64,000 nucleotides of DNA from Bradyrhizobium sp. CB3481 (GTDB taxonomy: Bacteria > Pseudomonadota > Alphaproteobacteria > Rhizobiales > Xanthobacteraceae): the NCBI RefSeq assembly GCF_029714305.1, contig NZ_CP121647.1:7956501-8020500 (forward strand). The letters are read 5' to 3'. Below, piece by piece: positions 1-64,000 of this stretch. A program made the position numbers and the translations under genes. Position 1 is the stretch's first letter. Each line of letters begins with the position of its first letter. Below the pieces are notes generated by a model. That model made no database searches. It saw nothing but the letters and a program-made list of their open reading frames with translations, and had not been told where the DNA came from.

Positions 1-1
1 C

Positions 2-1210
2 AAGATGCAGCCCGAGCATCGCTCGGTGATTTATATCGCGACCCTGCTGCATGACGTCGCCAAGGGCCGCCCCGAGGATCACTCGATCGCCGGCGCGCGG
101 GTGGCGCGGCGCTTGTGCCCGCGGCTCGGCTTCAGCGCTGGCGACACGGAGCTGGTGGCCTGGCTGATCGAAGAACATCTGACGATGTCCACGGTGGCGC
201 AGTCGCGCGACCTCTCGGACCGTAAGACGATCGAGAATTTCGCTGCGGTAGTGCAATCGGTCGAGCAGATGAAGCTTCTGACCATCCTGACCACCGCCGA
301 CATCAGGGGCGTCGGTCCCGGCGTGTGGAACGGCTGGAAGGCGCAGCTCTTGCGCACGCTGTATTACGAGACCGAGCCGGTCTTGACCGGCGGCTTCTCG
401 GAAGTGAACCGCGCGCAGCGCATCGCGGTAGCGCAATCGGAATTCCGCGCCGCCTTCAACGAGTGGCCGGAGCAAGAGCTCAGCGCCTATATCGGGCGGC
501 ACTATCCGGCCTACTGGCTCAAGGTCGATCTGCAACGCAAGATCCGCCAGGCGCGCTTCATCCGCGCCAGCGAGCAGGCCGGCCATAAGCTGGCGATCAA
601 TGTCGGCTTCGACGAGGCACGCGGCGTCACCGAACTGACGATTCTTGCGACCGATCACCCGTGGCTGTTGTCGATCATTGCCGGCGCCTGCGCCTCCGCC
701 GGCGCCAACATCGTCGACGCGCAGATCTACACGACCACCGACGGCCTCGCGCTCGACACCATCGCGATCTCCAGGGAATACGACCGCGATGAGGACGAGG
801 GACGGCGCGCCACCCGGATCGGCGAGATGATCGAGCACGTGCTCGAAGGCAAATTGCGGCTGCCCGAAGTGGTGGCGCGCAAGGCCGCCAACCGCGGCAA
901 GCAACGCGCCTTCGTGGTCGAGCCTGAAGTGACCATCAACAACCAGTGGTCGGACCGCTACACCGTGATCGAGGTTTCAGGGCTCGACCGTCCGGGCCTT
1001 CTGTATCAGCTCACGACCGCAATCTCGAAGCTCAACCTCAACATCGCTTCGGCGCATGTCGCGACCTTCGGCGAACGCGCCCGCGACGTGTTCTACGTCA
1101 CCGACCTGCTCGGTGCCCAGATCACCGCGCCGACCCGTCAGGCCGCCATCAAGAGCGCGCTGCTTCACCTGCTCTCCGCCGAGGACAATGTCGCCCAGCC
1201 GGCGGCCTAG
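2..1210 (+). CDS. glnD: [Protein-PII] uridylyltransferase/uridylyl-removing enzyme, C-terminal part
   Basis: This open frame runs in from the left edge, so only the last 400 or so residues of GlnD (usually about 930) are present. The visible part opens in the HD hydrolase domain (HDVAKGRPEDH near visible residue 16), which removes UMP from PII. It continues into two ACT domains that bind glutamine, at about residues 205-250 (ELTILATDHPWLLSIIAG) and 315-385 (VIEVSGLDRPGLLYQLTTA). The family controls PII, and through it nitrogen assimilation. The nucleotidyltransferase half lies outside the window. The frame ends at a TAG followed by a dispersed repeat. Confidence 0.96.
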   Translation, partial: KMQPEHRSVIYIATLLHDVAKGRPEDHSIAGARVARRLCPRLGFSAGDTELVAWLIEEHLTMSTVAQSRDLSDRKTIENFAAVVQSVEQMKLLTILTTADIRGVGPGVWNGWKAQLLRTLYYETEPVLTGGFSEVNRAQRIAVAQSEFRAAFNEWPEQELSAYIGRHYPAYWLKVDLQRKIRQARFIRASEQAGHKLAINVGFDEARGVTELTILATDHPWLLSIIAGACASAGANIVDAQIYTTTDGLALDTIAISREYDRDEDEGRRATRIGEMIEHVLEGKLRLPEVVARKAANRGKQRAFVVEPEVTINNQWSDRYTVIEVSGLDRPGLLYQLTTAISKLNLNIASAHVATFGERARDVFYVTDLLGAQITAPTRQAAIKSALLHLLSAEDNVAQPAA

Positions 1211-1234
1211 CCAATGTCATGGCTGCGCACTCTG

Positions 1235-1330
1235 CCGTCATCCCCGCAGAGTGGGATCGTTATGCGGCGGCATATCGGTTCGGTCACTGCGGCCTCTGGA
1301 ATACTCGGTCACCCGCCGTCGTGGGTGACG
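1235..1330. repeat. Dispersed palindromic repeat, family E (degenerate copy)
   Basis: It begins CCGTCATCCCCGC and ends near GGGTGACG, with an inner CTCTGGAATACTCGGTC that recurs almost unchanged in the copy at 12105-12208. This copy is the more diverged of the two. It lies between glnD and a minus-strand gene, and its right end overlaps that gene's last codons. Confidence 0.6.
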
Positions 1331-1623
1331 TGTGAGTTCCCGATCTCGCGCATATCTGTCCGAGCTTTGCTGAAATGCCTTGGATAGAGCTCAAGCGTTG
1401 TCAGACTCGCTGCGAGGATGGCTGCATAGTTTGCTTCGGCAATGAGGAGAGCCTTTCCGAACACATCGAGCAGGGCTTCCCAGGGATCTGCCAGCTCTGC
1501 ACGGCCGGGCCGCCTGCCTCCATCGATGACGGTTAGCTGGAAGCTGCATTCACGTCTGCGAACCCTCGCTTGCGGCTCAATGTCACTGGCGCAACGGATC
1601 AGGTGCAGGCGGGCTTTCGACAT
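1309..1623 (-). CDS. Small hypothetical protein (104 aa)
   Basis: I do not recognise a family. The frame reads MSKARLHLIRCASDIEPQAR and continues with a helical Ala/Leu-rich middle; it has no signal peptide or membrane segment. The main support is the start region. On the minus strand, GGAGG (1634-1630) lies six bases before the ATG at 1623, and a second ATG at 1626 is too close to it. The last codons overlap a degenerate intergenic repeat, so the natural C-terminus may have been altered. It could still be a spurious high-GC frame. Confidence 0.45.
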   Translation of the reverse strand: MSKARLHLIRCASDIEPQARVRRRECSFQLTVIDGGRRPGRAELADPWEALLDVFGKALLIAEANYAAILAASLTTLELYPRHFSKARTDMREIGNSHVTHDGG

Positions 1624-1948
1624 CATCGGCCTCCGGAATATTACGGTGCGGCGATCGCGACTGCGGTTACTCCAATAGCGTAATTGTCTGGGACGGAACC
1701 GGCCATTGAACGGAGGTTGGTCCAGAGATTACGATCGGTTGGCACGATCATACCAAGGTCTAAGGACGCGCCCGGCCCTCCTCCCCGGGGCGGAGGCCTC
1801 CTGAGTCGCGGATCCAACATTGATTTTATCCTTCGGACGGCAAAAAAACTGCTAGCATCCAGCCTGTTAAGGGTGACGTCGTTGCTGCTGATGATGCCAG
1901 TCACCTAGCGACACGGCGCGACCCGGCTTGCCATTTACAGTGCTGCCG
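1624..1948. other. Intergenic stretch without a supported gene
   Basis: About 325 bases separate the minus-strand hypothetical gene from the histidine kinase. I see short open frames on both strands, but none has a ribosome-binding site together with recognisable protein character. A GC-rich run near 1770-1805 can form short hairpins. Promoters for both flanking genes must lie here, but I cannot point to convincing boxes. Confidence 0.5.
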
Positions 1949-3709
1949 ATGATGCGTTACCCGACCACGAGTTTGTCGCGCTCGGCCGAGCAATGGCTGC
2001 TTGGCGGCATGGCAATGGCATTGGCGGCGACGGCATGCATTTGGCTCGTTTTTGCGCCGGTGCCGACGGCACCCGCCTTTTTCGTTGCGTTCGCACTGCT
2101 TGTTGCCTCGCTTGTCGCCTCGTTGATCATGATGCGCCTGGTGGGCACCACCCACAGGCAGATCGAGACCGTTCTGCAGAGCCGCAGCAAGGCCGAAGCG
2201 CGCGCGATAGAGGCGCTGCGCAACAGCGAGGCGCAATGGAAGGAGATATTCGAGCACAATCCCGTCATGTACTTCATGGTCGATGCGTCCGGCACCGTGG
2301 TCTCTGTCAACACCTTCGGCGCCGCACAGCTTGGCTATTCCGTCGAAGAACTGCTCGGCCAATCCGTCCTGAAAGTGTTTCCGAATGCCGAGCACCAAGC
2401 GGCCCAGGACAACGTTGCCGTCTGCCTGAACAACATCGGCCGCACCCATAGCTGGGAAATCTGCAAGGTTCGCAAGGACGGTTCGACGCTATGGGTACGT
2501 GAAAATGCCAAGGCTGTGCGGCTATTGGACGGTCAACCAATCGTCCTGATCGCCTGCGAGGACATCACCGAGCGCAAACATGCTGAAAATGCATTGCGGC
2601 AGAGCGAAATGTATCTGGCCGAAGCCCAGCGATTGAGCCGCACCGGCAGCTTTGGCTGGTGTGCCAGCAGCGACGAAATCATCTGGTCGGAAGAAACGTT
2701 CAGAATCTTTGGATTCGACAAGGCGCCATCAATGAAGCGGGCCACCGTGATCCAACGCATCCATCCCGATGATCGCGCGCGCGTTCTACGGACCACCAAG
2801 CGTGCGTTGAGCGAGTGGAAGGATTTCGAGCACGGCTATCGGCTGCTGATGCCTGACGGCTCGGTCAAGCATGTCCACGTCAGGGCCCATGCGGTGAAGG
2901 ATAGATCGAGCGGCATCGATTTCGTCGGAGCCGTTTCGGACGTTACGGCCCGCAAGCGAGCCGAAGCCGAACTGCACGAAGCGCAGATGAATCTCGCGCA
3001 CGTGACGCGGGTGACGGCGCTCGGAGAACTGGCGGCGTCGATCGCCCATGAAGTGAGCCAGCCGCTCGCGGCCGTCGTGACCAACGCCGCGGCCTGCCAG
3101 CGTTGGCTCGACCGTGCGCCCCCCGATCTGACCGAAGCGCGCGCAACGTTGCAGGCGATCATCAAGGATGGCAACCGGGCGGGCGACGTGATCAAGCGCG
3201 TCCGCGCGCTCGCCAACAAGGGCTCCGAGCAGAAGGCGCCCCTCGATATCAACGAAATCGTCAACGAGGTCGTGAGCCTGGTGCAGCACGAACTGCTCAG
3301 GCATTGCGTCTTGTTGCGCCTGGAACCTGCGCCCGCCCTTCCCCTCGTCCTCGGCGACCGGATTCAATTGCAACAGGTCGTCATCAACCTCGTCATCAAC
3401 GGCATTGAGGCCATGGCGACAGTCACGGACCGGCCACGGGAACTGATAATCCGGACCGGCCTTGACGACGCCGGACACATCGTCGCCTCGGTGGAAGACC
3501 GCGGTACCGGACTTGCTACTGCTGAGCATGCAGAACGGCTGTTTGACGCATTTTACAGCACGAAATCCGGCGGCATGGGAATGGGGCTGTCGATCTGCCG
3601 CTCGATCGTCGCGGCTCACGGAGGACGATTGTCCGCGTCGCAGAATGCCGGCCCTGGCGCGACATTCCAGTTCACCTTGCCATTGCATGTGGAGGGCAGT
3701 CCGCCGTGA
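1949..3709 (+). CDS. PAS-domain sensor histidine kinase, membrane bound
   Basis: Two hydrophobic segments (about residues 17-36 and 42-63) anchor the protein. A PAS domain (about 95-210) is followed by a PAS_3-type domain (about 225-335). The HisKA dimerisation helix carries phospho-acceptor His367 in SIAHEVSQPL, and a HATPase domain ends the protein, with the G1 box DRGTG and the G2 box GGMGMGLSICRSI. I chose the ATG at 1949; an in-frame TTG at 1928 and an ATG at 1952 are alternatives, and none has a clear Shine-Dalgarno. The stop overlaps the next gene's GTG, so kinase and regulator are translationally coupled. The ligand is unknown. Confidence 0.93.
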   Translation: MMRYPTTSLSRSAEQWLLGGMAMALAATACIWLVFAPVPTAPAFFVAFALLVASLVASLIMMRLVGTTHRQIETVLQSRSKAEARAIEALRNSEAQWKEIFEHNPVMYFMVDASGTVVSVNTFGAAQLGYSVEELLGQSVLKVFPNAEHQAAQDNVAVCLNNIGRTHSWEICKVRKDGSTLWVRENAKAVRLLDGQPIVLIACEDITERKHAENALRQSEMYLAEAQRLSRTGSFGWCASSDEIIWSEETFRIFGFDKAPSMKRATVIQRIHPDDRARVLRTTKRALSEWKDFEHGYRLLMPDGSVKHVHVRAHAVKDRSSGIDFVGAVSDVTARKRAEAELHEAQMNLAHVTRVTALGELAASIAHEVSQPLAAVVTNAAACQRWLDRAPPDLTEARATLQAIIKDGNRAGDVIKRVRALANKGSEQKAPLDINEIVNEVVSLVQHELLRHCVLLRLEPAPALPLVLGDRIQLQQVVINLVINGIEAMATVTDRPRELIIRTGLDDAGHIVASVEDRGTGLATAEHAERLFDAFYSTKSGGMGMGLSICRSIVAAHGGRLSASQNAGPGATFQFTLPLHVEGSPP

Positions 3710-4374
3710 CCGTGCGCTCTGCACCGCCTCATTCCAACAGCGCGGAGGAAGCCATCGTCTTCGTCGTCGACGACGACGCATCGGTGCGCGAAGCCCTGAG
3801 TAGCCTGTTCCGATCGGTCGGCCTGCAGGTCGAGACGTTCGGCTCGGCTCATGAATTTCTGCAAAGCAAGCTTCCGAACGCCCCCGGTTGCCTGATCCTG
3901 GACATCCGGCTGCCGCGGCTGAGCGGCCTCGACTTCCAGGCCGAATTGGCGAGGGCCGACATTCGCATTCCGATCATCTTCATGACGGGCCACGGCGATA
4001 TCCCGATGACGGTCAGGGCGATGAAGGCCGGGGCCGTCGATTTCCTGACCAAGCCGTTTCGGGATCAAGACATGCTGGACGCCGTGACAGCGGCAATCGA
4101 ACGCGACCGCAACAGCCGTGACGAAGCAAAGGTTCTTTCGGACCTGCAAGCACTTTTCGCCACATTGACCCCGCGGGAGCGGCAGGTGATGAACCTGGTC
4201 ACCGCCGGGCTCATGAACAAACAGATCGCAGCCGAGATCGGCCTTGCCGAGATCACCGTCAAGATCCATCGCGGGAATATCATGCGGAAGATGGGAGCGA
4301 AGTCGCTACCTGATCTGGTCAGGATGGCCGAGTTGCTCGGAAGCGGGCCCACATCCAGCCGGCCGCAAACCTAA
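3706..4374 (+). CDS. FixJ/NarL-type response regulator with LuxR HTH
   Basis: The receiver domain (about residues 17-130) has the acidic pocket VVDDD and the phospho-acceptor Asp66 in LILDIRLP, with Thr (MTGHGD) and Lys (LTKPF) at the usual switch positions. A LuxR-type helix-turn-helix follows (LTPRERQVMNLVTAGLMNKQ, about 148-205). The GTG start overlaps the kinase stop by four bases (GTGA), so this is the kinase's cognate regulator. The FixJ-like layout makes it a transcription activator, but the target genes cannot be read from the sequence. Confidence 0.93.
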   Translation: MTVRSAPPHSNSAEEAIVFVVDDDASVREALSSLFRSVGLQVETFGSAHEFLQSKLPNAPGCLILDIRLPRLSGLDFQAELARADIRIPIIFMTGHGDIPMTVRAMKAGAVDFLTKPFRDQDMLDAVTAAIERDRNSRDEAKVLSDLQALFATLTPRERQVMNLVTAGLMNKQIAAEIGLAEITVKIHRGNIMRKMGAKSLPDLVRMAELLGSGPTSSRPQT

Positions 4375-4463
4375 GTATGATTTTCCGGCCGCCATTTGCG
4401 GCGCAATCTCCCGCTATGAGGTGACAAAGGACAACCTCGGGTCGTCCTCCAGGAAGGATATCC

Positions 4464-4844
4464 TTGTCCAACCCACAGGTCATATCGATTATCGACGACG
4501 ATGGCTCGGTCCGCGCCGCCACGGCAAATCTCGTCAAGTCGATTGGCTATGTCGTCCATACCTTCGCCTCGGCCGAAGATTTCCTGCGATCGCCCTACCT
4601 CCGCGATACATCCTGCGTGATAACCGACATCAGAATGCCTGCTATGAGCGGCCTCGAGCTGCAAGCCCATTTGCTCGCCAAAGGCCATGGCCTCCCCTTC
4701 ATATTTGTCACCGCTTTTTCAGCCGAAAGCGATCGCGACCGGGCGCTCAAAGCGGGCGCAACCTGCTTTCTGAGCAAGCCCTTCGACGGCGAGATCCTGG
4801 TCGAATGCCTGAAAACCGCGCTGGCGCAGCCGGCCGGGCACTGA
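4464..4844 (+). CDS. Single-domain CheY-like receiver
   Basis: A 126-residue stand-alone receiver with acidic pocket IIDDD, phospho-acceptor Asp55 in VITDIRMPAMSG, VTAF at the Thr switch and LSKPF with the conserved Lys. It has no output domain. The start is a TTG supported by AGGAAGGA at 4451-4458, five bases upstream. It lies 89 bases behind the FixJ-type regulator on the same strand and resembles that receiver, so it may be a phosphate sink or a second output of the same kinase. Confidence 0.88.
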   Translation: MSNPQVISIIDDDGSVRAATANLVKSIGYVVHTFASAEDFLRSPYLRDTSCVITDIRMPAMSGLELQAHLLAKGHGLPFIFVTAFSAESDRDRALKAGATCFLSKPFDGEILVECLKTALAQPAGH

Positions 4845-4919
4845 GCGATCCAGCCCCGTTTTTGGCCGGATATACGCAAGGATGATTTCGCCAACCATCA
4901 AGACAAGTTGAGGAAAGGC

Positions 4920-4949
4920 GGTGGCGGCGCGAGACTGCGCGCCGTCGCC
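4920..4949. other. Strong RNA hairpin ahead of a small-protein operon
   Basis: Twelve paired positions (GGTGGCGGCGCG with CGCGCCGTCGCC, two of them G-U in RNA) enclose the six-base loop AGACTG. No T-run follows, so this is not a standard intrinsic terminator. It lies 74 bases before the first of three tiny genes and could be part of their leader. Confidence 0.45.
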
Positions 4950-5023
4950 CCCTTGAGGGAACGACGGCGACGGCAAGCATCACATTTTAGTTGCAAGTGG
5001 CAATTCCCTAAGAGGAGGTCACC

Positions 5024-5188
5024 ATGCATTTGGAACCGCGCTGCTCCCATTGCGGCAGCGAAGAGGCGAAGATCATCTCGTTGCGAAATCCTGCACGTGA
5101 ACGGTATTGCGGACGCATCTGCCTGGCCAAGGGCCATGAGGATTTCATCCGCTGGATACGGCGTGCGAATGCGGAGGTCGCGTCATGA
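5024..5188 (+). CDS. Cys-rich zinc-ribbon-like microprotein (54 aa)
   Basis: The reading frame is MHLEPRCSHCGSEEAKIISL, continuing to ERYCGRICLAKGHEDFIRW and ending EVAS. CSHC (Cys7, Cys10) and CGRIC (two Cys near residues 35-39) give four cysteines in two knuckles, as in small zinc-binding folds. The start is well supported by AGGAGGT at 5013-5019. Its stop overlaps the next start (ATGA at 5185-5188), so the two are probably made together. There is no membrane segment. I do not recognise a named family; binding zinc, RNA or a protein partner are all possible. Confidence 0.75.
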   Translation: MHLEPRCSHCGSEEAKIISLRNPARERYCGRICLAKGHEDFIRWIRRANAEVAS

Positions 5189-5382
5189 GCAATTGTTGCG
5201 GAAATCCGGAATGCAGGCGTCCGTTCGGGCTGGTCCGGCGCAGCTGGTATTTCGAGCAGTTTTGCTCGGCGGCGTGCCGCGAGATGTACAAGCGCCAGCT
5301 CGAGCGCAACCGGACCTACTGGAAATGGCTCTATAACATTCCGCAATCCGTCGCCGGCCGCAACTGCGTCTCCGGCAGCTGA
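5185..5382 (+). CDS. Cys-rich small protein with FCS-type finger (65 aa)
   Basis: The protein starts MSNCCGNPECRRPFGLVRR and has a second cysteine pair in FCSAACREMY, a CxxC-to-FCSxxC pattern like FCS-type or treble-clef zinc knuckles. An aromatic, basic tail follows (NRTYWKWLYN). It overlaps the preceding Cys-rich gene by four bases and precedes a membrane microprotein, so the three look like one operon. The function is unknown. Two consecutive Cys-knuckle microproteins argue for a metal-dependent complex, but that is inference. Confidence 0.72.
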   Translation: MSNCCGNPECRRPFGLVRRSWYFEQFCSAACREMYKRQLERNRTYWKWLYNIPQSVAGRNCVSGS

Positions 5383-5397
5383 CGTGGAGAAGCCATC

Positions 5398-5511
5398 ATG
5401 GCGACGGTGAACGCGATGCTGGTGGGAGCGATACTCGCGTGGGGTCCTGTCCTGATTGTCCTGATCTATATCCTGCGCGACCTGCGAAATACCTCCGGCA
5501 ATCGGGATTGA
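5398..5511 (+). CDS. Single-pass membrane microprotein (37 aa)
   Basis: A 37-codon frame, MATVNAMLVGAILAWGPVLI then VLIYILRDLRNTSGNRD. Residues 7-25 form one hydrophobic helix followed by a basic tail, which suggests a small inner-membrane protein with a cytoplasmic C-terminus. GTGGAGA at 5383-5389 provides a ribosome-binding site. It starts 15 bases after the second Cys-rich gene on the same strand. It is too short for most gene finders. I infer co-expression from spacing; the function is unknown. Confidence 0.55.
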   Translation: MATVNAMLVGAILAWGPVLIVLIYILRDLRNTSGNRD

Positions 5512-5551
5512 CCGCAGGGCGGCGCGCGCCACGTCATCCCGCTCGCCGCTA

Positions 5552-6061
5552 CTAGATCACCACGCCCTCGTGCTTGAGCAGCCAGCGCTTGCGCTCGAGG
5601 CCGCCGCCATATTTCACCAGCGAGCCATTGGCGCCGATCAGGCGGTGACACGGCAGAACGACGCTGATCGGGTTGGAGCCGTTGGCGTGGCCGAGGGCGC
5701 GGACCGCGCGCGGCACGCCAAGCTGAGCCGCGAGCGCGCCGTAGCTCAGCGTGGTCCCGGCAGGAATGCCGGGCAATGCGGTCCAGACCTTCTGCTGGAA
5801 CAGCGTGCCGGCGACGCGCCATCTGATCGATGCGAGACGGTCGAGGTCGCCCTTGAAATAGCCGGTCAAGGCAACGCGCAGATCGCGCGGCGCCCGCCCA
5901 TCCTGCAAGTTCACCGCGCCGTAATGCAAGCGCAGCAGCTGCTTCATGCGCGGCTCATAATCCTCCCAATCGAGCGCACGCAGATGGCCGTCCGCATCGG
6001 TGACCAGCAGCGCGGTTCCGATAGGTGTCGGCAGGCGATCGAGGTCAAATCTTTCCGGCAT
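5552..6061 (-). CDS. ogt: Methylated-DNA--protein-cysteine methyltransferase (O6-alkylguanine repair)
   Basis: This suicide repair enzyme moves alkyl groups from O6-alkylguanine to its own cysteine. The active-site block is NPISVVLPCHRLIGANG, with the acceptor Cys in PCHR, and the DNA-binding helix-turn-helix lies just before it (TLSYGALAAQLGVPRAVRAL). An N-terminal methylase-like domain precedes these. I chose the ATG at 6061 because GGGA lies six bases upstream; an ATG at 6067 abuts that site. The gene stands alone and converges with the microprotein genes, 40 bases from their last stop. Confidence 0.93.
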   Translation of the reverse strand: MPERFDLDRLPTPIGTALLVTDADGHLRALDWEDYEPRMKQLLRLHYGAVNLQDGRAPRDLRVALTGYFKGDLDRLASIRWRVAGTLFQQKVWTALPGIPAGTTLSYGALAAQLGVPRAVRALGHANGSNPISVVLPCHRLIGANGSLVKYGGGLERKRWLLKHEGVVI

Positions 6062-6322
6062 CGGCATTCCCTGAATATCGGGGCATCTCTATTCTTTACC
6101 AGGGGCGAGCGAGCATCCACCCGAATTCCGCCCGCCGGTTGGGGACCGCATATCGTGAGGCCGCGTCGACGGCGCTCGCGCTGATCCTGCCCGTCCCTCG
6201 CCGCCTCTCGCTATCTTGCGTCGGCAAAACCGTTCCGCCACACTCCATACCAACGATGACCTCCGGCGATCCAATCGCCGGAACAGATCATCGGTCGAAA
6301 CAAGGAGAAGGGAGCAGCGACA

Positions 6323-7546
6323 ATGAGAGGCGGCATTCTTCGTCTGATCGCGGGCACGGCCGTTGCAGTCGCGCTGGCCTCGCCAGCCAGTGCGCAGAAG
6401 AAATATGATACCGGGGCGAGCGATACCGAGATCAAGATCGGCCAGACGGTTCCTTTCTCGGGCCCTGCCTCCGCCTATGCCGGCATCGGCAAGACCCAGG
6501 CCGCCTATTTCAAGATGATCAACGAACAGGGCGGCATCAACGGCCGTAAAATCAACTTGATCCAGTATGACGACGCCTATTCGCCGCCGAAGGCGGTCGA
6601 ACAGGTACGCAAGCTCGTCGAGAGCGACGAGGTCCTGTTCACCTTCCAGATCATCGGCACGCCGTCGAACGCCGCCGTGCAGAAATATCTCAACGCCAAA
6701 AAGGTGCCGCAGCTCCTCGCCGCGACCGGCGCATCGAAATTCACCGACCCCAAGCATTTTCCGTGGACGATGGGTTTCAATCCCAACTACCAGTCCGAGG
6801 GGCGCATTTACGGGCAATACATTCTGAAGAACCATCCGCATGCCAGGATCGGCATTCTCTATCAGAACGACGACCTCGGCCGCGACTACATCACCGGCCT
6901 GAAAGAAGGTCTCGGCTCCAAGGCCGCGTCGATGATCGTCGCCGAAGCCTCCTATGAATTGACCGACCCGACCATCGACTCCCAGATCGTCAAGCTGAAG
7001 GCGGCCGGCGCCGACCTGCTCTACGACGCCTCGACGCCGAAATTCGCTGCGCAGGCGATCAAGAAGGCCGCCGATCTCGGCTGGAAGCCGGTCCATATCC
7101 TCGACATCAACGCGAGCCCGATCTCGGCGACGCTCAAGCCCGCAGGCCTCGACATCTCCAGGGACATCATCTCGACCGCCTATGGCAAGGATCCGGGCGA
7201 CCCGCAATGGAAGGACGATCCCGGCATGAAGGCCTATTTCGCCTTCATGGACAAATATTATCCGGAAGGCGACAAGCTCAACACCGTCAACACCTACGGC
7301 TATTCGACCGCGGAGCTGCTGGTGAAGATCCTGCAGCAATGCGGCGACGATCTCACCCGCGAAAACATCATGAAGCAGGCCGCCAACCTGAAGAATGTCA
7401 CCGGCAGCCTTTCGCTGCCCGGCATGGTCACCAATACCTCGCCGACCGACTACCGCATCAACAAGCAGATGCAGATGATGCGGTTCAACGGCGAGCGCTG
7501 GGAGCTGTTCGGCCCGATCATCGAGGACAGCGGACCGGGGGGCTAA
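6323..7546 (+). CDS. ABC transporter substrate-binding protein, branched-chain amino acid (LivK) type, copy 1
   Basis: A periplasmic binding protein of 407 residues. The signal peptide is cut at about Ala24 (SPASA, then QKKYD). The mature protein has the Peripla_BP_6 fold, opening with TEIKIGQTVPFSGPASAYAG and containing LIQYDDAYSPPKAVEQ. GGGAG at 6310-6314 lies eight bases before the ATG. No permease or ATPase gene is nearby, so its transporter is elsewhere. The gene at 7871 encodes a paralogue alignable along nearly its whole length, which indicates tandem duplication. The ligand could be a branched-chain amino acid, amide or aromatic acid; the sequence alone does not decide. Confidence 0.93.
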   Translation: MRGGILRLIAGTAVAVALASPASAQKKYDTGASDTEIKIGQTVPFSGPASAYAGIGKTQAAYFKMINEQGGINGRKINLIQYDDAYSPPKAVEQVRKLVESDEVLFTFQIIGTPSNAAVQKYLNAKKVPQLLAATGASKFTDPKHFPWTMGFNPNYQSEGRIYGQYILKNHPHARIGILYQNDDLGRDYITGLKEGLGSKAASMIVAEASYELTDPTIDSQIVKLKAAGADLLYDASTPKFAAQAIKKAADLGWKPVHILDINASPISATLKPAGLDISRDIISTAYGKDPGDPQWKDDPGMKAYFAFMDKYYPEGDKLNTVNTYGYSTAELLVKILQQCGDDLTRENIMKQAANLKNVTGSLSLPGMVTNTSPTDYRINKQMQMMRFNGERWELFGPIIEDSGPGG

Positions 7547-7870
7547 GGCAGGATGAGATCAGGCCCGGCGTGATGCTCCGCTGACCGCCCAAACAAAATA
7601 TCGAAAACAACCCCATGCACAGTAGCTGGCAACAGCCGGCGTCTGCTCTTCCGTGCGGCCAACCCGGAACGAGGTGCATCATTGTTCGGCGATTGGCCGC
7701 ACTGGATTCTTTTTGGGCAGCTGGAACCCACTACCAGCATGGCCTGCGCGGCCCGCCTTGCAATGCAATATGGCTTCCGCCACTATTGCGGCAGCGATGG
7801 CGTCCGGGGCCCATAAAGCCCCGGGAAAAGATCATCAGCTCAATCATAAACACATGAGGAATGCAGGATT
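7547..7870. other. Gap between the tandem binding-protein genes, with a hairpin
   Basis: About 324 bases with no supported gene. A perfect seven-base-pair hairpin, CCGGGGC-CCATAAA-GCCCCGG, lies at 7804-7824, close to the second gene. Just before that gene, an ATG at 7854 opens a six-codon frame (MRNAGL) whose stop overlaps the main ATG as ATGA. This could be a leader peptide or chance. I see no clear promoter boxes. Confidence 0.45.
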
Positions 7871-9097
7871 ATGAGGAAGGGTATTTTCCATCTGGCCACC
7901 GCTACGGCGCTCGCGCTTGCGCTGTCGGTCTCGACGGCCTCCGCGCAGAAGAAATACGACCCCGGCGCGAGCGACACCGAGATCAAGATCGGCCAGACCA
8001 ATCCATTCTCCGGACCGGCCTCTGCCTATGCCACCATCGGCAAGACCCAGGCCGCCTATATGAAGATGATCAACGATCAGGGCGGCGTGAACGGCCGCAA
8101 GATCAACCTGATCCAGTATGACGACGCCTACTCGCCGCCGAAGGCGGTCGAGCAGACGCGCAAGCTGGTGGAGAGCGACGAGGTGCTGCTCACCTTCCAG
8201 CTGCTCGGCACGCCCTCGAACGCGGCGGTGCAGAAATATCTCAACTCGAAGAAGGTGCCGCAGCTGTTCGCAGCGACCGGGGCGTCGAAGTTCACCGATC
8301 CGAAGAACTTTCCCTGGACCATGGGCTTCAACCCGAACTACTTCGTCGAAGGCCGCATCTACGGCCAGTACATTCTCAAGGAACACCCGAACGCCAAGAT
8401 CGGCGTGCTCTATCAGAACGACGACCTCGGCAAGGACTATCTGAACGGCATCAAGGCCGGCCTCGGCGACAAGGCGGCGAAGATGATCGTGGCGGAAGCC
8501 TCCTACGAAGTCTCCGACCCGACGGTCGATTCGCAAATCCTCAAGATCAAGGACGCCGGCGCGGACCTGTTCTTCTCGGCGACGACGCCCAAGCAGGCGG
8601 CGCAGGCGATCAAGAAGATCCACGAGCTGAACTGGAAGCCGGTACACATCCTCGACATCAACGCCACCTCGGTCGGCGCCGTCATGAAACCGGCGGGGCT
8701 TGAAGCCTCCAAGGGCGTGATCAGCGTCAACTACGGCAAGGATCCGCTGGACCCGACCTGGAAGGACGATCCAGGCATGAAGAAATATTTCGAGTTCATG
8801 GCCAAGTACTATCCGGATGGCGACAAGGATTCGAGCTTCAACTCCTATGCCTATTCGACCTCGCAATTGATGATTTACGTGCTCCAGAAGTGCGGCGACA
8901 ATCTCACGCGCGAGAACGTCATGAAGGTGGCCACCAGCCTCAAGGATGTTCAGCTCGACCTGTCGCTGCCGGGCATCCTCGTCAATACCTCGCCGACCGA
9001 CTACCGCGTCAACAAGCAGCTGCAGATGATGCGCTTCAACGGCGAGCGCTGGGAACTGTTCGGGCCGATCCTCGAAGATGCAGGCCCGGCGGGTTAG
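7871..9097 (+). CDS. ABC transporter substrate-binding protein, branched-chain amino acid (LivK) type, copy 2
   Basis: A paralogue of the preceding gene, with 408 residues and a signal peptide cut at about Ala25 (STASA, then QKKYD). Long blocks match copy 1 exactly, for example LIQYDDAYSPPKAVEQ and the C-terminal region around TSPTDYRINKQ/TSPTDYRVNKQ. Differences cluster in the middle and second lobe, as expected if ligand preference has drifted. A textbook terminator follows at 9137-9168, while none is seen after copy 1, so both may share transcription. No permease or ATPase gene lies nearby. Confidence 0.93.
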   Translation: MRKGIFHLATATALALALSVSTASAQKKYDPGASDTEIKIGQTNPFSGPASAYATIGKTQAAYMKMINDQGGVNGRKINLIQYDDAYSPPKAVEQTRKLVESDEVLLTFQLLGTPSNAAVQKYLNSKKVPQLFAATGASKFTDPKNFPWTMGFNPNYFVEGRIYGQYILKEHPNAKIGVLYQNDDLGKDYLNGIKAGLGDKAAKMIVAEASYEVSDPTVDSQILKIKDAGADLFFSATTPKQAAQAIKKIHELNWKPVHILDINATSVGAVMKPAGLEASKGVISVNYGKDPLDPTWKDDPGMKKYFEFMAKYYPDGDKDSSFNSYAYSTSQLMIYVLQKCGDNLTRENVMKVATSLKDVQLDLSLPGILVNTSPTDYRVNKQLQMMRFNGERWELFGPILEDAGPAG

Positions 9098-9136
9098 GCT
9101 CGGCGAGCCACAGGGAACGATCGGCGGAAGAAGCGA

Positions 9137-9168
9137 TCGGCGGCCCTTCGGGGCCGCCGATTTTTTTT
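9137..9168 (+). terminator. Rho-independent terminator after the binding-protein pair
   Basis: A perfect ten-base-pair stem (TCGGCGGCCC with GGGCCGCCGA) closed by a TTCG tetraloop is followed by eight T residues. It starts 40 bases after the stop of the second binding protein. This is the clearest intrinsic terminator in the window. Confidence 0.93.
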
Positions 9169-9179
9169 GGTGATATCCG

Positions 9180-9262
9180 GTAGGATGGGTAGAGCGCAGC
9201 GAAACCCATCGTCTCTCCGCGCAATGGATTGATGGGTTTCGCTTTCGCTCTACCCATCCTAC
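9180..9262. repeat. Long palindromic repeat, family A, copy 1
   Basis: The 31-base left arm starts GTAGGATGGGTAGAGCGCAG. The right arm is its near-complement, with a small insertion (GCTTTCGC instead of GCTGCGC). The spacer is 20 bases. It lies between converging genes, and its end is 10 bases from the stop of the minus-strand DUF1330 gene. Other copies are at 18627-18706 and 31058-31137. Confidence 0.92.
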
Positions 9263-9272
9263 CGAATCCGAT

Positions 9273-9698
9273 TTACTTCGGAATCTCCCCGAACGTCTTG
9301 CCGACCGGCAGCACGGCGTGGCGGATCAGGCGAGAGTCCTCGACGGCAGCCTGGCGGTGCTTGACCGCCTCGCGATAGACGGGGTCGCGGATCATCTCGG
9401 CGAAGGCGGCGACGCTTGGATATTCGGCGATGAAGCAATGATCCCAACGCTCCTCCGGCGGCCCGATCAGCATCAGTTCGAACCGGCCGTGCCAGACGAT
9501 GCGGCCGCCGAGTCGCTCGAATACCGGGCCGCTTTCGCGCCCGTAAGCCGCATAGGCTTCCGCGCCGGTCGCCTTGCGGCCGTCGGGATAGGCCGCCTGT
9601 TCGCGCAGCCGGACCAGGTTGAGCATATGGATCGGACCGGGGCGATCATTGGCCCGGAACTGCGCGAATACTTCCTTGGTCGGATCGATATGGCCCAT
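9273..9698 (-). CDS. DUF1330 family protein
   Basis: A 141-residue protein of the ferredoxin-like, dimeric alpha/beta barrel group. The DUF1330 signature is visible in GPIHMLNLVRLREQAAYPDG, the central ELMLIGPPEERWDHCFIAEY and AFAEMIRDPVYREAVKHRQA. The ATG at 9698 has AAGGGAA about eight bases upstream. The same frame stays open much further upstream, but that part is antisense to the penicillin-binding protein gene and is not protein-like. The biochemical role is not established for this family. The gene is monocistronic as far as can be seen. Confidence 0.85.
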   Translation of the reverse strand: MGHIDPTKEVFAQFRANDRPGPIHMLNLVRLREQAAYPDGRKATGAEAYAAYGRESGPVFERLGGRIVWHGRFELMLIGPPEERWDHCFIAEYPSVAAFAEMIRDPVYREAVKHRQAAVEDSRLIRHAVLPVGKTFGEIPK

Positions 9699-9845
9699 CA
9701 CAAGATTCCCTTCGAAAACACTGCAGCTTGCATCGATGCTAGCACGCCCCGCCGCACCTCCTAATCCCGCATTAACCTTTCGGTAACCGACCCTTAAACA
9801 GCCGCCATTAGCGTGCGAGGGGGGCGGGTATGAGCGGCGTTTGGC

Positions 9846-12062
9846 ATGGCGTGGGGACGGAAAAAGAGCGGCGCACGCAAGGAGCCGCTGTTCGGGCTTC
9901 CGGCTGCGCTTGCCGAGCTGCGTCTGACCCAAGCCGATCGTATTCCTGACGCCACGGACGAAGAGCAGCCGAAAAAGCCAGTGGCCAAACGCAAGATCGA
10001 AGACGAGGACGACGAGCCGCCGCCGCGCGAGCGCAAGCCGCGTGCGGCCAAGAGCGGCGCCAAGCGGCGCGGCAAATCGCGCGGCCGCATCCGGATCGGC
10101 CGTCTGGTCTATTGGGGCGCGGTGCTCGGCATCTGGGCTGTGATTGCGGTGGTCGGGATCGTGGTCTGGGTCGGCGCGCATCTGCCGCCGATCCAGTCGC
10201 TGGAAATTCCAAAACGCCCGCCGACCATCCAGATTGTCGGGCTCGACAGCAGCCTCCTGGCATCGCGCGGCGAAGCGCCGGGCACCAATGTCGCGCTGAA
10301 GGATCTGCCGCCCTATCTGCCGAAGGCCTTCATCGCCATCGAGGATCGCCGCTTCTATTCGCATTACGGCATCGACCCCGTGGGCATCGCGCGCGCGGCG
10401 GTTGCCAACGTCCTGCGCCGCGGCGTCTCGCAGGGCGGCTCGACCCTGACGCAGCAGCTCGCGAAAAACCTGTTCCTGACCCAGGAGCGGACGATGGCGC
10501 GCAAGCTGCAGGAAGTCGAGCTCGCGCTGTGGCTGGAGCGCAAGCATTCCAAGAACGAAATTCTCGAGCTTTATCTCAATCGCGTCTATTTCGGCTCCGG
10601 CGCCTATGGCGTCGAGGCGGCCTCGCAGCGCTATTTCGGCAAGTCGGCGAAGAACGTCACGGTCGCGGAAGCGGCGATGCTGGCCGGCCTCGTCAAATCG
10701 CCGTCACGGCTGGCGCCGAACCGCAACCCGGAAGGCGCAGAAGCACGCGCGCAAATCGTGCTCGCGGCGATGGCGGAAGCCAAGTTCATCACCGACGCCC
10801 AGGCCAAGGCCTCGATCGGCCACGCTTCCTACAAGGTGAAGCCGGTCGGCGCCGGCACCGTCAATTACGTCGCCGACTGGATCGGCGAGGTGCTCGACGA
10901 CCTTGTCGGCCAGATCGACCAGAGCATCGTGGTCGAGACCACGATCGATCCGAAGCTGCAAAGCGTGGCGGAAGCCGCCATCATCGACGAGCTGGCGGCT
11001 AAGAGCGTGAAGTTCAACGTCACGCAGGGCGCCCTGGTGGCGATGACGCCCGACGGCGCGGTGCGCGCCATGGTCGGCGGCCGGAATTATGCCGAGAGCC
11101 AATTCAACCGCGCGGTCACGGCCAAGCGCCAGCCGGGCTCGGCATTCAAGCCGTTCATCTTCCTGACCGCGATCGAAGGCGGCCTGACGCCGGACACGAT
11201 CCGCCAGGACGCGCCGCTCGACCTCAAGGGCTGGCGTCCGGAGAACTACACCCATGAATATTTCGGCGCAGTGACGCTGACGCAGGCGCTGGCGATGTCG
11301 CTCAACACGGTCGCGGTGCGGCTCGGCCTCGAAGTCGGGCCGAAGAACGTAGTGCGGACCGCGCACCGGCTCGGCATCGCCTCGAAGCTCGATGCCAATC
11401 CCTCGATCGCGCTCGGCACCTCGGAAGTCTCGGTCCTCGAGCTGGTCGGCGCCTATGCGCCGTTCGCCAATGGCGGGCTCGGTGTCTCCCCGCATGTCGT
11501 GACCAGGATCCGCACCAATGAGGGCAAGCTGCTGTATGCGCGCCAGCCCGATCAGCTCGGCCCGGTGATCGAGCCGCGCCATGTCGCGATGATGAACACG
11601 ATGATGCAGGAAACGCTGCTATCGGGCACCGCGCGCAAGGCGGAGATTCCGGGCTGGATGGCCGCCGGCAAGACCGGCACCAGCCAGGATTTCCGCGATG
11701 CCTGGTTCGTCGGCTATACCGCGAACCTCGTCACCGGCGTCTGGCTCGGCAATGACGACAATTCGCCGACCAAAAAGGCGACCGGCGGCGGCCTGCCGGT
11801 GGAAGTCTGGACCCGCTTCATGCGCACCGCGCATCAAGGCGTGCCGGTGGCCGCCCTGCCGAACGCACAACGCGGCGGCTTCATGCCGAACCTGTTCCAG
11901 ACCTCGCAGGTCAGCGCGCCTGCGCCCTCGGCGCCGGTCCCGGCCGGCGCGTACCGGCCACCGCCGGCGCGTAACTCCGTGCCGCCGCCGCCGAATCCAA
12001 ACGCCCGGCCCGAGGCCGCGGCGGGATTGGATGGCTGGCTGATGGATCGGTTGTTTAGATAG
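9846..12062 (+). CDS. mrcA: Class A penicillin-binding protein 1A (transglycosylase/transpeptidase)
   Basis: A bifunctional peptidoglycan synthase of 738 residues. A basic N-terminal cytoplasmic tail is followed by one membrane helix (about residues 87-111). The glycosyltransferase domain has catalytic Glu166 in AIEDRRFYSHYG, then GGSTLTQQLAKNLFLT and LELYLNRVYFG. The transpeptidase domain has the full set of motifs: Ser432-x-x-Lys435 (PGSAFKP), Ser485-x-Asn487 (SLN) and KTGT at 609-612. The C-terminus is Pro/Ala-rich. It acts in the inner membrane facing the periplasm. The gene has no obvious operon partner and is followed by a repeat. Confidence 0.95.
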   Translation: MAWGRKKSGARKEPLFGLPAALAELRLTQADRIPDATDEEQPKKPVAKRKIEDEDDEPPPRERKPRAAKSGAKRRGKSRGRIRIGRLVYWGAVLGIWAVIAVVGIVVWVGAHLPPIQSLEIPKRPPTIQIVGLDSSLLASRGEAPGTNVALKDLPPYLPKAFIAIEDRRFYSHYGIDPVGIARAAVANVLRRGVSQGGSTLTQQLAKNLFLTQERTMARKLQEVELALWLERKHSKNEILELYLNRVYFGSGAYGVEAASQRYFGKSAKNVTVAEAAMLAGLVKSPSRLAPNRNPEGAEARAQIVLAAMAEAKFITDAQAKASIGHASYKVKPVGAGTVNYVADWIGEVLDDLVGQIDQSIVVETTIDPKLQSVAEAAIIDELAAKSVKFNVTQGALVAMTPDGAVRAMVGGRNYAESQFNRAVTAKRQPGSAFKPFIFLTAIEGGLTPDTIRQDAPLDLKGWRPENYTHEYFGAVTLTQALAMSLNTVAVRLGLEVGPKNVVRTAHRLGIASKLDANPSIALGTSEVSVLELVGAYAPFANGGLGVSPHVVTRIRTNEGKLLYARQPDQLGPVIEPRHVAMMNTMMQETLLSGTARKAEIPGWMAAGKTGTSQDFRDAWFVGYTANLVTGVWLGNDDNSPTKKATGGGLPVEVWTRFMRTAHQGVPVAALPNAQRGGFMPNLFQTSQVSAPAPSAPVPAGAYRPPPARNSVPPPPNPNARPEAAAGLDGWLMDRLFR

Positions 12063-12104
12063 GCGCAATCTCGCGACCACCTCAGACCGTCGTACCCCTC
12101 AGGC

Positions 12105-12208
12105 CGTCATACCCCGCGAAAGCGGGGTATCCAGTACGCCGCGGCTTCTCGGTTGATCACCACTGTCTCTGGAATACTAGGTCGCCCGGTCAAGCCGGGC
12201 GATGACAG
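12105..12208. repeat. Dispersed palindromic repeat, family E (better copy)
   Basis: It starts CGTCATACCCCGCGAAAGCG, contains CTCTGGAATACTAGGTCGCC and ends GTCAAGCCGGGCGATGACAG. It holds two local hairpins and reads CGTCAT/ATGAC at its ends. It lies between the convergent PBP and metallopeptidase genes. A degenerate relative is at 1235-1330. Confidence 0.75.
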
Positions 12209-12223
12209 TGTGCGTGGCGAGCG

Positions 12224-12979
12224 CTAATCCTCGACCCCATAACGATGCAGATCGTTGCCGTAGGTATCGAGCCAGCGCTTGGCGCGTTCGACATGGTCGC
12301 AGATGCGGCCGACCACGCGCCAGAACCGCGGCGAGTGGTTCATCTCGACGAGATGCGCCACTTCGTGGGCGGCGAGGTAATCCAGCACATAGGGCGGCGC
12401 CAGGATCAGACGCCAGGAATAGGACAATGAGCCCGCCGAGGTGCACGAGCCCCAGCGGCTCGACTGGTCGCGGATCGAGACCCGCCGGACCCGCACGCCA
12501 AGTTCCGCGGCATAGGCGAGCGACGCCTTGTGCAGATCCTTGCGCGCCTCGCGCTTGAGAAAGTCGTGAACGCGGCGATCCATGTGCTCATAGTCGCCGG
12601 CGACGCAGAGAATCCTTTCGCCGCTGTCGCGGGTTTCGGTCCAAACTGTGCCGCGCTCGCCGGCGCGATGCACCAGGCGGTGCGGCACGCCGCGCAGCGG
12701 CACGATGGTGCCGGGTTGAAAGGGGGCGGCCTTCGGCAGACGGCCAAGGCGCGCGGCGATCCAGCCGCCATGGAGTTGCGCAAACTCCCTGGCTTCCACG
12801 ATCGTGCCGCGCGGCGGCATCGTCAGGATGGCTTCGCGATCAGTCGGATGGATGCGAAGGGTGTAGCGGCGCGCGCGGCGGTGCCGGCGCATCCTGATCG
12901 CAAAGACTTGCGAGCCGTGCTTGACCAAAATGGTCGCGGGTTCGGCGGGCCGCCGATAAAGGAGGGCGCGAGTAGCCAT
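12224..12979 (-). CDS. DUF45/YgjP-like zinc metallopeptidase (M48-type)
   Basis: A 251-residue protein with the zinc-protease helix LAAHEVAHLVEMNHS, in which HExxH supplies two histidines and the catalytic Glu. SRWGSCTSAGSLSYSWRLIL is typical of the DUF45 (WLM/YgjP) family. The N-terminal half (RARRYTLRIHPTDREAILTM) is the usual beta-rich part. I place the start at ATG 12979 by its resemblance to family N-termini; the frame also allows ATG 13045, and neither has a strong Shine-Dalgarno. The physiological substrate is unknown. The gene lies downstream of phaZ on the same strand but is separated from it by about 240 bases. Confidence 0.85.
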   Translation of the reverse strand: MATRALLYRRPAEPATILVKHGSQVFAIRMRRHRRARRYTLRIHPTDREAILTMPPRGTIVEAREFAQLHGGWIAARLGRLPKAAPFQPGTIVPLRGVPHRLVHRAGERGTVWTETRDSGERILCVAGDYEHMDRRVHDFLKREARKDLHKASLAYAAELGVRVRRVSIRDQSSRWGSCTSAGSLSYSWRLILAPPYVLDYLAAHEVAHLVEMNHSPRFWRVVGRICDHVERAKRWLDTYGNDLHRYGVED

Positions 12980-13179
12980 GTCTTGGAGTCCGGGGAGTAG
13001 GAGTTCGCCCGGATTCTGCCATATCCGCCGCCAGGGAAATCGCATCTAAATTGCCCGACGCAAAAACAAATCATTTGCCCAATATACAGGGGCTAGCGGC
13101 GCAAAGCCCCCTATAGGCTGGGGCTGGAACCCGAAATTTTAGATGGAACTTGGCCTCAAATCGGTCCTTTAGCGAACCT

Positions 13180-13207
13180 CAAGGAGTGAGTCTGAACTCA
13201 CCCCTTG
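13180..13207. other. Imperfect hairpin downstream of phaZ
   Basis: CAAGG-A-GTGAG pairs with CTCAC-C-CCTTG around the loop TCTGAA, giving ten base pairs with one internal mismatch. It lies about 75 bases past the phaZ stop. No T-run is seen on the minus strand, so a terminator role is possible but unproven. Confidence 0.35.
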
Positions 13208-13282
13208 ATTCGACCGAAAATTGGAATGTTTGAATCTTATCAGCAGCTTATCGACGGCCTGGAACCGACGCACCAATCGCGC

Positions 13283-14632
13283 CTATTCAGCGGCGCGAAC
13301 CAATGTCGGCTTGGTATTGGCCGCTGTCACCGTTGTATTGGCCGCCGACATCATGAAATCGGCGATGCGCGGCACGATCTCGGAACGGAATCGCGATCCA
13401 TTGAACACACCGTAGTGCCCGACGCCCTTCTGCACGTAATGCACGCGGCGATGATCGGGAATATGCGGGCACAAAGCGTGCGTCGCTTCGGTCTGACCGA
13501 GCCCGGAAATGTCGTCCTTCTCGCCTTCCACCGTCATCAGCGCCACGCGATGGATCTTTGAGGGATCGACCGGCTTTCCGCGATGGGTCATCTCACCCTT
13601 GGGCAGCGCGTGCTTGACGAACACGACGTCGACGGTCTGCAGGTAATACTCGGCGGTCAAATCCATCACCGCGAGGTACTCGTCGTAGAATTCGCGGTGC
13701 TTGTCGACCATGTCGCCGTCGCCCTTCACCAGATTATTGAACAGCGCCTTGTGCGCGTCGGTGTGGCGGTCGAGATTCATGGTGATGAAGCCGGACAACT
13801 GCAAAAAGCCCGGATAAACGTCGCGCATCACGCCGGGATGCGGGAACGGTACCTTGGTGATGACGTGGTTGCGGAACCATTCGATGCCGCGCTCTTCGGC
13901 GAGGTTGTTCACGGCGGTCGGGTTGCGGCGGGTATCGATCGGGCCGCCCATCAGCGTCATCGACAGCGGCACGAAGGGATCGCGCGTGGCTTCCATCACC
14001 GAGACCGCAGCCACCACCGGCACCGAGGGCTGGCACACCGCGATGACATGCATGTTGCCGCCGAGCACGTGCAGCATCTCGATGATGTAGTCGATGTAGT
14101 CGTCGAGATCGAAGCGGCCCTCGGCAAGCGGGACCATGCGTGCATCCGCCCAATCGGTGATGTAGACCTCATGCGTCGGCAGGAAGGCCTCGACCGTGCC
14201 ACGGAGCAGCGTCGCGTAGTGGCCGGACATCGGCGCCACGATCAGCACGCGCGGATGGGGGCTGCGCAGCGGCCGCGTCAGCTTGCGATCGAAATGCAAG
14301 AGGCGGCAGAACGGCTTTTCCCAGATCGGGCGGACCTCGACCGGGGTCTGGATGCCGTTGACCTCGGTGAAGTCGAGCCCCCATTCGGGCTTGCCGTAGC
14401 GGCGCGTGGTCCGTTCGAACAATTCGCAGGCCGCGGCGATCGACTTGCCGAACTGCGTGTGAGACCACGGATTGAGGGGATTTTGAAACAGGATCTTGGT
14501 GGCATCGGTCACGGCGCGTGCCGGATTGAGCGACGCGTGGCCCAATTCGTACATCCAGTACATCGGCGTCGTAAGCGCCGGACTGCCTTCGGCCACCAGC
14601 GGCGGTGCGCCGCCAAACTCACCAATCGGCAT
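13283..14632 (-). CDS. phaZ: Intracellular polyhydroxyalkanoate depolymerase
   Basis: The protein belongs to the intracellular PHB depolymerase family that degrades native carbon-storage granules. Diagnostic segments are MYWMYELGHASLNPARAV, the alpha/beta-hydrolase core RVLIVAPMSGHYATLLRGTV, VYITDWADARMVPL and IAVCQPSVPVVAAV. In this family the nucleophile is a cysteine, here Cys200. The C-terminal VEGEKDDISGLGQTEATHAL and VGHYGVFNGSRFR fit the acid and histidine region. At 449 residues it is of usual length. The gene is separate from PHA synthesis genes in this window. Confidence 0.93.
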   Translation of the reverse strand: MPIGEFGGAPPLVAEGSPALTTPMYWMYELGHASLNPARAVTDATKILFQNPLNPWSHTQFGKSIAAACELFERTTRRYGKPEWGLDFTEVNGIQTPVEVRPIWEKPFCRLLHFDRKLTRPLRSPHPRVLIVAPMSGHYATLLRGTVEAFLPTHEVYITDWADARMVPLAEGRFDLDDYIDYIIEMLHVLGGNMHVIAVCQPSVPVVAAVSVMEATRDPFVPLSMTLMGGPIDTRRNPTAVNNLAEERGIEWFRNHVITKVPFPHPGVMRDVYPGFLQLSGFITMNLDRHTDAHKALFNNLVKGDGDMVDKHREFYDEYLAVMDLTAEYYLQTVDVVFVKHALPKGEMTHRGKPVDPSKIHRVALMTVEGEKDDISGLGQTEATHALCPHIPDHRRVHYVQKGVGHYGVFNGSRFRSEIVPRIADFMMSAANTTVTAANTKPTLVRAAE

Positions 14633-14756
14633 TTACCATGATCCCTGTTTTGCGACGCAGCATACTGCCGAATGCGTAATTAAGCGTCAATGCGCCGAGC
14701 GGTAGTTCTACGGGGCTGAAAGGCAAAAACTCGCGGGAATCCACGGGAATAGTGAC

Positions 14757-15572
14757 TTATTCGCCACCCCCGAGCAGCGATCCAACCCGTTTGGCGCTGC
14801 GCAAGAGGGCAAGAAAGATCGTAAACGAGGCAGCGAACAGCACCGCGTTGATGGCGAGCGACCAGATCATCAGGTCGCTCCGGAAGACGTGATCGATCAA
14901 AAGCGCGCGCATGCCCTCGAACACGTAGGTCGGCGGCAGGATCCAGGCGACGCCCTGCAGCCAGGCCGGCAGCACCGCGACCGGGTAATAGACGCAGGCG
15001 AGCGGCATCAGGCCGAACATTAGCGTCCAGACGATGCTCTCGGCCCCGAGCCCGTTGCGCAGCACCAGGCCCGAGACAAAAATCCCGAGCGACCAGCTGG
15101 TGAAGATCAGGTTGCAGAAGAACGCGATCAGCGGCAGGCCGATCGCAAAGAAATTGAAATCGAAGAAGAACAGCGCCAGCAGCGTCATCGGGATGACGCC
15201 GATGGCGAGCCGGATCAGGCTCATGATCATCAGCGAGATCAGAAACTCGATCGGCTTTAACGGGCTCATCATCAGGTTGCCGAGGTTGCGCGCCCACATC
15301 TCCTCCAGGAACGAGATGGAAAAACCGAGCTGGCCGCGGAACAGGATGTCCCACAGGATCACCGCGCCGATCAGCGTGCCGCCGGCGCGGGCAAAGAAAC
15401 TGTCGTTCTGCGCAATGTAGTTCTGCAGGAAGCCCCAGGTGATGATCTGCAACGCCGGCCAGTAGATCAGCTCCAGCAGCCGCGGCCAGGACGACATCAG
15501 TAGATACCAGTAGCGCAGCACCATCGCCTGGATACGATGGGCGGAAATGGCGTGATGGGCGATTTCGCTCAT
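14757..15572 (-). CDS. ABC-2 type transporter permease
   Basis: A 271-residue inner-membrane permease with about six hydrophobic helices, for example LLELIYWPALQIITWGFL, LISLMIMSLIRLAIGVIPMT and LMFGLMPLACVYYPVAVLP. It has the ABC-2 family layout also found in NodJ-like exporters. Its ATG lies inside the end of the upstream ATPase gene (four-base overlap, 15569-15572), so the two subunits are coupled. The substrate is unknown; lipid, polysaccharide and drug export are the usual choices. Confidence 0.9.
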   Translation of the reverse strand: MSEIAHHAISAHRIQAMVLRYWYLLMSSWPRLLELIYWPALQIITWGFLQNYIAQNDSFFARAGGTLIGAVILWDILFRGQLGFSISFLEEMWARNLGNLMMSPLKPIEFLISLMIMSLIRLAIGVIPMTLLALFFFDFNFFAIGLPLIAFFCNLIFTSWSLGIFVSGLVLRNGLGAESIVWTLMFGLMPLACVYYPVAVLPAWLQGVAWILPPTYVFEGMRALLIDHVFRSDLMIWSLAINAVLFAASFTIFLALLRSAKRVGSLLGGGE

Positions 15573-16363
15573 GGCGTCCCCTCCGCGACCCGGCCACGCG
15601 CAACATCGAGGAAGACGTCTTCCAGCGTGGTGCGGTTGTAGCGCGCCATGATCTGGTCGGGACTGTCGTCATCTTCGATGCGGCCGCGCTTCATGATGAT
15701 GACGCGGTCGCACAGCCGCTCCACTTCCAGCATGTTGTGCGACGCCAGGAGAACGGTGGCGTCGTGAGTCTTGCGATAGGTCTTAAGGTGCTGGCGTACC
15801 CAGTCGGCCGTATCAGGGTCGAGCGAGGCCGTCGGCTCGTCGAGCAGGAGCAGCTCAGGCTCGTTGATCAGCGCCTTCGCCAGCGCGACGCGCGTCTTCT
15901 GCCCCGCCGAGAGTTTTCCGTTGGCGCGATCGAGAAAGTCGTTGAGGTCCAGATCGGAGGCGAGCTGCGCGATGCGCTCCTGCAAATCCTTTACCGCATA
16001 AAGCTTGCCGAAGATGGTGAGGTTCTGCCGCACCGTCAGCCGCATCGGCATGTCGACATAGGGGCTTTCGAAATTCATCCTCCCGAGCACGTCGGCGCTC
16101 TGTTCGGGCATGGCATGGCCCAGCACCCGGACCCGGCCCGAGGTCGGCAGCACCAGCCCCATGATCATCGCGATTGTCGTGGTCTTGCCGGCGCCATTGC
16201 CGCCGAGCAGCCCGGTGACGCTGCCGCGCGCGATTTTGAACGAGATGTCGTCGACCGCGCGCGTGGTCTTGTAGAGTTTTATCAAATGCGCGACGTCGAT
16301 CGCGGCGGGGCTTTCCGGCCCGGCCGCGGGCGATGGTGGTGGCACTGTCCCGCTTTCAACCAT
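15569..16363 (-). CDS. ABC exporter ATP-binding protein
   Basis: A 264-residue nucleotide-binding subunit with Walker A GGNGAGKTTT (residues 54-63), signature LSAGQKTRVALAKAL and Walker B LLLLDEPTASLD, followed by the switch His in LLASHNMLEVERLC. It has a Pro-rich N-terminal extension of about 20 residues before the domain. It is first in a two-gene operon with the ABC-2 permease, which it overlaps by four bases. It is closest in style to NodI/CcmA-type exporters; the cargo cannot be inferred. Confidence 0.93.
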   Translation of the reverse strand: MVESGTVPPPSPAAGPESPAAIDVAHLIKLYKTTRAVDDISFKIARGSVTGLLGGNGAGKTTTIAMIMGLVLPTSGRVRVLGHAMPEQSADVLGRMNFESPYVDMPMRLTVRQNLTIFGKLYAVKDLQERIAQLASDLDLNDFLDRANGKLSAGQKTRVALAKALINEPELLLLDEPTASLDPDTADWVRQHLKTYRKTHDATVLLASHNMLEVERLCDRVIIMKRGRIEDDDSPDQIMARYNRTTLEDVFLDVARGRVAEGTP

Positions 16364-16411
16364 GCTGACCCGTTCATTGGGCCATTAGGACTGACAGCGC
16401 AAGGCGGCAGC

Positions 16412-16548
16412 GGGGCCTGCATGGTTCGAGACGCGCGGCGTTGCCGCGCTCCTCTCCATGAGGGGGAAGACTGCCATCGCTGCATGAAAAGGCTTCGACC
16501 CTCATGGTGAGGAGCCGCGAAAGCGGCCTCTCGAACCATGCAGGCCCC
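16412..16548. repeat. Palindromic repeat, family F, with perfect 20-bp inverted ends
   Basis: GGGGCCTGCATGGTTCGAGA at 16412-16431 is perfectly complementary to 16529-16548. Inside are smaller pairs built on CCTC..ATGAGG. The element relates to the one at 24026-24128, sharing CTCATGGTGAGGAGC and TCTCGAACCATG. It lies between divergently transcribed genes, unlike most repeats in this window. Confidence 0.85.
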
Positions 16549-16608
16549 TCTCCATGCCGCGCGGATCGCTCATTTGTGATCGCCCACCCGCACGGCTAAA
16601 CTGCAGAT

Positions 16609-17943
16609 ATGTCCGACGATGCCGCCTCCGACTTCCGTCATCCGCACCGCTTTGTTCGTCTCGATACGATCCTGCGGCTGCGCTGGCTGGCGGCGCTGGG
16701 ACAGCTCACCGCGATCTTTGTCGTCGCGCGCGGACTGGAATTCGACGTCCCCATCATCCCCTGCGTCGCCATTGTCGGCGTCGCCGCGCTGCTCAATCTC
16801 GCGCTGCAGGTGGCGTTCAACCCGATGCAGCGGCTGGAGCCGGTCTATGCCGCCGCGCTGCTCGCGCTCAACATCGTCGAACTGGCCGCGCTATTGTTCC
16901 TGACCGGCGGCTTGCAGAACCCGTTTTCATTCCTGTTCCTCGCCCCGGTCCTGATCTCGGCAGCAGTGCTGCCGATCCGCCTGACGATCGGGCTCGGCCT
17001 GCTGGCAATGGCCTGCGCCTCGGCGCTGGTGTTCTTCCATTTGCCGCTGCCGTGGGACAGCGAAGACCCGCTGGTGCTGCCGCCGATCTATCTGCTCGGT
17101 GTCTGGCTCTCGATTCTGCTCGCGATCGGCGTCACCAGCCTCTACGCGTTCCAGGCGACGGAAGAAGCGCGCAAGCTTTCCGATGCGCTCGCCGCGACCG
17201 AACTGGTGCTGACGCGTGAGCAGCATCTGACCCAGCTCGACGGGCTGGCGGCGGCTGCCGCGCATGAACTCGGGACGCCGCTGTCGACGATCTTCCTGAT
17301 TTCGCGGGAGCTGGAAAGGACCGCCAACGGCAATGACCAATTGGCCTCTGACCTCAAGACGCTGCGCGAGCAGGCGCAGCGCTGCCGCGACATTCTGGCC
17401 AAGCTCACCCAACTCTCCGCCTCCGGCGCGCCGTTCGACCTGATGCCGCTGTCGACCCTGATCGAGGAGGCGGTGGCGCCGCATCGCGATTTCGGTGTCG
17501 CCATCAAGGTGCGGCTAGCTGTCGCAGCCACAAAGGAGCCGGCGGTCGCGCGGAACCCGGCCATCCTCTACGGCGTCGGCAACATCCTGGAGAATGCCGT
17601 CGATTTCGCGCGCATGACGGTCGAGGTTAACGCTTGGTGGAACGCGGAGACGGTCGAAATCGTGATTTCCGACGACGGCCCGGGCATCGCGCCCGACATG
17701 CTGAAACGCATCGGCGAGCCTTATTTATCGCGGCGGCGCGGCACGGATGAGCCGCAAAGCGGCCGCGCCGGGCTTGGTCTCGGCGTTTTCATCGCCCGCA
17801 CGCTGCTGGAACGCACCGGCGCCAAGGTTTCGTTCTCAAACCGGACATTTCCCGATCACGGCGCCGTGGTCCAGATCGTCTGGCCGCGCGCCCGGTTTGA
17901 GGCCGAGCAGCCAACGGAATCTCCTGCAGGATCAGCCGATTAG
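16609..17943 (+). CDS. actS: Redox-responsive sensor histidine kinase ActS/RegB
   Basis: A 444-residue membrane kinase with about six N-terminal helices. It carries the RegB quinone-site signature GGLQNPF (residues 100-106), the H-box with phospho-acceptor His219 in AAAAHELGTPLSTIF, and Cys259 in QAQRCRDIL, matching the redox-active cysteine known in RegB. A HATPase domain ends the protein (DDGPGIAPDM, GLGLGVFIARTLLERTGA). In relatives it monitors the ubiquinone pool and controls carbon fixation, respiration and nitrogen genes. Its partner regulator starts 110 bases downstream. Confidence 0.95.
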   Translation: MSDDAASDFRHPHRFVRLDTILRLRWLAALGQLTAIFVVARGLEFDVPIIPCVAIVGVAALLNLALQVAFNPMQRLEPVYAAALLALNIVELAALLFLTGGLQNPFSFLFLAPVLISAAVLPIRLTIGLGLLAMACASALVFFHLPLPWDSEDPLVLPPIYLLGVWLSILLAIGVTSLYAFQATEEARKLSDALAATELVLTREQHLTQLDGLAAAAAHELGTPLSTIFLISRELERTANGNDQLASDLKTLREQAQRCRDILAKLTQLSASGAPFDLMPLSTLIEEAVAPHRDFGVAIKVRLAVAATKEPAVARNPAILYGVGNILENAVDFARMTVEVNAWWNAETVEIVISDDGPGIAPDMLKRIGEPYLSRRRGTDEPQSGRAGLGLGVFIARTLLERTGAKVSFSNRTFPDHGAVVQIVWPRARFEAEQPTESPAGSAD

Positions 17944-18053
17944 AATTTGAGAAAACTGGAACCGCGCGACCTTTCGGCCTCTTGGCACTGCAAAAACGGC
18001 GCGCCATATGCTCTATATAGTGCTGTGCATCCGCAACCCGGGGATACCCTGCC

Positions 18054-18608
18054 TTGAACGCCATCGCCGAACTGAACGATCTCACCGACCGCTCACTTCT
18101 GATCGTCGAGGACGACAAGCCGTTTCTGGAGCGCCTGTCGCGCGCCATGGAAACCCGCGGCTTCGCGGTAACGTCCTGCGACACCGTGACCGACGGCCTG
18201 GCGCAGATCAACAAGGCCGCACCGGCGTTTGCCGTGGTGGACTTAAGGCTGGGTGACGGCAACGGCCTCGACGTGGTGTCGGCGCTGAAGCGCAAGCGCC
18301 CCGACGCGCGCACCATCGTGCTCACCGGCTACGGCAACATCGCGACCGCCGTGACGGCGGTGAAGATGGGTGCGGTGGACTATCTCTCCAAACCGGCCGA
18401 CGCCGACGACGTCGTCGCCGCGCTACTCGCCAGTGGCACCGAGAAATCCGAGCTGCCGTCCAATCCGATGTCGGCGGATCGCGTGCGCTGGGAGCACATC
18501 CAGCGCATCTATGAAATGTGCAACCGCAACGTTTCGGAAACCGCGCGCCGGCTCAACATGCACCGCCGTACCTTGCAGCGGATTCTGGCCAAGCGCGCGC
18601 CGCGCTGA
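18054..18608 (+). CDS. actR: Response regulator ActR/RegA
   Basis: A 184-residue regulator with receiver Asp63 in VVDLRLGDGNGLDV, TGYGN and LSKPADADD at the switch sites. A Fis-type helix-turn-helix closes it (NVSETARRLNMHRRTLQRIL), as in RegA/PrrA/ActR. The start is a TTG; no in-frame ATG nearby keeps the conserved N-terminus. It is paired with the sensor kinase immediately upstream and should activate redox-dependent energy-metabolism genes. A family A palindrome lies 18 bases after its stop. Confidence 0.95.
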   Translation: MNAIAELNDLTDRSLLIVEDDKPFLERLSRAMETRGFAVTSCDTVTDGLAQINKAAPAFAVVDLRLGDGNGLDVVSALKRKRPDARTIVLTGYGNIATAVTAVKMGAVDYLSKPADADDVVAALLASGTEKSELPSNPMSADRVRWEHIQRIYEMCNRNVSETARRLNMHRRTLQRILAKRAPR

Positions 18609-18626
18609 TTCCACAAACGCGGAATC

Positions 18627-18706
18627 GTAGGATGGGTAGAGCGCAGCGAAACCCATCAACGCGGGCGTTCGTGGCGATGGGTTTCGCTGCGCTCTACCCA
18701 TCCTAC
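18627..18706. repeat. Long palindromic repeat, family A, copy 2
   Basis: Two perfectly complementary 31-base arms (left arm beginning GTAGGATGGGTAGAGCGCAG) flank an 18-base spacer. The spacer matches the reverse complement of the copy-3 spacer at 15 of 18 positions, so the two copies lie in opposite orientation. It sits between convergent actR and mmcB and ends 10 bases from the mmcB stop. Confidence 0.95.
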
Positions 18707-18716
18707 TGCACCATTT

Positions 18717-19211
18717 CTAAAACTCATGCCCCTGCGGATCGACCAAACGGTTGATGCGCTGCGCGGCCGCCATCGCAAAGCGCACCGTCATCGATTTGCG
18801 GGTCGCGGCCGGCAGGCGATGCTCGGGCGCTTCGCAATGCAGATGCGCGCCATAAGCGTCGGCGATGATCAACCCGGTACCATCAGGAAAAATCTCGCAC
18901 GGCAGATCCTGCGTGAAGGCGAAGAACAGCCGGTCGCAATGCATCCGGTAGTCCTGCCATTTCTGGTCGGCGCGCAGATCTTCCACCGATGACTTGATCT
19001 CGACGATCCAGATCTCGCCGCGCTCGTTCAGCGCTACCAGATCGGCGCGCCGGCCCGACGGCAACGGCAGCTCACTGATGCAGGAGAAGCCGAGCGAGCG
19101 TAGCAGCCGCGCGGTGCCGCGCGCGATCGCAAGCGCCGTCTCCGACTGCCGGCGGTCGGGCGGCGGCACAAGGCTGATTTGGCGAGCAGGCGATTCCATC
19201 CCTCGAACCAT
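18717..19211 (-). CDS. mmcB: MmcB family DNA-repair protein
   Basis: MmcB proteins are alphaproteobacterial PD-(D/E)xK-like putative nucleases linked to mitomycin C resistance. The core SGRRADLVALNERGEIWIVE followed by IKSSVEDLRADQKWQDYR shows the D...ExK arrangement. IFPDGTGLIIADAYGAHL is also typical. I use ATG 19211 (164 residues); ATG 19199 would shorten it by four residues, and a longer frame upstream is not protein-like. Its start region lies against the leader of the divergent VWA gene. Confidence 0.85.
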   Translation of the reverse strand: MVRGMESPARQISLVPPPDRRQSETALAIARGTARLLRSLGFSCISELPLPSGRRADLVALNERGEIWIVEIKSSVEDLRADQKWQDYRMHCDRLFFAFTQDLPCEIFPDGTGLIIADAYGAHLHCEAPEHRLPAATRKSMTVRFAMAAAQRINRLVDPQGHEF

Positions 19212-19353
19212 AACCGATTTCGCACCGTCCAACAGGCGGACCAGCGCACCAACAGCCGCAATTTCGACCCCGGCCCGCCTTGTTTTCGGCCACAGGCCCA
19301 CCGCCAAGCCGGTGGAACTTGGGCCTCGAGGGACGAAACATCTGGAGGAATCC

Positions 19354-20475
19354 ATGAAGTCACGCACCACGCTCCGCTCGCTCGCATTCGCTCTCGCCGC
19401 CCTGCCCCTCGCCGCCGGCCTGTCGCCGGCTAGCGCCAAGCCCGCCGTCGAAGTCGCCTTCGTGCTGGATACCACGGGCTCGATGGGCGGGCTGATCGAA
19501 GGCGCCAAGCGCAAGATCTGGTCGATCGCCACCGCGATCGTTGATTCCAACCCCGACGCCGACATCCGCATGGGCCTCGTCGCCTATCGCGATATCGGCG
19601 ACGACTATGTGACCAAAAAGATCGACCTCACCACAGACATCCAGGATCTCTACGCCCAGCTGCTAGAGCTGAAAGCCCGCGGCGGCGGCGACTGGCCGGA
19701 AAGCGTCAACGAGGCGCTCGATGTCGCCGTCAACAAGATGCAATGGAGCGGCGGCGCCGATGTCCGGCGGATCGTGTTCCTGGTCGGCGACGCGCCGCCG
19801 CACATGGATTACGCGCAGGACACCAAATATCCGGTGACGCTGTCGGTGGCCAAGCAGAAAGACATCATCGTCAACGCAGTGCTGGCCGGCAACGCCCAGG
19901 ACACCGCGCGGATCTGGCGCGACATCGCCCAGCACGGCAATGGCCGCTTCATTCCGATCCCGCAGGACGGCGGCGAGGTGGTGCTGATCGAAACGCCGTT
20001 CGACGAGGAGATCATCATCCTGCAGCGGGAGATCAACGGCACGGTGATTCCCTACGGGCCCAAACATCTGCAGAACCGCACCGAAGGCAAGACCAAGCAA
20101 TTGTCCGAGGTCGCGGCGGCCGCGCCGGCGCAAGCTTCCGAGATGGCGAGCTACCTCAACAAGCGTTCCAAGGCGACGTCGGAAGCTGTCACCGGTGACG
20201 GCGATCTCGTCGCCGACGTCAGCGCCGGCAAGCGCAGCTTCTCCACGATCAAGGAGGAAGACTTGCCCGACAATCTGCGCTCGTTGAAGCCCGAGCAGCG
20301 CGTCGAGGAAATCAACAAGCAGATGACCCAGCGCAAGGCGCTAAACGAAAAGCTGTCGGCGCTGGTCGCCAAGCGCGACAAATACGTCGCCGAGCAGCGC
20401 GCCAAGGCGCCGCCGAAAACCTCCTCCTTCGACCGCGTCGTCGAGGATACGCTGAAGGCGCAGATCAAGCGGTAG
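19354..20475 (+). CDS. Exported von Willebrand factor A domain protein
   Basis: A 373-residue protein with a signal peptide (ALAALPLAAGLSPASA, cut near residue 26). The VWA domain has a MIDAS metal site in VLDTTGSMGG and further conserved parts MGLVAYRDIGDDY and RIVFLVGDAPPHMDY. A charged, coiled C-terminal region follows (about residues 290-370). TGGAGGAA at 19343-19350 supports the ATG at 19354. The frame remains open upstream but lies antisense to mmcB. It is probably periplasmic. Partners are unknown; there is no MoxR-type ATPase next to it. Confidence 0.88.
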   Translation: MKSRTTLRSLAFALAALPLAAGLSPASAKPAVEVAFVLDTTGSMGGLIEGAKRKIWSIATAIVDSNPDADIRMGLVAYRDIGDDYVTKKIDLTTDIQDLYAQLLELKARGGGDWPESVNEALDVAVNKMQWSGGADVRRIVFLVGDAPPHMDYAQDTKYPVTLSVAKQKDIIVNAVLAGNAQDTARIWRDIAQHGNGRFIPIPQDGGEVVLIETPFDEEIIILQREINGTVIPYGPKHLQNRTEGKTKQLSEVAAAAPAQASEMASYLNKRSKATSEAVTGDGDLVADVSAGKRSFSTIKEEDLPDNLRSLKPEQRVEEINKQMTQRKALNEKLSALVAKRDKYVAEQRAKAPPKTSSFDRVVEDTLKAQIKR

Positions 20476-20484
20476 TCTCGCGAC

Positions 20485-20607
20485 ACGCCCCCGCGAAGGC
20501 GGGGGCCCATAACCACCGATCTGTATTGTTGCACCAAGCTGAGGCTCCAGCTTCGCGCAACAACACGCGCCCGGGATTATGGGTCCCGGCGTTCGCCGGG
20601 ACGACAG
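20485..20607. repeat. Dispersed repeat, family D
   Basis: The left end GCCCCCGCGAAGGCGGGGGC forms a hairpin, and the right end CCCGGCGTTCGCCGGGACGA forms another. CCCATAA and TTATGGG mirror each other inside. This is the only copy I find in the window. It lies between two plus-strand genes. Confidence 0.8.
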
Positions 20608-20692
20608 TGAATGCGGAACCTGACCCGACCTCGCCGCTTATCCCGTGGCCGCTGAGGCAAGCGCGAGGCGGACTGGTGAGGACGGCGTCCGC

Positions 20693-22393
20693 ATGATCGA
20701 TGACCTCTGGTACAAGAACGGCGTGATCTATTGTCTTTCGGTCGGCACCTATATGGACGCCAATGGCGATGGTGTCGGCGACTTCAAGGGCCTGCAGCGC
20801 CGGCTCGATTACCTGCACGGGCTCGGCATCACGGCGATCTGGCTGATGCCGTTTCAGCCCTCGCCCGGACGCGACGACGGCTACGACATCTCGGACTATT
20901 ACGGCGTCGATCCGCGCTACGGCACGCTCGGCGATTTCGTCGAATTTACCCATGGCTGCAAGCAGCGCGGCATCCGCGTCATCATCGACCTCGTGGTCAA
21001 CCACACCTCCGATCAGCATGAATGGTTTCGCGAGGCGCGGCGCTCCAAGGATTCACCCTATCGCGATTGGTATGTGTGGTCGGACAAGAAGCCGGCCAAC
21101 GCCGATACCGGCATGGTGTTTCCCGGCGTGCAGAAATCGACCTGGACCCGCGACAAGGAAGCTGGCGCTTGGTTCTTCCACCGCTTCTATGATTTCCAGC
21201 CCGACCTCAACACCTCGAATCCGTTGGTGCAGGCCGAGATCCTCAAGATCATGGGGTTCTGGATTCAGCTCGGCGTCTGCGGCTTCCGCATGGACGCCGT
21301 ACCGTTCGTGATCTCGACCAAGGGCGCCAAGGTGCGCAAGGCCGTCGAGCAGTACGACATGCTGCGCGCTTTCAGAGAATTCCTGCAATGGCGGCAGGGC
21401 GACGCCATTATCCTCGCCGAAGCCAATGTGCTGCCGAAGACCGACATGGAATATTTCGGCCGCGACGGCGACCGCATGCACATGATGTTCAATTTCCACG
21501 TCAACCAGCATCTGTTCTACGCGCTGGCATCCGCGGACTCGCGCCCGCTGGCGAAAGCGCTGGAGGCGACCAAGCCGCGCCCCGCCACCGCGCAATGGGG
21601 CCTGTTCCTGCGCAACCATGATGAACTCGATCTCGGCCGGCTGACCAAGGCGCAGCGCGACACCGTGTTCAAGACATTCGGTCCCGACAAGGACATGCAG
21701 CTCTATGATCGCGGCATCCGCCGCCGCCTTGCGCCGATGCTGGGCGGCGACCAGCGGCGGCTGCAATTGGCCTACAGCCTGATGTGCACGCTGCCGGGGA
21801 CGCCCGTGATCCGTTACGGCGACGAACTCGGCATGGGCGACAATCTCCATCTGCCCGAGCGCAATTGCGCGCGCACGCCGATGCAATGGTCGACCGAGCC
21901 GCATGCCGGCTTTACCGAGGGTGACCGGCCCTGCGTGCCTGTCATCGACAAGGGGGCCTATGGCTATGAGCACGTCAACGCCGCCAAACAGCGCCGCGAT
22001 CCCAACTCCATGCTGAACTGGACCGAACGCATCGTCCGCATGCGCAAGGAAGTGCCGGAGGTCGGCTGGGGCGATTTCAAGATCATCCCCACGCGCGATC
22101 CCGCGGTGCTGCTGATCCGCTATGACTGGCGCAACAATTCGGTGCTGTTCGCGCATAACCTCGACGACAAGCCCCGCGAGGTCACGTTCTCGGTCGGCCT
22201 GCCCGGGGAAACCGGCAAGCTGCTGGTCAATCTGCTGTCCGAGGATCACAGCCGCGCCGACAAGCGGGGCCGGCATACGCTGTTGCTCGAAGGCTACGGC
22301 TATCACTGGTATCGCGTCGGCGGCCTCGATTATTTGCTCAAGCGCAGCGATATCGACACCAAGACACCGCGCAAGGCCGATCACCGCGCATGA
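20693..22393 (+). CDS. GH13 alpha-amylase family enzyme (trehalose synthase-like)
   Basis: A 566-residue TIM-barrel glycoside hydrolase. The GH13 regions are DLVVNHTSDQHEW (region I), GVCGFRMDAVPF with nucleophile Asp201, ILAEANV with acid/base Glu243, and LRNHDELD with Asp310. The sequence style (MIDDLWYKNGVIYCLSVGTY, DANGDGVGDFKGL) is that of trehalose synthases and related transglycosylases. I place the start at ATG 20693, with GAGGA about ten bases upstream; a GTG at 20645 is possible. There is no maltokinase fusion. The reaction could be maltose-trehalose isomerisation or sucrose/maltose hydrolysis. Confidence 0.9.
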   Translation: MIDDLWYKNGVIYCLSVGTYMDANGDGVGDFKGLQRRLDYLHGLGITAIWLMPFQPSPGRDDGYDISDYYGVDPRYGTLGDFVEFTHGCKQRGIRVIIDLVVNHTSDQHEWFREARRSKDSPYRDWYVWSDKKPANADTGMVFPGVQKSTWTRDKEAGAWFFHRFYDFQPDLNTSNPLVQAEILKIMGFWIQLGVCGFRMDAVPFVISTKGAKVRKAVEQYDMLRAFREFLQWRQGDAIILAEANVLPKTDMEYFGRDGDRMHMMFNFHVNQHLFYALASADSRPLAKALEATKPRPATAQWGLFLRNHDELDLGRLTKAQRDTVFKTFGPDKDMQLYDRGIRRRLAPMLGGDQRRLQLAYSLMCTLPGTPVIRYGDELGMGDNLHLPERNCARTPMQWSTEPHAGFTEGDRPCVPVIDKGAYGYEHVNAAKQRRDPNSMLNWTERIVRMRKEVPEVGWGDFKIIPTRDPAVLLIRYDWRNNSVLFAHNLDDKPREVTFSVGLPGETGKLLVNLLSEDHSRADKRGRHTLLLEGYGYHWYRVGGLDYLLKRSDIDTKTPRKADHRA

Positions 22394-22400
22394 GCGCCAA

Positions 22401-23216
22401 TCAGGGGTGCCTGCCCATGGCGAGCTGGTAGACCGTGATGATCACCTCGAACAGGATCAGCAGCACGATGATCAGTTCGAGCCGCAGCGAGCGCCGCGTA
22501 TCGATGATATCGGTCAAGACCTGCGCGCTCTCGGCGATCACGGCCAGCTTGCTGTTCAGCGCCTCCGCGCGCTCCTTGAGCTCGTACTCGTCCGAGAGGC
22601 GGGCATAGAGGCGCTCCAAATGCGGCTTGTCCCAGAGCACGTCGGGCTTCTCTTCCACCTCGACCGGCCCCGACACCCGGTGCCGCACTAAGAGCGCGTT
22701 GCCGATATTTTTCAGGATCGAGCGGCGGCTGCCGTGCATGCGCCCGCTGCGCGCCAACTCCCGCGCGAACGGCTCGGTCGTGTCGAACACGCTGGCGACC
22801 TCGCGCTCGTGGCGGGCCAAAACGACGCTTTTCGCCAACGCCTCGCCGATCAGGACCAACCGCTCGGGCGAGAGGCTTTGCAGGCAGATCGGGCCGCCCG
22901 GGGGAATCTGCTCCTCCTTCTCGGGCGCCAGTTCAATGGTGGCGGTTTCCTCGTCGCGCCGGGCAAACTTGCCGACCATCCGCTGTTCCAGGCTGCCAAG
23001 AAATTCTTCCTCTTCCAGCGCATTCAGCCCGATCAGGACCGCCACGCCGTAGCGGAAAAGTATCGCGACGCCATTGGCAGTGACGCGAAACGCCAGCGGT
23101 ATCGTGGCAAGGACATCGCCGCGCTCAAGCCCCGATGTGTTCAGGCGGTCGCTGACGAAGAAGGCGCGCGCGGTGGTGCGGGACCCGACCGGCGACGATG
23201 CTGATGCCTGGTTCAT
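22401..23216 (-). CDS. RMD1/DUF155 family membrane-anchored protein
   Basis: A 271-residue protein with the DUF155 pattern: a soluble N-terminal domain (VAILFRYGVAVLIGLNALEE), a helical segment (LERLYARLSDEYELKERAEA, LAVIAESAQVLTDIIDTRRS) and one C-terminal membrane helix (LELIIVLLILFEVIITVYQL). Eukaryotic relatives work in mitochondrial translation and sporulation; the bacterial role is not established. It converges with the GH13 gene, leaving only seven bases between stops, and has no visible terminator there. Confidence 0.87.
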   Translation of the reverse strand: MNQASASSPVGSRTTARAFFVSDRLNTSGLERGDVLATIPLAFRVTANGVAILFRYGVAVLIGLNALEEEEFLGSLEQRMVGKFARRDEETATIELAPEKEEQIPPGGPICLQSLSPERLVLIGEALAKSVVLARHEREVASVFDTTEPFARELARSGRMHGSRRSILKNIGNALLVRHRVSGPVEVEEKPDVLWDKPHLERLYARLSDEYELKERAEALNSKLAVIAESAQVLTDIIDTRRSLRLELIIVLLILFEVIITVYQLAMGRHP

Positions 23217-23334
23217 GGAACACCCAACTGCTGAAGCCGGCGCAACCTATCACGCGGCCGTGTAGGTCGCATGTCGGCTAGATATCGCCTGCAACCCGAG
23301 TTGACCCCCTGCGCGGGATGAATATGTTGCCCGT

Positions 23335-24003
23335 ATGGATAACAAAACCGATACCCAGACCAGGGCCGGCGCGATGATCGTGCCGGTGACGCTGTTCGAG
23401 CAGAACTGCACCATTATCTGGCACGAGCCTTCCAAGAAGGCCGTGGTGATCGACCCCGGCGGGGACGTTCCGAAGATTCTGGAAGCGATCAAGCAGACCG
23501 GCGTCAGCGTCGAGAAGATCTGGCTGACCCACGGCCATATCGATCATGTCGGCGGCGCCGCCGAATTGCGCGACGCGCTGCGGGTCAAGATCGAGGGGCC
23601 GCACATCGCCGACAAGTTTCTGCTCGACAACGTCGTCTCGAGCGGCGAGCGCTTCGGCATGACCGGCATGCGCAATTTCGGGCCCGACCGCTGGCTCGAC
23701 GAGGGCGATCAGGTTTCCATTGGCGAGCTGACCTTCGACATCCTGCATTGCCCCGGCCACTCCCCGGGCAGCGTCGTGTTCTTCAGCAAGGAATTGCGCT
23801 TCGCCCATGTCGGCGACGTGCTGTTCAACGGCTCGGTCGGGCGCACCGACCTGCCCGGCGGCAGCCACGCCACGCTGATCAATTCGATCAAGGAAAAGCT
23901 GCTGCCGCTCGGCGACGATGTTGGCTTCATCTGCGGCCATGGCGCCGGCTCCAGCCTCGGCCAGGAACGCCTGACCAATCCCTTCCTGACCGGCGAAATG
24001 TGA
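23335..24003 (+). CDS. MBL-fold metallo-hydrolase, glyoxalase II-like
   Basis: A 222-residue metallo-beta-lactamase fold hydrolase. The metal motif THGHIDHVGG supplies His66, His68, Asp70 and His71; further ligands are in HCPGHSPGSV, HVGDVLF and ICGHGAGS. It resembles the YcbL/type II glyoxalase group that hydrolyses S-lactoylglutathione or similar thioesters; lactonase activity is the alternative. There is no signal peptide, so it should be cytoplasmic. It is a single-gene unit, followed by a family F repeat. Confidence 0.9.
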   Translation: MDNKTDTQTRAGAMIVPVTLFEQNCTIIWHEPSKKAVVIDPGGDVPKILEAIKQTGVSVEKIWLTHGHIDHVGGAAELRDALRVKIEGPHIADKFLLDNVVSSGERFGMTGMRNFGPDRWLDEGDQVSIGELTFDILHCPGHSPGSVVFFSKELRFAHVGDVLFNGSVGRTDLPGGSHATLINSIKEKLLPLGDDVGFICGHGAGSSLGQERLTNPFLTGEM

Positions 24004-24025
24004 GCCAACGGACTGCGTCATAAGT

Positions 24026-24128
24026 CCCTCATGGTGAGGAGCGCGAAGCGCGTCTCGAACCATGAGGCCCGATCTGTGGCCTTCATCCTTCGAGACGCCC
24101 GCTACTCGCGGGCTCCTCAGGATGAGGG
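24026..24128. repeat. Palindromic repeat, family F, second copy
   Basis: It starts CCCTCATGGTGAGGAGCGCG and ends GGGCTCCTCAGGATGAGGG, with TCTCGAACCATGAG inside. It is related to 16412-16548 but ordered differently. It lies between the convergent MBL-hydrolase and esterase genes. Confidence 0.8.
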
Positions 24129-24180
24129 TTTGAGACTCAATGACGCAGCAGCACTAATCGTCTGACGCCGCACCACCCGG

Positions 24181-25392
24181 CTACTTCATCAATCCCGCAG
24201 CCGTCAGCGCGCGGGTAATGACGGCGCCGACATCGATGCCGCGGCGTTTTGGAGCACGTGGCGCCGGCGTCGGTTGACGAACCGGCTTGTGGGCCCTCGA
24301 CCAAAGCCCAGCAGCCAGATCCGACGACTGCAGGGATTCGGTGGCGGCCGATGGAACGATCTTCGGCGCTTCTGCCGGCTTGGTCGCCTCCTTGGCCGGG
24401 CTGACGCGATCGGTCAGGCCAAAAAAATTCGCGATGTGATAGGACGAGGAAATCCCGGCCTCGATCAGGAACGCGCCTTCCGCGCCGTAGCGCTCATCGT
24501 TGCCGGCGAGTCCGAGCGGCGTGCCGTGGGCCATGTCGGTGATGGTGTAGGACTCGACGACGGTTTCGCCATCGGCGTTCCACCAGACGTCGCGCGGATG
24601 ACCGTCGACGTGTCCGCTCGACATCGGCGCCGACGGCAGGCCGTGGACGTCGAGCCATTGCTTGACGATCTCATCGGCGTTGGCGGGGTTGACGGTGCGG
24701 TCGGCGCTGCCGTGCCACACAGACACTTTCGGCCATGGCCCCCTGTGCTTCGAGGCCTTGCGCACGAGATCGCCAAGCTTAGCCGCAGGGCGCGAGGTCG
24801 ACTGCATCATGCCGCCGAGCGCTTCGCGGACATTGCTGGCGATGCCGTATGGCAGGCCCGCGATGATAGCGCCGCCGGCGAATACTTCCGGATAGGTCGC
24901 GAGCATCACCGAGGTCATCGCGCCGCCGGCGGAAAGCCCGGTGATGTAGATGCGCCGCGGATCGATCTTGTGATCGGCCGCCATGCGCGCGACCATCTGG
25001 CGGATCGACGCGGCTTCGCCGCGGCCGCGGGCGATGTCGCCGGGATTGAACCAGTTGAAACAGGTGCGGGCATTGTTGGCCGCCTGCTGCTCGGGCATCA
25101 CGAGCGCAAAGCCGTAACGTTTGGCGAGTGTCGACCAGCCGGTCCCGAAATCGTAGCCGGCCGCGGTCTGGCCGCAGCCGTGCAGCACGACGACGAGCGC
25201 GGAGGCGCGCGGCAACGCGTCGGGCACATGGGCGAACATCTTCAGCGCGCCGGGATTGGTGCCGAATCCGGTGATTTCGATGAGCGGGCTCGTTGCGCCA
25301 GGCGAAGCGCTGCGGCCATAGCTTCCCAAGCCATTGAAGCCATTCAGCTTCGGAAAATGGCGCAGGAATTCGACATTCTTGGCGAGCGACAA
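24181..25392 (-). CDS. PHB depolymerase-family esterase (LpqC-type)
   Basis: A 403-residue alpha/beta hydrolase. The oxyanion region is VVVLHGCGQTAAGYD, the lipase box GLSAGG with nucleophile Ser154, and the His region VDGHPRDVWW. Family members cleave feruloyl esters or short polyesters. The start is a TTG with AGGAG six bases upstream (25403-25399). No obvious signal peptide is seen. An Ala/Pro-rich linker and a basic tail (RAPKRRGIDVGAVITRALTA) follow the catalytic domain. It is distinct from the intracellular PhaZ at 13283. Confidence 0.88.
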   Translation of the reverse strand: MSLAKNVEFLRHFPKLNGFNGLGSYGRSASPGATSPLIEITGFGTNPGALKMFAHVPDALPRASALVVVLHGCGQTAAGYDFGTGWSTLAKRYGFALVMPEQQAANNARTCFNWFNPGDIARGRGEAASIRQMVARMAADHKIDPRRIYITGLSAGGAMTSVMLATYPEVFAGGAIIAGLPYGIASNVREALGGMMQSTSRPAAKLGDLVRKASKHRGPWPKVSVWHGSADRTVNPANADEIVKQWLDVHGLPSAPMSSGHVDGHPRDVWWNADGETVVESYTITDMAHGTPLGLAGNDERYGAEGAFLIEAGISSSYHIANFFGLTDRVSPAKEATKPAEAPKIVPSAATESLQSSDLAAGLWSRAHKPVRQPTPAPRAPKRRGIDVGAVITRALTAAGLMK

Positions 25393-25520
25393 CGACTTCT
25401 CCTGGGGGCGATTCTTCTTAAGACAATGCTACCCAGAACAGATAGTTGCTGCACTGCAAACTAAAAAGACCGTGTGCTGTCCTTCCCCACAATCAAATTT
25501 TGGCAGATGACGTCAATTTG

Positions 25521-26927
25521 TCACGCCGTGAACTGGCGCATCCATGTCAGAAATACGGCGCAGGCGCTGATCGATAGCATGAACAGCGCTGAAGCGGCCA
25601 GCAAGGCGAGGCGCGCCGATCCAGCAGATTCCACGGCGAAGAACACCGCGCCGATCGCGGCCACGCCCGCCGCGTTGGCGATTTGCGCCGTGGTGCCGTA
25701 CATGCCGGAGCCCGCGCCGGCGCTTGCCGGCTTTACCGTCGAGAGCACGGCGCTGGAGAGCGGCGCCATCACGAGCCCCTGGCCATAGCCGAAGAGCGTC
25801 AGCACCAGCGAAAGCGATATTGCAGACGGCGTATCGATCCATTCGACGGCGGCCACCAGCGCAGCAAGGCCCGCAATCTGAACCGCGCAGCCCTCGATCA
25901 ATACCAGCGTGCCGCGATGTTTGGCGCGGATGCCACTATGCCGGGAAGCGATGACGAAGCTCAGCGCCAGCGGCACGAACACAAGGCCGGCCTGCAGTGG
26001 CGGGATATGCAGTCCCTTCTGCATATACATCGTCATGACGAGATAGAAGGATAGGTTGGCGAAGAAGAAAAAGAACACCGCCGCAAGCCCGCGCATGAAT
26101 GCCCGATCTGACAGCAGCGAAAGATCGATGAGCGGCATGCCGCCGCGCCGGGCAACCGCGCGCTCCAGGCGCAGGAAGCCGGCGATGATGGCGATACCGA
26201 TCGCCATGACCAGCCAGACCGACGGCGACCAGTGCAAATCTTGCCCAAATAGCAGCGGCCCGATCAGGCAGAGCAGGCCGAGAAACAGCACGATGGCGCC
26301 GGGAATATCCAGCCGCGTACCGGCGCGCCGAGGCGCCATCGGCATGATCTTCGAGGCCGCCGCGATAATGATCGCGCCAAACGGCACGTTGACGAAGAAC
26401 ACCGCGCGCCAGCCGAGCCCGGCGAGGTCGAGCGTCACCAGGAGGCCGCCGAGCAGGAAGCCGGCCGCGCCGGCAAGCCCGAGCACGATGCCGTAAATGG
26501 CGAAGGCGCGCGCCCGCGCGCCGTCTGCGAACAGCAAATGAATGGTGGCCAGCACCTGCGGCACCATCAACGCCGCAGTCGCGCCCTGGGCCAGCCTTGC
26601 GGCGATCAGTTCGGGGCCGGATTGCGCCAGCGCACACCACAGCGAGGTCACGGTGAAGCCGGCAACGCCTGATATGAACACGTTGCGCGTGCCGTAGATG
26701 TCGCCGAGCCGCCCGCCGGTGACGACGAGGGTCGCATAGGCAATCAGGTAGATCGCGATCACGGCTTCGATCTGCGCCGCGCTCGCCTTGAGCTCAGTCG
26801 CAATGGTCGGGATCGCGACGTTGACGATGAAGGCATCGACCCCGAACATGAACTGCGCCGCGACGACGGTCGCCAGCACGAACCAGCGGCGCGACGTGTC
26901 GACGGGATGCGAGACGATCTGATGCAT
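25521..26927 (-). CDS. MFS drug-efflux transporter, DHA2 (14-TM) type
   Basis: A 468-residue permease with about 14 hydrophobic helices. Motif A is present as GGRLGDIYGTRNVF after helix 2, and helix 5 carries the antiporter-type GIVLGLAGAAGFLLGGLL. The N-terminus RRWFVLATVVAAQFMFGVDA, followed by FIVNVAIPTIATEL, is typical of EmrB/QacA relatives. It probably exports hydrophobic compounds with proton antiport. No EmrA-type adaptor or TetR regulator gene is adjacent. It diverges from the flavin monooxygenase gene, with 274 bases between. Confidence 0.9.
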   Translation of the reverse strand: MHQIVSHPVDTSRRWFVLATVVAAQFMFGVDAFIVNVAIPTIATELKASAAQIEAVIAIYLIAYATLVVTGGRLGDIYGTRNVFISGVAGFTVTSLWCALAQSGPELIAARLAQGATAALMVPQVLATIHLLFADGARARAFAIYGIVLGLAGAAGFLLGGLLVTLDLAGLGWRAVFFVNVPFGAIIIAAASKIMPMAPRRAGTRLDIPGAIVLFLGLLCLIGPLLFGQDLHWSPSVWLVMAIGIAIIAGFLRLERAVARRGGMPLIDLSLLSDRAFMRGLAAVFFFFFANLSFYLVMTMYMQKGLHIPPLQAGLVFVPLALSFVIASRHSGIRAKHRGTLVLIEGCAVQIAGLAALVAAVEWIDTPSAISLSLVLTLFGYGQGLVMAPLSSAVLSTVKPASAGAGSGMYGTTAQIANAAGVAAIGAVFFAVESAGSARLALLAASALFMLSISACAVFLTWMRQFTA

Positions 26928-27201
26928 GAGATAAGAGCCTTGCGCGAAAATCCGGCCTGGATGATCTCAGCATTCGGTCATTTCTGCGATTACCCCGGAG
27001 GTAATCGAACCACCTTGCATCGATGGGCGCACCTTCATGGAGCGCTCAAAGGACGAAAATTCCGGACGACGGTAAGTCAGCCCATGCTGCGTGACAACCA
27101 TGCGCTGGTGGCGGAGTTCGAGCATTGCCTTGCCCTCTCCCACCCCGTACCTTGGCCGCCGAACAATTCCAAAACAACAATAAATCCGGAGAGAACCGCC
27201 C

Positions 27202-28443
27202 ATGGCACTCCTGAAGTTCGGAGCCTTTCTCGCCCCGCATCATCCGATCGGCGAGCATCCGCTGCTCCAGTTCCGCCGCGACCTCGATTTTGTCGAGCAG
27301 ATCGATACGCTCGGCTATGACGAGTTCTGGTGCGGCGAGCACCATTCCTCGGGCTGGGAGATGATCGCCTCGCCGGAAATGTTCCTCGCCGCCGCCGGCG
27401 AGCGCACCAAGCGCATCAAGCTCGGGACCGGCGTGATCTCGCTGCCCTATCACCATCCCTACAATGTCGCGCAGCGCATGGTGCAGCTCGACTGGATGAC
27501 CGGCGGCCGCGCCATTTTCGGCTCGGGCCCGGGCGCGCTCGCCTCCGACGCGCATACGCTCGGCATCGACCCGATGACGCAGCGCGACCGCCAGGACGAG
27601 GCGATCGCGATCATCCGCCGCCTGTTCAAGGGCGAGCGCGTCACCGCCAAGAGCGACTGGTTCACCATGCAGGACGCCGCGCTGCAGCTCCTCCCGCTGC
27701 AGGAAGACATGCCATTCGTGGTGGCCTCGCAGATCTCGCCCTCCGGCATGACCCTCGCCGGCAAATACGGCATCGGCATCATCTCGCTCGGCTCGATGTC
27801 GACGCAGGGGCTGATGGCGCTGCCGACGCAATGGGGCTTTGCCGAGGACGCGGCCAAGAAGGCCGGCACAACCGTGAGCCGCGACGACTGGCGCGTGCTG
27901 CTATCCTGGCACATCGCCGAGACGCGCGAACAGGCGCAGCGCGAGGCCGGTCCCGGCCTGATGCGCTGGCACAACGAATATAACGTCCGCACGCTGCAGC
28001 GGCCCGGCCTCGAGCCGTTCACCTCGGCGGAGGATGCGGTGGAGAAGACCGCGGGCGGTGAGAACGCGGCGTCCACCATCGGCACGCCGGACGATCTCGT
28101 CAAAACCATCAAGAACCTGATCAACGTTTCCGGCGGCGTCGGCGCCATCATCGGCTTCGTGCATGACTGGGCCAATCCGGAGAACACGCGCCGGAGCTGG
28201 GACATGGTCGCGCGCTACGTGATTCCGGAGATCAACGGCTACGTCACCAAGCTGCGCGAGTCGCAGAAATTCCTCATCGAGAACCGCGCCGTGTTCGAGC
28301 GGGCGGGTCAGGCCGTGATGGCCAAGATCATGGAGAACGAAAAGGCCGCCGCGGCGCTCGCCCATACCGGCCCGGGCCGCGTCGCGATCCCGACCATCAA
28401 CGCGCCGGATTTGCAGAAGGAAGCCGCCAAGCGCAAGGCGTAA
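27202..28443 (+). CDS. LLM class flavin-dependent monooxygenase (luciferase-like)
   Basis: A 413-residue TIM-barrel flavin enzyme. FWCGEHHSSGWEMIASPEMF, IKLGTGVISLPYHHPYNVAQ and LDWMTGGRAIFGSGPGAL are the flavin and active-site segments of bacterial luciferase-like proteins. The length and the C-terminal insertion resemble two-component FMNH2 monooxygenases; a separate flavin reductase would be needed and is not in the window. GGAG lies about ten bases before the ATG. The substrate is unknown. Confidence 0.9.
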   Translation: MALLKFGAFLAPHHPIGEHPLLQFRRDLDFVEQIDTLGYDEFWCGEHHSSGWEMIASPEMFLAAAGERTKRIKLGTGVISLPYHHPYNVAQRMVQLDWMTGGRAIFGSGPGALASDAHTLGIDPMTQRDRQDEAIAIIRRLFKGERVTAKSDWFTMQDAALQLLPLQEDMPFVVASQISPSGMTLAGKYGIGIISLGSMSTQGLMALPTQWGFAEDAAKKAGTTVSRDDWRVLLSWHIAETREQAQREAGPGLMRWHNEYNVRTLQRPGLEPFTSAEDAVEKTAGGENAASTIGTPDDLVKTIKNLINVSGGVGAIIGFVHDWANPENTRRSWDMVARYVIPEINGYVTKLRESQKFLIENRAVFERAGQAVMAKIMENEKAAAALAHTGPGRVAIPTINAPDLQKEAAKRKA

Positions 28444-28468
28444 GGGCTTTCGAGATCGCGATATCTCT

Positions 28469-28559
28469 CCCCGTCATTGCGAGGAGCGAAAGCGACGAAG
28501 CAATCCATGCCTCGGCTTGTGGGGCTATGGATTGCTTCGCTGCGCTCGCAATGACGGGG
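28469..28559. repeat. Palindromic repeat, family B, copy 1
   Basis: CCCCGTCATTGCGAGGAGCG at the left is mirrored by CGCTCGCAATGACGGGG at the right, and GAAGCAATCCAT by ATGGATTGCTTC inside. Copies are at 59764-59877 and 63470-63555. This one lies between convergent genes. Confidence 0.9.
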
Positions 28560-28596
28560 TAGGCAGTTCTGCCCCAGTGATGCACCAACAGCGCGT

Positions 28597-29421
28597 CTAC
28601 TTCCCGTAATATTCCTGCACGGTGTCCCAGGCGATATTCTGCAAAAACTTCACCGTCTGCGCATCGAGCCCCGCCAGATAGGCATTGCCGACCGGCGAGC
28701 GTCCGGTCAGCGCGGCAAACACCACGCAGGACCCCAGATAAGTGCCGGCAGCGCTCGGGTGGCGCTTGTCGGCCGCGTAGAGATTGATCTCGGGCTGCTT
28801 GTCGAGCGCTTTCGCAAAGGCAAGACCAGCCGGAATCACCAGCGCATTGTTTTCATTGCCGGCGATCGTATAGGCCTCGGCGAGCTGCGCTGTCATTTCC
28901 GGCTTATTGGCGTAGGCCCAGGACATGAAGAACACCGGCTTGGTGCCCTTGGCGCGCACGATGTCGCTGCTCTTCTTGGCGAATTCGGTGAACACCGACT
29001 TCAGGTTCGGATGGATCGGGCACTGGCTGCAATCCATCATGATGGCGACGTCGAACAATTTGTCGAGCTTGTTGAACACCACATTGTTGTTCTCGTCGAA
29101 GGAGTAGGAGCCGATCGCCTTGGGCCGGAAATAGCTTTCGACATCATGCCAATCGATGCCGGAGCCGCTGATCGTGACCGAGGTGGCGCGGTAGGCCTGC
29201 TTGTTGGCGGCGTCGGCGGCCCGCTGCATTGCCAGCACGTGGCTGTGCATGCTGTTGTTGTAATAGAAGAAGCTGTTGCCGATGAAGATTTCGGTCTTGG
29301 GAAAGTCCGGCCCGAGGCTCGTCACGAGCGGCTTGGTCTGCGCCTTTGCCACGCTTGCAACGGCCGCAATTCCGACCAGTGCGACAACGGCAATCGCAAG
29401 AACACGAAGCAATTTTGTCAT
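28597..29421 (-). CDS. Exported SGNH-hydrolase-like protein (DUF4886-type)
   Basis: A 274-residue protein with a signal peptide cut near Ala27 (VASVAKA, then QTKP). IFIGNSFFYYNNSM holds a candidate catalytic Ser50 in the block I position, and AADKRHPSAAGTYL near residue 220 has the D-x-x-H of SGNH hydrolases. FDVAIMMDCSQC may be a Cys-bearing block. I infer an esterase-type fold in the periplasm. GGGGGAG just upstream supports the ATG. It converges with the flavin monooxygenase and diverges from the P450. Confidence 0.75.
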   Translation of the reverse strand: MTKLLRVLAIAVVALVGIAAVASVAKAQTKPLVTSLGPDFPKTEIFIGNSFFYYNNSMHSHVLAMQRAADAANKQAYRATSVTISGSGIDWHDVESYFRPKAIGSYSFDENNNVVFNKLDKLFDVAIMMDCSQCPIHPNLKSVFTEFAKKSSDIVRAKGTKPVFFMSWAYANKPEMTAQLAEAYTIAGNENNALVIPAGLAFAKALDKQPEINLYAADKRHPSAAGTYLGSCVVFAALTGRSPVGNAYLAGLDAQTVKFLQNIAWDTVQEYYGK

Positions 29422-29651
29422 AAGCTCCCCCTAATATGCTTGATTTTGGGACACGATAGCACGCCTTCGGGCGGTATGTTGCGGAATTGAACCGGCCGCA
29501 GCGCACGCCGCCACGCGTTCGTGCTATAGGCTGACGGGAAACAAAATCTTACTTGCGGTGCAAGCGACGGCCGCGGCGCAATATCCGGGCCACGACAAAG
29601 CCACCGTACAATTGATAATATCGGCGAAATTACAAAACCGGAGCAATCGCC

Positions 29652-31028
29652 ATGTCGATGCAGAGTGTTGCGTCCCCCGCCAACATACCGGTGCCACCGA
29701 ACCCTAGGGCGTTGCGGCACATTCCCGGCAACGAGGGCTGGCCGTTCATCGGCAACACGCTGGCGGTGCTGGCCGACCCCAAGGGACAGATCGAGAAGTC
29801 GGCCGCCAAATACGGCCTGGTCTATCGCACCCATCTGTTCGGCGAGACCAGCGTGACGATGCTCGGGCCCGAGGCCAACGAGCTCGTGTTGTTCGACCAG
29901 GGGCGGCTGTTCTCCTCGACCCATGGCTGGGGGCCGATCCTCGGCCTGTTGTTTCCGCGCGGGCTGATGTTGCTGGATTTCGAGGAGCACCGCCTGCACC
30001 GCCGCGCTTTGTCGGTCGCGTTCAAGTCGGGACCGATGAAGTCCTACCTCGTCGGCCTCGACCGCGGCATTGCCGCGCGGGTCAAGCAGTGGAAGGCGCA
30101 ACCGGGTGAGATGCTGGTGTATCCGGCGATGAAGCAGCTCACGCTCGACCTGGCGGCGACGTCGTTCCTCGGCACCGACATCGGGCCCGAGGTCGACGAC
30201 ATCACCCGCGCCTTCGTTGACATGGTGGCCGCCGCCGTGGCGCCGATCCGGCGGCCGCTGCCGTTCACGCAGATGGGCCGCGGCGTTGCCGGCCGCAAGC
30301 GGATCGTCGCCTATTTCGCCGAGCAGATTCCGATCCGCCGCGCGCGCGGCGGCGGCGATGACCTGTTCTCGCAGCTCTGCCAGGCGACGCATGAAGACGG
30401 CGCACTGCTGTCGACCCAGGACATCATCGACCACATGAGTTTTCTGATGATGGCGGCGCATGACACGCTGACGTCGTCGCTGACCTCCTTTGTCGGCGAG
30501 CTGGCCGCTCATCCCGAATGGCAGCAGCAGTTGCGCGAGGAAGTCAAAGGCCTCGGCATCGAGGCCAACGATCCCTCCAGCGTCGATAATCTCGAAAAAA
30601 TGCCGCTGTCGGAAATGGCGTTCAAGGAAGCGCTGCGGCTGAAGCCGCCGGTACCCTCGATGCCGCGCCGCGCGGTGCGGGACTTTTCGTTCAGGGGATA
30701 CCACGTTCCCGCCGGCACGCTGGTCGGCGTCAACCCGCTGTTCACCCACCATATGCCCGAGATCTGGCCCGACCCTGACAAGTTCGATCCACTGCGCTTC
30801 ACCGACGAGGCGCAGCGCAACCGCCATCGCTTCGCCTGGGTGCCGTATGGCGGCGGCGCGCATATGTGCCTCGGCCTGCACTTCGCCTACATGCAGGCGA
30901 AATGCTTTGCGCGGCATTTCCTGCAGAACCTCAGTGTCTCGCTGGAGCCGGGCTACAAATCGGATTGGCAGATGTGGCCGATCCCGAAGCCGCGGGATGG
31001 GCTCAAGGTGACGATCAAGCAGGTATGA
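29652..31028 (+). CDS. Cytochrome P450
   Basis: A 458-residue soluble P450. The heme block PYGGGAHMCLG has the proximal Cys406; the K-helix ExxR is EALR (326-329); the I-helix oxygen site is AAHDT (268-272). The N-terminus (RHIPGNEGWPFIGNTLAVLA) has no membrane anchor. Its style resembles the CYP120/CYP26-like group that hydroxylates hydrophobic substrates such as retinoids, but the substrate is not decidable here. No ferredoxin or reductase gene is adjacent. GGAG lies nine bases before the ATG. Confidence 0.95.
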   Translation: MSMQSVASPANIPVPPNPRALRHIPGNEGWPFIGNTLAVLADPKGQIEKSAAKYGLVYRTHLFGETSVTMLGPEANELVLFDQGRLFSSTHGWGPILGLLFPRGLMLLDFEEHRLHRRALSVAFKSGPMKSYLVGLDRGIAARVKQWKAQPGEMLVYPAMKQLTLDLAATSFLGTDIGPEVDDITRAFVDMVAAAVAPIRRPLPFTQMGRGVAGRKRIVAYFAEQIPIRRARGGGDDLFSQLCQATHEDGALLSTQDIIDHMSFLMMAAHDTLTSSLTSFVGELAAHPEWQQQLREEVKGLGIEANDPSSVDNLEKMPLSEMAFKEALRLKPPVPSMPRRAVRDFSFRGYHVPAGTLVGVNPLFTHHMPEIWPDPDKFDPLRFTDEAQRNRHRFAWVPYGGGAHMCLGLHFAYMQAKCFARHFLQNLSVSLEPGYKSDWQMWPIPKPRDGLKVTIKQV

Positions 31029-31057
31029 TGCGCGGAAGGTGAGCAAAACGCAGATGC

Positions 31058-31137
31058 GTAGGATGGGTAGAGCGCAGCGAAACCCATCGCCACGAACACC
31101 GGCATTGATGGGTTTCGCTGCGCTCTACCCATCCTAC
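31058..31137. repeat. Long palindromic repeat, family A, copy 3
   Basis: Two perfectly complementary 31-base arms and an 18-base spacer, in opposite orientation to copy 2 as judged from the spacer. It lies between the convergent P450 and cupin genes and ends 13 bases from the cupin stop. Confidence 0.95.
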
Positions 31138-31150
31138 GGTTCTTACGCTT

Positions 31151-31645
31151 CTACTTCACCAGCGTCGTGAGCTGGGCACCCTCATCCGCCACGAACACGG
31201 CGATCAACTCCGCCGGCTCGGTGACGCTGGCATTGGCCGAGACCAGATGCGTCGAGCCGGGCGGCTCGAAGAACGACTGGCCGACGCCGAACGTCTCGAC
31301 CGGCCCGCCGGCCAATTGCGAACGAATTTCGCCCTTGGTGATATAGGCGGTGACGGAGCCGGCATGGCGGTGCGGCGGCGTAAATCCGCCGGGGCCGTAG
31401 AAGACGCGGACGATGCTGACGCGCTTGCCCGCCACGTTCGGCAATGCATGCGACGAGATCGGCTCAACCACATCCTGCGAGCCGGTGACGCTGTTGGCGC
31501 ACAAAGGCTCGATGATCGTCGAGACGGCATCGATGGTCGACGGCAGGGCCTTGCCGATCAGGAAGGCGCAGGCGAGGCCGGCAATGACGGCGAGGTGGAA
31601 CGGGCGGTCTTCTGATGCCGGCGACAGCCGGAACGTTGCGGACAT
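31151..31645 (-). CDS. Membrane-anchored cupin-domain protein
   Basis: A 164-residue protein with an N-terminal hydrophobic helix (LAVIAGLACAFLIGKAL, residues 18-34) and one cupin barrel. The metal ligands are in PPHRHAGSVTAYITKGEI (His92, His94, Glu106) and His133 in GSTHLV. The domain probably faces the periplasm. Isomerase, dioxygenase or sensor roles are all possible. GGGGGAG upstream supports the ATG. Confidence 0.85.
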   Translation of the reverse strand: MSATFRLSPASEDRPFHLAVIAGLACAFLIGKALPSTIDAVSTIIEPLCANSVTGSQDVVEPISSHALPNVAGKRVSIVRVFYGPGGFTPPHRHAGSVTAYITKGEIRSQLAGGPVETFGVGQSFFEPPGSTHLVSANASVTEPAELIAVFVADEGAQLTTLVK

Positions 31646-31845
31646 TTGCGTCTCCCCCTTGCGTTATCTGCTTGTCGTTACGAGGAGCAATATTCCCGCC
31701 CCTCGCCGGCATGGCAAGCGAGCTTGTTCCATCACAGCCCTCCGGCGCGGGCCGGGCGATGGCCCTTCGAAGGCTCAGAAATCCCCTATTTTCGCTATGA
31801 TCGGCCTTATTGTGGATTCGCTGATCACGTGGAGTGACAAGCCCG

Positions 31846-32808
31846 ATGAAGAAATTGATCGACGAATTCAGACGCGGCTGGCAGGGAATTGCCCAGCCCT
31901 CGCTGCTGTTCAGCACGGTGTTCGTGGCCGGCTGCCTCGCCGCGTCGACGCTCGCCCGCTGGGGCGTTGCCCAGATTCGGCCCGATGTCTTCTTCACGCC
32001 GTATTTCCCCGCCGTGTTCCTCGCTGCCGCGGTCGGCGGCGCCCGGGCTGGTATAGCGACCGCGATCGCGGGCGGCGTGCTCGGCGTCACCGTCAGCTTC
32101 AGCGACACCAACGTCGATACCGCGCGATTCGCGCTGCTCCTGATGTTCTGGGCGGTGTGCGGCTTCGCCATCTGGGGCGTCGAGCACTACCGGAGGATCG
32201 TCACGCAGCAGCGGGAGGACTCCAAGCGCCTGATCAAGGAAGAGGAATACCGCAAGCTTCTCGTTGAGGAATTGCAGCACCGGCTCAAGAACAAGACCTC
32301 GACGATCCACGCCGTGCTGCACCAGGTGCTGCAGGACCAGCCGCAGGTCTGGGGCAGGATCGACCACCGCCTCCGGGCATTGTCGGCGACCGACGATCTG
32401 ATCGCGCGGCTCGATGGCAGCGGCTGCGACATCAAGGACATGCTGCGTGCCGAACTCGGCCCCTATGGCCATGTCCGGTTCAACCTGAACGGCGACTCGC
32501 TGTTCCTGCCGGCCAAGCTGGCGGTCAGCCTGGCGCTGATCTTTCACGAGCTGGCGACCAACGCCGGCAAGTATGGCGCGTTTTCCTCGGCGCGCGGGCT
32601 GTTGCAGGTGTCGTGGACGACGTCGGAGGGACGCCTCAACGTCACCTGGGACGAGACCGAAGGTCCCGTGATCGAAAAGGTTGGCCCGAGCGGCTTCGGC
32701 ACAAAACTGCTGCAATCGGCGCTCCGCGCGTTCGACGGCAAGACCGAAATCAGCTTCCTGAAGTCAGGCGTACATTGCACGATGCAATGCCGGATTCCTG
32801 CGGCCTGA
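31846..32808 (+). CDS. HWE/HisKA_2-type sensor histidine kinase
   Basis: A 320-residue kinase whose N-terminus has about three hydrophobic helices in the DUF4118/KdpD-like pattern (PDVFFTPYFPAVFLAAAVGG). The H-box is LVEELQHRLKNKTSTIHAVL, with phospho-acceptor His145. The ATPase part (AVSLALIFHELATNAGKYGA, SGFGTKLL) is of the short HWE type. Such kinases often feed PhyR-type general-stress signalling. A GTG at 31834 is an alternative start. No cognate regulator lies next to it. Confidence 0.9.
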   Translation: MKKLIDEFRRGWQGIAQPSLLFSTVFVAGCLAASTLARWGVAQIRPDVFFTPYFPAVFLAAAVGGARAGIATAIAGGVLGVTVSFSDTNVDTARFALLLMFWAVCGFAIWGVEHYRRIVTQQREDSKRLIKEEEYRKLLVEELQHRLKNKTSTIHAVLHQVLQDQPQVWGRIDHRLRALSATDDLIARLDGSGCDIKDMLRAELGPYGHVRFNLNGDSLFLPAKLAVSLALIFHELATNAGKYGAFSSARGLLQVSWTTSEGRLNVTWDETEGPVIEKVGPSGFGTKLLQSALRAFDGKTEISFLKSGVHCTMQCRIPAA

Positions 32809-32951
32809 GGCGAGCTGGCGCTGTCGTCCGTTCCGTACGCAGACGCGACACCAGCGCTCCGCAATACATGAACGGAAGCTCACCTTGCAGCCGCTGTCTC
32901 TCGCATCACGTTGAGATTCTGTTAATGACGATCCCGCCAATAAGATCGTAA

Positions 32952-32989
32952 AACTCCGACTTTTACGGTTGTTGCGGTTTTTCGGAGTT
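32952..32989. promoter_or_regulatory. Inverted repeat upstream of a GGDEF-EAL gene
   Basis: AACTCCGA at 32952-32959 is matched by TCGGAGTT at 32982-32989, with a 22-base T/G-rich spacer. It lies 43 bases before the start at 33033. An operator or mRNA structure is possible; no regulator is known. Confidence 0.35.
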
Positions 32990-33032
32990 CCACTTAACCA
33001 ATGCTACAAGGGACTTTGCGAAGCTCGGGAGC

Positions 33033-34808
33033 ATGCATAGTCCCTACAAGAAAAACTTTCAGGCCGCGGCGACGCAGGCCAGCAATGAAAGCATATTTGA
33101 TTCCGAATTGAGCCTCCTGCGGGATGTCTTCAAGCTGCTTCCGGCCGGCGTGACCGTTCAGGACGAGAGCGGCGAGTTCGTGCTGATGAACGACGCCGGG
33201 GCAACCCTGTTGCAGCGGGCGACGACGGCGGGAACGTCTTCGCAATTGAGCGACCGCCGCGAAACCTGTCTCGAACTGCTTCGTGCCGGCCGCCCGGCCG
33301 TGCTTGAAGAGGCCATGGCCGGCGGTCCGACCAAGCAGGTATTTCTGACTTCGCACCGGCCCATCAGGGTCGCCGGGCGCAATCTCCTGATCTCGAGCTC
33401 GACCGATATCAGCGAGCAGAAGGCGTTCGAGGACCACCTGTTCCGCTCCGCCTATTACGACGAACTGACCGGCCTTCCGACGCGGCGCGTGATCGAGCAT
33501 CGCGTCGACAGCCTGCTGAAATACGACAACGGCCAAGGCCGCTTCGCGCTGGCCTTTCTCGACGTCGACAATTTCAAGCACATCAACGACTATTACGGGC
33601 ACACCGTCGGCGACGCGCTGCTGGCGGAGATCGCCAAGCGGCTGGGACTGGACTTGCGCGAATCCGACATCCTGTCGCGCATCAGCGGCGACGAATTCGT
33701 GCTGCTGCTCAACCCGGTCGAGAGCGTCGCCGAGGTCGAGGAGTTCATCCACTTCATCCTGCAGCGGCTGAAAGCGCCGTTCTTCATCGATCAGTCCGAA
33801 ATATTCGCCTCGACCTCCATCGGCGTGAGCCTCTATCCCGAGCATGGTCGCAGCTATGAGGTGCTGCGCCAGAACGCGGACATCGCGATGTACCGCGTCA
33901 AGAACGACAGCAAGGGCGACGCGGCATTCTTCGATTCCAGCATGGAGCGCGAGGCGCTGGCGCGCATGAAGATCGAGCAGTCGTTGCGGCTGGCGATCCT
34001 GGAAAAGCGCTTTTGCTGCGCCTTCCAGCCCAAAGTCGATATCCGGACCCAGGCGGTCATCGGCGTCGAGGCGCTGGTTCGCCTGCGCGACGACGAAGGG
34101 GTGATTCAGGCCCCTAGCACCTTCATCAATCTCGCCACCGAGCTCGGCCTGATCGACGAGCTGACGCACCTCGTGCTGGCGGAGATCGTCAAGTCGATCG
34201 ACCTGATTAATGAGACCTTCGGCACCGAGACCACGATCAGCATCAACGTTGCCGCCAAGCAGGCCGGCAACCCCGACTTCATGCGGCCGTTCGCCGAGGC
34301 GCTCGAGGCCACCGGCTTTCCGCAGCGCTTCATGATCGAGGTGACGGAAGACGCGTTCGTCACCAAGACCCACATCCAGGACGAGATCCTGCCGATTTTC
34401 CGCAGGCTCGGCGTCAAGATCTCGATCGACGATTTCGGCATCGGCTACTCGTCGCTGTCGGCGCTCGCCGACATCACCGCCGACGAGATCAAGATCGACC
34501 GCTCCTTCATCACCGACATCCATAAGCGCCCGCGCAGCCAGGGCATCCTGCGCGCGATCGAGTCTCTGAGCGAAGCGCTCGGCATGACCGTGATCGCCGA
34601 GGGGCTCGAAAGCTTCGAGGAGCTCGCCTATCTGCAGGCCGCGACCAAGATCCGCTATGCCCAGGGCTACTACTTCTCGAAGCCGATCTTCCTGGAAGAC
34701 CTCCGGCTGGCGTCTCCCCGCGCCAGCGAGGCACGCGGCAGCATCACCAGCCGTCCGGCGCCGGAGACGCGCGCCGCCTACGCGCGCGGCGGCAGCTACC
34801 GCCGCTAG
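33033..34808 (+). CDS. PAS-GGDEF-EAL cyclic-di-GMP signalling protein
   Basis: A 591-residue cytoplasmic protein: a PAS-like domain (about 28-130), a GGDEF domain (about 138-300) with SGDEF at 218-222, and an EAL domain (about 320-565) with VEALVRL. The catalytic-type segments TISINVAAKQAG, MIEVTED, SIDDFGIGYSSLSAL and IKIDRSFI are present, so phosphodiesterase activity is likely. The signature change Gly to Ser (SGDEF) is seen in active cyclases too, so cyclase activity cannot be judged. A basic, Ala/Arg-rich tail ends it. GGGAG precedes the ATG. Confidence 0.93.
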   Translation: MHSPYKKNFQAAATQASNESIFDSELSLLRDVFKLLPAGVTVQDESGEFVLMNDAGATLLQRATTAGTSSQLSDRRETCLELLRAGRPAVLEEAMAGGPTKQVFLTSHRPIRVAGRNLLISSSTDISEQKAFEDHLFRSAYYDELTGLPTRRVIEHRVDSLLKYDNGQGRFALAFLDVDNFKHINDYYGHTVGDALLAEIAKRLGLDLRESDILSRISGDEFVLLLNPVESVAEVEEFIHFILQRLKAPFFIDQSEIFASTSIGVSLYPEHGRSYEVLRQNADIAMYRVKNDSKGDAAFFDSSMEREALARMKIEQSLRLAILEKRFCCAFQPKVDIRTQAVIGVEALVRLRDDEGVIQAPSTFINLATELGLIDELTHLVLAEIVKSIDLINETFGTETTISINVAAKQAGNPDFMRPFAEALEATGFPQRFMIEVTEDAFVTKTHIQDEILPIFRRLGVKISIDDFGIGYSSLSALADITADEIKIDRSFITDIHKRPRSQGILRAIESLSEALGMTVIAEGLESFEELAYLQAATKIRYAQGYYFSKPIFLEDLRLASPRASEARGSITSRPAPETRAAYARGGSYRR

Positions 34809-34925
34809 AAAACAAGCCGCCCCGCCGTGCGGCGCCAAGACGCGCGGTTAAGCTTTAGGTAACCGGTTTTCCTAACGGCTTATGACATCTGCACATCGTA
34901 TGCATGTTCCCCAGGGAAAGGGAGA

Positions 34926-37900
34926 ATGCGCGGTCTGTTTCACCACCTGCTCGGCCTCACGGCCCGAGCCGCAGCCACCGGGCGGCACCTCGCCGCAACG
35001 ATCCGGGGCCCTGTGCTGTGGCTGACGCTGTGCGGCGGCCTCTTGGTCGCGGCGATCTTTGTCGGCACCATCATGACGGTCGGCGAATTCCGCGAGCGTG
35101 CGCTCGTCAACAGCGAGCGCGAGCTGGAGAACACCGTTCTGCTGCTCGCCCGTCACTTCGACCAGCAGTTCGAGGATTCCGATACCCTCGCCGACGACGT
35201 GATCTCCCGGCTGCAGATTTCCGGCATCGCCTCGGAGAGGGCATTCCGCGACCGCGTCGCAAGCACCGAAGCGCACGAGATCCTGAGGGCCAAGGCCGGC
35301 GTGCTGTCCTATCTCGGCGATATCTCGATCTTCGATTCCAACGGCGACATGATCAACTGGTCGCGGCCGCTGCCGGCACGAAAACTCAACATATCCGAGC
35401 GGGCGTATTTCAAGAGCTTCAAGTTCGATCCGCAATCGCCCTCCGTCTTGGCCGAGTCGGTTCGCAGCTACATAACCGGCAATCTCAACTCCGTGATCGC
35501 GCACCGGCTGCGCGGCGAAGACGGCACCTTCCTCGGCGTGATGACGCGGCGGATCAACCCGGCCAACTACGAAAAATTCTTCGCTTCCGTAACGCTCGGA
35601 ACGGGCGCTGCGATCTCGATGTTTCATGCCGACGGCACCCTGCTCGCGCGGCACCCGCGTGTCGACGAATTGATCGGAAAGAATTTCTCGACGGCGCCGC
35701 TGCTGCAGCGTGTCCGCGAAAGCGGCACCCGGCAGACGTTGCGGGTGCAGAGCCCGATCGACCAGGCCGACAGGTTGGGATCCGCGGCCCCGCTTGCGCA
35801 TTATTCGGGCGTCGTGGTCGCAACCAACACGGCGACCGCCGCGCTGGCCGACTGGCGCGAGCAAACCCGTCTCCTCGTCATCGCCGCGATGCTGTCGGTA
35901 GCAGTGATCGCCCTGACGCTGTTCCTGATCATCCGGCAGATCACAAGGCAGAACCGCGAAGCGCAACAGCGGCTGGAGACCGAGCGGGGCCGGCTCGATA
36001 CCGCCCTGAACAACATGATCCAGGGCCTGGCGACGTTTGACGCCTCGGCCCGTCTCGTGACCTTCAACCAGCGCTACATCGACATGCACAATCTGTCGGC
36101 CGAATTGGTCAAGCCCGGCTGTCATCTTCGCGATCTGATGCAGCATCGCAGGGATCGCGGCTCGTTCGATGGCGACATCGACGAGTTCTGCCGTTCAGTC
36201 GTGCAGAACATCGCGCGTGGTGAGGCAGGCCACAGCATCACCCAATGCGCCGATGGGCGCACTTTCTTGACGGTGAGAAAGCCGCTGGCGGATGGCGGCT
36301 GGATCGCCACCATGGAAGACATCACTGAGCGGCGCAATCTTGAGCAGGAGCGCGACCGCAACTACGCCTTCCTGAGCCAGATCATCGATCACATCCCCTC
36401 GCAGATTACCGTGAAGGATGTGCACGACCGCCGCTATCTGCTGGTCAACCGCGTGGCGGAGGCCCAGTTCGGTATTTCGCGCGACCTGATCGTCGGCAAG
36501 ACCGCCGCCGAGATCTTTCCGCCGGCCGCCGCCGAGATCATTGCAGCGGATGAGGAGAAGACGCTGCAATCCCCCGACGGCCTATTCAAGGACGAACATG
36601 TCTGGGAAACGCAGGGGATGGGCCCGCGTTACCTCACCTCCAGGCGGCTCGGCATCCGCAATTCGGCCGGACAGGCGCGCTACATCATCAACGTCGTCGA
36701 CGATGTCACCGAGCGCCGGCTCGCCAACGAAAAGATCGCGCATCTGGCGCATTATGACGCGCTGACCGACCTGCCGAACCGGGTGCTGTTCCGCGAACAG
36801 ATCGAGCGCGCACTGCACAAAGCCAGGGAGGGCGAGCAATTCGCCCTGCTCTATATCGACATCGACGAATTCAAGGGCATCAACGATTCGCTCGGACACC
36901 ATGTCGGCGACGAGCTGTTGAAGGCCGTCGCGGCCTGCCTCAAGGACTGCACCAAGCCAGACGATCTGATCGCCCGCCTCGGCGGCGATGAATTCGCGGT
37001 GATCCAGACCGCGATCAACGGCCGCCGCGACGTCGAGGAATTCGTCGCCCGCATCTACGAGGCGATCCGCCGCCCCTACCAGTGCCTCGGCCATCAGCTC
37101 TCGACCGATGCCAGCATCGGCATCGCGCTCGCACCGGAGGACGGGACCGAGCTCGACCAGCTGATCAAGCATGCTGACCTGGCGATGTACGCCGCCAAGG
37201 CCGAGGGGCGCCGCACCCATCGTTTCTTCGAGCCCGCCATGGACGCCCGCGCGCAGGCGCGGCTGACCATGGAGCAGGATCTGCGGCAGGCGCTATCCGA
37301 CGGCCGCTTCGAACTCCATTACCAGCCGCTGCTCGACCTCGGGAGCGGCGAAGTGACCGGCTGCGAGGCGCTGCTGCGCTGGCGCCATCCCGTGCGCGGC
37401 ATGATCTCGCCCGCCGAATTCATCCCGGTCGCGGAGGATACCGGCCTGATCAACGAGATCGGCGACTGGGTGATGCAAACCGCCTGCGCCGAAGCGGCAA
37501 GGTGGCCGTCCCGGGTCCGGATCGCCGTCAACGTTTCTCCGATCCAGTTGAAGTCGCCGACACTGGCGCTGCGGATCACCGGGGCGCTCGCCGCCTCCGG
37601 CCTGGCGCCCGACCGGCTCGAGATCGAAATCACCGAGGCGGTGCTGATCCATGACGATGAAAGCGCGCTGGCGATCCTGCACCAGCTCCGCGCCATCGGC
37701 GTGCGCATCGCGCTCGACGATTTCGGCACCGGCTTCTCCTCGCTGAGCTACCTCAAGCGTTTCCCGTTCGACAAGATCAAGATCGACCGCTGCTTCATCA
37801 GCGATATCGATGACGACGGTTCGGCGGCGATCGTGCAGGCGGTGGTGAACATCGCATCCGCCCGCAACATGACGACGACCGCCGAAGGCGTCGAGACCGA

Positions 37901-38033
37901 GCAGCAGCGCGAGATGCTGCGCCAGCTCGGCTGTACGCAGATGCAGGGCTACCTGTTCAGCGCACCGAAGCCGGCCGCCGAGGCAAGGCGGCTGTTGGGC
38001 GCGCGATTGGAAGCCGCGACCGCGGTGGCCTGA
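34926..38033 (+). CDS. Membrane Cache-PAS-PAS-GGDEF-EAL cyclic-di-GMP protein
   Basis: A 1035-residue receptor. One helix (about residues 34-54) and a second (about 314-336) flank a periplasmic Cache-like sensor. PAS domains follow (about 350-465 and 480-600), then GGDEF with an intact GGDEF motif (RLGGDEFAVIQTA) and EAL with CEALLRWRHP, IAVNVSP, EITEAVL and LDDFGTGFSSLSYLKRFP. Both outputs keep their catalytic signatures. GGGAG is just upstream of the ATG. Its last 85 bases overlap the 3' end of the convergent patatin gene. Confidence 0.94.
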   Translation: MRGLFHHLLGLTARAAATGRHLAATIRGPVLWLTLCGGLLVAAIFVGTIMTVGEFRERALVNSERELENTVLLLARHFDQQFEDSDTLADDVISRLQISGIASERAFRDRVASTEAHEILRAKAGVLSYLGDISIFDSNGDMINWSRPLPARKLNISERAYFKSFKFDPQSPSVLAESVRSYITGNLNSVIAHRLRGEDGTFLGVMTRRINPANYEKFFASVTLGTGAAISMFHADGTLLARHPRVDELIGKNFSTAPLLQRVRESGTRQTLRVQSPIDQADRLGSAAPLAHYSGVVVATNTATAALADWREQTRLLVIAAMLSVAVIALTLFLIIRQITRQNREAQQRLETERGRLDTALNNMIQGLATFDASARLVTFNQRYIDMHNLSAELVKPGCHLRDLMQHRRDRGSFDGDIDEFCRSVVQNIARGEAGHSITQCADGRTFLTVRKPLADGGWIATMEDITERRNLEQERDRNYAFLSQIIDHIPSQITVKDVHDRRYLLVNRVAEAQFGISRDLIVGKTAAEIFPPAAAEIIAADEEKTLQSPDGLFKDEHVWETQGMGPRYLTSRRLGIRNSAGQARYIINVVDDVTERRLANEKIAHLAHYDALTDLPNRVLFREQIERALHKAREGEQFALLYIDIDEFKGINDSLGHHVGDELLKAVAACLKDCTKPDDLIARLGGDEFAVIQTAINGRRDVEEFVARIYEAIRRPYQCLGHQLSTDASIGIALAPEDGTELDQLIKHADLAMYAAKAEGRRTHRFFEPAMDARAQARLTMEQDLRQALSDGRFELHYQPLLDLGSGEVTGCEALLRWRHPVRGMISPAEFIPVAEDTGLINEIGDWVMQTACAEAARWPSRVRIAVNVSPIQLKSPTLALRITGALAASGLAPDRLEIEITEAVLIHDDESALAILHQLRAIGVRIALDDFGTGFSSLSYLKRFPFDKIKIDRCFISDIDDDGSAAIVQAVVNIASARNMTTTAEGVETEQQREMLRQLGCTQMQGYLFSAPKPAAEARRLLGARLEAATAVA

Positions 38034-39883
38034 CGCCGCTCCAGCGCGCCGGCGTCGAGGAGGGCTGCGATCGCCGAACTGCCGCCCGCCTCCAGTGCCG
38101 CAATCGCCTCCTTGGCCCAAGCGTAGGACGCCTCGAAGATTTCCGTGTGGCGGTCGAAATCCGTCACCTCGATATCCGGCGGAAGCGGCGGCCGCATCAC
38201 CGTATCGAACGGTCCGGTCGGCAACGTGTCGTAGCGCTGGTGCGCGACGAGACTGCGCCACAGAACATTCACCGCGCTCGGCGCCGCCGGCAGCAGTTTC
38301 TTGCGGAACGGCGTCAGCATCGCGGCGATCAGCTCCAACCTTCCCGGCAGCGACGCATAGTCGACATCGAACATCTCCGCCGCCGGCTCGCCGAAATGCA
38401 CGACCAGATTGGGGCCGCTCTTGAGCTGGTGCATCGAGGCCAGCGGCACGTTGTCGATCAGACAGCCGTCGACCAGCATCGCGCCATCAGGCGTATAGAA
38501 CGGCGGCAATAGCCCGGGGATCGCGCTCGAGGCGCGCACCGCCTGCCAGAGCGGCCCGGTGCGAATCAGCTCGAGACTGTGGGTCGATAGATTAGTAGCG
38601 ACGGCCGCAAAGGGCCGCCAGCAATCCTCGATCCGGCAGTCAGGGCCGTATTGGTGCGCCAGCGCGCGGTCGAACGCCTTGTGGTCCAGCAGGGAGTAAC
38701 GCGGCCAGGTCGGCCGCCGAAAACTCCGGCTCTTGACGAAGATCTCGTGGGTGCCGCGCTCCAGGTGCTCGGCCTCGAGATTCTTTGCAAACCCGGCCAC
38801 CATGGCGGAACCGACACTGGTGCCGACAAAAATGTCGAACATCACGCCGCGCTCGCGAAACGCCTTGTAGATTCCGACATGCGCGGTGCCAAAACTGCCA
38901 CCGCCGGCGGCGACGAAGCCGACCGCGCGGCCGCACAGGAAGCGGATCAGGCTGTCGATATCGACTTGGTCCTCCAGCGCGATGTGGTGGTGCATGAAAG
39001 ACGGCAGCCGGGCGAGCCAGGCGGCCGTCCCCGAAACCGCACCGCTGCGCTTGTCGTGAATACGGACCAGTCGTCTAGCCGAAATCGGATGAACCTCGCA
39101 GGCAAACGCCTCGATTTCAGTGAGCGCAGCCGCGGGGGCGTCGCCGCGGCAGGCGAACACGACCATGTCGGCCTGCCGGATCGCCTTGCGCGCCCAAGGC
39201 GAGGATTCATGGCCGCCGAGATAGACCACCAGCGGCGCAGCGTGTTCGAGCTTGTTGAGCCATTCGGTGACCTCATGCGCATCGAGCGCGCGGGAGGGAA
39301 ACATCGCCTGCAGGCGTTCAATATCGACGATCTCGGCCTGGGTCGCAGCCAGTCCCTCGCGCATCCGCCGATCGAACGCGCCAGGCAGCGGCTCGATCCC
39401 GCCGCCGATCAGCGCCACGGTTCGTGCCTTCGGCGAAGTGCGAAACGGGGCGATGCGCGCGGTCTCCCTGGCAAATCGCTGCGCCAGCGCGGCGAGCAGC
39501 GCCTCGACGATCGCGGGCGCCTCGGTGACCAGCTTTTGATAGGCCGGGCGGGTCAGCGCCAGCACGCTGGTGTCGCGGATGGCGATCACATCGGCGGTGC
39601 GCGGCACGTTGGCGAAGAAGCCAATCTCGCCGACCAGTTCGCCCGCGCGAAGCTCGGCGATCGGTTCGTGATAGCCGGTCTTGCGCACTGCGAGCGCGCC
39701 ATGCAGCACCAGGAAAAGCGAATCCGACGGCCCACCCTGGGCGACCAGCATCTGGCCGCGCACCAGATCCTGGCGGACCATGGCACCCAGCGCCCTCAGC
39801 CGCTGTTCCGAGCTAAGCGTCCGGAACAGCGCGAAGTCGTCCAGCGCAGAGCTCCAGGCCAGGACCGAGCTCGACCCACTCAT
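37949..39883 (-). CDS. Cyclic-nucleotide-binding-domain patatin-like phospholipase (NTE-like)
   Basis: A 644-residue fusion. Residues about 15-135 form a CAP-type cyclic-nucleotide domain (GELVGEIGFFANVPRTADVI). The patatin domain starts near 320, with oxyanion loop AGGGSFG (326-332), lipase box GTSVG with nucleophile Ser356, and the dyad Asp in MLVDGCLIDNVP. It resembles neuropathy target esterase and hydrolyses lysophospholipids in relatives. The middle segment (150-310) is a Rossmann-like linker common to this group. The C-terminal end is Ala-rich and overlaps the neighbouring gene by 85 bases. Confidence 0.93.
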   Translation of the reverse strand: MSGSSSVLAWSSALDDFALFRTLSSEQRLRALGAMVRQDLVRGQMLVAQGGPSDSLFLVLHGALAVRKTGYHEPIAELRAGELVGEIGFFANVPRTADVIAIRDTSVLALTRPAYQKLVTEAPAIVEALLAALAQRFARETARIAPFRTSPKARTVALIGGGIEPLPGAFDRRMREGLAATQAEIVDIERLQAMFPSRALDAHEVTEWLNKLEHAAPLVVYLGGHESSPWARKAIRQADMVVFACRGDAPAAALTEIEAFACEVHPISARRLVRIHDKRSGAVSGTAAWLARLPSFMHHHIALEDQVDIDSLIRFLCGRAVGFVAAGGGSFGTAHVGIYKAFRERGVMFDIFVGTSVGSAMVAGFAKNLEAEHLERGTHEIFVKSRSFRRPTWPRYSLLDHKAFDRALAHQYGPDCRIEDCWRPFAAVATNLSTHSLELIRTGPLWQAVRASSAIPGLLPPFYTPDGAMLVDGCLIDNVPLASMHQLKSGPNLVVHFGEPAAEMFDVDYASLPGRLELIAAMLTPFRKKLLPAAPSAVNVLWRSLVAHQRYDTLPTGPFDTVMRPPLPPDIEVTDFDRHTEIFEASYAWAKEAIAALEAGGSSAIAALLDAGALERRQATAVAASNRAPNSRLASAAGFGALNR

Positions 39884-40031
39884 TTGGCGGTACCCAGTTG
39901 AAACGGCCTGACTTTAGCGCCGGGCACAGACCATCGCGAGTGATATAAAGGCTTGCAGACTAGCGCAGTGCAGCAGTAGGCCGGCGCCGATACCCGGGCA
40001 AATGCACTGCAGCATGAGCATTGCCTCTGCC

Positions 40032-41111
40032 CTACGCCGCCCACCGGCCGCGATTATTCTCGGCCAGGATGGGCCGGATCAGCCGGCCGAAGCGCTCGGC
40101 CTCCTCGTCGTGCAGATAGCCGGACAGGCAGAAGGAATGGCAACCGGCATCGATGAATTGCTGCAGCGTGTCGGCGCACTGGACGGGATTGCCGACCACT
40201 GCAATGCCGGCGCCGGGACGGACCTTCGTGATACCGGTCCACAGGTGAGGCAGCAGCAGATCGCCATGCTCGCGCGCGAGCTGCTGCACGCGCATGTTCG
40301 CCTCCGAGCGGTTATAGAGCGTCTTCATCTCCTGCTTCTGCCGCTCGGTGGCATGCCGCACCAACTGGTCGGCAGCCTCCCAGGCATCCGCCTCGTTCTC
40401 GCGGCAGATCACCTGCAGCCGCATGCCGAAGCCGATGTCGTTTTCGCGGTCATGCGCCCGCGCCATCTGCCTGATTTCGGCAATGTTGGCGGCGATCTTT
40501 TCCGGCAGATCGCCCCAGAATAGATGCACATCGGAATGTTTCGCCGACAATTCCCACGCCTGACGCGAGCCACCGCCGAGATAGAATTTTGGGAACGGCT
40601 GCTGGTGCGGCCGCGGACGGATATGCGCGCCCGACAATTTGTGAAATTTTCCCTCGAAGTTTACCGGCCCACGCGTCGTCCATAGCGCCTTGAGGATCGA
40701 GACTTCCTCTTCCATCAGCTCATAGCGCGCTTCCTTCGGGTAGCGCACACCCTCGCCCTCGACCTCGCTTTCGTTCTGGCCGGCGATCAAATTGATGCAG
40801 ATCCGCCCGCCCGACATCTGGTCGAAGGTCGAGATCATTTTTGCCAGTAACACCGGGTTGATGTAGCCGGGCCGCGCCGCGATCAGCGGCTTGATGGCCG
40901 AGGAGCGCGCCGCCATGAACGCGCCCGTGATCCACGCCTCCCAGCACACCGAGCCGACCGGGATCAGCAAATATTCGAAGCCGGCCTTTTCCGCCGCCTG
41001 CACGACGCGGTCGCATAGTTCGGGCGAGCCCGGAATCTGCGCTTCCATCAGGCCATAGGCCGTGGTGTCGCCATGCGTGGGCAGATACCAGCCGAATTCG
41101 AGCGGACGCAT
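40032..41111 (-). CDS. LLM class flavin-dependent oxidoreductase, alkanesulfonate monooxygenase-like
   Basis: A 359-residue luciferase-fold protein of the SsuD type. Key segments are MRPLEFGWYLPTHGDTTAYG, ISTFDQMSGGRICINLIAGQ, PFPKFYLGGGSRQAWELSAK and CHSFCLSGYLHDEEAERFGR. SsuD relatives cleave sulfonates with FMNH2 from a partner reductase, which is absent here. AAGGAG about seven bases before the ATG supports the start. No ssuABC or sulfur genes surround it, so the substrate might be a non-sulfonate compound. Confidence 0.9.
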   Translation of the reverse strand: MRPLEFGWYLPTHGDTTAYGLMEAQIPGSPELCDRVVQAAEKAGFEYLLIPVGSVCWEAWITGAFMAARSSAIKPLIAARPGYINPVLLAKMISTFDQMSGGRICINLIAGQNESEVEGEGVRYPKEARYELMEEEVSILKALWTTRGPVNFEGKFHKLSGAHIRPRPHQQPFPKFYLGGGSRQAWELSAKHSDVHLFWGDLPEKIAANIAEIRQMARAHDRENDIGFGMRLQVICRENEADAWEAADQLVRHATERQKQEMKTLYNRSEANMRVQQLAREHGDLLLPHLWTGITKVRPGAGIAVVGNPVQCADTLQQFIDAGCHSFCLSGYLHDEEAERFGRLIRPILAENNRGRWAA

Positions 41112-41247
41112 GACGTTTCTCCTTATCGACGCTTGTTGCCTGGTCGTTAGGCCCGAGTTTAACGGCTATGAAGCGCGCGGCAATCGGGTTCCCGCGCAGG
41201 GCGATTTTCGATTCCAATCGCGCGTGCCGCAAGATAGAGTCCCTGCC

Positions 41248-41655
41248 ATGTCTCCGGTGTCGCTGCTGCTCAACATCATCTGGATCGTTCTCGGCGGCGC
41301 GTGGATGGCGTTCGGCTGGCTGGTCGCCGCGATCATCATGGCGATCACGATCATCGGCATTCCCTGGGCGCGGGCTGCGTTCAACATCGCGGCCTATACC
41401 TTGTTCCCGTTCGGCTTTACGGCGGTCTCGCGCGACGCCTATACGGGCCAAGAGGATATCGGCACCGGGCCGCTCGGGGTGATCGGCAATATCATATGGC
41501 TGGTGCTGGCGGGGTGGTGGCTGGCGCTCGGCCATGTGGTCACGGCCGTCTTGCTGGCCGTGACCATCATCGGCATTCCCTTTGCCTGGGCGCACTTGAA
41601 GCTTGCCGGCATCGCGCTGTGGCCGATCGGCAAGATCATCGTCCCCGCGAGCTGA
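41248..41655 (+). CDS. YccF-domain inner-membrane protein
   Basis: A 135-residue protein with two YccF (DUF307) repeats. Each repeat has the NIIW...G.W...G motif and a TIIGIPWA/TIIGIPFA stretch, NIIWIVLGGAWMAFGW at 9-24 and NIIWLVLAGWWLALGH at 81-96. Four hydrophobic helices are expected. I start it at ATG 41248; the frame is open further upstream but antisense to the flavin enzyme. The family role is unclear. It converges on the universal stress gene with 12 bases between. Confidence 0.87.
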   Translation: MSPVSLLLNIIWIVLGGAWMAFGWLVAAIIMAITIIGIPWARAAFNIAAYTLFPFGFTAVSRDAYTGQEDIGTGPLGVIGNIIWLVLAGWWLALGHVVTAVLLAVTIIGIPFAWAHLKLAGIALWPIGKIIVPAS

Positions 41656-41667
41656 ACTCGCGTCGGG

Positions 41668-42141
41668 CTATTCCGCCGCCGCCGGCGCCGGCTTCAAACG
41701 CTCGAACTCGGCGTCGCTGATCTCGGTCTGCGCGACCAGCACGCTGCAGCGCAGGCGCTTGACGAGGTAGCTGCCGATCGAGCCGAACCAGCGCGCCAGC
41801 GTCCCCTGCGGGCGATGGCCGACCACGACGAGATGCGCGCCGATTTCCTCGGCTACCTCGGCGATTTTCTGGCCGGCGTCGCCGACCTCGAGCCGCGCGG
41901 TCGGCGTAAAGCCGAGCGCCTTCAGCCGCGCGATGCCCTCGTTCAGGATGGCCTTGTAATCTTCGGTCTGCAGCTCGATCGGGATCGTGAGCCCGGCCTC
42001 CGGGGTCATGATCGAGGAAACCTCGACAACGGCGAGCAAAAATACCTCGGATCGGCAGAGTTGTGCGAGCTTTGCGCCCTCCCGCAATGCGCGCCGCCCC
42101 TCGACCGAACCGTCATAGGCGAGAAGAACCTTCTTATACAT
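41668..42141 (-). CDS. Universal stress protein (UspA family)
   Basis: A 157-residue Usp-fold protein: [20 protein letters not shown] at the N-terminus and [20 protein letters not shown] (about 105-124) as the ATP-binding glycine loop. This is near the G-2x-G-9x-G(S/T) pattern of ATP-binding Usp proteins. GGGGACG lies about six bases before the ATG at 42141. The frame continues upstream across the tRNA gene, but that part is not real protein. It should be cytoplasmic and stress-linked. Confidence 0.92.
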
Positions 42142-42270
42142 CGGACGTCCCCATCCTTGGTTCAACACACCAAGACTAGCACCAAACGGCGGGAACGGAT
42201 CGGAATTTTGCAGCCGAAACGCGGCCTTCGTCATGCCACCTTCGTCTCCCCACCCCTGCCCAGGGGCCGG

Positions 42271-42298
42271 TTGCCCCTGCCCGGCCAATCGGCTAAAT
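42271..42298 (+). promoter_or_regulatory. Putative sigma-70-like promoter of the tRNA-Arg gene
   Basis: TTGCCC (42271-42276) and CTAAAT (42293-42298) are spaced by 16 bases, and the tRNA begins 11 bases after the -10-like box. Neither box is perfect, but the placement fits transcription starting near the mature 5' end. Confidence 0.45.
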
Positions 42299-42309
42299 GA
42301 AGGCCCGAA

Positions 42310-42386
42310 GCACCCGTAGCTCAGCTGGATAGAGCGTTGCCCTCCGAAGGCAAAGGTCACACGTTCGAATCGTGTCGGGTGCGCCA
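42310..42386 (+). tRNA. tRNA-Arg (anticodon CCG)
   Basis: A full cloverleaf of 77 nt with encoded CCA. The acceptor stem is GCACCCG with CGGGTGC; the D-arm contains GCTCAGCTGGATAGAGC; the anticodon loop CTCCGAA sits on stem TTGCC/GGCAA; the T-arm is ACACG-TTCGAAT-CGTGT. The anticodon CCG reads the Arg codon CGG. It directly borders a short accessory stretch with a toxin-antitoxin pair. Confidence 0.97.
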
Positions 42387-42852
42387 TTTCGGTACAAAAC
42401 TGGGCACGCCAAAACCCGCCGTTTTTGCGCTTGAAGCGGCGACGAGCGTTCGCAGGAGCGCGCTCTTCGATCCCATGGTGCGCAATTCTCTCTGATCGAC
42501 CTCGATGCGTTGGGAGAGCGCCCGAAGGCGCCCCATTCCAGAAGCCTCGCCGCGCGTTCTCCTTCATGGCTCTAAGGGTGTGCGTCGCGTTATCCTTGGA
42601 CTGTTACTCGTCGAACAGCGCCATGATCTGCCGGTCATGTTGCTCATGGGATCGTCGCCGAGCTCGCGGACTTGCCAATTGGCGCGCATCGCGCGCTGCC
42701 GCATCATAGCGCCACGGCGAAGCAATAGTGCCCATCTTCATCGGCCGTGGTCCGCCATTTACGCCAGAGCACGACGTCGCCCGCAGGCGCCTCTTCCCGC
42801 GTCGTCGCTATCGGTTATAACGTAGCTGGACGCGATGTGCAGGGCATCGGCA
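42387..42852. other. Non-coding or decayed stretch downstream of tRNA-Arg
   Basis: About 466 bases without a supported gene. On the minus strand near 42714-42807, a stop-flanked frame lacking an ATG reads protein-like (WRKWRTTADEDGHYCFAVAL), which may be a gene remnant. No integrase, and no direct repeat of the tRNA 3' end, is visible. Base usage is less even than in the neighbours. Confidence 0.4.
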
Positions 42853-43161
42853 TCACGCAGCCGCTCCAATGGGGCGGGCGCGCTTGATACGTTCGCGCTC
42901 GCGCGGCGAGTGCATCGCCTCCCAGATGTCGCTTCGCCGCTGCACGTTGAGCCAGAAGTCGGGACTGTTGCCGAACACGCGGGCAAGAATGAGTGCGGTA
43001 GGAGCTGTTATAGCCCGGCGATCGTTGCACAATTCGTTGACGTGCTTGCGCTGCACACCCATGGCCTTTGCCAGCGCGCTCTGCGTAAGGCTCATTGGCT
43101 CCATGAATTCCTGAGCCAGGATTTCTCCGACTGTTGCCGGCTTGCGTTTCGTCATCAACAT
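42853..43161 (-). CDS. higA: HigA-family antitoxin (XRE HTH)
   Basis: A 102-residue XRE-type protein with the HigA pattern: GEILAQEFMEPMSLTQSALA, then KAMGVQRKHVNELCNDRRAI, and a C-terminal NSPDFWLNVQRRSDIWEA. It neutralises the toxin encoded just upstream (8-base gap) and normally represses their shared promoter. The order toxin then antitoxin is that of higBA. An ATG two codons downstream, at 43155, is an alternative start. Confidence 0.93.
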   Translation of the reverse strand: MLMTKRKPATVGEILAQEFMEPMSLTQSALAKAMGVQRKHVNELCNDRRAITAPTALILARVFGNSPDFWLNVQRRSDIWEAMHSPRERERIKRARPIGAAA

Positions 43162-43169
43162 GGGACACC

Positions 43170-43466
43170 TCAGCGATAGCTATGATCATCGAGATAGACG
43201 CCCGATGCTTCGCCGCGCCGGCCATCCCATCGAAAGATGAGCCGCCATTGGCTGTTGACGCGGATCGAGTGAAATCCTTCCAGTTTACCACGCAGCTTCT
43301 CGAAATGGTTGCTTGGCGGCACGCGCAAGTCCTGATCGGTCGTTGCATCGTCGAGCATCTGTAGCTTGCGAAAAAGGCGACTCTCCAAATCCGGCGGGAC
43401 GTTTCGCGAGTGAACGTCATCCACGAAGAACGCGCGCAGCCAATCATCCCGGAAATTGGAAATCAT
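43170..43466 (-). CDS. higB: HigB-family toxin (RelE/ParE superfamily mRNA interferase)
   Basis: A 98-residue toxin with HigB hallmarks: SRLFRKLQMLDDATTDQDLR, PPSNHFEKLRGKLEGFHSIR and the catalytic-end VNSQWRLIFRWDG, with a C-terminal YLDDHSYR. It probably cleaves mRNA on the ribosome. The protein looks complete and is paired with higA. The pair lies close to tRNA-Arg, a common entry point for mobile DNA. Confidence 0.93.
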   Translation of the reverse strand: MISNFRDDWLRAFFVDDVHSRNVPPDLESRLFRKLQMLDDATTDQDLRVPPSNHFEKLRGKLEGFHSIRVNSQWRLIFRWDGRRGEASGVYLDDHSYR

Positions 43467-43605
43467 TCACGCGTCCTAACGTGAGGCACTGTACCGCTCT
43501 ATGGGACACTGGTCAACACCTATCGGCTGCGGCCTTGTTAAAGTCGCGTTAACGAACCACATGCCGCTTGGCACTATCCAATGACATCGCCAAGGTGAGC
43601 CCGCC

Positions 43606-44136
43606 GTGACGAACCCCCACGACTTCCACAAGCCGCAATCGACCTACAGTAAAGAGGACCTGCTCAAATCGAGCGAGGGCGGTTATTTCGGCCCGGGCAA
43701 TGCCCAGTTGCCGGCACCGCCGATGCTGATGATGGACCGTATCGTCGAGATCAGCACGGATGGCGGCGAATTTGGCAAGGGCCACGTCGTCGGTGAGCTC
43801 GATATCAGGCCGGACCTCTGGTTTTTCGGCTGCTACTTTGCCGGCGACCCCATCATGCCGGGCTCCCTCGGCCTCGACGCCATGTGGCAGGTCATTGGCT
43901 ATTGGCTCGGCTGGTCGGGCTCACCGGGGAAGGGACGCGCGGTCGGCGTCGGCGAGGTCGAATTGCGCGGTGGCGTCACGCCGGATACGGCGCGCGTGCG
44001 GTACGAGGTCAGCATGCGCCAGGTGAGGCGGGGCAAACTGGCGGTTGCCATCGCGAACGGCCGTGTCTTTGCCGATAACGTTTGCGTTTTTCTCGCAAAG
44101 GATCTGAGGGTCGGGCTGATCGCGTCCGCGAGCTGA
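43606..44136 (+). CDS. fabA: FabA-like 3-hydroxyacyl-ACP dehydratase, catalytic His replaced by Tyr
   Basis: A 176-residue hot-dog-fold protein closely matching FabA: APPMLMMDRIVEISTDGG, DLWFFGC, DPIMPGSLGLDAMWQVIGYW and GKGRAVGVGEVELRGGVTP. FabA enzymes have a catalytic His in FFGCHF; here the codon is TAC, giving Tyr77 (FFGCYF), while the partner Asp91 remains. MPGC is also MPGS. The GTG start has AAGGTGAG eight bases upstream. No fabB or fabI follows, as it would in a normal fabAB operon. It may be inactive, altered or regulatory; a working FabA probably exists elsewhere. Confidence 0.88.
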   Translation: MTNPHDFHKPQSTYSKEDLLKSSEGGYFGPGNAQLPAPPMLMMDRIVEISTDGGEFGKGHVVGELDIRPDLWFFGCYFAGDPIMPGSLGLDAMWQVIGYWLGWSGSPGKGRAVGVGEVELRGGVTPDTARVRYEVSMRQVRRGKLAVAIANGRVFADNVCVFLAKDLRVGLIASAS

Positions 44137-44276
44137 CGGCGGAGCGGAAGCTGGCGTTCAAGGCGCGCTTAATAACTGCGATTGTGCCGCTGGAGCCGGG
44201 ACGGCGAAAGTAAACGGATTACCTGCGCCGCCGCAATTTTCGTTAACTCAACGCGCATCCGTTTCCGAGGCGCCCG

Positions 44277-44483
44277 TCAGTTCACCGCGTAGCTGGCGGC
44301 AGGCGCGGTGCCGCAGAAGGCCTCAAAATAGGCTTCCAGCTCGGCGACGGCGCGGTGTTCCCATTCGCTGGCTTGCGCCAGCAGGGAACAGCTGTGCGTC
44401 GGACGGTAAGCCGCGGTCTGCCGGCACAGCGACGCGATGGTGCGGTAGCGGCGGACGTTTTCCATGATGGCCAGGCCGTTCAT
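44277..44483 (-). CDS. Small hypothetical protein (68 aa)
   Basis: The frame MNGLAIMENVRRYRTIASLC runs on to SLLAQASEWEHRAVAELEAY and FEAFCGTAPAASYAVN. It is helical, with regularly spaced aromatic and charged residues, as in small soluble helical-hairpin proteins. GGGGAGA about eight bases upstream supports the ATG. No family name can be assigned. It converges on fabA from the other side, with 140 bases between. Confidence 0.65.
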   Translation of the reverse strand: MNGLAIMENVRRYRTIASLCRQTAAYRPTHSCSLLAQASEWEHRAVAELEAYFEAFCGTAPAASYAVN

Positions 44484-44615
44484 TGTTCGGATCTCCCCAT
44501 GTCTTTCCCGGACACGAACTTGCGGCAGAACGATTTTCGATTGGTTAGCGCGGCGGGGAGAGCGCGCGCGTGGTTTCCCAACTATTGATGGCGGACCGGC
44601 GCGCGTCCGGAAACG

Positions 44616-44876
44616 TTACTCACCCGCGCGAACAGCTTGCGGCGAAGTGCGGTCGCTTGAGCAGATAACCCCTGGCGAACGATCGTCGGCCAATGCGCTA
44701 TTCCCCTGATGCCCCGCTGCCGGGACGAGCAGCGTGCAGGCACAGTAAGCCAGCCCGATTCCAAGTAGCGACGCAGAGAAGACCGCGGCGACGGATTGCA
44801 AGGTCGCGGACCGTGCTCGCGGAGATGAGCGCGGCCTGTCGGTGGTGACGAGCGATATGTGGCTTGAGATGGACAC
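44616..44876 (-). CDS. Possible small membrane protein (86 aa)
   Basis: This frame lies in an otherwise empty 518-base gap (44484-45001). It starts at GTG 44876 with GGGGA nine bases upstream and contains one hydrophobic helix (VAAVFSASLLGIGLAYCACT, residues 29-48) with a polar tail. Overlapping open frames exist on the same strand, so coding status is uncertain. I see nothing else in the gap. Confidence 0.3.
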   Translation of the reverse strand: MSISSHISLVTTDRPRSSPRARSATLQSVAAVFSASLLGIGLAYCACTLLVPAAGHQGNSALADDRSPGVICSSDRTSPQAVRAGE

Positions 44877-45001
44877 GACCGATTGTCCCCAATGAAGAAT
44901 GACGACTTCGAAGATCGGCCGCCGCTGGCAGCGGCGGCGCGGTGTCTGAATCCCATTACGGTCAGCTCTCCGCCTCGTCTCCGGCGAGCCGCATGACCGC
45001 G

Positions 45002-45502
45002 TTAATGGTGCTTGTGCGAGATACCATTGACGCCGCTGACGGCGGCTCCGGCGTTTTCCTCGACGTTGTAGATGATGTCGACCGATCCGGCCTTTTCGAA
45101 CACCAACGTGCCCTTGATCTTCTGGCCGACCTGCAGTGGCTCCTTGAGGCCGAGCAGCACGATGCGAAGCGCGCCGGGCTTCAGCTCCACGGTCTTGCCC
45201 GGCTTGATCTCGATGCCGTTGGCGAGCGGGCGCGTCTTCGCCATACCGTCGACGTCGACGATCTCATGCACTTCGATCTGGCTCGCGACCGGCGAGGAGC
45301 CGCCGATCAGGCGATCCGCCGCCTTGCCCTTGTTGGTGATGGTGAGATAGCCGCCCGCGATGTTGGCTTCCTTCGGGGTCGGGCGCGACCAGGGATGGCC
45401 GATGTCGAGCGCGCCGACCTTGTACTCGTGCGCCGCGGCGCTGGTCGCGGCGAATGCAGCCGCAGCAACAGATGCAACGAAGATTCTAAATATGATTGTC
45501 AT
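45002..45502 (-). CDS. Periplasmic PCu(A)C copper chaperone, atypical ligands
   Basis: A 166-residue protein with signal peptide MTIIFRIFVASVAAAAFAAT cut near Ala24. The PCu(A)C fold is clear: VGALDIGHPWSRPTPKEANI, AGGYLTITNKG and GALRIVLLGLKEPLQVGQKI. The canonical copper motif H(M)x10Mx21HxM is degraded: Leu53 replaces the Met of GGYM, and Ile81 replaces the Met after His79-Glu80. A C-terminal SHKHH may supply other ligands. GGAG eight bases upstream supports ATG 45502. It is transcribed divergently from a Met/His-rich outer-membrane protein gene. Confidence 0.9.
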   Translation of the reverse strand: MTIIFRIFVASVAAAAFAATSAAAHEYKVGALDIGHPWSRPTPKEANIAGGYLTITNKGKAADRLIGGSSPVASQIEVHEIVDVDGMAKTRPLANGIEIKPGKTVELKPGALRIVLLGLKEPLQVGQKIKGTLVFEKAGSVDIIYNVEENAGAAVSGVNGISHKHH

Positions 45503-45559
45503 GCCGTCCACTCCGATACTCATACTCACGCTGGACAGACAGCCATGTAGAGAAACAAT

Positions 45560-45602
45560 CGGACGCGATTACGACCACCGCCGGACGTGATTGCGGTCAC
45601 CG
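45560..45602. promoter_or_regulatory. Tandem 21-base direct repeat between the copper-type genes
   Basis: CGGACGCGATTACGACCACC(G) at 45560-45580 recurs as CGGACGTGATTGCGGTCACC(G) at 45582-45602, with 17 of 21 positions equal and a period of 22 bases (two DNA turns). It lies in the 321-base divergent gap, which otherwise holds no supported gene. A regulator binding on one DNA face could control both genes. Confidence 0.5.
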
Positions 45603-45823
45603 CGTCGGCGCGAAAAAGCCGGCTGTACAACCCGGCCGCGACGCCGTGCCAGCTTTGTCATTCGTCCACCACGCGATGGCCACAGAGATGTCGCGCCCGC
45701 GATCATGGCTTCGTTTTTCCGCTTCGCTTCCGTCGCGAGCAGGCCGCGCTTCTCGCACGATCCAGTCAATCTGGCGCCCGATTGCGATGGCTAATCGCCA
45801 GGCAGTAAGTACAGGGGGCGTAT

Positions 45824-46975
45824 GTGCGTGCGTATTTTGAGCGGCCCACGGCCGGCATCTTTTTTTCATCGATGATGCTTTTCCTCGCTGCTCCTGCCGA
45901 AGCGCATCATCCCGGCGGCGGCGGCAACACCGGCAGCGGCGGCGCCATCAACACCATCTCCGCCGATACGCTGGCCGAAGGCATGTTCGCCGCATCGATC
46001 CGCTACGAATTCATCCGGCTCGGCCAGCTCAGCGACGCCGACCTGCTCGCCGCCGCGAACCGCGGCACGCATGCGCATTCGCTCCGCTCGATCGACGCCA
46101 TGTCGCTCTCGGTCGCCTACGGCATCACCAACGACCTGACCCTTGCCGTTCGCGCTTCCGGCGTCCGCCGCTCCGATATCCGCGAGCCCGGCGAGGACAT
46201 GCTGAGCGGCGGCCATATGGGCATGATGAATTCGAACGAGATGAGCAGCCTGATGAGCGCCGATGGCGTCAACCGGCGCGGCAATTCCGCCGGCTTCGGC
46301 GACGTGACCATGCTCGGCCAGTATCGCTTCCACAACAACGCGCAGACCGGAACGTCCGCCGCCGTGCTGTTCGGCTTCAAGGCGCCGACCGGCAGCACCA
46401 GCCAGCGCGACAATTTCGGCCAGCTCTTCGAGGCCGAATTTCAGCCGGGCTCGGGCTCATGGGACGGCCTGATCGGCGCCGCCTTCACCAAGCGCACCGG
46501 ACGCTGGGCGTTCGACGTCAGCGGCCTCTACTACCTGGTCAGCAACGGCACGCAGAACACCAATCTCGGCGACCGCTTCCTGTTCGGCACCGCGGTGTCG
46601 TACCGCCTGGTCGGCCCGGTCGGCTCGGCGAAAGAGGTGGAGCTGCACGATTACTGCATGCAGCCGCGCAACCAGCTCCAGGAGCACTGCCTCTACCACG
46701 CCAATCACGACCACAGCGACATGAAGAAGACGCCCTATACGCTCGACCTCGTTCTCGAGCTCAACGGCGAATGGCACGACAAGCAGCGCATCGCCGGCAT
46801 TGCCGACCCCAATTCCGGCGGCACCACGGTCTATCTATCGCCCGGCCTCCGCGTCGGCGTCGACCGCTTCTCCGGCTTCGTGTCGTTCGGCGTGCCCGTT
46901 ATCAATCAGCACAACGGCGTTCAATCCAAGCCGGATTACCGGATCCTGACGGGGATTGGGGCGCGGCTGAATTAA
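45824..46975 (+). CDS. Outer-membrane beta-barrel protein with Met/His-rich loops (copper-associated)
   Basis: A 383-residue exported protein with signal peptide cut near Ala27 (AAPAEA, then HHPGGGG). Alternating amphipathic strands and a C-terminal LTGIGARLN suggest a transporter-type barrel of the phenol/meta-pathway outer-membrane superfamily. Metal-like stretches stand out: MLSGGHMGMMNSNEMSSLMS at 126-145, and His/Cys/Met residues at 275-300 (LHDYCMQ, HCLYHANHDHSDM). The start is GTG with GGGGG six bases upstream. It is divergent from the PCu(A)C gene, so copper handling is inferred. Confidence 0.8.
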   Translation: MRAYFERPTAGIFFSSMMLFLAAPAEAHHPGGGGNTGSGGAINTISADTLAEGMFAASIRYEFIRLGQLSDADLLAAANRGTHAHSLRSIDAMSLSVAYGITNDLTLAVRASGVRRSDIREPGEDMLSGGHMGMMNSNEMSSLMSADGVNRRGNSAGFGDVTMLGQYRFHNNAQTGTSAAVLFGFKAPTGSTSQRDNFGQLFEAEFQPGSGSWDGLIGAAFTKRTGRWAFDVSGLYYLVSNGTQNTNLGDRFLFGTAVSYRLVGPVGSAKEVELHDYCMQPRNQLQEHCLYHANHDHSDMKKTPYTLDLVLELNGEWHDKQRIAGIADPNSGGTTVYLSPGLRVGVDRFSGFVSFGVPVINQHNGVQSKPDYRILTGIGARLN

Positions 46976-47004
46976 CCGTCGCGTTTACTGAACCTCGCCT
47001 CTCG

Positions 47005-47092
47005 GTCATGGCCGGGCTCGTCCCGGCCATCCACGCTTTCTTAGGACGGAGACCAAAGACGTGGATGCCCGGGACAAGCCCGGGCATGACGA
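47005..47092. repeat. Palindromic repeat, family C, copy 1
   Basis: GTCATGGCCGGGCTCGTCCC at one end is mirrored by GGGACAAGCCCGGGCATGAC at the other, with ATCCACG/CGTGGAT inside. It lies between the outer-membrane protein gene and the convergent chemoreceptor gene. The second copy is at 49373-49458. Confidence 0.9.
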
Positions 47093-47111
47093 TGTAGCTA
47101 GCGCCTAACCC

Positions 47112-48809
47112 TTAGGCCGCGCGGATGTTGCCGAGGAATTTGCCGGTTTCGGTTTCGAGCTGCTCGGACTGCGAGGTGAGCTGGGCCGCGGCGTTCAGCA
47201 CGAGGGTCGCGGACGCGTCGACCTGGCTCGAGGCCTCGCGGACGCCCGCGATGTTTTGCATCACTTCCTGCGCGCCCTGCGCCGCTTGCTGAACGCTGCG
47301 GGCAATCTCGCGCGTCGCAGCGCCCTGCTCTTCGACCGCCGCGGCAATCGAGCCGGTGATTTCGTTCATCTGCCCGATCGTGGTACCGATCTCGCGGATG
47401 GCGTTGACGGTCGAGCCGGTCGCATCGCGGATTTCCTGGATCTGGCTGGTGATCTCGTCGGTCGCTTTCGCGGTCTGCGACGACAGCGCCTTGACCTCGT
47501 TGGCGACGACGGCAAAGCCGCGGCCGGCCTCGCCGGCCCGGGCGGCCTCGATGGTCGCGTTGAGCGCCAGCAAGTTGGTCTGTCCCGCAATGGTCTGGAT
47601 CAGCGCCATCACCTCGCCGATCTTCTGCGAGGCCTCGACCAGGCGACCGACCATGGCTTCGGTCCTGTCGGCCTGCCCGACCGCGTTCTGGGCGATGGAC
47701 GACGACTGCGTGACCTGACGCGCGATCTCCTGTATCGAGGACGACAGTTCCTCCGCCGAGGCGGCGACGGTCTGGACGTTCGCGGCCGTCGTCTCGGCGG
47801 CGGCCGCGACCCTCGCGCTCTGATCGGTGGTGCCGACCGCGACCTTGGACATCGAGGAGGCGGAATTCTGCAGCTCGTCGGCGGCGGTGGCGGTGCCGCG
47901 GATCACGCCGCCGATGCTGCGCTCGAAATCGTCGGCGATGCGGGACAGAACAGCCTGCCGCTCCTCGGTGGAACGCGCCTTCATCGCTTCCTGTTCGGTG
48001 CGGAGCTGCGTGCTCTCGACCAGATGGTCCCTGAAAACCTGCAGGCTGCGCGCGATCCGGCCGATTTCGTTGCTCTGATCGACGAACGGAATTTCGGCCG
48101 CAAGGTTGCCCTTGGCCAGCTCATCCATCGCCGCACAGGTCCTGCTCAGCGGAACGACCACGCCGCGGCCAAGCCAGAACGCGACCAGCGCCGCGAGGGT
48201 CAGGCCGGCGAGGCCGGCGATCCCAGCCCACATCATCCGGTTGAATACCACGGCATCGATATCGTCGACATAGGCGCCTGCCTGCAGCGCGAGCATCTTG
48301 TCGCCCGCGCCAAACGCGCCGACATAGGAGACCTTGCGCTTTTCCTCGCCGCCCGCCGAGCGTGGCGCCAGATATTCGACAAAGCCGCCGCCGGCCCGGG
48401 CCGTCCGCACGATGTCCTGGATCAACAGCTTGCCGCTCTTGTCCTTGAACTCCCAGCGGTTGACGTTGATGTATTTCGGATTGGCATGGACATAGGTGAC
48501 GCCGGCGTCAGTGCTTCCGGTGCCGTAGACGCCGATATAATCGGAATATTCGCCCCAGCGCATGGCGCTGATCGAGGCAAAAGCCATCTGGCGCGCCTGG
48601 TCCGCGCTGATCTTGCCGGCCTTGGCCTCGCCTTCATGGTGGGCGAGGATCTTGATCGAAGCTTCAACCAGGTTGCGAACCGTGGTCCGCCGCTCTTCCA
48701 GCACCGCATCGCGTAACACCAGGATCTGCAGCGCGGAGACCGCAACGAGCACGATCGTCAGCGCGGCAATGATCATCGCAAAGCGCTGGTAAACGGTGAG
48801 GTTACGCAT
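47112..48809 (-). CDS. Methyl-accepting chemotaxis protein with single Cache sensor
   Basis: A 565-residue receptor: membrane helix at about 9-31, periplasmic sCache_2-type domain at about 35-185 ([20 protein letters not shown]), second helix at about 190-212, HAMP, and the signalling hairpin near 395-440 with tip [20 protein letters not shown]. The C-terminus FLGNIRAA lacks a CheR-docking pentapeptide. The sCache domain in relatives binds small carboxylates, but the ligand is unknown. The gene stands alone, with no che genes nearby. Confidence 0.95.
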
Positions 48810-48997
48810 TGCCGGGTTCTCTTCCTATGGGTTGAGAATGCGTACCAACACAACGTTAATCGACTGTTAGCGGGTTGCAGCGATGCCTGCAGCATCCGAT
48901 CGCGAGAATCGGCGCTTGAAATGACGGCGCCGCGGCGACACAATGGCTCTTTCCTTCAAACCGACACGCCCATGGTCCCCGCACCGAACGGAATCGC

Positions 48998-49342
48998 ATG
49001 GTGCGGCAAGAGTGGACCAGAATGGCTGAAGCCGATCTCGACGTTGTCATCCGGCAAATCGCAAAAGCACAGAACAAGAGCCTGATCGCCGCCGTGAAGA
49101 AGCGGCGCGACCAGATCATGGCCCGCGCGGCCAAGGCAAAAGACAAGGAGACGCGGGACCGCTTCCGGCTGATCGCCAGGAGCACGATGGAGCTCGGCAC
49201 CGCCGCGGCGCGGCGGCTGCATAATTCGGCGGAAATCGCCGCCGACAGCTACGCCCGCGCGATCCGCAACGCCGCCGAGGAAGCCGCGGCGGCAGCGGCG
49301 AAGAAGCCCGCGAAAAAGGCGGCTAAGACGAAAGAAGCATAA
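48998..49342 (+). CDS. Small helical protein with Lys/Ala-rich histone-like tail
   Basis: A 114-residue protein. The N-terminal 75 residues are charged and helical (LDVVIRQIAKAQNKSLIAAV). The C-terminus is low complexity (AAAAAAKKPAKKAAKTKEA), like bacterial histone H1-like or nucleoid-associated tails. An ATG at 49022 (MAEADL) may be the true start. Nucleic-acid binding is inferred from composition only. It converges with the amino-acid locus, with repeat family C between. Confidence 0.65.
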   Translation: MVRQEWTRMAEADLDVVIRQIAKAQNKSLIAAVKKRRDQIMARAAKAKDKETRDRFRLIARSTMELGTAAARRLHNSAEIAADSYARAIRNAAEEAAAAAAKKPAKKAAKTKEA

Positions 49343-49372
49343 GAACTTTGGTTATTGCGCGCACTCTCACGA

Positions 49373-49458
49373 TCGTCATGGCCGGGCTTGTCCCGGCCAT
49401 CCACGCTCTTTGATCCGGAAGAAGACGTGGATGCCCGGGACAAGCCCGGGCATGACGA
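49373..49458. repeat. Palindromic repeat, family C, copy 2
   Basis: TCGTCATGGCCGGGCTTGTC opens the element, and its mirror GACAAGCCCGGGCATGACGA closes it, with ATCCACG and CGTGGAT inside. It lies between convergent genes, as does copy 1. Confidence 0.9.
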
Positions 49459-49499
49459 GTTTGTGGAACGATCAGGACACACCAAGCCGCTAAAACGAT

Positions 49500-50141
49500 T
49501 CAGGCGCCCGTAACACCCAGCATCTTCTTCAGCTTCTGCACCGCGCTGTCGGGCGTGGTGAGGACCGGCCGGCCGGTCGCCTCGGCGACATCAGCGGCGG
49601 CCGGCGCCAGGCTGTACTGGGCGAGCGCGATCAGGTCGCAGTCGCGCAGGTCCTTTGCGGCTTCGACCACCAGGTGGTCGTGGGTCGCACGGTCGCCACG
49701 ATCGAGCGCGGCCATCGCGCCTTCCACCAGCTTCGGCACCAGCTCGACCTGCGCTGGGAACTCCGGCGGCATCGAAACCAGCGTCGGCGGAAACGTCGAG
49801 AGCAGGCCGATCTTCTTAGCCGCCGCGACCGCCTGCTCGATCATCGCCTCGTTCGGCTTGAGCACCGGCATCGGGGCATGCGCACGCGCCACCGCCTCGA
49901 TGCAGGGGCCGAACGCCGAGCAGGTGAACAGGATCGCATCCGCCCCGGTGCCGGCGGCGTAGCGCCCGAGCCGCAGGAAACGCTCGGTCATGGCCTCGGT
50001 GAGCCCGCCGTCGCGCGCCAGATCGGCGGAAAGACTATCATCGAGCAGGTTCATCAGGCGCGCCTCCGGCCAAAGCCTCGCGAAGGAGGCTTCGATCGGC
50101 ACAATCGAATGTTTCAGGGCGTGGACCAGGGTGATGCGCAT
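49500..50141 (-). CDS. Aspartate/glutamate racemase superfamily protein, single-cysteine site
   Basis: A 213-residue protein of the Asp/Glu/hydantoin racemase fold, with Cys74 in LFTCSAFGPC as the first active-site position. The second half reads IALAQYSLAPAAADV, so the usual second catalytic Cys is absent there. That is more like arylmalonate decarboxylase or maleate isomerase relatives, or a non-racemising enzyme. ATG 50141 is used; ATG 50156 is possible. It is last in the operon with the binding protein and aminotransferase, which suggests it acts on the imported compound. Confidence 0.85.
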   Translation of the reverse strand: MRITLVHALKHSIVPIEASFARLWPEARLMNLLDDSLSADLARDGGLTEAMTERFLRLGRYAAGTGADAILFTCSAFGPCIEAVARAHAPMPVLKPNEAMIEQAVAAAKKIGLLSTFPPTLVSMPPEFPAQVELVPKLVEGAMAALDRGDRATHDHLVVEAAKDLRDCDLIALAQYSLAPAAADVAEATGRPVLTTPDSAVQKLKKMLGVTGA

Positions 50142-50198
50142 GTCGACCAATCTCACCGCGGCGCGGCTTGTGTTAACCGCTCGCGCCGCAGGGTCGTT

Positions 50199-51209
50199 CT
50201 ATTTGAACGGCAGGGCGTACATCAACCCGCCCTTGCTCCAGGTCGCGTTCAGGCCGCGATCGAGCTTCAGCGGGCTCGCCTTGCCGACATTGCGCTCGAA
50301 GATCTCGCCGTAATTGCCGCCCGCCTTAATCGCCTGCAGCATCCACTTGTTGTCGAGGCCGAGCCGCGACCCGAGATCGCCCGCCGTGCCGACCAGGCGC
50401 TGGATGGCCGGGACGCTCGATTTCGCCATCTCATCGGCATTGCCGGCAGTCACGCCGAGTTCTTCCGCCTCGATCAGGCCGTAGTGCAGCCAGGCAATGA
50501 TGTCGGTCCACGCCTCGTCACCATTGCGGGTGAAGGGCCCAAGCGGCTCTTTGCTGATGGTCTGCGGCAGCACGACATAGTCGGCGGCGTTCGAGGCCGC
50601 CGTGGTGACGGCGCCCGCCAGCGCGGATGCATCCTGGGTCATGGCATCGCAGCGGCCGCCGAAAAAGGTCTGGTACATCGTGTCGGTGCGATCGAACACA
50701 AGGGGTTTCCACTCGATGCCGTTGGCGCGGCCGTAATCGCCGAGCGTAACTTCGTGGGTCGTGCCCTGCGCGACGCAGACGGTCGCACCGTTGAGGTCCT
50801 TGAGGTTCTTCACGCCGGCATCCGCGCGCACCACAAAACCCTGGCCGTCGTAGAAATTGACGGGCCCCTGCCGCAGCCCGAGCGTCACGCCGCGCAGATA
50901 GGTCTGGGTCGAGTTGCGGTAGAGCACGTCGATTTCGCCGGATTGCAGCGCGGTGAAGCGGTTTTGCGCCGTGAGCGCGACGTATCGCACCTTCTTGGGG
51001 TCGCCGAGCACGCCGGCCGCCAGCGCGCGGCAATAGTCGACGTCTAGCCCTTTGTAATTGCCTTGCGAGTCCGGCGTCGAGAAGCCGGCAAAGCCGATGC
51101 TAACGCCGCAGACCAGCATGCCGCGCTGCTTGACCGTATCCAGCGTCCCGGCCTGTGCCGTGAGGCACGACGCGGCGAGCAAGCCTGTAGCGATGACGAT
51201 TCTCTTCAT
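50199..51209 (-). CDS. Amino-acid ABC transporter substrate-binding protein (AapJ-like)
   Basis: A 336-residue periplasmic protein with signal peptide MKRIVIATGLLAASCLTAQA. It is of the AapJ/BztA general L-amino-acid type: VKQRGMLVCGVSIGFAGFST, GLDVDYCRALAAGVLGDPKK, ALQSGEIDVLYRN and QGPVNFYDGQGFVVRADAGV. AGGAGGG supports the ATG. It lies in the same operon as the aminotransferase, 12 bases downstream, and its permeases are encoded on the divergent side. Ligand specificity may be narrower than in AapJ. Confidence 0.93.
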   Translation of the reverse strand: MKRIVIATGLLAASCLTAQAGTLDTVKQRGMLVCGVSIGFAGFSTPDSQGNYKGLDVDYCRALAAGVLGDPKKVRYVALTAQNRFTALQSGEIDVLYRNSTQTYLRGVTLGLRQGPVNFYDGQGFVVRADAGVKNLKDLNGATVCVAQGTTHEVTLGDYGRANGIEWKPLVFDRTDTMYQTFFGGRCDAMTQDASALAGAVTTAASNAADYVVLPQTISKEPLGPFTRNGDEAWTDIIAWLHYGLIEAEELGVTAGNADEMAKSSVPAIQRLVGTAGDLGSRLGLDNKWMLQAIKAGGNYGEIFERNVGKASPLKLDRGLNATWSKGGLMYALPFK

Positions 51210-51221
51210 ACTGCCCTCCTG

Positions 51222-52571
51222 CTAATGACCTACACTCTTCAAGGCGCCGTCGACCGCCTGGCCCAGCCGATCGACGATCATGTCGATGTCGTCCGGCGTC
51301 GCGATATAGGGCGGCGCGAGCAGCACGTGGTCGCCGCTGCGGCCATCGGCGGTTCCGCCCGCGGGATAGCAGCCAAGGCCACCTTCGAAGGCGATTGCCT
51401 TGACGCGCTGATGCAGTTTGAGCGCAGGATCGAACGGCGCACGGGTGGCACGATCGGCTACAAGCTCGATCGCCCAAAACAGGCCGCGGCCCCTGATGTC
51501 GCCGACATGCCGGTGATTGCCGAAACGCTCGGTCAGCCGCCGTTCTAGCTGAGCGCCGAGAGCCCTGACACGGTCCAGCAACTGCTCCTCCTCGATCACG
51601 CGCTGCACTTCGAGCGCCGCCGCGCAAGCCATCGGATGCGCCAGATAGGTATGGCCGTGCTGGAACGCGCCCGAGCCGTCGCGGATAGCATCGATGACGC
51701 GCCCGCTCGCCAGCATGGCGCCGATCGGCTGATAACCGCCGCCGAGGCCCTTGGCGACCGTCTGGATATCGGGCGCAATGCCTTCCTGCTCCCAGGCGTG
51801 GACCGTGCCGGTGCGGCCCATGCCGCACATCACCTCGTCGAGCATGACGAGCGCGCCGTATCGATCGCAGATCTCACTGATAGCGCGGAAATATCCTTCC
51901 GGCGCCGGCACGCAGCCGGCGGTCGCGCCGACGACCGGCTCGGCGATGAACGCCGCGACGTTCTCCGGACCGAGGCGCTGGAATTCCGCATCGAGCTCCG
52001 CCGCCAGACGACCGACGAAATCGGTCTCGGATTCGCCGTCGCGCTTTTCGTGATAGGCAAACGCCGGCGTGACGTGGCTGAACGCGGTTGACAGCAGCGG
52101 CGCATAGGGCTCGCGGCGCCAGGCATTGCCGCCGGCCGCCAACGCGCCCAGCGTATTGCCATGATAGCTCTGGCGCCGCGCGATGAAGTGCCGGCGCTGC
52201 GGCTGGCCGATCTCGATGAAATATTGCCGCGCCAGCTTGATGCCGGCCTCGACGGCCTCCGAACCACCGCTGACGAGATAGGCATAAGCCAGCCCGCCGG
52301 GCTCATGGCCGACGAGCTTGTCGGCCAGCGCTTCGGCCGGCTCGGACGAGAAGAAGCCCGTATGGGCATAGGCGAGCCTGGACGCCTGCCGCGCCATCGC
52401 CTCGAGCACGCGCGGGTGCTGGTGGCCAAGACAGGAGACGGCGGCGCCGCCGGACCCGTCCAAAATCCGCCGGCCGTCCTCGGCAATCAGCCAGACGCCT
52501 TCGCCGCCGATTGCCTTGGGCGGAGTTTGACGCAGGCTTCGATGCAGCACCCGGCTCTGACTGGCGCGCAT
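51222..52571 (-). CDS. Class III aminotransferase (PLP)
   Basis: A 449-residue omega-aminotransferase fold. GSEAVEAGIKLARQYF, RRQSYHGNTLGALAAGGNAW, VMLDEVMCGMGRTG and QTVAKGLGGGYQPIGAML with the PLP-binding Lys are diagnostic. I prefer ATG 52571, with AAAGG nine bases upstream, over TTG 52580, which overlaps the regulator stop. It may transaminate an omega-amino or 2-oxo acid taken up by the linked ABC system. The exact amino donor is not readable from the sequence. Confidence 0.92.
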   Translation of the reverse strand: MRASQSRVLHRSLRQTPPKAIGGEGVWLIAEDGRRILDGSGGAAVSCLGHQHPRVLEAMARQASRLAYAHTGFFSSEPAEALADKLVGHEPGGLAYAYLVSGGSEAVEAGIKLARQYFIEIGQPQRRHFIARRQSYHGNTLGALAAGGNAWRREPYAPLLSTAFSHVTPAFAYHEKRDGESETDFVGRLAAELDAEFQRLGPENVAAFIAEPVVGATAGCVPAPEGYFRAISEICDRYGALVMLDEVMCGMGRTGTVHAWEQEGIAPDIQTVAKGLGGGYQPIGAMLASGRVIDAIRDGSGAFQHGHTYLAHPMACAAALEVQRVIEEEQLLDRVRALGAQLERRLTERFGNHRHVGDIRGRGLFWAIELVADRATRAPFDPALKLHQRVKAIAFEGGLGCYPAGGTADGRSGDHVLLAPPYIATPDDIDMIVDRLGQAVDGALKSVGH

Positions 52572-52576
52572 AATAG

Positions 52577-53452
52577 TCAACCTTTCTCGGCAACGTATTG
52601 CGACATCGCGGCGAGCCGGCCTTCGGTCTCCTCGAGCCGGCGCTTGGCCTTGGCACCGCCGAGCACGAAGCTGACCGCCGCCAGCGACTGCGCGATCGCA
52701 ATGGCGCCGGTCAAGCTCGGAAAGAACCCGGGCGATGCGGCCGCTTCGAACAGCAGCAGGTGATCGGCGCCCTCTGCCATCGGCGCGGTAACGGCATCGG
52801 CAATCGCGATCAGCGTGGCGCCGGAATCATGCGCGGCGCGCGCCGACAGCACGCTCGCCCTGGAATAGGGCGTAAAGCCGATGACCACGACCGCGTCGCC
52901 GCTTCCGAAGGCGCCGAGGTCGAGATCCTCCGGACCGGCACCCCCGACCAGTTGCACCTCGTCGGGCCGGAACAGGCGAAGCTGATAGTTGAGCAATTCG
53001 GCGACGCTGCGACAGCTTCGAAAGCCCGCGATCCAGATTCGCCGCGCTTCATGCAGGGCCTTGGCTGCATCGGCCACCGAGCCGGTGGAAATGCGCGAAA
53101 GGCCCGCCGCCTCGGCCTCCAGCTTGTCGGCGACCAGCGATATCTCGGCGTGGGGTCCTTTGCGGCCGCCGCGGGTGCGGGCCGAGAACGGCTGCGCCTG
53201 CGCCGGCCGGCGCGCCTCGGTCAGCGCGGCGCGTAACTCATCCCAGCCGGAATAACCGAGCGCCTTGGCCAGACGTGTGAAGGCAGCGGGATCGGCACCG
53301 GCCTCGGCGGCAAGATCACGCATTGAGCGCGTGGTGGCGTCGTAATCATTGGCGGCGACGAAACGCCCGACCTGCTGCAGCCGCGCCGGCAGTGACGGCA
53401 ATGCACTGCACAACTGGGTGAGCGGCGAGGATTTCGGTTGCGGCTGGGCCAT
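52577..53452 (-). CDS. MurR/RpiR family transcriptional regulator
   Basis: A 291-residue regulator with an N-terminal HTH_6 domain (MRDLAAEAGADPAAFTRLAK, about 43-62) and a C-terminal SIS domain (RIWIAGFRSCRSVAELLNYQ, GDAVVVIGFTPYSRASVLSA), which binds a phosphosugar or other small ligand. It heads the operon that encodes the aminotransferase, binding protein and racemase-like enzyme. A perfect palindrome lies eight bases before its ATG and probably is its operator. No good ribosome-binding site precedes ATG 53452. Confidence 0.93.
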   Translation of the reverse strand: MAQPQPKSSPLTQLCSALPSLPARLQQVGRFVAANDYDATTRSMRDLAAEAGADPAAFTRLAKALGYSGWDELRAALTEARRPAQAQPFSARTRGGRKGPHAEISLVADKLEAEAAGLSRISTGSVADAAKALHEARRIWIAGFRSCRSVAELLNYQLRLFRPDEVQLVGGAGPEDLDLGAFGSGDAVVVIGFTPYSRASVLSARAAHDSGATLIAIADAVTAPMAEGADHLLLFEAAASPGFFPSLTGAIAIAQSLAAVSFVLGGAKAKRRLEETEGRLAAMSQYVAEKG

Positions 53453-53459
53453 GAAACAA

Positions 53460-53490
53460 ATGTTGCATATATTCCGATTTGATGCAACAT
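53460..53490. promoter_or_regulatory. Palindromic operator between divergent amino-acid operons
   Basis: ATGTTGCAT (53460-53468) and ATGCAACAT (53482-53490) are perfect inverted arms with 13 bases between. The site occupies the 62-base gap between the RpiR-type gene and the permease genes. I infer that RpiR binds here and controls both directions. Confidence 0.8.
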
Positions 53491-53514
53491 ATGAAACGCG
53501 CCCCGCCAGGACGC

Positions 53515-54735
53515 ATGGCCGAAGATCGCTGCTGGAAGGATCCTTGTGCTGTGACGACATCGACGCCCGAACTCCGCCGCAGGCAATTGCGCTTCTCGCT
53601 GAGCCGCCAACAGATCATCGGCCTGATCTGGCAGGTCGTGGTAGTCGGGATAGCGGTCGGGATCGTCGCCTTCCTGTGGTCGAACGCCCTGCATAATCTG
53701 TCGGCGCGCCGGATTTCGACCGGCTTTGCCTTTCTCGGCCGCGAAGCCGGGATGCCGATCGCGGACACCTGGCTCGCCTATAGCCCGAAGGACCCTTACG
53801 TCCGCGCCTTCATTGTCGGCATCGTCAACACGCTGCGCGTCGCCGTGACCGGCATCGTGCTGGCAACGGTGCTCGGCACACTGATCGGCATTGCGCGGCT
53901 GTCGTCGAACTGGCTGCTGTCGCGGCTTGCCGCCGTCTACGTCGAATTGCTCCGCGACATTCCACTCTTGCTGCAACTCCTGTTCTGGTACGTGCTGATG
54001 CAGGGCCTGCCGGCGGCCCGCGCCGCGTGGAAACCGATCGAGGGCGTCTTTCTTTCCAACAGGGGGTTGGTGCTGCCCTCTATTCCGCTCGCGGAGGCGA
54101 ATTTGTGGGTGATCGCCGCAGCATTGGCCGGACTGGTTGCGCTCTTCATCGTGCGGCGGCAACTGACCGCGCGACACGAGGCCGACGGCAAGGTACGTCA
54201 TCTCTGGCCTTATACGCTGGCGCTTGTCGTCGGACTACCGGTGCTGGTGTCGCTCAGCCTCGGCGCATCCTGGACCATCACGATGCCGGAATTGCGCGGC
54301 TTCAATTTCGTCGGCGGGCTGACGCTGGCGCCGGAATATTTCGCGCTGCTGATCGCGCTCGTTACCTACACCTCGGCCTTCATCGCCGAGATCGTGCGCA
54401 GCGGCATCCAGGCTGTGCCGAGGGGACAATGGGATGCGGCAAACGCGCTGGGGCTGCGCCGCAGCTTCGTGCTGCAGCGTATCGTGCTGCCGCAGGCGCT
54501 GCGCGTGATCATTCCACCGATGACCAGCCAGTACCTGAACCTGACCAAGAACTCTTCGCTCGCGGTTGCGGTCGGCTACCAGGACGTTGTCTCGATCGCC
54601 AACACGACGCTGAACCAGACCGGCCAGGCGATCGAAGCCATTGCGCTGATCATGATGGTGTTCCTGACGATCAGCCTCAGCATCAGCCTGCTCATGAACT
54701 GGTACAATGCGCGTATCGCGCTGGTGGAGCGCTGA
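53515..54735 (+). CDS. Amino-acid ABC transporter permease, AapQ-like
   Basis: A permease of about 406 residues with roughly eight helices. The inner core (LRDIPLLLQLLFWYVLMQGL) and the EAA loop AEIVRSGIQAVPRGQWDAAN match the HisM/AapQ family. I place the start at ATG 53515, with AGGA three bases upstream. ATGs at 53482 and 53491 lie in or beside the operator, and GTG 53551 is also possible. It is followed by the second permease four bases on. The ATPase subunit is absent from the locus. Confidence 0.9.
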   Translation: MAEDRCWKDPCAVTTSTPELRRRQLRFSLSRQQIIGLIWQVVVVGIAVGIVAFLWSNALHNLSARRISTGFAFLGREAGMPIADTWLAYSPKDPYVRAFIVGIVNTLRVAVTGIVLATVLGTLIGIARLSSNWLLSRLAAVYVELLRDIPLLLQLLFWYVLMQGLPAARAAWKPIEGVFLSNRGLVLPSIPLAEANLWVIAAALAGLVALFIVRRQLTARHEADGKVRHLWPYTLALVVGLPVLVSLSLGASWTITMPELRGFNFVGGLTLAPEYFALLIALVTYTSAFIAEIVRSGIQAVPRGQWDAANALGLRRSFVLQRIVLPQALRVIIPPMTSQYLNLTKNSSLAVAVGYQDVVSIANTTLNQTGQAIEAIALIMMVFLTISLSISLLMNWYNARIALVER

Positions 54736-54739
54736 TCCC

Positions 54740-55861
54740 ATGACCTCGATATCGGAGGCTCCACAAAACCCGCTACCATTCAACAGCGCGCGAACCCGCA
54801 AGGTCCCGGGTGGCTATGTCACCCGCTGGCTGCGCGCCAACCTGTTCGCCTCGGTCACCTCCTCGCTCATTACCGTGATTCTCGTCGTGCTGCTCGGCAA
54901 GGCGCTGCTGAGCGTCGTGCAATGGGGTTACTGGAATGCGATCTGGTCGCTGCCCGGCGACCAGACCGCGGCCTGCCGATCGATCCGCGGGATCGGTGCT
55001 TGCTGGGCCGTGATCCCCGAAAAATACCGTTTCATCCTGTTCGGCACCTATCCATTCAATGAGCAATGGCGGCCGGCACTGGTCTGCCTGACGTTCATCG
55101 CGCTGTTCTTCGTGTCGAGCCGGCGCAGCTGGTGGCGCAAGGAGCTGGTGCTGCTCTGGGCGGCTGCGCTGGCGCTGATCGGCGTCCTGATGTGGGGCGG
55201 CATTTTCGGATTGAGCTACGTGCCGCAGGACCGCTGGGGCGGACTTCCGGTGACGCTGATCCTCGCGACATTCGGGCTCGCCTTCGGCTTTCCGCTCGGG
55301 ATCGTCGTGGCGCTGGGCCGCCGTTCGAAATTGCCGGCGATCCGCTCGCTCTGCGTGCTCTATGTCGAGCTGATCCGCGGCGTGCCGCTGATCAGCCTCC
55401 TGTTCATGGCGAGCGTGATGTTTCCGCTGTTCATGCCCGATGGTGTCAACATCGACAAGCTCTTGCGGGCGCAGATTGCCTTTGTGCTGTTCGCCGGCGC
55501 CTATCTTGCCGAAGTGATCCGCGGCGGGCTGCAGGCGGTGCCGCGCGGCCAGCACGACGCCGCCGACGCGCTCGGGCTCTCCTACTGGAAGAAGAACGGC
55601 CTGATCATCCTGCCGCAGGCGATCCGCCACGTGATCCCGCCGCTGGTGAACACCTTCATCGCCTTCTTCAAGGATACCAGCCTGGTGCTGATCATCGGCA
55701 TCTTCGACCTGCTGACGACGGCGAAGACCTCGATCATCGATCCGGCCTGGCAGCCGTTCAGTGTCGAAGTCTACCTGTTCGTGGCGCTGATCTATTTCCT
55801 GTTCTGCTTTGCGATGTCCCGCTACAGCCGCAGCCTGGAGGCGCAGTCGCGCCACAGCTGA
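54740..55861 (+). CDS. Amino-acid ABC transporter permease, AapM-like
   Basis: A 373-residue permease, the usual partner of AapQ, with signature AEVIRGGLQAVPRGQHDAAD and helices such as GLPVTLILATFGLAFGFPLG. It begins four bases after the first permease stop, at ATG 54740 (MTSISEAPQNP). Both act with the AapJ-like binding protein encoded on the other side of the operator. No aapP-like ATPase gene follows; the next gene is a convergent chemoreceptor. Confidence 0.92.
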   Translation: MTSISEAPQNPLPFNSARTRKVPGGYVTRWLRANLFASVTSSLITVILVVLLGKALLSVVQWGYWNAIWSLPGDQTAACRSIRGIGACWAVIPEKYRFILFGTYPFNEQWRPALVCLTFIALFFVSSRRSWWRKELVLLWAAALALIGVLMWGGIFGLSYVPQDRWGGLPVTLILATFGLAFGFPLGIVVALGRRSKLPAIRSLCVLYVELIRGVPLISLLFMASVMFPLFMPDGVNIDKLLRAQIAFVLFAGAYLAEVIRGGLQAVPRGQHDAADALGLSYWKKNGLIILPQAIRHVIPPLVNTFIAFFKDTSLVLIIGIFDLLTTAKTSIIDPAWQPFSVEVYLFVALIYFLFCFAMSRYSRSLEAQSRHS

Positions 55862-55908
55862 CAGCGAGGGGGCCGCCGCGGAACGGCGGACCAGCCGAAC
55901 GCGACGAC

Positions 55909-58035
55909 CTATGCCGCCTTGATGCGGGCCAGGAAGCGGCCGACCTCGTTGCTGAGCGCTTCGGACTCTGCCGCAAGGCCATCGGAAGATTCCAGAACGT
56001 CGGAGGCGGTCTCGCCGGTCTGGTTGGCCGCGTTCGAGACGCCGACGATGTTGTTGGAGACGTTCTGCGTGCCGGCAGCAGCCTGCTGGATGTTACGCGC
56101 GATCTCCGCCGTCGCCGCGCCCTGCTGTTCGACCGCGGAAGCAACGGTGGTGGCAATCTCCGACATCTTGTCGATGATCTGGCCGATGCCCTTGATGGTA
56201 TCCACCGCTTCCTGGGTCGAGTCCTGAATGGCCGCGACCTGCGCGGTGATGCCTTCGGTGGCGCGCGCGGTCTGCGTGGCAAGGTTCTTGACCTCGGAGG
56301 CGACGACAGCAAAGCCCCTGCCGGCCTCCCCTGCGCGCGCCGCTTCGATGGTCGCGTTCAGCGCCAAGAGGTTGGTCTGCGCGGCAATGGTATTGATCAA
56401 GCCGACTACCTCGCCGATGCGGTTCGCTGCGCTGGCAAGCTCGGTGACCGTGACTTCGCTCTTCGCCACCTGCTCGACGGCCTGGGCCGCGATCCGTGCG
56501 GATTCGCCGACCTGCCGGGAAATCTCCCCGATCGAGCTCGATAGTTCCTCGGTCGCCGACGCCACCGTCTGGACGTTCGTCGCGGCCTGTTCCGAGGCGG
56601 ATGCGACCGCGCCGGTCTGTTCCTTGGCCTGCGCCGCGACCAGCGACATCTTCTCCGCTGAACCCTTCATGCGAGAGGCGGCGTTCGACACCGCGGCCAG
56701 CGCGCTGGTTGCGCCGTCGTTGAACTCGCGCGTCAACTGGTCGATCAGCGCGGCCTGCCGTTGCTTCGCCTCCTGCTCGGCAGCCTTTTCCGCCGCGGCC
56801 GCGTTGGCCTGGACGATGCCTTCGCGGAATACCGACAGCGCTTCCGCCATCTGGCCGATCTCGTCGCCACCGCGCTTCGTATCGACCTCGGCCGAGAGGT
56901 CGCCATCGGCAAGACGCGTCATGGTCTTCTCCAGGCCGACCAGCCGCGCCACCAGATTGCGGCCGATATAGAACCAGACGAATAGCGCGGCGCCGGCGAC
57001 GCTGATCGCCGCGATCATCAGCATGACGGAAGTACCAAAGCCGATCGCCTCATCGGACCGGTCGGTGGCCTCCTTGGTCTTGTTGGTGACAGCCTTGACC
57101 TGGGCGGCGACTTCCTTGGCAAGCTCGCCGGTCAGGCCGCGCGTCTCGTCCAGCAGTTTCTGGCCGAGCTGGCTCGCGGCAAGCTCCTTGCGGCGCGTCT
57201 CGAAGATCGTTTCGCCCGAGCCGAGCTTCAGCCAGGCCTCGCCCGCCTTCGGCAGGCCTTCGGTCGGCTGCAGGGTGTTGACGATATCGAGCTTCTCCTC
57301 GACCTTGGCCGACATCGCCTTGAAATTCTTCTCCAGTGTCGCAACGCTTTCGGCGTTCGGCGCGACCGCCGCGCGGTCCAAGAGACTCGACGCCAGATTG
57401 ACGAAGCCGACCAGGTCGGCAAAGCCCTGCGACACCGGCACCTGGGTCGAAACCAGCTTGAGCAGCGTCATCATGGTCTGGTTGGCGTCGCCGCCGAGCG
57501 TCATCGAGACCATGGTGATGTCGGCTTGGGCCTTTTCACCGGCCGGAAGCAGAACGTCGTTGAGCTTAGTCTGCGTGTTCTGGGCGGCCTTCACGATCTC
57601 TTCGCCGCGGGCGCTGAGCTTGAGGCGATCGTCGACGGCGCCATCGAGCGCAGCCAGCTTGGTATTCATGGCCGCGATCAGCGTCTTCAGCCGGTCGATC
57701 GCCTCGCGATCGGATTGCGTGCGGGCGACGTCGTCGAGCCGCTTGGCGATGCCGTCCTGACGTGCCTTTAGCGCGGCCATTTCCTGCTGCCGCTGCGCCT
57801 GCGATTTTGCCGCCAGCAGCGTCGGCGCGGAACCGGCGAGCGCCTGGGTGTCCGTCTGCAATCCCAGCGTTTCGACAATCTCGGGAATGTTGCGGCCGGC
57901 AACGCCGTGGAAAAGATCGCGAACCTGCGAGAACATCAGCCAGGCGGCGCCGCCCGCGATGACGGTGGTCCCCGATACCGCAGCGAAAGCGAAGAAAAGC
58001 TTGGCCCGGATGCCGAGTTTGCGAGTTGATGTCAC
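55909..58035 (-). CDS. Methyl-accepting chemotaxis protein with large helical periplasmic domain
   Basis: A 708-residue receptor: membrane helix at about 13-35, a long helical ligand domain (about 40-345) resembling helical-bimodular (HBM) sensors, a second helix (MLMIAAISVAGAALFVWFYI), HAMP and a signalling domain with tip [24 protein letters not shown] at 58035 with GAGGA seven bases upstream is a better start than TTG 58050. It lies directly downstream of an orphan TRAP binding protein gene, which suggests the two work together. HBM domains in relatives sense organic acids. Confidence 0.94.
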   Translation of the reverse strand: MTSTRKLGIRAKLFFAFAAVSGTTVIAGGAAWLMFSQVRDLFHGVAGRNIPEIVETLGLQTDTQALAGSAPTLLAAKSQAQRQQEMAALKARQDGIAKRLDDVARTQSDREAIDRLKTLIAAMNTKLAALDGAVDDRLKLSARGEEIVKAAQNTQTKLNDVLLPAGEKAQADITMVSMTLGGDANQTMMTLLKLVSTQVPVSQGFADLVGFVNLASSLLDRAAVAPNAESVATLEKNFKAMSAKVEEKLDIVNTLQPTEGLPKAGEAWLKLGSGETIFETRRKELAASQLGQKLLDETRGLTGELAKEVAAQVKAVTNKTKEATDRSDEAIGFGTSVMLMIAAISVAGAALFVWFYIGRNLVARLVGLEKTMTRLADGDLSAEVDTKRGGDEIGQMAEALSVFREGIVQANAAAAEKAAEQEAKQRQAALIDQLTREFNDGATSALAAVSNAASRMKGSAEKMSLVAAQAKEQTGAVASASEQAATNVQTVASATEELSSSIGEISRQVGESARIAAQAVEQVAKSEVTVTELASAANRIGEVVGLINTIAAQTNLLALNATIEAARAGEAGRGFAVVASEVKNLATQTARATEGITAQVAAIQDSTQEAVDTIKGIGQIIDKMSEIATTVASAVEQQGAATAEIARNIQQAAAGTQNVSNNIVGVSNAANQTGETASDVLESSDGLAAESEALSNEVGRFLARIKAA

Positions 58036-58071
58036 GGTCTGTTTCCTCAATTCTTGAGCGCAGCTTGTTCT

Positions 58072-59127
58072 TTACCTGGCGGCAAGCTTGTACTGCTGGA
58101 CCAATTCCCTGGCGCGGGCATAAAGCCGCTCGCCGTCAATGCCGAGCTTGGCCATGTTGACCTTCCATTCGGCGACCGCCGGCGCGGTGACCCGCTGCAG
58201 ATCGGCGCGCTGGTCGTCCGTAAAGGCGAGCGCTGCAAAACGCGGATCGCTCTGCAGCTTCTTCTTGGTAACGGCTTCCTGCGCCTCGCGGATGCGTGCG
58301 CTGCCCATGGCGAGGTCGGAAGAATGCTTTTCGATGATCTTCTTCAGATCCGATGGCATCGATTCCCACGTGGCGCGGTTCATGACGATCATCAGCGCCG
58401 GCGCCGCCAGCCGCGCATCGATCACGACCTTGAGCTGGTCGACGAGAAACTTGCCGCCCGCGCCCTTGGTCGTGGTCGTGGAGTCCCAGCCATAGGCGAT
58501 CGCATCGACATAACCGCTGGCGATCGTGTCGCCGATCATATTGAGGGGAATGCCGAGCGGCACCGCACCGAGCTTGGCGAGCGCGACACCCACCGTCGTG
58601 CTGGGCGTGCGCATCCGCAGGCCGCGGAAATCTTTTACCGACTGGATCTTCTTGCCGGTCGTGAAGATCGGATAGGGCGGCAACACATAAAGGCCGAGCA
58701 CCTTGACCGAGGCGTAGTCCTTGTCGAGCAGGCCTTCCTTGTAGAGCGACATCATCGCCGAGGTGCCCGAGATCGAGTTATCGAACATGAAGGGCAGTTC
58801 CATCACTGATGATTGCGGGAAGCGGCCCGGATGGTATCCCTGCACGGTCGCCGCCATCTCGATGGCGCCCTTCTCGACCATGGTGAACAGCTCGGCCGGC
58901 TTGCCGTAACCGCCGATCGGCTTCAGCGCCACTTCGATGCGTCCGCCGGACTCCTCTTCGACCGCCTTGGCAAACGGCAGCAGGACCTGATCGTAGGCCG
59001 GCGTGTTTTCGGTGTTGATCGAGCCGAAACGCAGAACCACATCCGCAGCAGATGCAGGCGTCACGAAGAAGGTAGCGAGACCAAGCAGGGCTGTGGCCGC
59101 GGATGGAATCCTGGTGCGGGAGAACAT
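58072..59127 (-). CDS. TRAP transporter solute-binding protein (DctP-like), orphan
   Basis: A 351-residue periplasmic receptor with a signal peptide cut near Ala27. The DctP family core is visible (VVLRFGSINTENTPAYDQVL, LKPIGGYGKPAELFTMVEKG, FRGLRMRTPSTTVGVALAKL). AGGA six bases upstream supports ATG 59127. No dctQ or dctM gene is nearby; instead a chemoreceptor gene follows, 36 bases after the stop. It may deliver its ligand to the chemoreceptor or to a distant TRAP permease. The ligand is probably a carboxylate. Confidence 0.92.
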   Translation of the reverse strand: MFSRTRIPSAATALLGLATFFVTPASAADVVLRFGSINTENTPAYDQVLLPFAKAVEEESGGRIEVALKPIGGYGKPAELFTMVEKGAIEMAATVQGYHPGRFPQSSVMELPFMFDNSISGTSAMMSLYKEGLLDKDYASVKVLGLYVLPPYPIFTTGKKIQSVKDFRGLRMRTPSTTVGVALAKLGAVPLGIPLNMIGDTIASGYVDAIAYGWDSTTTTKGAGGKFLVDQLKVVIDARLAAPALMIVMNRATWESMPSDLKKIIEKHSSDLAMGSARIREAQEAVTKKKLQSDPRFAALAFTDDQRADLQRVTAPAVAEWKVNMAKLGIDGERLYARARELVQQYKLAAR

Positions 59128-59374
59128 TCTGTTTCCTTGATCACCGTCAGCTGTCGAGTTCGGCTCGCAGCAACTGTCGGTCGCATGGCGGGTCCTTGAC
59201 AGCATCGACCATAGCTTTCGCGAATTAATCGCGGGTAAAGCTTGCAACGGGGCTAAGGCTCCGTAGGAACACGGATTCTCTTCCGCAAAAAAGAATGACG
59301 GCCGTCATTCTTCGCGAAGCCTCGTATGAATTGGTCGACCCGTCAGCGGTTGGTAGGCCCGGCGTCTCGGCGCG

Positions 59375-59737
59375 CTACACCTTCACCAGGCTTTCGAAGC
59401 CGCCATAGATCATCCGCTTGCCGTCGAACGGCGGCGAAGTGTCTTTCCCGAACATGTCCTTGAGCCGTGGGTCCGCCATCACCTTGGCGTTGATCTTGTC
59501 GCGCTGGGCGCGCGACTTATAGGTAATCCAGGCGAACACGACGACTTCGCCCGGCTTCAGCTTGACGCTGCGCGGGAACGAGGTGAACTTGCCGACCTTG
59601 ACGTCGTCAGCGACCCATTCGCGATAATCCAGCGCGCCGTATTCGCGCCAGATCTTGCCGCACTTCTTCGAAATGCGGATATAGGCTTCGAGATTCTTCT
59701 TGGGCACGGGAACGATGAAGCCGTCGACGTAAGGCAT
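59375..59737 (-). CDS. DUF1428 family protein
   Basis: A 120-residue protein of the DUF1428 (dimeric alpha/beta barrel) family: YVDGFIVPVPKKNLEAYIRI, YREWVADDVKVGKFTSFPRS and KPGEVVVFAWITYKSRAQRD. GAGGA about eight bases before ATG 59737 supports the start. It lies on the same strand as the DUF899 and AHSA1 genes but behind a family B repeat, so it may be a separate unit. The function is unknown. Confidence 0.88.
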   Translation of the reverse strand: MPYVDGFIVPVPKKNLEAYIRISKKCGKIWREYGALDYREWVADDVKVGKFTSFPRSVKLKPGEVVVFAWITYKSRAQRDKINAKVMADPRLKDMFGKDTSPPFDGKRMIYGGFESLVKV

Positions 59738-59763
59738 TACGAGTTTCCTCTTCACGTTGAAGA

Positions 59764-59877
59764 CGTCATTGCGAGCGCAGCGAAGCAATCCACCTATCCG
59801 TCGTGCCGTGACATGGATTGCTTCGCGGAGCCTGTCATCGGGTGCGCGGGCGCGCGACCCGTTGGCTCGCAATGACG
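59764..59877. repeat. Palindromic repeat, family B, copy 2
   Basis: CGTCATTGCGAGCGCAGCGA begins the element, GCTCGCAATGACG ends it, and GAAGCAATCCA / TGGATTGCTTC mirror inside. It is longer than the other copies because of an extra GC-rich hairpin (GGTGCGCGGGCGCGCGACCC). It lies between two minus-strand genes. Confidence 0.85.
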
Positions 59878-59886
59878 GCGTACCTT

Positions 59887-60621
59887 TCAGCTACGGCAAC
59901 AAGATGCCTGAACTGGCGACGGCTGGTACTGGTCACGTAGCCGCACCCAGTCCATCGGATAGGGCAGGCCTTCCTCATGACGCCCGAGCGGGGTGAGGTC
60001 GAGATAATGATAGGCGGCATTCATCATGTCGAGGCCGCGCGCATAGCAGGAATAGGTATGGAAGATACTCCCGGCCTCGTCGCGATAGAACACGCTGATG
60101 CCGGGCGCCTCTTCGCTTCCGAACGGCGTGGTCCCGAAATTGTAGTTGCCGCCCGCCTCGATCTGCTCCGGCGTGAACGAGACGCCGAAATCGTAGTTGA
60201 AATCGTTGCCGCCGGACGACAGCCAGTTGAAGGTCCAGCCCATCCGCTGCTTGAATGCAACGAGCTTTTCCAGCGGCGCACGCGAGATCGCGACCATCGT
60301 CGTATCGCGGGCGGCGAGGTGCGGGATCATGCGCTCGAAGCCGTCAGCCCAGAATGAGCAGCTCTTGCACGCTTCATCCCAATCGGGCGCGAACATCAGG
60401 TGCTGGACGACGAGCTGGCTGCGGCCCTTGAAGAGGTCGTCGAGCGACACTTTCCCTTCGGGGCCGTCGAACAGATAGTCCTTGTCGACCTTGACCCATG
60501 GCAGCGCGCGGCGCTCCTCGGCCAGACGCTCGCGCGCGTGGGTGTACTCCTTCTCATGCGCAAGGTGAGCCTTGCGCGCGGCGATCCATTCCTCGCGGGA
60601 GACGGCGGGGTGCGATGGCAT
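59887..60621 (-). CDS. DUF899 family thioredoxin-like protein
   Basis: A 244-residue protein of the DUF899 family (thioredoxin-like fold): ALPWVKVDKDYLFDGPEGKV, QHLMFAPDWDEACKSCSFWA and MGWTFNWLSSGGNDFNYDFG. CKSC stands at the place of a redox motif. A Cys pair at the extreme C-terminus (ASCCRS) is unusual. AGGAG seven bases upstream supports ATG 60621. It is third in the ArsR/AHSA1 operon, 15 bases after the AHSA1 stop. Enzymatic activity is unproven. Confidence 0.87.
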   Translation of the reverse strand: MPSHPAVSREEWIAARKAHLAHEKEYTHARERLAEERRALPWVKVDKDYLFDGPEGKVSLDDLFKGRSQLVVQHLMFAPDWDEACKSCSFWADGFERMIPHLAARDTTMVAISRAPLEKLVAFKQRMGWTFNWLSSGGNDFNYDFGVSFTPEQIEAGGNYNFGTTPFGSEEAPGISVFYRDEAGSIFHTYSCYARGLDMMNAAYHYLDLTPLGRHEEGLPYPMDWVRLRDQYQPSPVQASCCRS

Positions 60622-60636
60622 GATCGGCTCCTGTGT

Positions 60637-61119
60637 TCAGGCCAGATAGCTTTCGAGCTTGCCGAGGAATTCCGTCCAGCCGCGCTGATGATTGTCGCGC
60701 GCCTTCTCGTCGACGAACTGGGCGTGGTTGAAGACGAGCAGCGAGCCGCCGCCATCCGGCCTGATCGAAATGGTTACCAGCGATTCCCGCTCCGGCGTGG
60801 AATGCCATGCCCAGCTGAAGACCAGCTTCTGGTTCGGCACCACCTCGCGATAGACGCCGCCGACCTCATTATAATTGCCATTGGCGCGGAAGCTGATGCG
60901 ATAGCGGCCGCCGACGCGCAGGTCGATATCGGCCTTGACCGAGCCCTCCTCGACCGAGACAGGCCCGAACCATTGCACTAGCCTTTGCGGGTCGGCCCAC
61001 GCGGCGTAGATTTTTTCGGGCGCGGCGCTGAACCGGCGCGTGAGCGTGAGGCTGGGCCGCGCGGCGAGTTCGGCGTCGCTGACGGTGTCGTGCTTGGCAA
61101 GGCTTGACTGGGTGGCCAT
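60637..61119 (-). CDS. SRPBCC/AHSA1-family protein
   Basis: A 160-residue START-like fold protein (AHSA1 group): LTLTRRFSAAPEKIYAAWAD, LVQWFGPVSVEEGSVKADID, RYRISFRANGNYNEVGGVYR and GWTEFLGKLESYLA. It binds hydrophobic ligands or proteins in relatives. GGAGGAA seven bases before ATG 61119 is a good site. Its first 142 bases overlap the 3' end of the ArsR gene in another frame. ArsR plus AHSA1 pairs are common and usually co-transcribed. Confidence 0.9.
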   Translation of the reverse strand: MATQSSLAKHDTVSDAELAARPSLTLTRRFSAAPEKIYAAWADPQRLVQWFGPVSVEEGSVKADIDLRVGGRYRISFRANGNYNEVGGVYREVVPNQKLVFSWAWHSTPERESLVTISIRPDGGGSLLVFNHAQFVDEKARDNHQRGWTEFLGKLESYLA

Positions 61120-61448
61120 GGGTCTTCCTCCACAAAAGCAGCAAGGCGGTCGAGAGCATCGGACCAGAAGCGCCGGTAGCGATTGAGCCACTCCATCGCC
61201 TCCTCCATCGGCTGCGCGGTCAGCCGGCACGCGACCGTGCGGCCGGTCTTTTCGCGCGCGATCAACCCTGCATCCGACAGCACATCGAGATGCTTCATGA
61301 TCGCGGGCAGCGACATCGAAAACGGTTGCGCCAATTCGCTCACCGACAGGCTCTCACGACTGCCGAGCCGCGCCAGCAGCGCGCGCCTGGTCGGATCGGA
61401 AAGCGCGGCAAAGGTGCGATCGAGGGCGGCTTCTTGATACTTAACCAT
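60978..61448 (-). CDS. ArsR-family regulator
   Basis: A 156-residue regulator with the winged helix LDRTFAALSDPTRRALLARL, LSVSELAQPFSMSLPAIMKH and LDVLSDAGLIAREKTGRTVA. The core ends near residue 110; the remaining Pro/Ser/Arg-rich residues (PPSQALPSTTPSATP) overlap the AHSA1 gene by 142 bases. No Cys metal site is seen, so it is probably not a metal sensor. A good promoter and a palindrome cover its start, so it probably represses itself. Confidence 0.9.
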   Translation of the reverse strand: MVKYQEAALDRTFAALSDPTRRALLARLGSRESLSVSELAQPFSMSLPAIMKHLDVLSDAGLIAREKTGRTVACRLTAQPMEEAMEWLNRYRRFWSDALDRLAAFVEEDPWPPSQALPSTTPSATPNSPRGPASRSRAGSAPRPKKSTPRGPTRKG

Positions 61449-61483
61449 AAGGTTTAGTATAAAGGCAAAAAGAACGCCGTCAA
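61438..61483 (-). promoter_or_regulatory. Promoter and operator of the ArsR operon, predicted leaderless
   Basis: On the minus strand, TTGACG (61483-61478) and TATACT (61461-61456) are 16 bases apart. The -10 ends seven bases before the ATG at 61448, so transcription should begin at or next to that codon. A palindrome TACTTAACC-ATAA-GGTTTAGTA (61438-61459, one mismatch) covers the start. Confidence 0.65.
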
Positions 61484-61571
61484 GCCGGCGTTCGCATCAC
61501 GTGTCCGCGAGTTCGGCTAGGTCGAGCCCGCGACGTCAATCAGGTCGTCCGGGAAGAATTCGCGGCTCCGA

Positions 61572-61826
61572 TCAATAGTCCCGGTAAATCCGCATCCGCT
61601 GCTGCTGGCCGAAAGCGGCGCGCGGATTGATATTGCAATACAGCCCTCGTCCGGACGCCGCCGCCAGGCACTGGTTATAGGAGGCGTAGGAGCAGTCGCC
61701 GGGAATGCCGATGCCGCGGCCCTGGAGGCAATAGGGGTAGTCATAGGCCGCCGCCGGAGAACTGCCGACGGAGGTAGCAATTGTCGCCGCTGATAGCGCC
61801 AACAGTGCCAACATTGCATTGCGCAT
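61572..61826 (-). CDS. DUF3551-family exported small protein
   Basis: An 84-residue protein with signal peptide MRNAMLALLALSAATIATSV cut near Ala27. The mature part YCLQGRGIGIPGDCSYASYN then QCLAAASGRGLYCNINP has four cysteines and the DUF3551 pattern common in bradyrhizobia. AAGGAGAT about eight bases upstream supports the ATG. The function is unknown; disulfide-stabilised secretion is likely. A perfect nine-base inverted repeat lies at 61852-61887 in its upstream region, and a CRP/FNR-like site at 61900. Confidence 0.87.
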   Translation of the reverse strand: MRNAMLALLALSAATIATSVGSSPAAAYDYPYCLQGRGIGIPGDCSYASYNQCLAAASGRGLYCNINPRAAFGQQQRMRIYRDY

Positions 61827-61899
61827 CTTGGATCTCCTTCACGTCACGCGGGAGCCGCGGCGTCTTTGCAATAAAACACCGCGGCTCTACCGTTGTTCC

Positions 61900-61913
61900 G
61901 TGATCTAGATCAC
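61900..61913. promoter_or_regulatory. Perfect palindrome resembling a CRP/FNR/FixK half-site pair
   Basis: GTGATCTAGATCAC is a 14-base perfect palindrome with the GTGA-N6-TCAC core of CRP-family sites. It overlaps the stop codon of the TctC-type gene and lies 73 bases before the DUF3551 start. Regulation of DUF3551 is inferred. Confidence 0.5.
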
Positions 61914-62887
61914 TGCACTTTTTCGACCTTGGCTTCCTCGATGACCTTCTTCCACTTGTCGGTCTCGGCCGCGATCATCGCGCCGAACGCCTCCGGCGTG
62001 CCGATCAGGGGCTCGCCGCCAAGATCGGATAGCCTGGCCTTGATCGCGGGCTCGGCCAGGATCTCGTTGATCTCCTTGTTCAGCTTGGCGATGATTTCCT
62101 TCGGGGTGTTCTTCGGGGCGCCCATGCCGAACAGCGCGGTTGCCTCATAGCCCGGAACGGTATCAGCAAGCACCGGCACATCGGGCAACAGCGGCGACTT
62201 CGTCGTGCTGGTCACGGCCAGCGCCCGCACCGCGCCGCCGCGGACATGCTGGATGATCGAAGGCATGTTGTCGAAGATCACCTGGACCTGGCCGCCGAGC
62301 AGATCGGTGATCGCCGGCGCCGCGCCGCGATAGGGCACATGCTGCATCTTGGCGCCCGACATCGCCATGAACATCTCGCCCGACAGATGCACCGACGTGC
62401 CGTTGCCCGACGAGGCCAGATTCACCTTGCCGGGATTGGCCTTCACATAAGCGATGAACTCGGCCACCGTCTTGGCCGGCACGTCCTTATTGACGGTCAT
62501 CACGTTCGGCACGCGATTGAAGGCGGCGACCGGCGCGATGTCCCGCACGACGTTGAACTTGAGGTTGGCGTAGAGCGTGGCGTTGATGTAGTTCGCCGGA
62601 TTGACCAGCAGCACGGTGTAGCCGTCCGGTTCCGCGTTGATAACGGATTCGGTCGCGATGTTGTTGCCGGCGCCGGGCTTGTTCTCGATCACGAATTGCT
62701 GGCCGAGCCGCTCGGAAAGGCGCTGGCCGATCAAGCGCGCAATGATGTCGGTCGCGCCACCCGGGGGATATCCGACCACCCATTTCACCGGCCGGGTCGG
62801 ATAATCCGCCGCCGAAACGCTGCCGATCGAAGCGGCCGTGGAAAGGCCGATCACGGCCAGACAAATCGCGGTGCGACGTGAAATCAT
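61910..62887 (-). CDS. Tripartite tricarboxylate transporter substrate-binding protein (Bug/TctC)
   Basis: A 325-residue periplasmic receptor with signal peptide cut near Ala26. Bug-family hallmarks are VVGYPPGGATDIIARLIGQR, VIENKPGAGNNIATESVINA, NLASSGNGTSVHLSGEMFMA and VPYRGAAPAITDLLGGQVQV. AAGGAG about eight bases upstream supports ATG 62887. No tctA or tctB gene is adjacent, as is common for Bug proteins. The ligand is probably a carboxylate. It diverges from the VOC gene. Confidence 0.93.
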   Translation of the reverse strand: MISRRTAICLAVIGLSTAASIGSVSAADYPTRPVKWVVGYPPGGATDIIARLIGQRLSERLGQQFVIENKPGAGNNIATESVINAEPDGYTVLLVNPANYINATLYANLKFNVVRDIAPVAAFNRVPNVMTVNKDVPAKTVAEFIAYVKANPGKVNLASSGNGTSVHLSGEMFMAMSGAKMQHVPYRGAAPAITDLLGGQVQVIFDNMPSIIQHVRGGAVRALAVTSTTKSPLLPDVPVLADTVPGYEATALFGMGAPKNTPKEIIAKLNKEINEILAEPAIKARLSDLGGEPLIGTPEAFGAMIAAETDKWKKVIEEAKVEKVQ

Positions 62888-63039
62888 AAAATTTCTCCTT
62901 GGAGGCCGGGATTCAGAGCCCGGTCCGTTTCTATTGAGGCGCCGTTCTATTGAACCGAACGCGGGCCGCGTTGTAACAAACAAAGTCTGGTGCGGCCAGT
63001 GCGACACAGGCGCCGCCGACCGCGACGAAAGGATAAGGG

Positions 63040-63458
63040 ATGTCTCTCAGGGTTAACGCACTCGACCACCTCGTGATCAATGTGTCCGACGTGGCGCATT
63101 CCACTGAGTGGTACCGCAAGATCCTCGGCATGGAGGTCAAGGTGTTCGATCCGGGCCTGGCAAGACGCCGCGCACCTCGCTGGTGTTCGGCAACCAGAAG
63201 ATCAATGTGCGGCCGCGCGATGCCGACAAGGTCGAGTGGTTCACCGCCGACCACGAGACCGCCGGCAGCGACGATCTGTGCTTCCTGACCTCGAGCACGC
63301 CGGATGAGGTCGTGGCGCATCTGAAGGCCAATGGCGTCGCGATCGAGGAAGGCCCGGTGGCAAAGCAAGGCGCCCGCGGCACGCTGCGCTCGGTCTATTG
63401 CCGCGATCCGGATGGAAGTTTGATCGAGATTTCGTCTTATGAGGATGGTGGGAAGTAG
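63040..63458 (+). pseudogene. VOC-family (glyoxalase/dioxygenase-like) gene with a frameshift
   Basis: The first frame (from ATG 63040) reads LRVNALDHLVINVSDVAHST to MEVKVFDPG and then loses sense. The conserved continuation KTPRTSLVFGNQKINVRPRD, and on to DPDGSLIEISSYEDGGK, lies in another frame up to 63458. A single base seems to be missing near 63156-63160. Joined, the parts give a normal VOC fold of about 140 residues with His near the start and Glu near the end (SLIEIS). It could be a real mutation or a sequencing error. Confidence 0.85.
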
Positions 63459-63469
63459 CACCGCTCTCT

Positions 63470-63555
63470 CCCCGTCATTGCGAGGAGCGTAGCGACGAAG
63501 CAATCCATACTGTCCCCGCGGGAGGTATGGATTCGCTCCGCTCGCAATGACGGGG
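63470..63555. repeat. Palindromic repeat, family B, copy 3
   Basis: CCCCGTCATTGCGAGGAGCG at the left is mirrored by CGCTCGCAATGACGGGG at the right; GAAGCAATCCAT inside faces an altered arm (ATGGATTCGCTCC). It lies between two plus-strand genes, 11 bases after the VOC stop. Confidence 0.88.
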
Positions 63556-63659
63556 AGAGAGCCTCGTAAACTCCCGATTTGCCCATTGCGCCATCCGATG
63601 GCAGAACTACTCCCAAGCAAGAACCAGAAGCCGCCATAGAGCGGCACGGGAGGAATTCC

Positions 63660-64000
63660 ATGTCCATTTCACAGGCCCCCGGCATTGTCGGACCGTTCGC
63701 AGGCCTCGACGTGCCGTGGCTGCTGCGCATGCGCGCCGAGAGCCGCCGCAACCATCCGTTCCTGATCTGGGCGCCGTTTGAGGGGCCGGCGCGGAGCTGG
63801 TCCTACGGCGAATTTCACGAGCGGGTCGGCGCACTTTCGGCAGGCCTTGCCAAGCGCGGGGTGAAGCCCGGCGAATATATACTGATCCATCTCGACAATT
63901 GCATCGAGGCCATGCTCGCCTGGTTTGCCTGCGTCGAGCTCGGCGCCATCGCGGTCACCACCAACACCCGCTCGGCCGCGGCCGAGATGGAGTATTTCGC
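63660..64000 (+). CDS. AMP-dependent acyl-CoA synthetase/ligase, N-terminal part
   Basis: The first 113 codons of an ANL-superfamily ligase, cut by the right edge. MSISQAPGIVGPFAGLDVPW, RSWSYGEFHERVGALSAGLA and KRGVKPGEYILIHLDNCIEA are the typical N-terminal subdomain. It would activate a carboxylic acid with ATP and join it to CoA. GGGAGGA at 63649-63655 supports ATG 63660. The AMP-binding P-loop and catalytic Lys lie outside the window, so the substrate cannot be guessed. Confidence 0.92.
   Translation, partial: MSISQAPGIVGPFAGLDVPWLLRMRAESRRNHPFLIWAPFEGPARSWSYGEFHERVGALSAGLAKRGVKPGEYILIHLDNCIEAMLAWFACVELGAIAVTTNTRSAAAEMEYF

Follow-up and report, generated by a model that had tools for sequence, protein, structure and literature searches.

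A probably RpiR-controlled aminotransferase cassette of Bradyrhizobium with Aap-type transport genes, likely to take up and transaminate an amino acid-like compound

What is the function of a divergent locus that combines an RpiR-family regulator, a class III aminotransferase, parts of an amino acid importer and a racemase-like enzyme, and do all its genes serve one compound? The locus lies at 49500..55861 of the 64,000-nucleotide stretch of Bradyrhizobium sp. CB3481 DNA that was analyzed (hereafter the window), and a sequence-only reading had taken its six genes for a self-contained system handling a single ligand. A check of the open reading frames recovered all six at the positions which that reading gave (Table 1), in the divergent arrangement that it described. 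Its 62-base gap between rpiR and permease 1 holds with the ATG at 53515; with the in-frame ATG at 53491 the gap is 38 bases. A sigma-70 promoter scan gave no hit, a result that is uninformative.

Table 1. Features of the locus, in window coordinates
Feature	Position	Strand	Evidence and remarks
Asp/Glu/hydantoin racemase-superfamily protein (cassette neighbour)	49500..50141	-	PF01177, 49.1 bits (cut-off 31)
SBP, AapJ-type periplasmic amino acid-binding protein	50199..51209	-	PF00497, 47.3 bits (cut-off 26.4); 4z9n match
Class III (PLP) aminotransferase (AT)	51222..52571	-	PF00202, 295.9 bits; NF005685/PRK07483, 738 bits (cut-off 485)
RpiR-family regulator	52577..53452	-	HTH_6, 29.3 bits (cut-off 28.3); SIS, 36.6 bits (cut-off 25)
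Candidate RpiR operator	53452..53489	unstranded	TGAAACAAATGTTGCA at 53452-53467; palindrome TGTTGCA-N15-TGCAACA at 53461-53489
Permease 1, AapQ-like	53515..54735	+	PF00528; TIGR01726, 54.0 bits (cut-off 42.2); alternative in-frame ATG 53491
Permease 2, AapM-like	54740..55861	+	PF00528; TIGR01726, 69.2 bits (cut-off 42.2)

Which of these genes belong together? The co-travelling unit consists of five: those for the SBP, AT, RpiR and the two Aap-type permeases, and their arrangement across relatives is not a matter of chance. AT is present in 26 of 35 Bradyrhizobium genomes other than the window's own (matches covering <40% of the query were dropped from the gene-presence count). SBP, RpiR and permease 1 adjoin it in all 26 and permease 2 in 25, the single exception being a contig end. 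The nine genomes without AT, which include incomplete drafts (G035, 80%; G016, 89%), all lack an RpiR orthologue, their best matches being 24-25% identical. In a sample that overlaps these 26 genomes, the best 80 of 137 RpiR relatives (hereafter the named loci), SBP, AT, RpiR and permease 1 were found in 80/80 and permease 2 in 79, the remaining locus stopping at a contig edge. Empty sites can also be seen. Both window flanks match in genome G001 while 50179-55909, with the five genes, is missing, and G021 and G016 likewise have empty sites, at a second chromosomal site. The tree of the racemase-like gene, several nodes of which have support <0.8, points to some six separate absences of the cassette. 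As to mobile-element ends, no word of more than 8 bases is common to the two cassette ends compared (the window's and that of L046), and the 20 direct-repeat families inspected, of 50, resemble coding similarity or chance. The notion of a dedicated uptake and transamination unit around a shared gap, with its genes co-conserved across Bradyrhizobium, is thus borne out for five genes but not for the racemase-like gene, which is separable.

The palindrome abuts rpiR, and from its place in the shared gap it could serve both divergent arms. The operator is exact in 74 of the named loci (best 80 of 137) and has at most two mismatches in all 80; the window's genome has a single copy of the exact form. 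Outside the genus, a half-site with ≤2 mismatches lies upstream of rpiR in 14/14 loci having both RpiR and AT, two of which helped define it; among 278 control upstream regions of matching length (~310 bases), 2 had it. When regions of several kb were scanned, a half-site with ≤2 mismatches turned up in 15 of the 16 loci where RpiR was called, but also in 6 of the 37 where it was not; for two of these six, annotation or tblastn does show an RpiR. Because the scan lengths differ, the several-kb counts are not comparable with the 278 controls, for which the 14 upstream regions are the fair partner.

What might the regulator sense? In RpiR proteins that sense sugar phosphates, the SIS loops follow the patterns GxGxS and SxSGxT. 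The locus protein has the HTH_6 + SIS architecture of the solved RpiR/MurR chains 4ivn, 3sho, 8ju9 and 8k3b, all of which match it in sequence, but on alignment its loops read GFRSC and FTPYS, where 4ivn has GVGASS/SSSGST and 8ju9 and 8k3b have GFGASG/SQSGRS; the usual sugar-phosphate motifs are lacking. The second loop of 3sho (GMGFSA, SVWRYL) also departs from the usual form, unlike those of the other three matched chains, and for this reason the argument from the loops is weak. By their departure from most solved RpiR regulators the loops are compatible with an effector that is not a sugar phosphate, but they do not establish one.

Relatives of the aminotransferase (E up to 1e-130) occur in 97 of the 385 genomes sampled from the class, a count that includes the window's own genome. 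Structure and literature searches identified none with a known natural substrate, and the best match among solved structures, 3i4j, bears no more specific name than class III aminotransferase. Are there clues in the company that it keeps outside the genus? We used 59 such loci, a non-random set (16 order-level, 3 plasmid and 40 best-scoring class-level) from which four more distant ones were omitted (L070, L141, L145 and L146); since the gene caller missed AT in 6/59, partners were counted by tblastn on all 59. A beta-keto acid cleavage enzyme (BKACE) lies ≤5 kb from AT in 26 of them and was not found near AT in 33, and RpiR lies ≤5 kb from AT in 18; by comparison, 27 racemase-like loci gave no BKACE match. 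TRAP genes stand beside AT in 25/53 loci, their families having been checked on one representative each. The S. meliloti, Shinella and Limimaricola plasmid PRK07483 loci have an AT 60-61% identical to the window's, RpiR near it, and a 3-keto-5-aminohexanoate cleavage protein (BKACE) that is absent from the Bradyrhizobium cassette. Transport in the Shinella locus is by GlnHPQ, whereas that in Bradyrhizobium is of the AapJ/Q/M type. The operator half-site is common to the S. meliloti and Shinella loci and the Bradyrhizobium cassette; the Limimaricola locus gave no such half-site (4 mismatches).

Because BKACE partners AT elsewhere, a beta-keto acid product and a 3-amino acid substrate suggest themselves. 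Compared with a BKACE-linked aminotransferase pathway, the locus has the related AT with an rpiR half-site and no adjoining BKACE. There was no BKACE match near the cassette in 26 genus loci, and the genome's two BKACE genes, located elsewhere, share only 28-29% identity with the one linked to AT in S. meliloti. The beta-keto step therefore cannot simply be carried over to Bradyrhizobium. Lysine fermentation offers a parallel: according to the portion of PMC3149608 available to us, the HemL-like 3-aminobutyryl-CoA transaminase Kat acts on CoA esters in a branch with Kce, a BKACE, so that a class III aminotransferase and a BKACE serve one 3-amino compound pathway, as proposed here. Identity of AT with a Kat-type CoA transaminase was considered and rejected because Kat is HemL-like, which leaves Kat as a precedent only. 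The available portion of PMC3596328 treats SMb20278-20285 of S. meliloti as a group with a polyamine ABC system, a link to AT not being established, and that of PMC10888616 has nothing on this locus. The literature searched yielded no mention of the PRK07483 family name, no joint mention of the BKACE name, aminotransferase and RpiR, and no description of this locus.

Does the racemase-like gene have a place in the pathway? One could suppose that its product decarboxylates or isomerises the keto product, for example in BKACE's place, and the gene does adjoin the cassette in 75 of the named loci (best 80 of 137), a contig edge shortening three of the five misses. Moreover, the two stay adjacent at three different chromosomal sites, so the claim that the gene is a mere bystander is weakened. 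Against such a six-gene pathway, which we consider unlikely, the gene is kept in all nine genus genomes without AT and is left behind at all three clean empty sites (G001, G021 and G016); it stands apart from the cassette in two genomes (G020 and G025), its spacing to the SBP gene varies from 8 to 290 bases in the named loci, and among the matches listed its relatives elsewhere adjoin varied other genes. Its membership is not established because it occurs in 17/17 genus genomes tested and because one catalytic cysteine is missing. The protein matches the Asp/Glu racemase superfamily fold (PF01177; VIA-align 2), and the first Cys of the Asp/Glu/hydantoin racemases is present and is kept in 15 of 17 relatives aligned; the second-Cys position, in the register of an allantoin racemase alignment, is Gln (14) or His (3) in all 17. 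Stereochemistry by the usual two-cysteine mechanism thus appears unlikely from the alignment, and of the stereo- or decarboxylative chemistry once proposed it is the former that suffers; the protein may instead act as a decarboxylase or other isomerase. Persistence where the cassette is absent led us to reject the gene as a dedicated sixth member by default, keeping this only as a rival, and the earlier assignment of all six genes to one ligand founders on the same nine genomes and the two in which the gene lies elsewhere.

The importer raises two further alternatives. Of the components of an Aap-type polar amino acid ABC importer, the locus has the family 3 SBP and both permeases and lacks the operon ATPase, so that the description 'self-contained' is not borne out: the locus has no AapP-like match at E 1e-6, the sole one in the window (28%) is at 15.6-16.3 kb, the five-gene set is without an ATPase in 26 genus loci, and 2 of the 80 named stretches have an AapP-like match (31-38%), outside the five genes. 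It is quite unlikely, in our estimation, that the locus is a general nitrogen-scavenging spare of Aap, pairing broad L-amino acid uptake with a broad transaminase and serving no dedicated compound. Aap systems are broad in substrate, the SBP shares 52% identity with the aapJ of this genome, and AapQ and AapM are the nearest counterparts of the permeases (49% for permease 1 against AapQ; 49-54% for the set against aapQ/aapM). Yet the rhizobial general L-amino acid transporter AapJQMP differs from the cassette, which lacks an ATPase and is linked to RpiR and a transaminase; the cassette has its own regulator and an exact operator found once in the genome, and its presence is all-or-none. The SBP, too, departs from aapJ, with RNSTQTYLRG in place of RNTTWTLSRD and TQDASALA in place of TSDVSQLY; at the second of these stretches the three AT-linked AapJ-type SBPs outside the genus depart in a similar way (TQDASALA, TQDSSALA and TTDASGLA). 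Arg106 and Asp193, invariant in six sequences aligned, are among the residues that presumably hold the carboxylate and amino group of the ligand. Where would the ATPase come from? To judge by permease similarity, it could be supplied by the aapJQMP operon, where AapP adjoins aapJQM at 4.27 Mb. The best genome paralogue of permease 2 is the AapM of that operon (53%), others among the matches listed being ≤35%, and this speaks against use of a different unlinked ATPase or action without ATP as a sensor or exchanger. That alternative draws on the lack of an ATPase in the genus loci and on several other polar amino acid importers in the genome, and we regard it as very unlikely.

We conclude, with a probability of roughly 60% for the reading as a whole, that the five genes make up a catabolic cassette, controlled by RpiR, which imports and transaminates an amino acid-like substrate, perhaps a beta-amino acid; that RpiR and AT form an old core in Alphaproteobacteria, with partners for transport and downstream steps that vary by lineage; and that the racemase-like gene is a resident neighbour whose role does not need the cassette. 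The partners of this core include TRAP (TAXI-like) genes and BKACE in many loci and GlnHPQ in Shinella; Bradyrhizobium, like three loci from other families, has an AapJ-type SBP. In the proposed scheme, the specialised AapJ-type binding protein would catch the compound, which would pass the two Aap-type permeases with energy supplied in trans by the AapP of aapJQMP; the aminotransferase, a class III enzyme by its family, would then remove the amino group from this predicted substrate. RpiR would repress both arms by binding the palindrome in the shared gap until a metabolite of the pathway, likely something other than a sugar phosphate, releases it. By analogy with the BKACE-linked loci, we tentatively propose that AT converts a 3-amino acid to a beta-keto acid. 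More doubtful is the wider picture of an undescribed RpiR-gated 3-amino acid pathway across Alphaproteobacteria (transporter, PRK07483 transaminase, beta-keto acid, BKACE), rebuilt in Bradyrhizobium as a five-gene gain/loss cassette with an AapJ/Q/M-type importer, a re-tooled SBP and a borrowed AapP, the regulator and operator being kept.

For annotators, the practical point is that the racemase-like neighbour should not be assigned to the pathway by default. If the proposed pathway is real, the substrate of a transaminase family present in about a quarter (97/385) of the sampled genomes of the class would become testable, with the binding protein, the operator and the BKACE partner as independent handles on the compound. 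The locus would also exemplify an importer obliged to borrow its ATPase, and a conserved pairing of regulator and enzyme in which the operator stays and the transport and downstream enzymes are swapped.

The six described open reading frames are all present in the window (G000:C1:7956501-8020500), each with the expected family. In 26 of 35 Bradyrhizobium genomes (the window's own excluded) we found the class III aminotransferase (AT), and in all 26 the solute-binding protein (SBP), RpiR regulator and permease 1 genes lie with it in the same arrangement, bearing out the unit and divergent logic of the sequence-only reading. Permease 2 is found in 25 of the 26, the exception (L041) being at a contig edge. 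A few copies look worn: the permease 1 match of L038 contains one stop, permease 2 is split in L055, and the AT match of L056 is short. The RpiR orthologue is absent from all nine AT-less genomes, some of them incomplete drafts (best match 25% identical). Of 80 named loci, kept as the best of 137 RpiR relatives and overlapping the 26, all have the SBP, AT, RpiR and permease 1, 79 have permease 2 and 75 have the racemase-like gene; 78 of these relatives are Bradyrhizobium by record title. Locus L317, titled 'Frankia sp. RB7', has the Bradyrhizobium cassette (RpiR 76% identical) and is perhaps a mislabelled or contaminated assembly. The unit consists of five genes, namely SBP, AT, RpiR and the two permeases, and is all-or-none.

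Features of the locus and of its comparison with cassette-less genome G001 (window coordinates unless stated)
Feature	Coordinates	Strand
Segment aligning with G001, small breaks	44052-50178	
Chemotaxis gene (methyl-accepting)	47112-48809	
Inverted repeat downstream of racemase-like gene	49374-49457	
Racemase-like gene	49500-50141	-
Five genes, missing from G001	50179-55909	
Chemotaxis gene (methyl-accepting)	55909-58050	
Segment aligning with G001, small breaks	55910-63442	
DctP-type TRAP solute-binding protein gene	58072-59247	
Lone third AapJ-like binding protein gene	L113 6537-7577 (G000:C1 near 634.5 kb)	

The sequence-only reading counted the Asp/Glu/hydantoin racemase-superfamily gene as a sixth member; comparison of neighbourhoods upholds co-conservation of the five genes and not fixed membership of this one. 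Clean empty sites were shown for three of the nine AT-less genomes. G001 has 26 other bases in place of the cassette; at a second chromosomal site, G021 and G016 align on both flanks with cassette-bearing relatives and have about 30 and 6-18 bases, respectively, in its place. The racemase-like gene is retained at all three empty sites and is present in 17 of 17 Bradyrhizobium genomes tested, including every AT-less one. It adjoins the cassette in 24 of the 26 AT-bearing genomes, at three different chromosomal sites, and lies away from it in G020 and G025. In the tree of this gene the sites form groups, with cassette absences scattered among them. Because of the empty sites, the two separated cases and the linkage at three sites, the gene can be called linked to the cassette in most genomes but separable, and it has a role independent of the cassette. 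Two further loci (L134, L135) have adjacent pairs of racemase-like genes, and some of these copies also lack the cysteine at the first catalytic position. The inverted repeat beside the window's copy, seen by eye, comprises cgtcatggccgggcttgtcccggccatccacg and its near reverse complement. The flanking chemotaxis genes, of sCache_2 and TorS-sensor type, are outside the cassette, since G001 keeps both; the TRAP gene adjoins the second, in G001 as well as in the window.

In the divergent gap, TGAAACAAATGTTGCA directly abuts the rpiR start, and there is also a palindrome, TGTTGCA-N15-TGCAACA. This is exact in 74 of the 80 named loci and within two mismatches in all, with a variable spacer. The 8 Mb genome has a single exact copy and no other site with fewer than two mismatches; at up to three, the window has four sites versus 1.57 expected. 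The exact half-site likewise occurs once in the genome, and there are four one-mismatch sites (one in the reversed-pattern control). Outside the genus, a half-site with at most two mismatches precedes rpiR in all 14 regions where rpiR is directly before AT (4 exact), the S. meliloti and Shinella regions among them having helped define it; as controls, 278 regions upstream of other genes in these loci gave two sites at this threshold and none at one mismatch. When several kb per locus were scanned, a site with up to two mismatches turned up in 15 of the 16 loci that have a called RpiR and in 6 of the 37 that do not; of those six, L148 has an annotated RpiR and L196 one by tblastn. Since the RpiRs concerned are only 26-38% identical to the window's, this putative operator is deeply conserved. 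The regulator's SIS loops read GFRSC/FTPYS, in contrast to GVGASS/SSSGST in the solved chain 4ivn and GFGASG/SQSGRS in 8ju9 and 8k3b. Outside the genus, the RpiRs located no more than four genes from AT have the loop arginine in 15 of 16 cases and PY in 16 of 16. Such loops would suit an effector that is not a sugar phosphate, but the second loop of 3sho (SVWRYL) is likewise unlike the usual form.

The locus had been described as self-contained, which does not hold for its transporter: none of the five genes encodes an ATPase, and an ATPase match (31-38%) occurs in only two of the 80 named stretches, outside the five genes. Permease 2 shares 53% identity with AapM of the general L-amino acid transporter aapJQMP, and no other listed paralogue exceeds 35%. 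For the SBP, identity is 52% with AapJ and 44% with the lone third copy, around which 14 kb contain neither an Aap-type permease nor an AapP match. AapP is encoded beside aapJQM, at about 4.27 Mb. The cassette importer must presumably borrow an ATPase, and AapP may serve both systems. Several stretches of the SBP, e.g. RNSTQTYLRG and TQDASALA, depart from canonical AapJ. The three AapJ-like SBPs that adjoin AT outside the genus read TQDASALA (L188), TQDSSALA (L201) and TTDASGLA (L057), and these common stretches point to a shared change of ligand.

What does the AT act on? In the 53 non-genus loci where a custom gene caller found AT, the genes that recur up to four genes away encode TRAP transporters (25), beta-keto acid cleavage enzyme (BKACE, 20) and RpiR (16); 33 loci have BKACE, RpiR or a TRAP binding protein. 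We assigned names to the neighbour clusters from sequence, then checked a single representative per cluster by profile; NMT1_3 (which we take to be TAXI-like), DctM + DUF3394, Usp, BKACE and SIS exceeded the cut-off, and the HTH_6 part of the RpiR representative fell below it. Of 59 non-genus loci searched by tblastn, 26 have BKACE within 5 kb of AT, 18 have RpiR, three an AapJ-like SBP and two a polar amino acid permease. The AT-BKACE association appears in annotated records of S. meliloti, Shinella and Limimaricola; the 27 racemase-like loci (L114-L140) have no BKACE match. BKACE enzymes cleave beta-keto acids using acetyl-CoA, and a 3-amino acid is therefore the natural guess for the AT substrate. 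PMC3149608 describes the Kce reaction. That the AT converts a 3-amino acid to a beta-keto acid is a tentative proposal, with the odds somewhat against it. The AT-linked BKACE has no close relative in the window's genome, so any keto product must be handled otherwise there.

In kind the locus is ordinary, combining uptake and transamination under a local regulator, yet it is well defined. It has an all-or-none unit, a deeply conserved putative operator and an importer that would borrow its ATPase.
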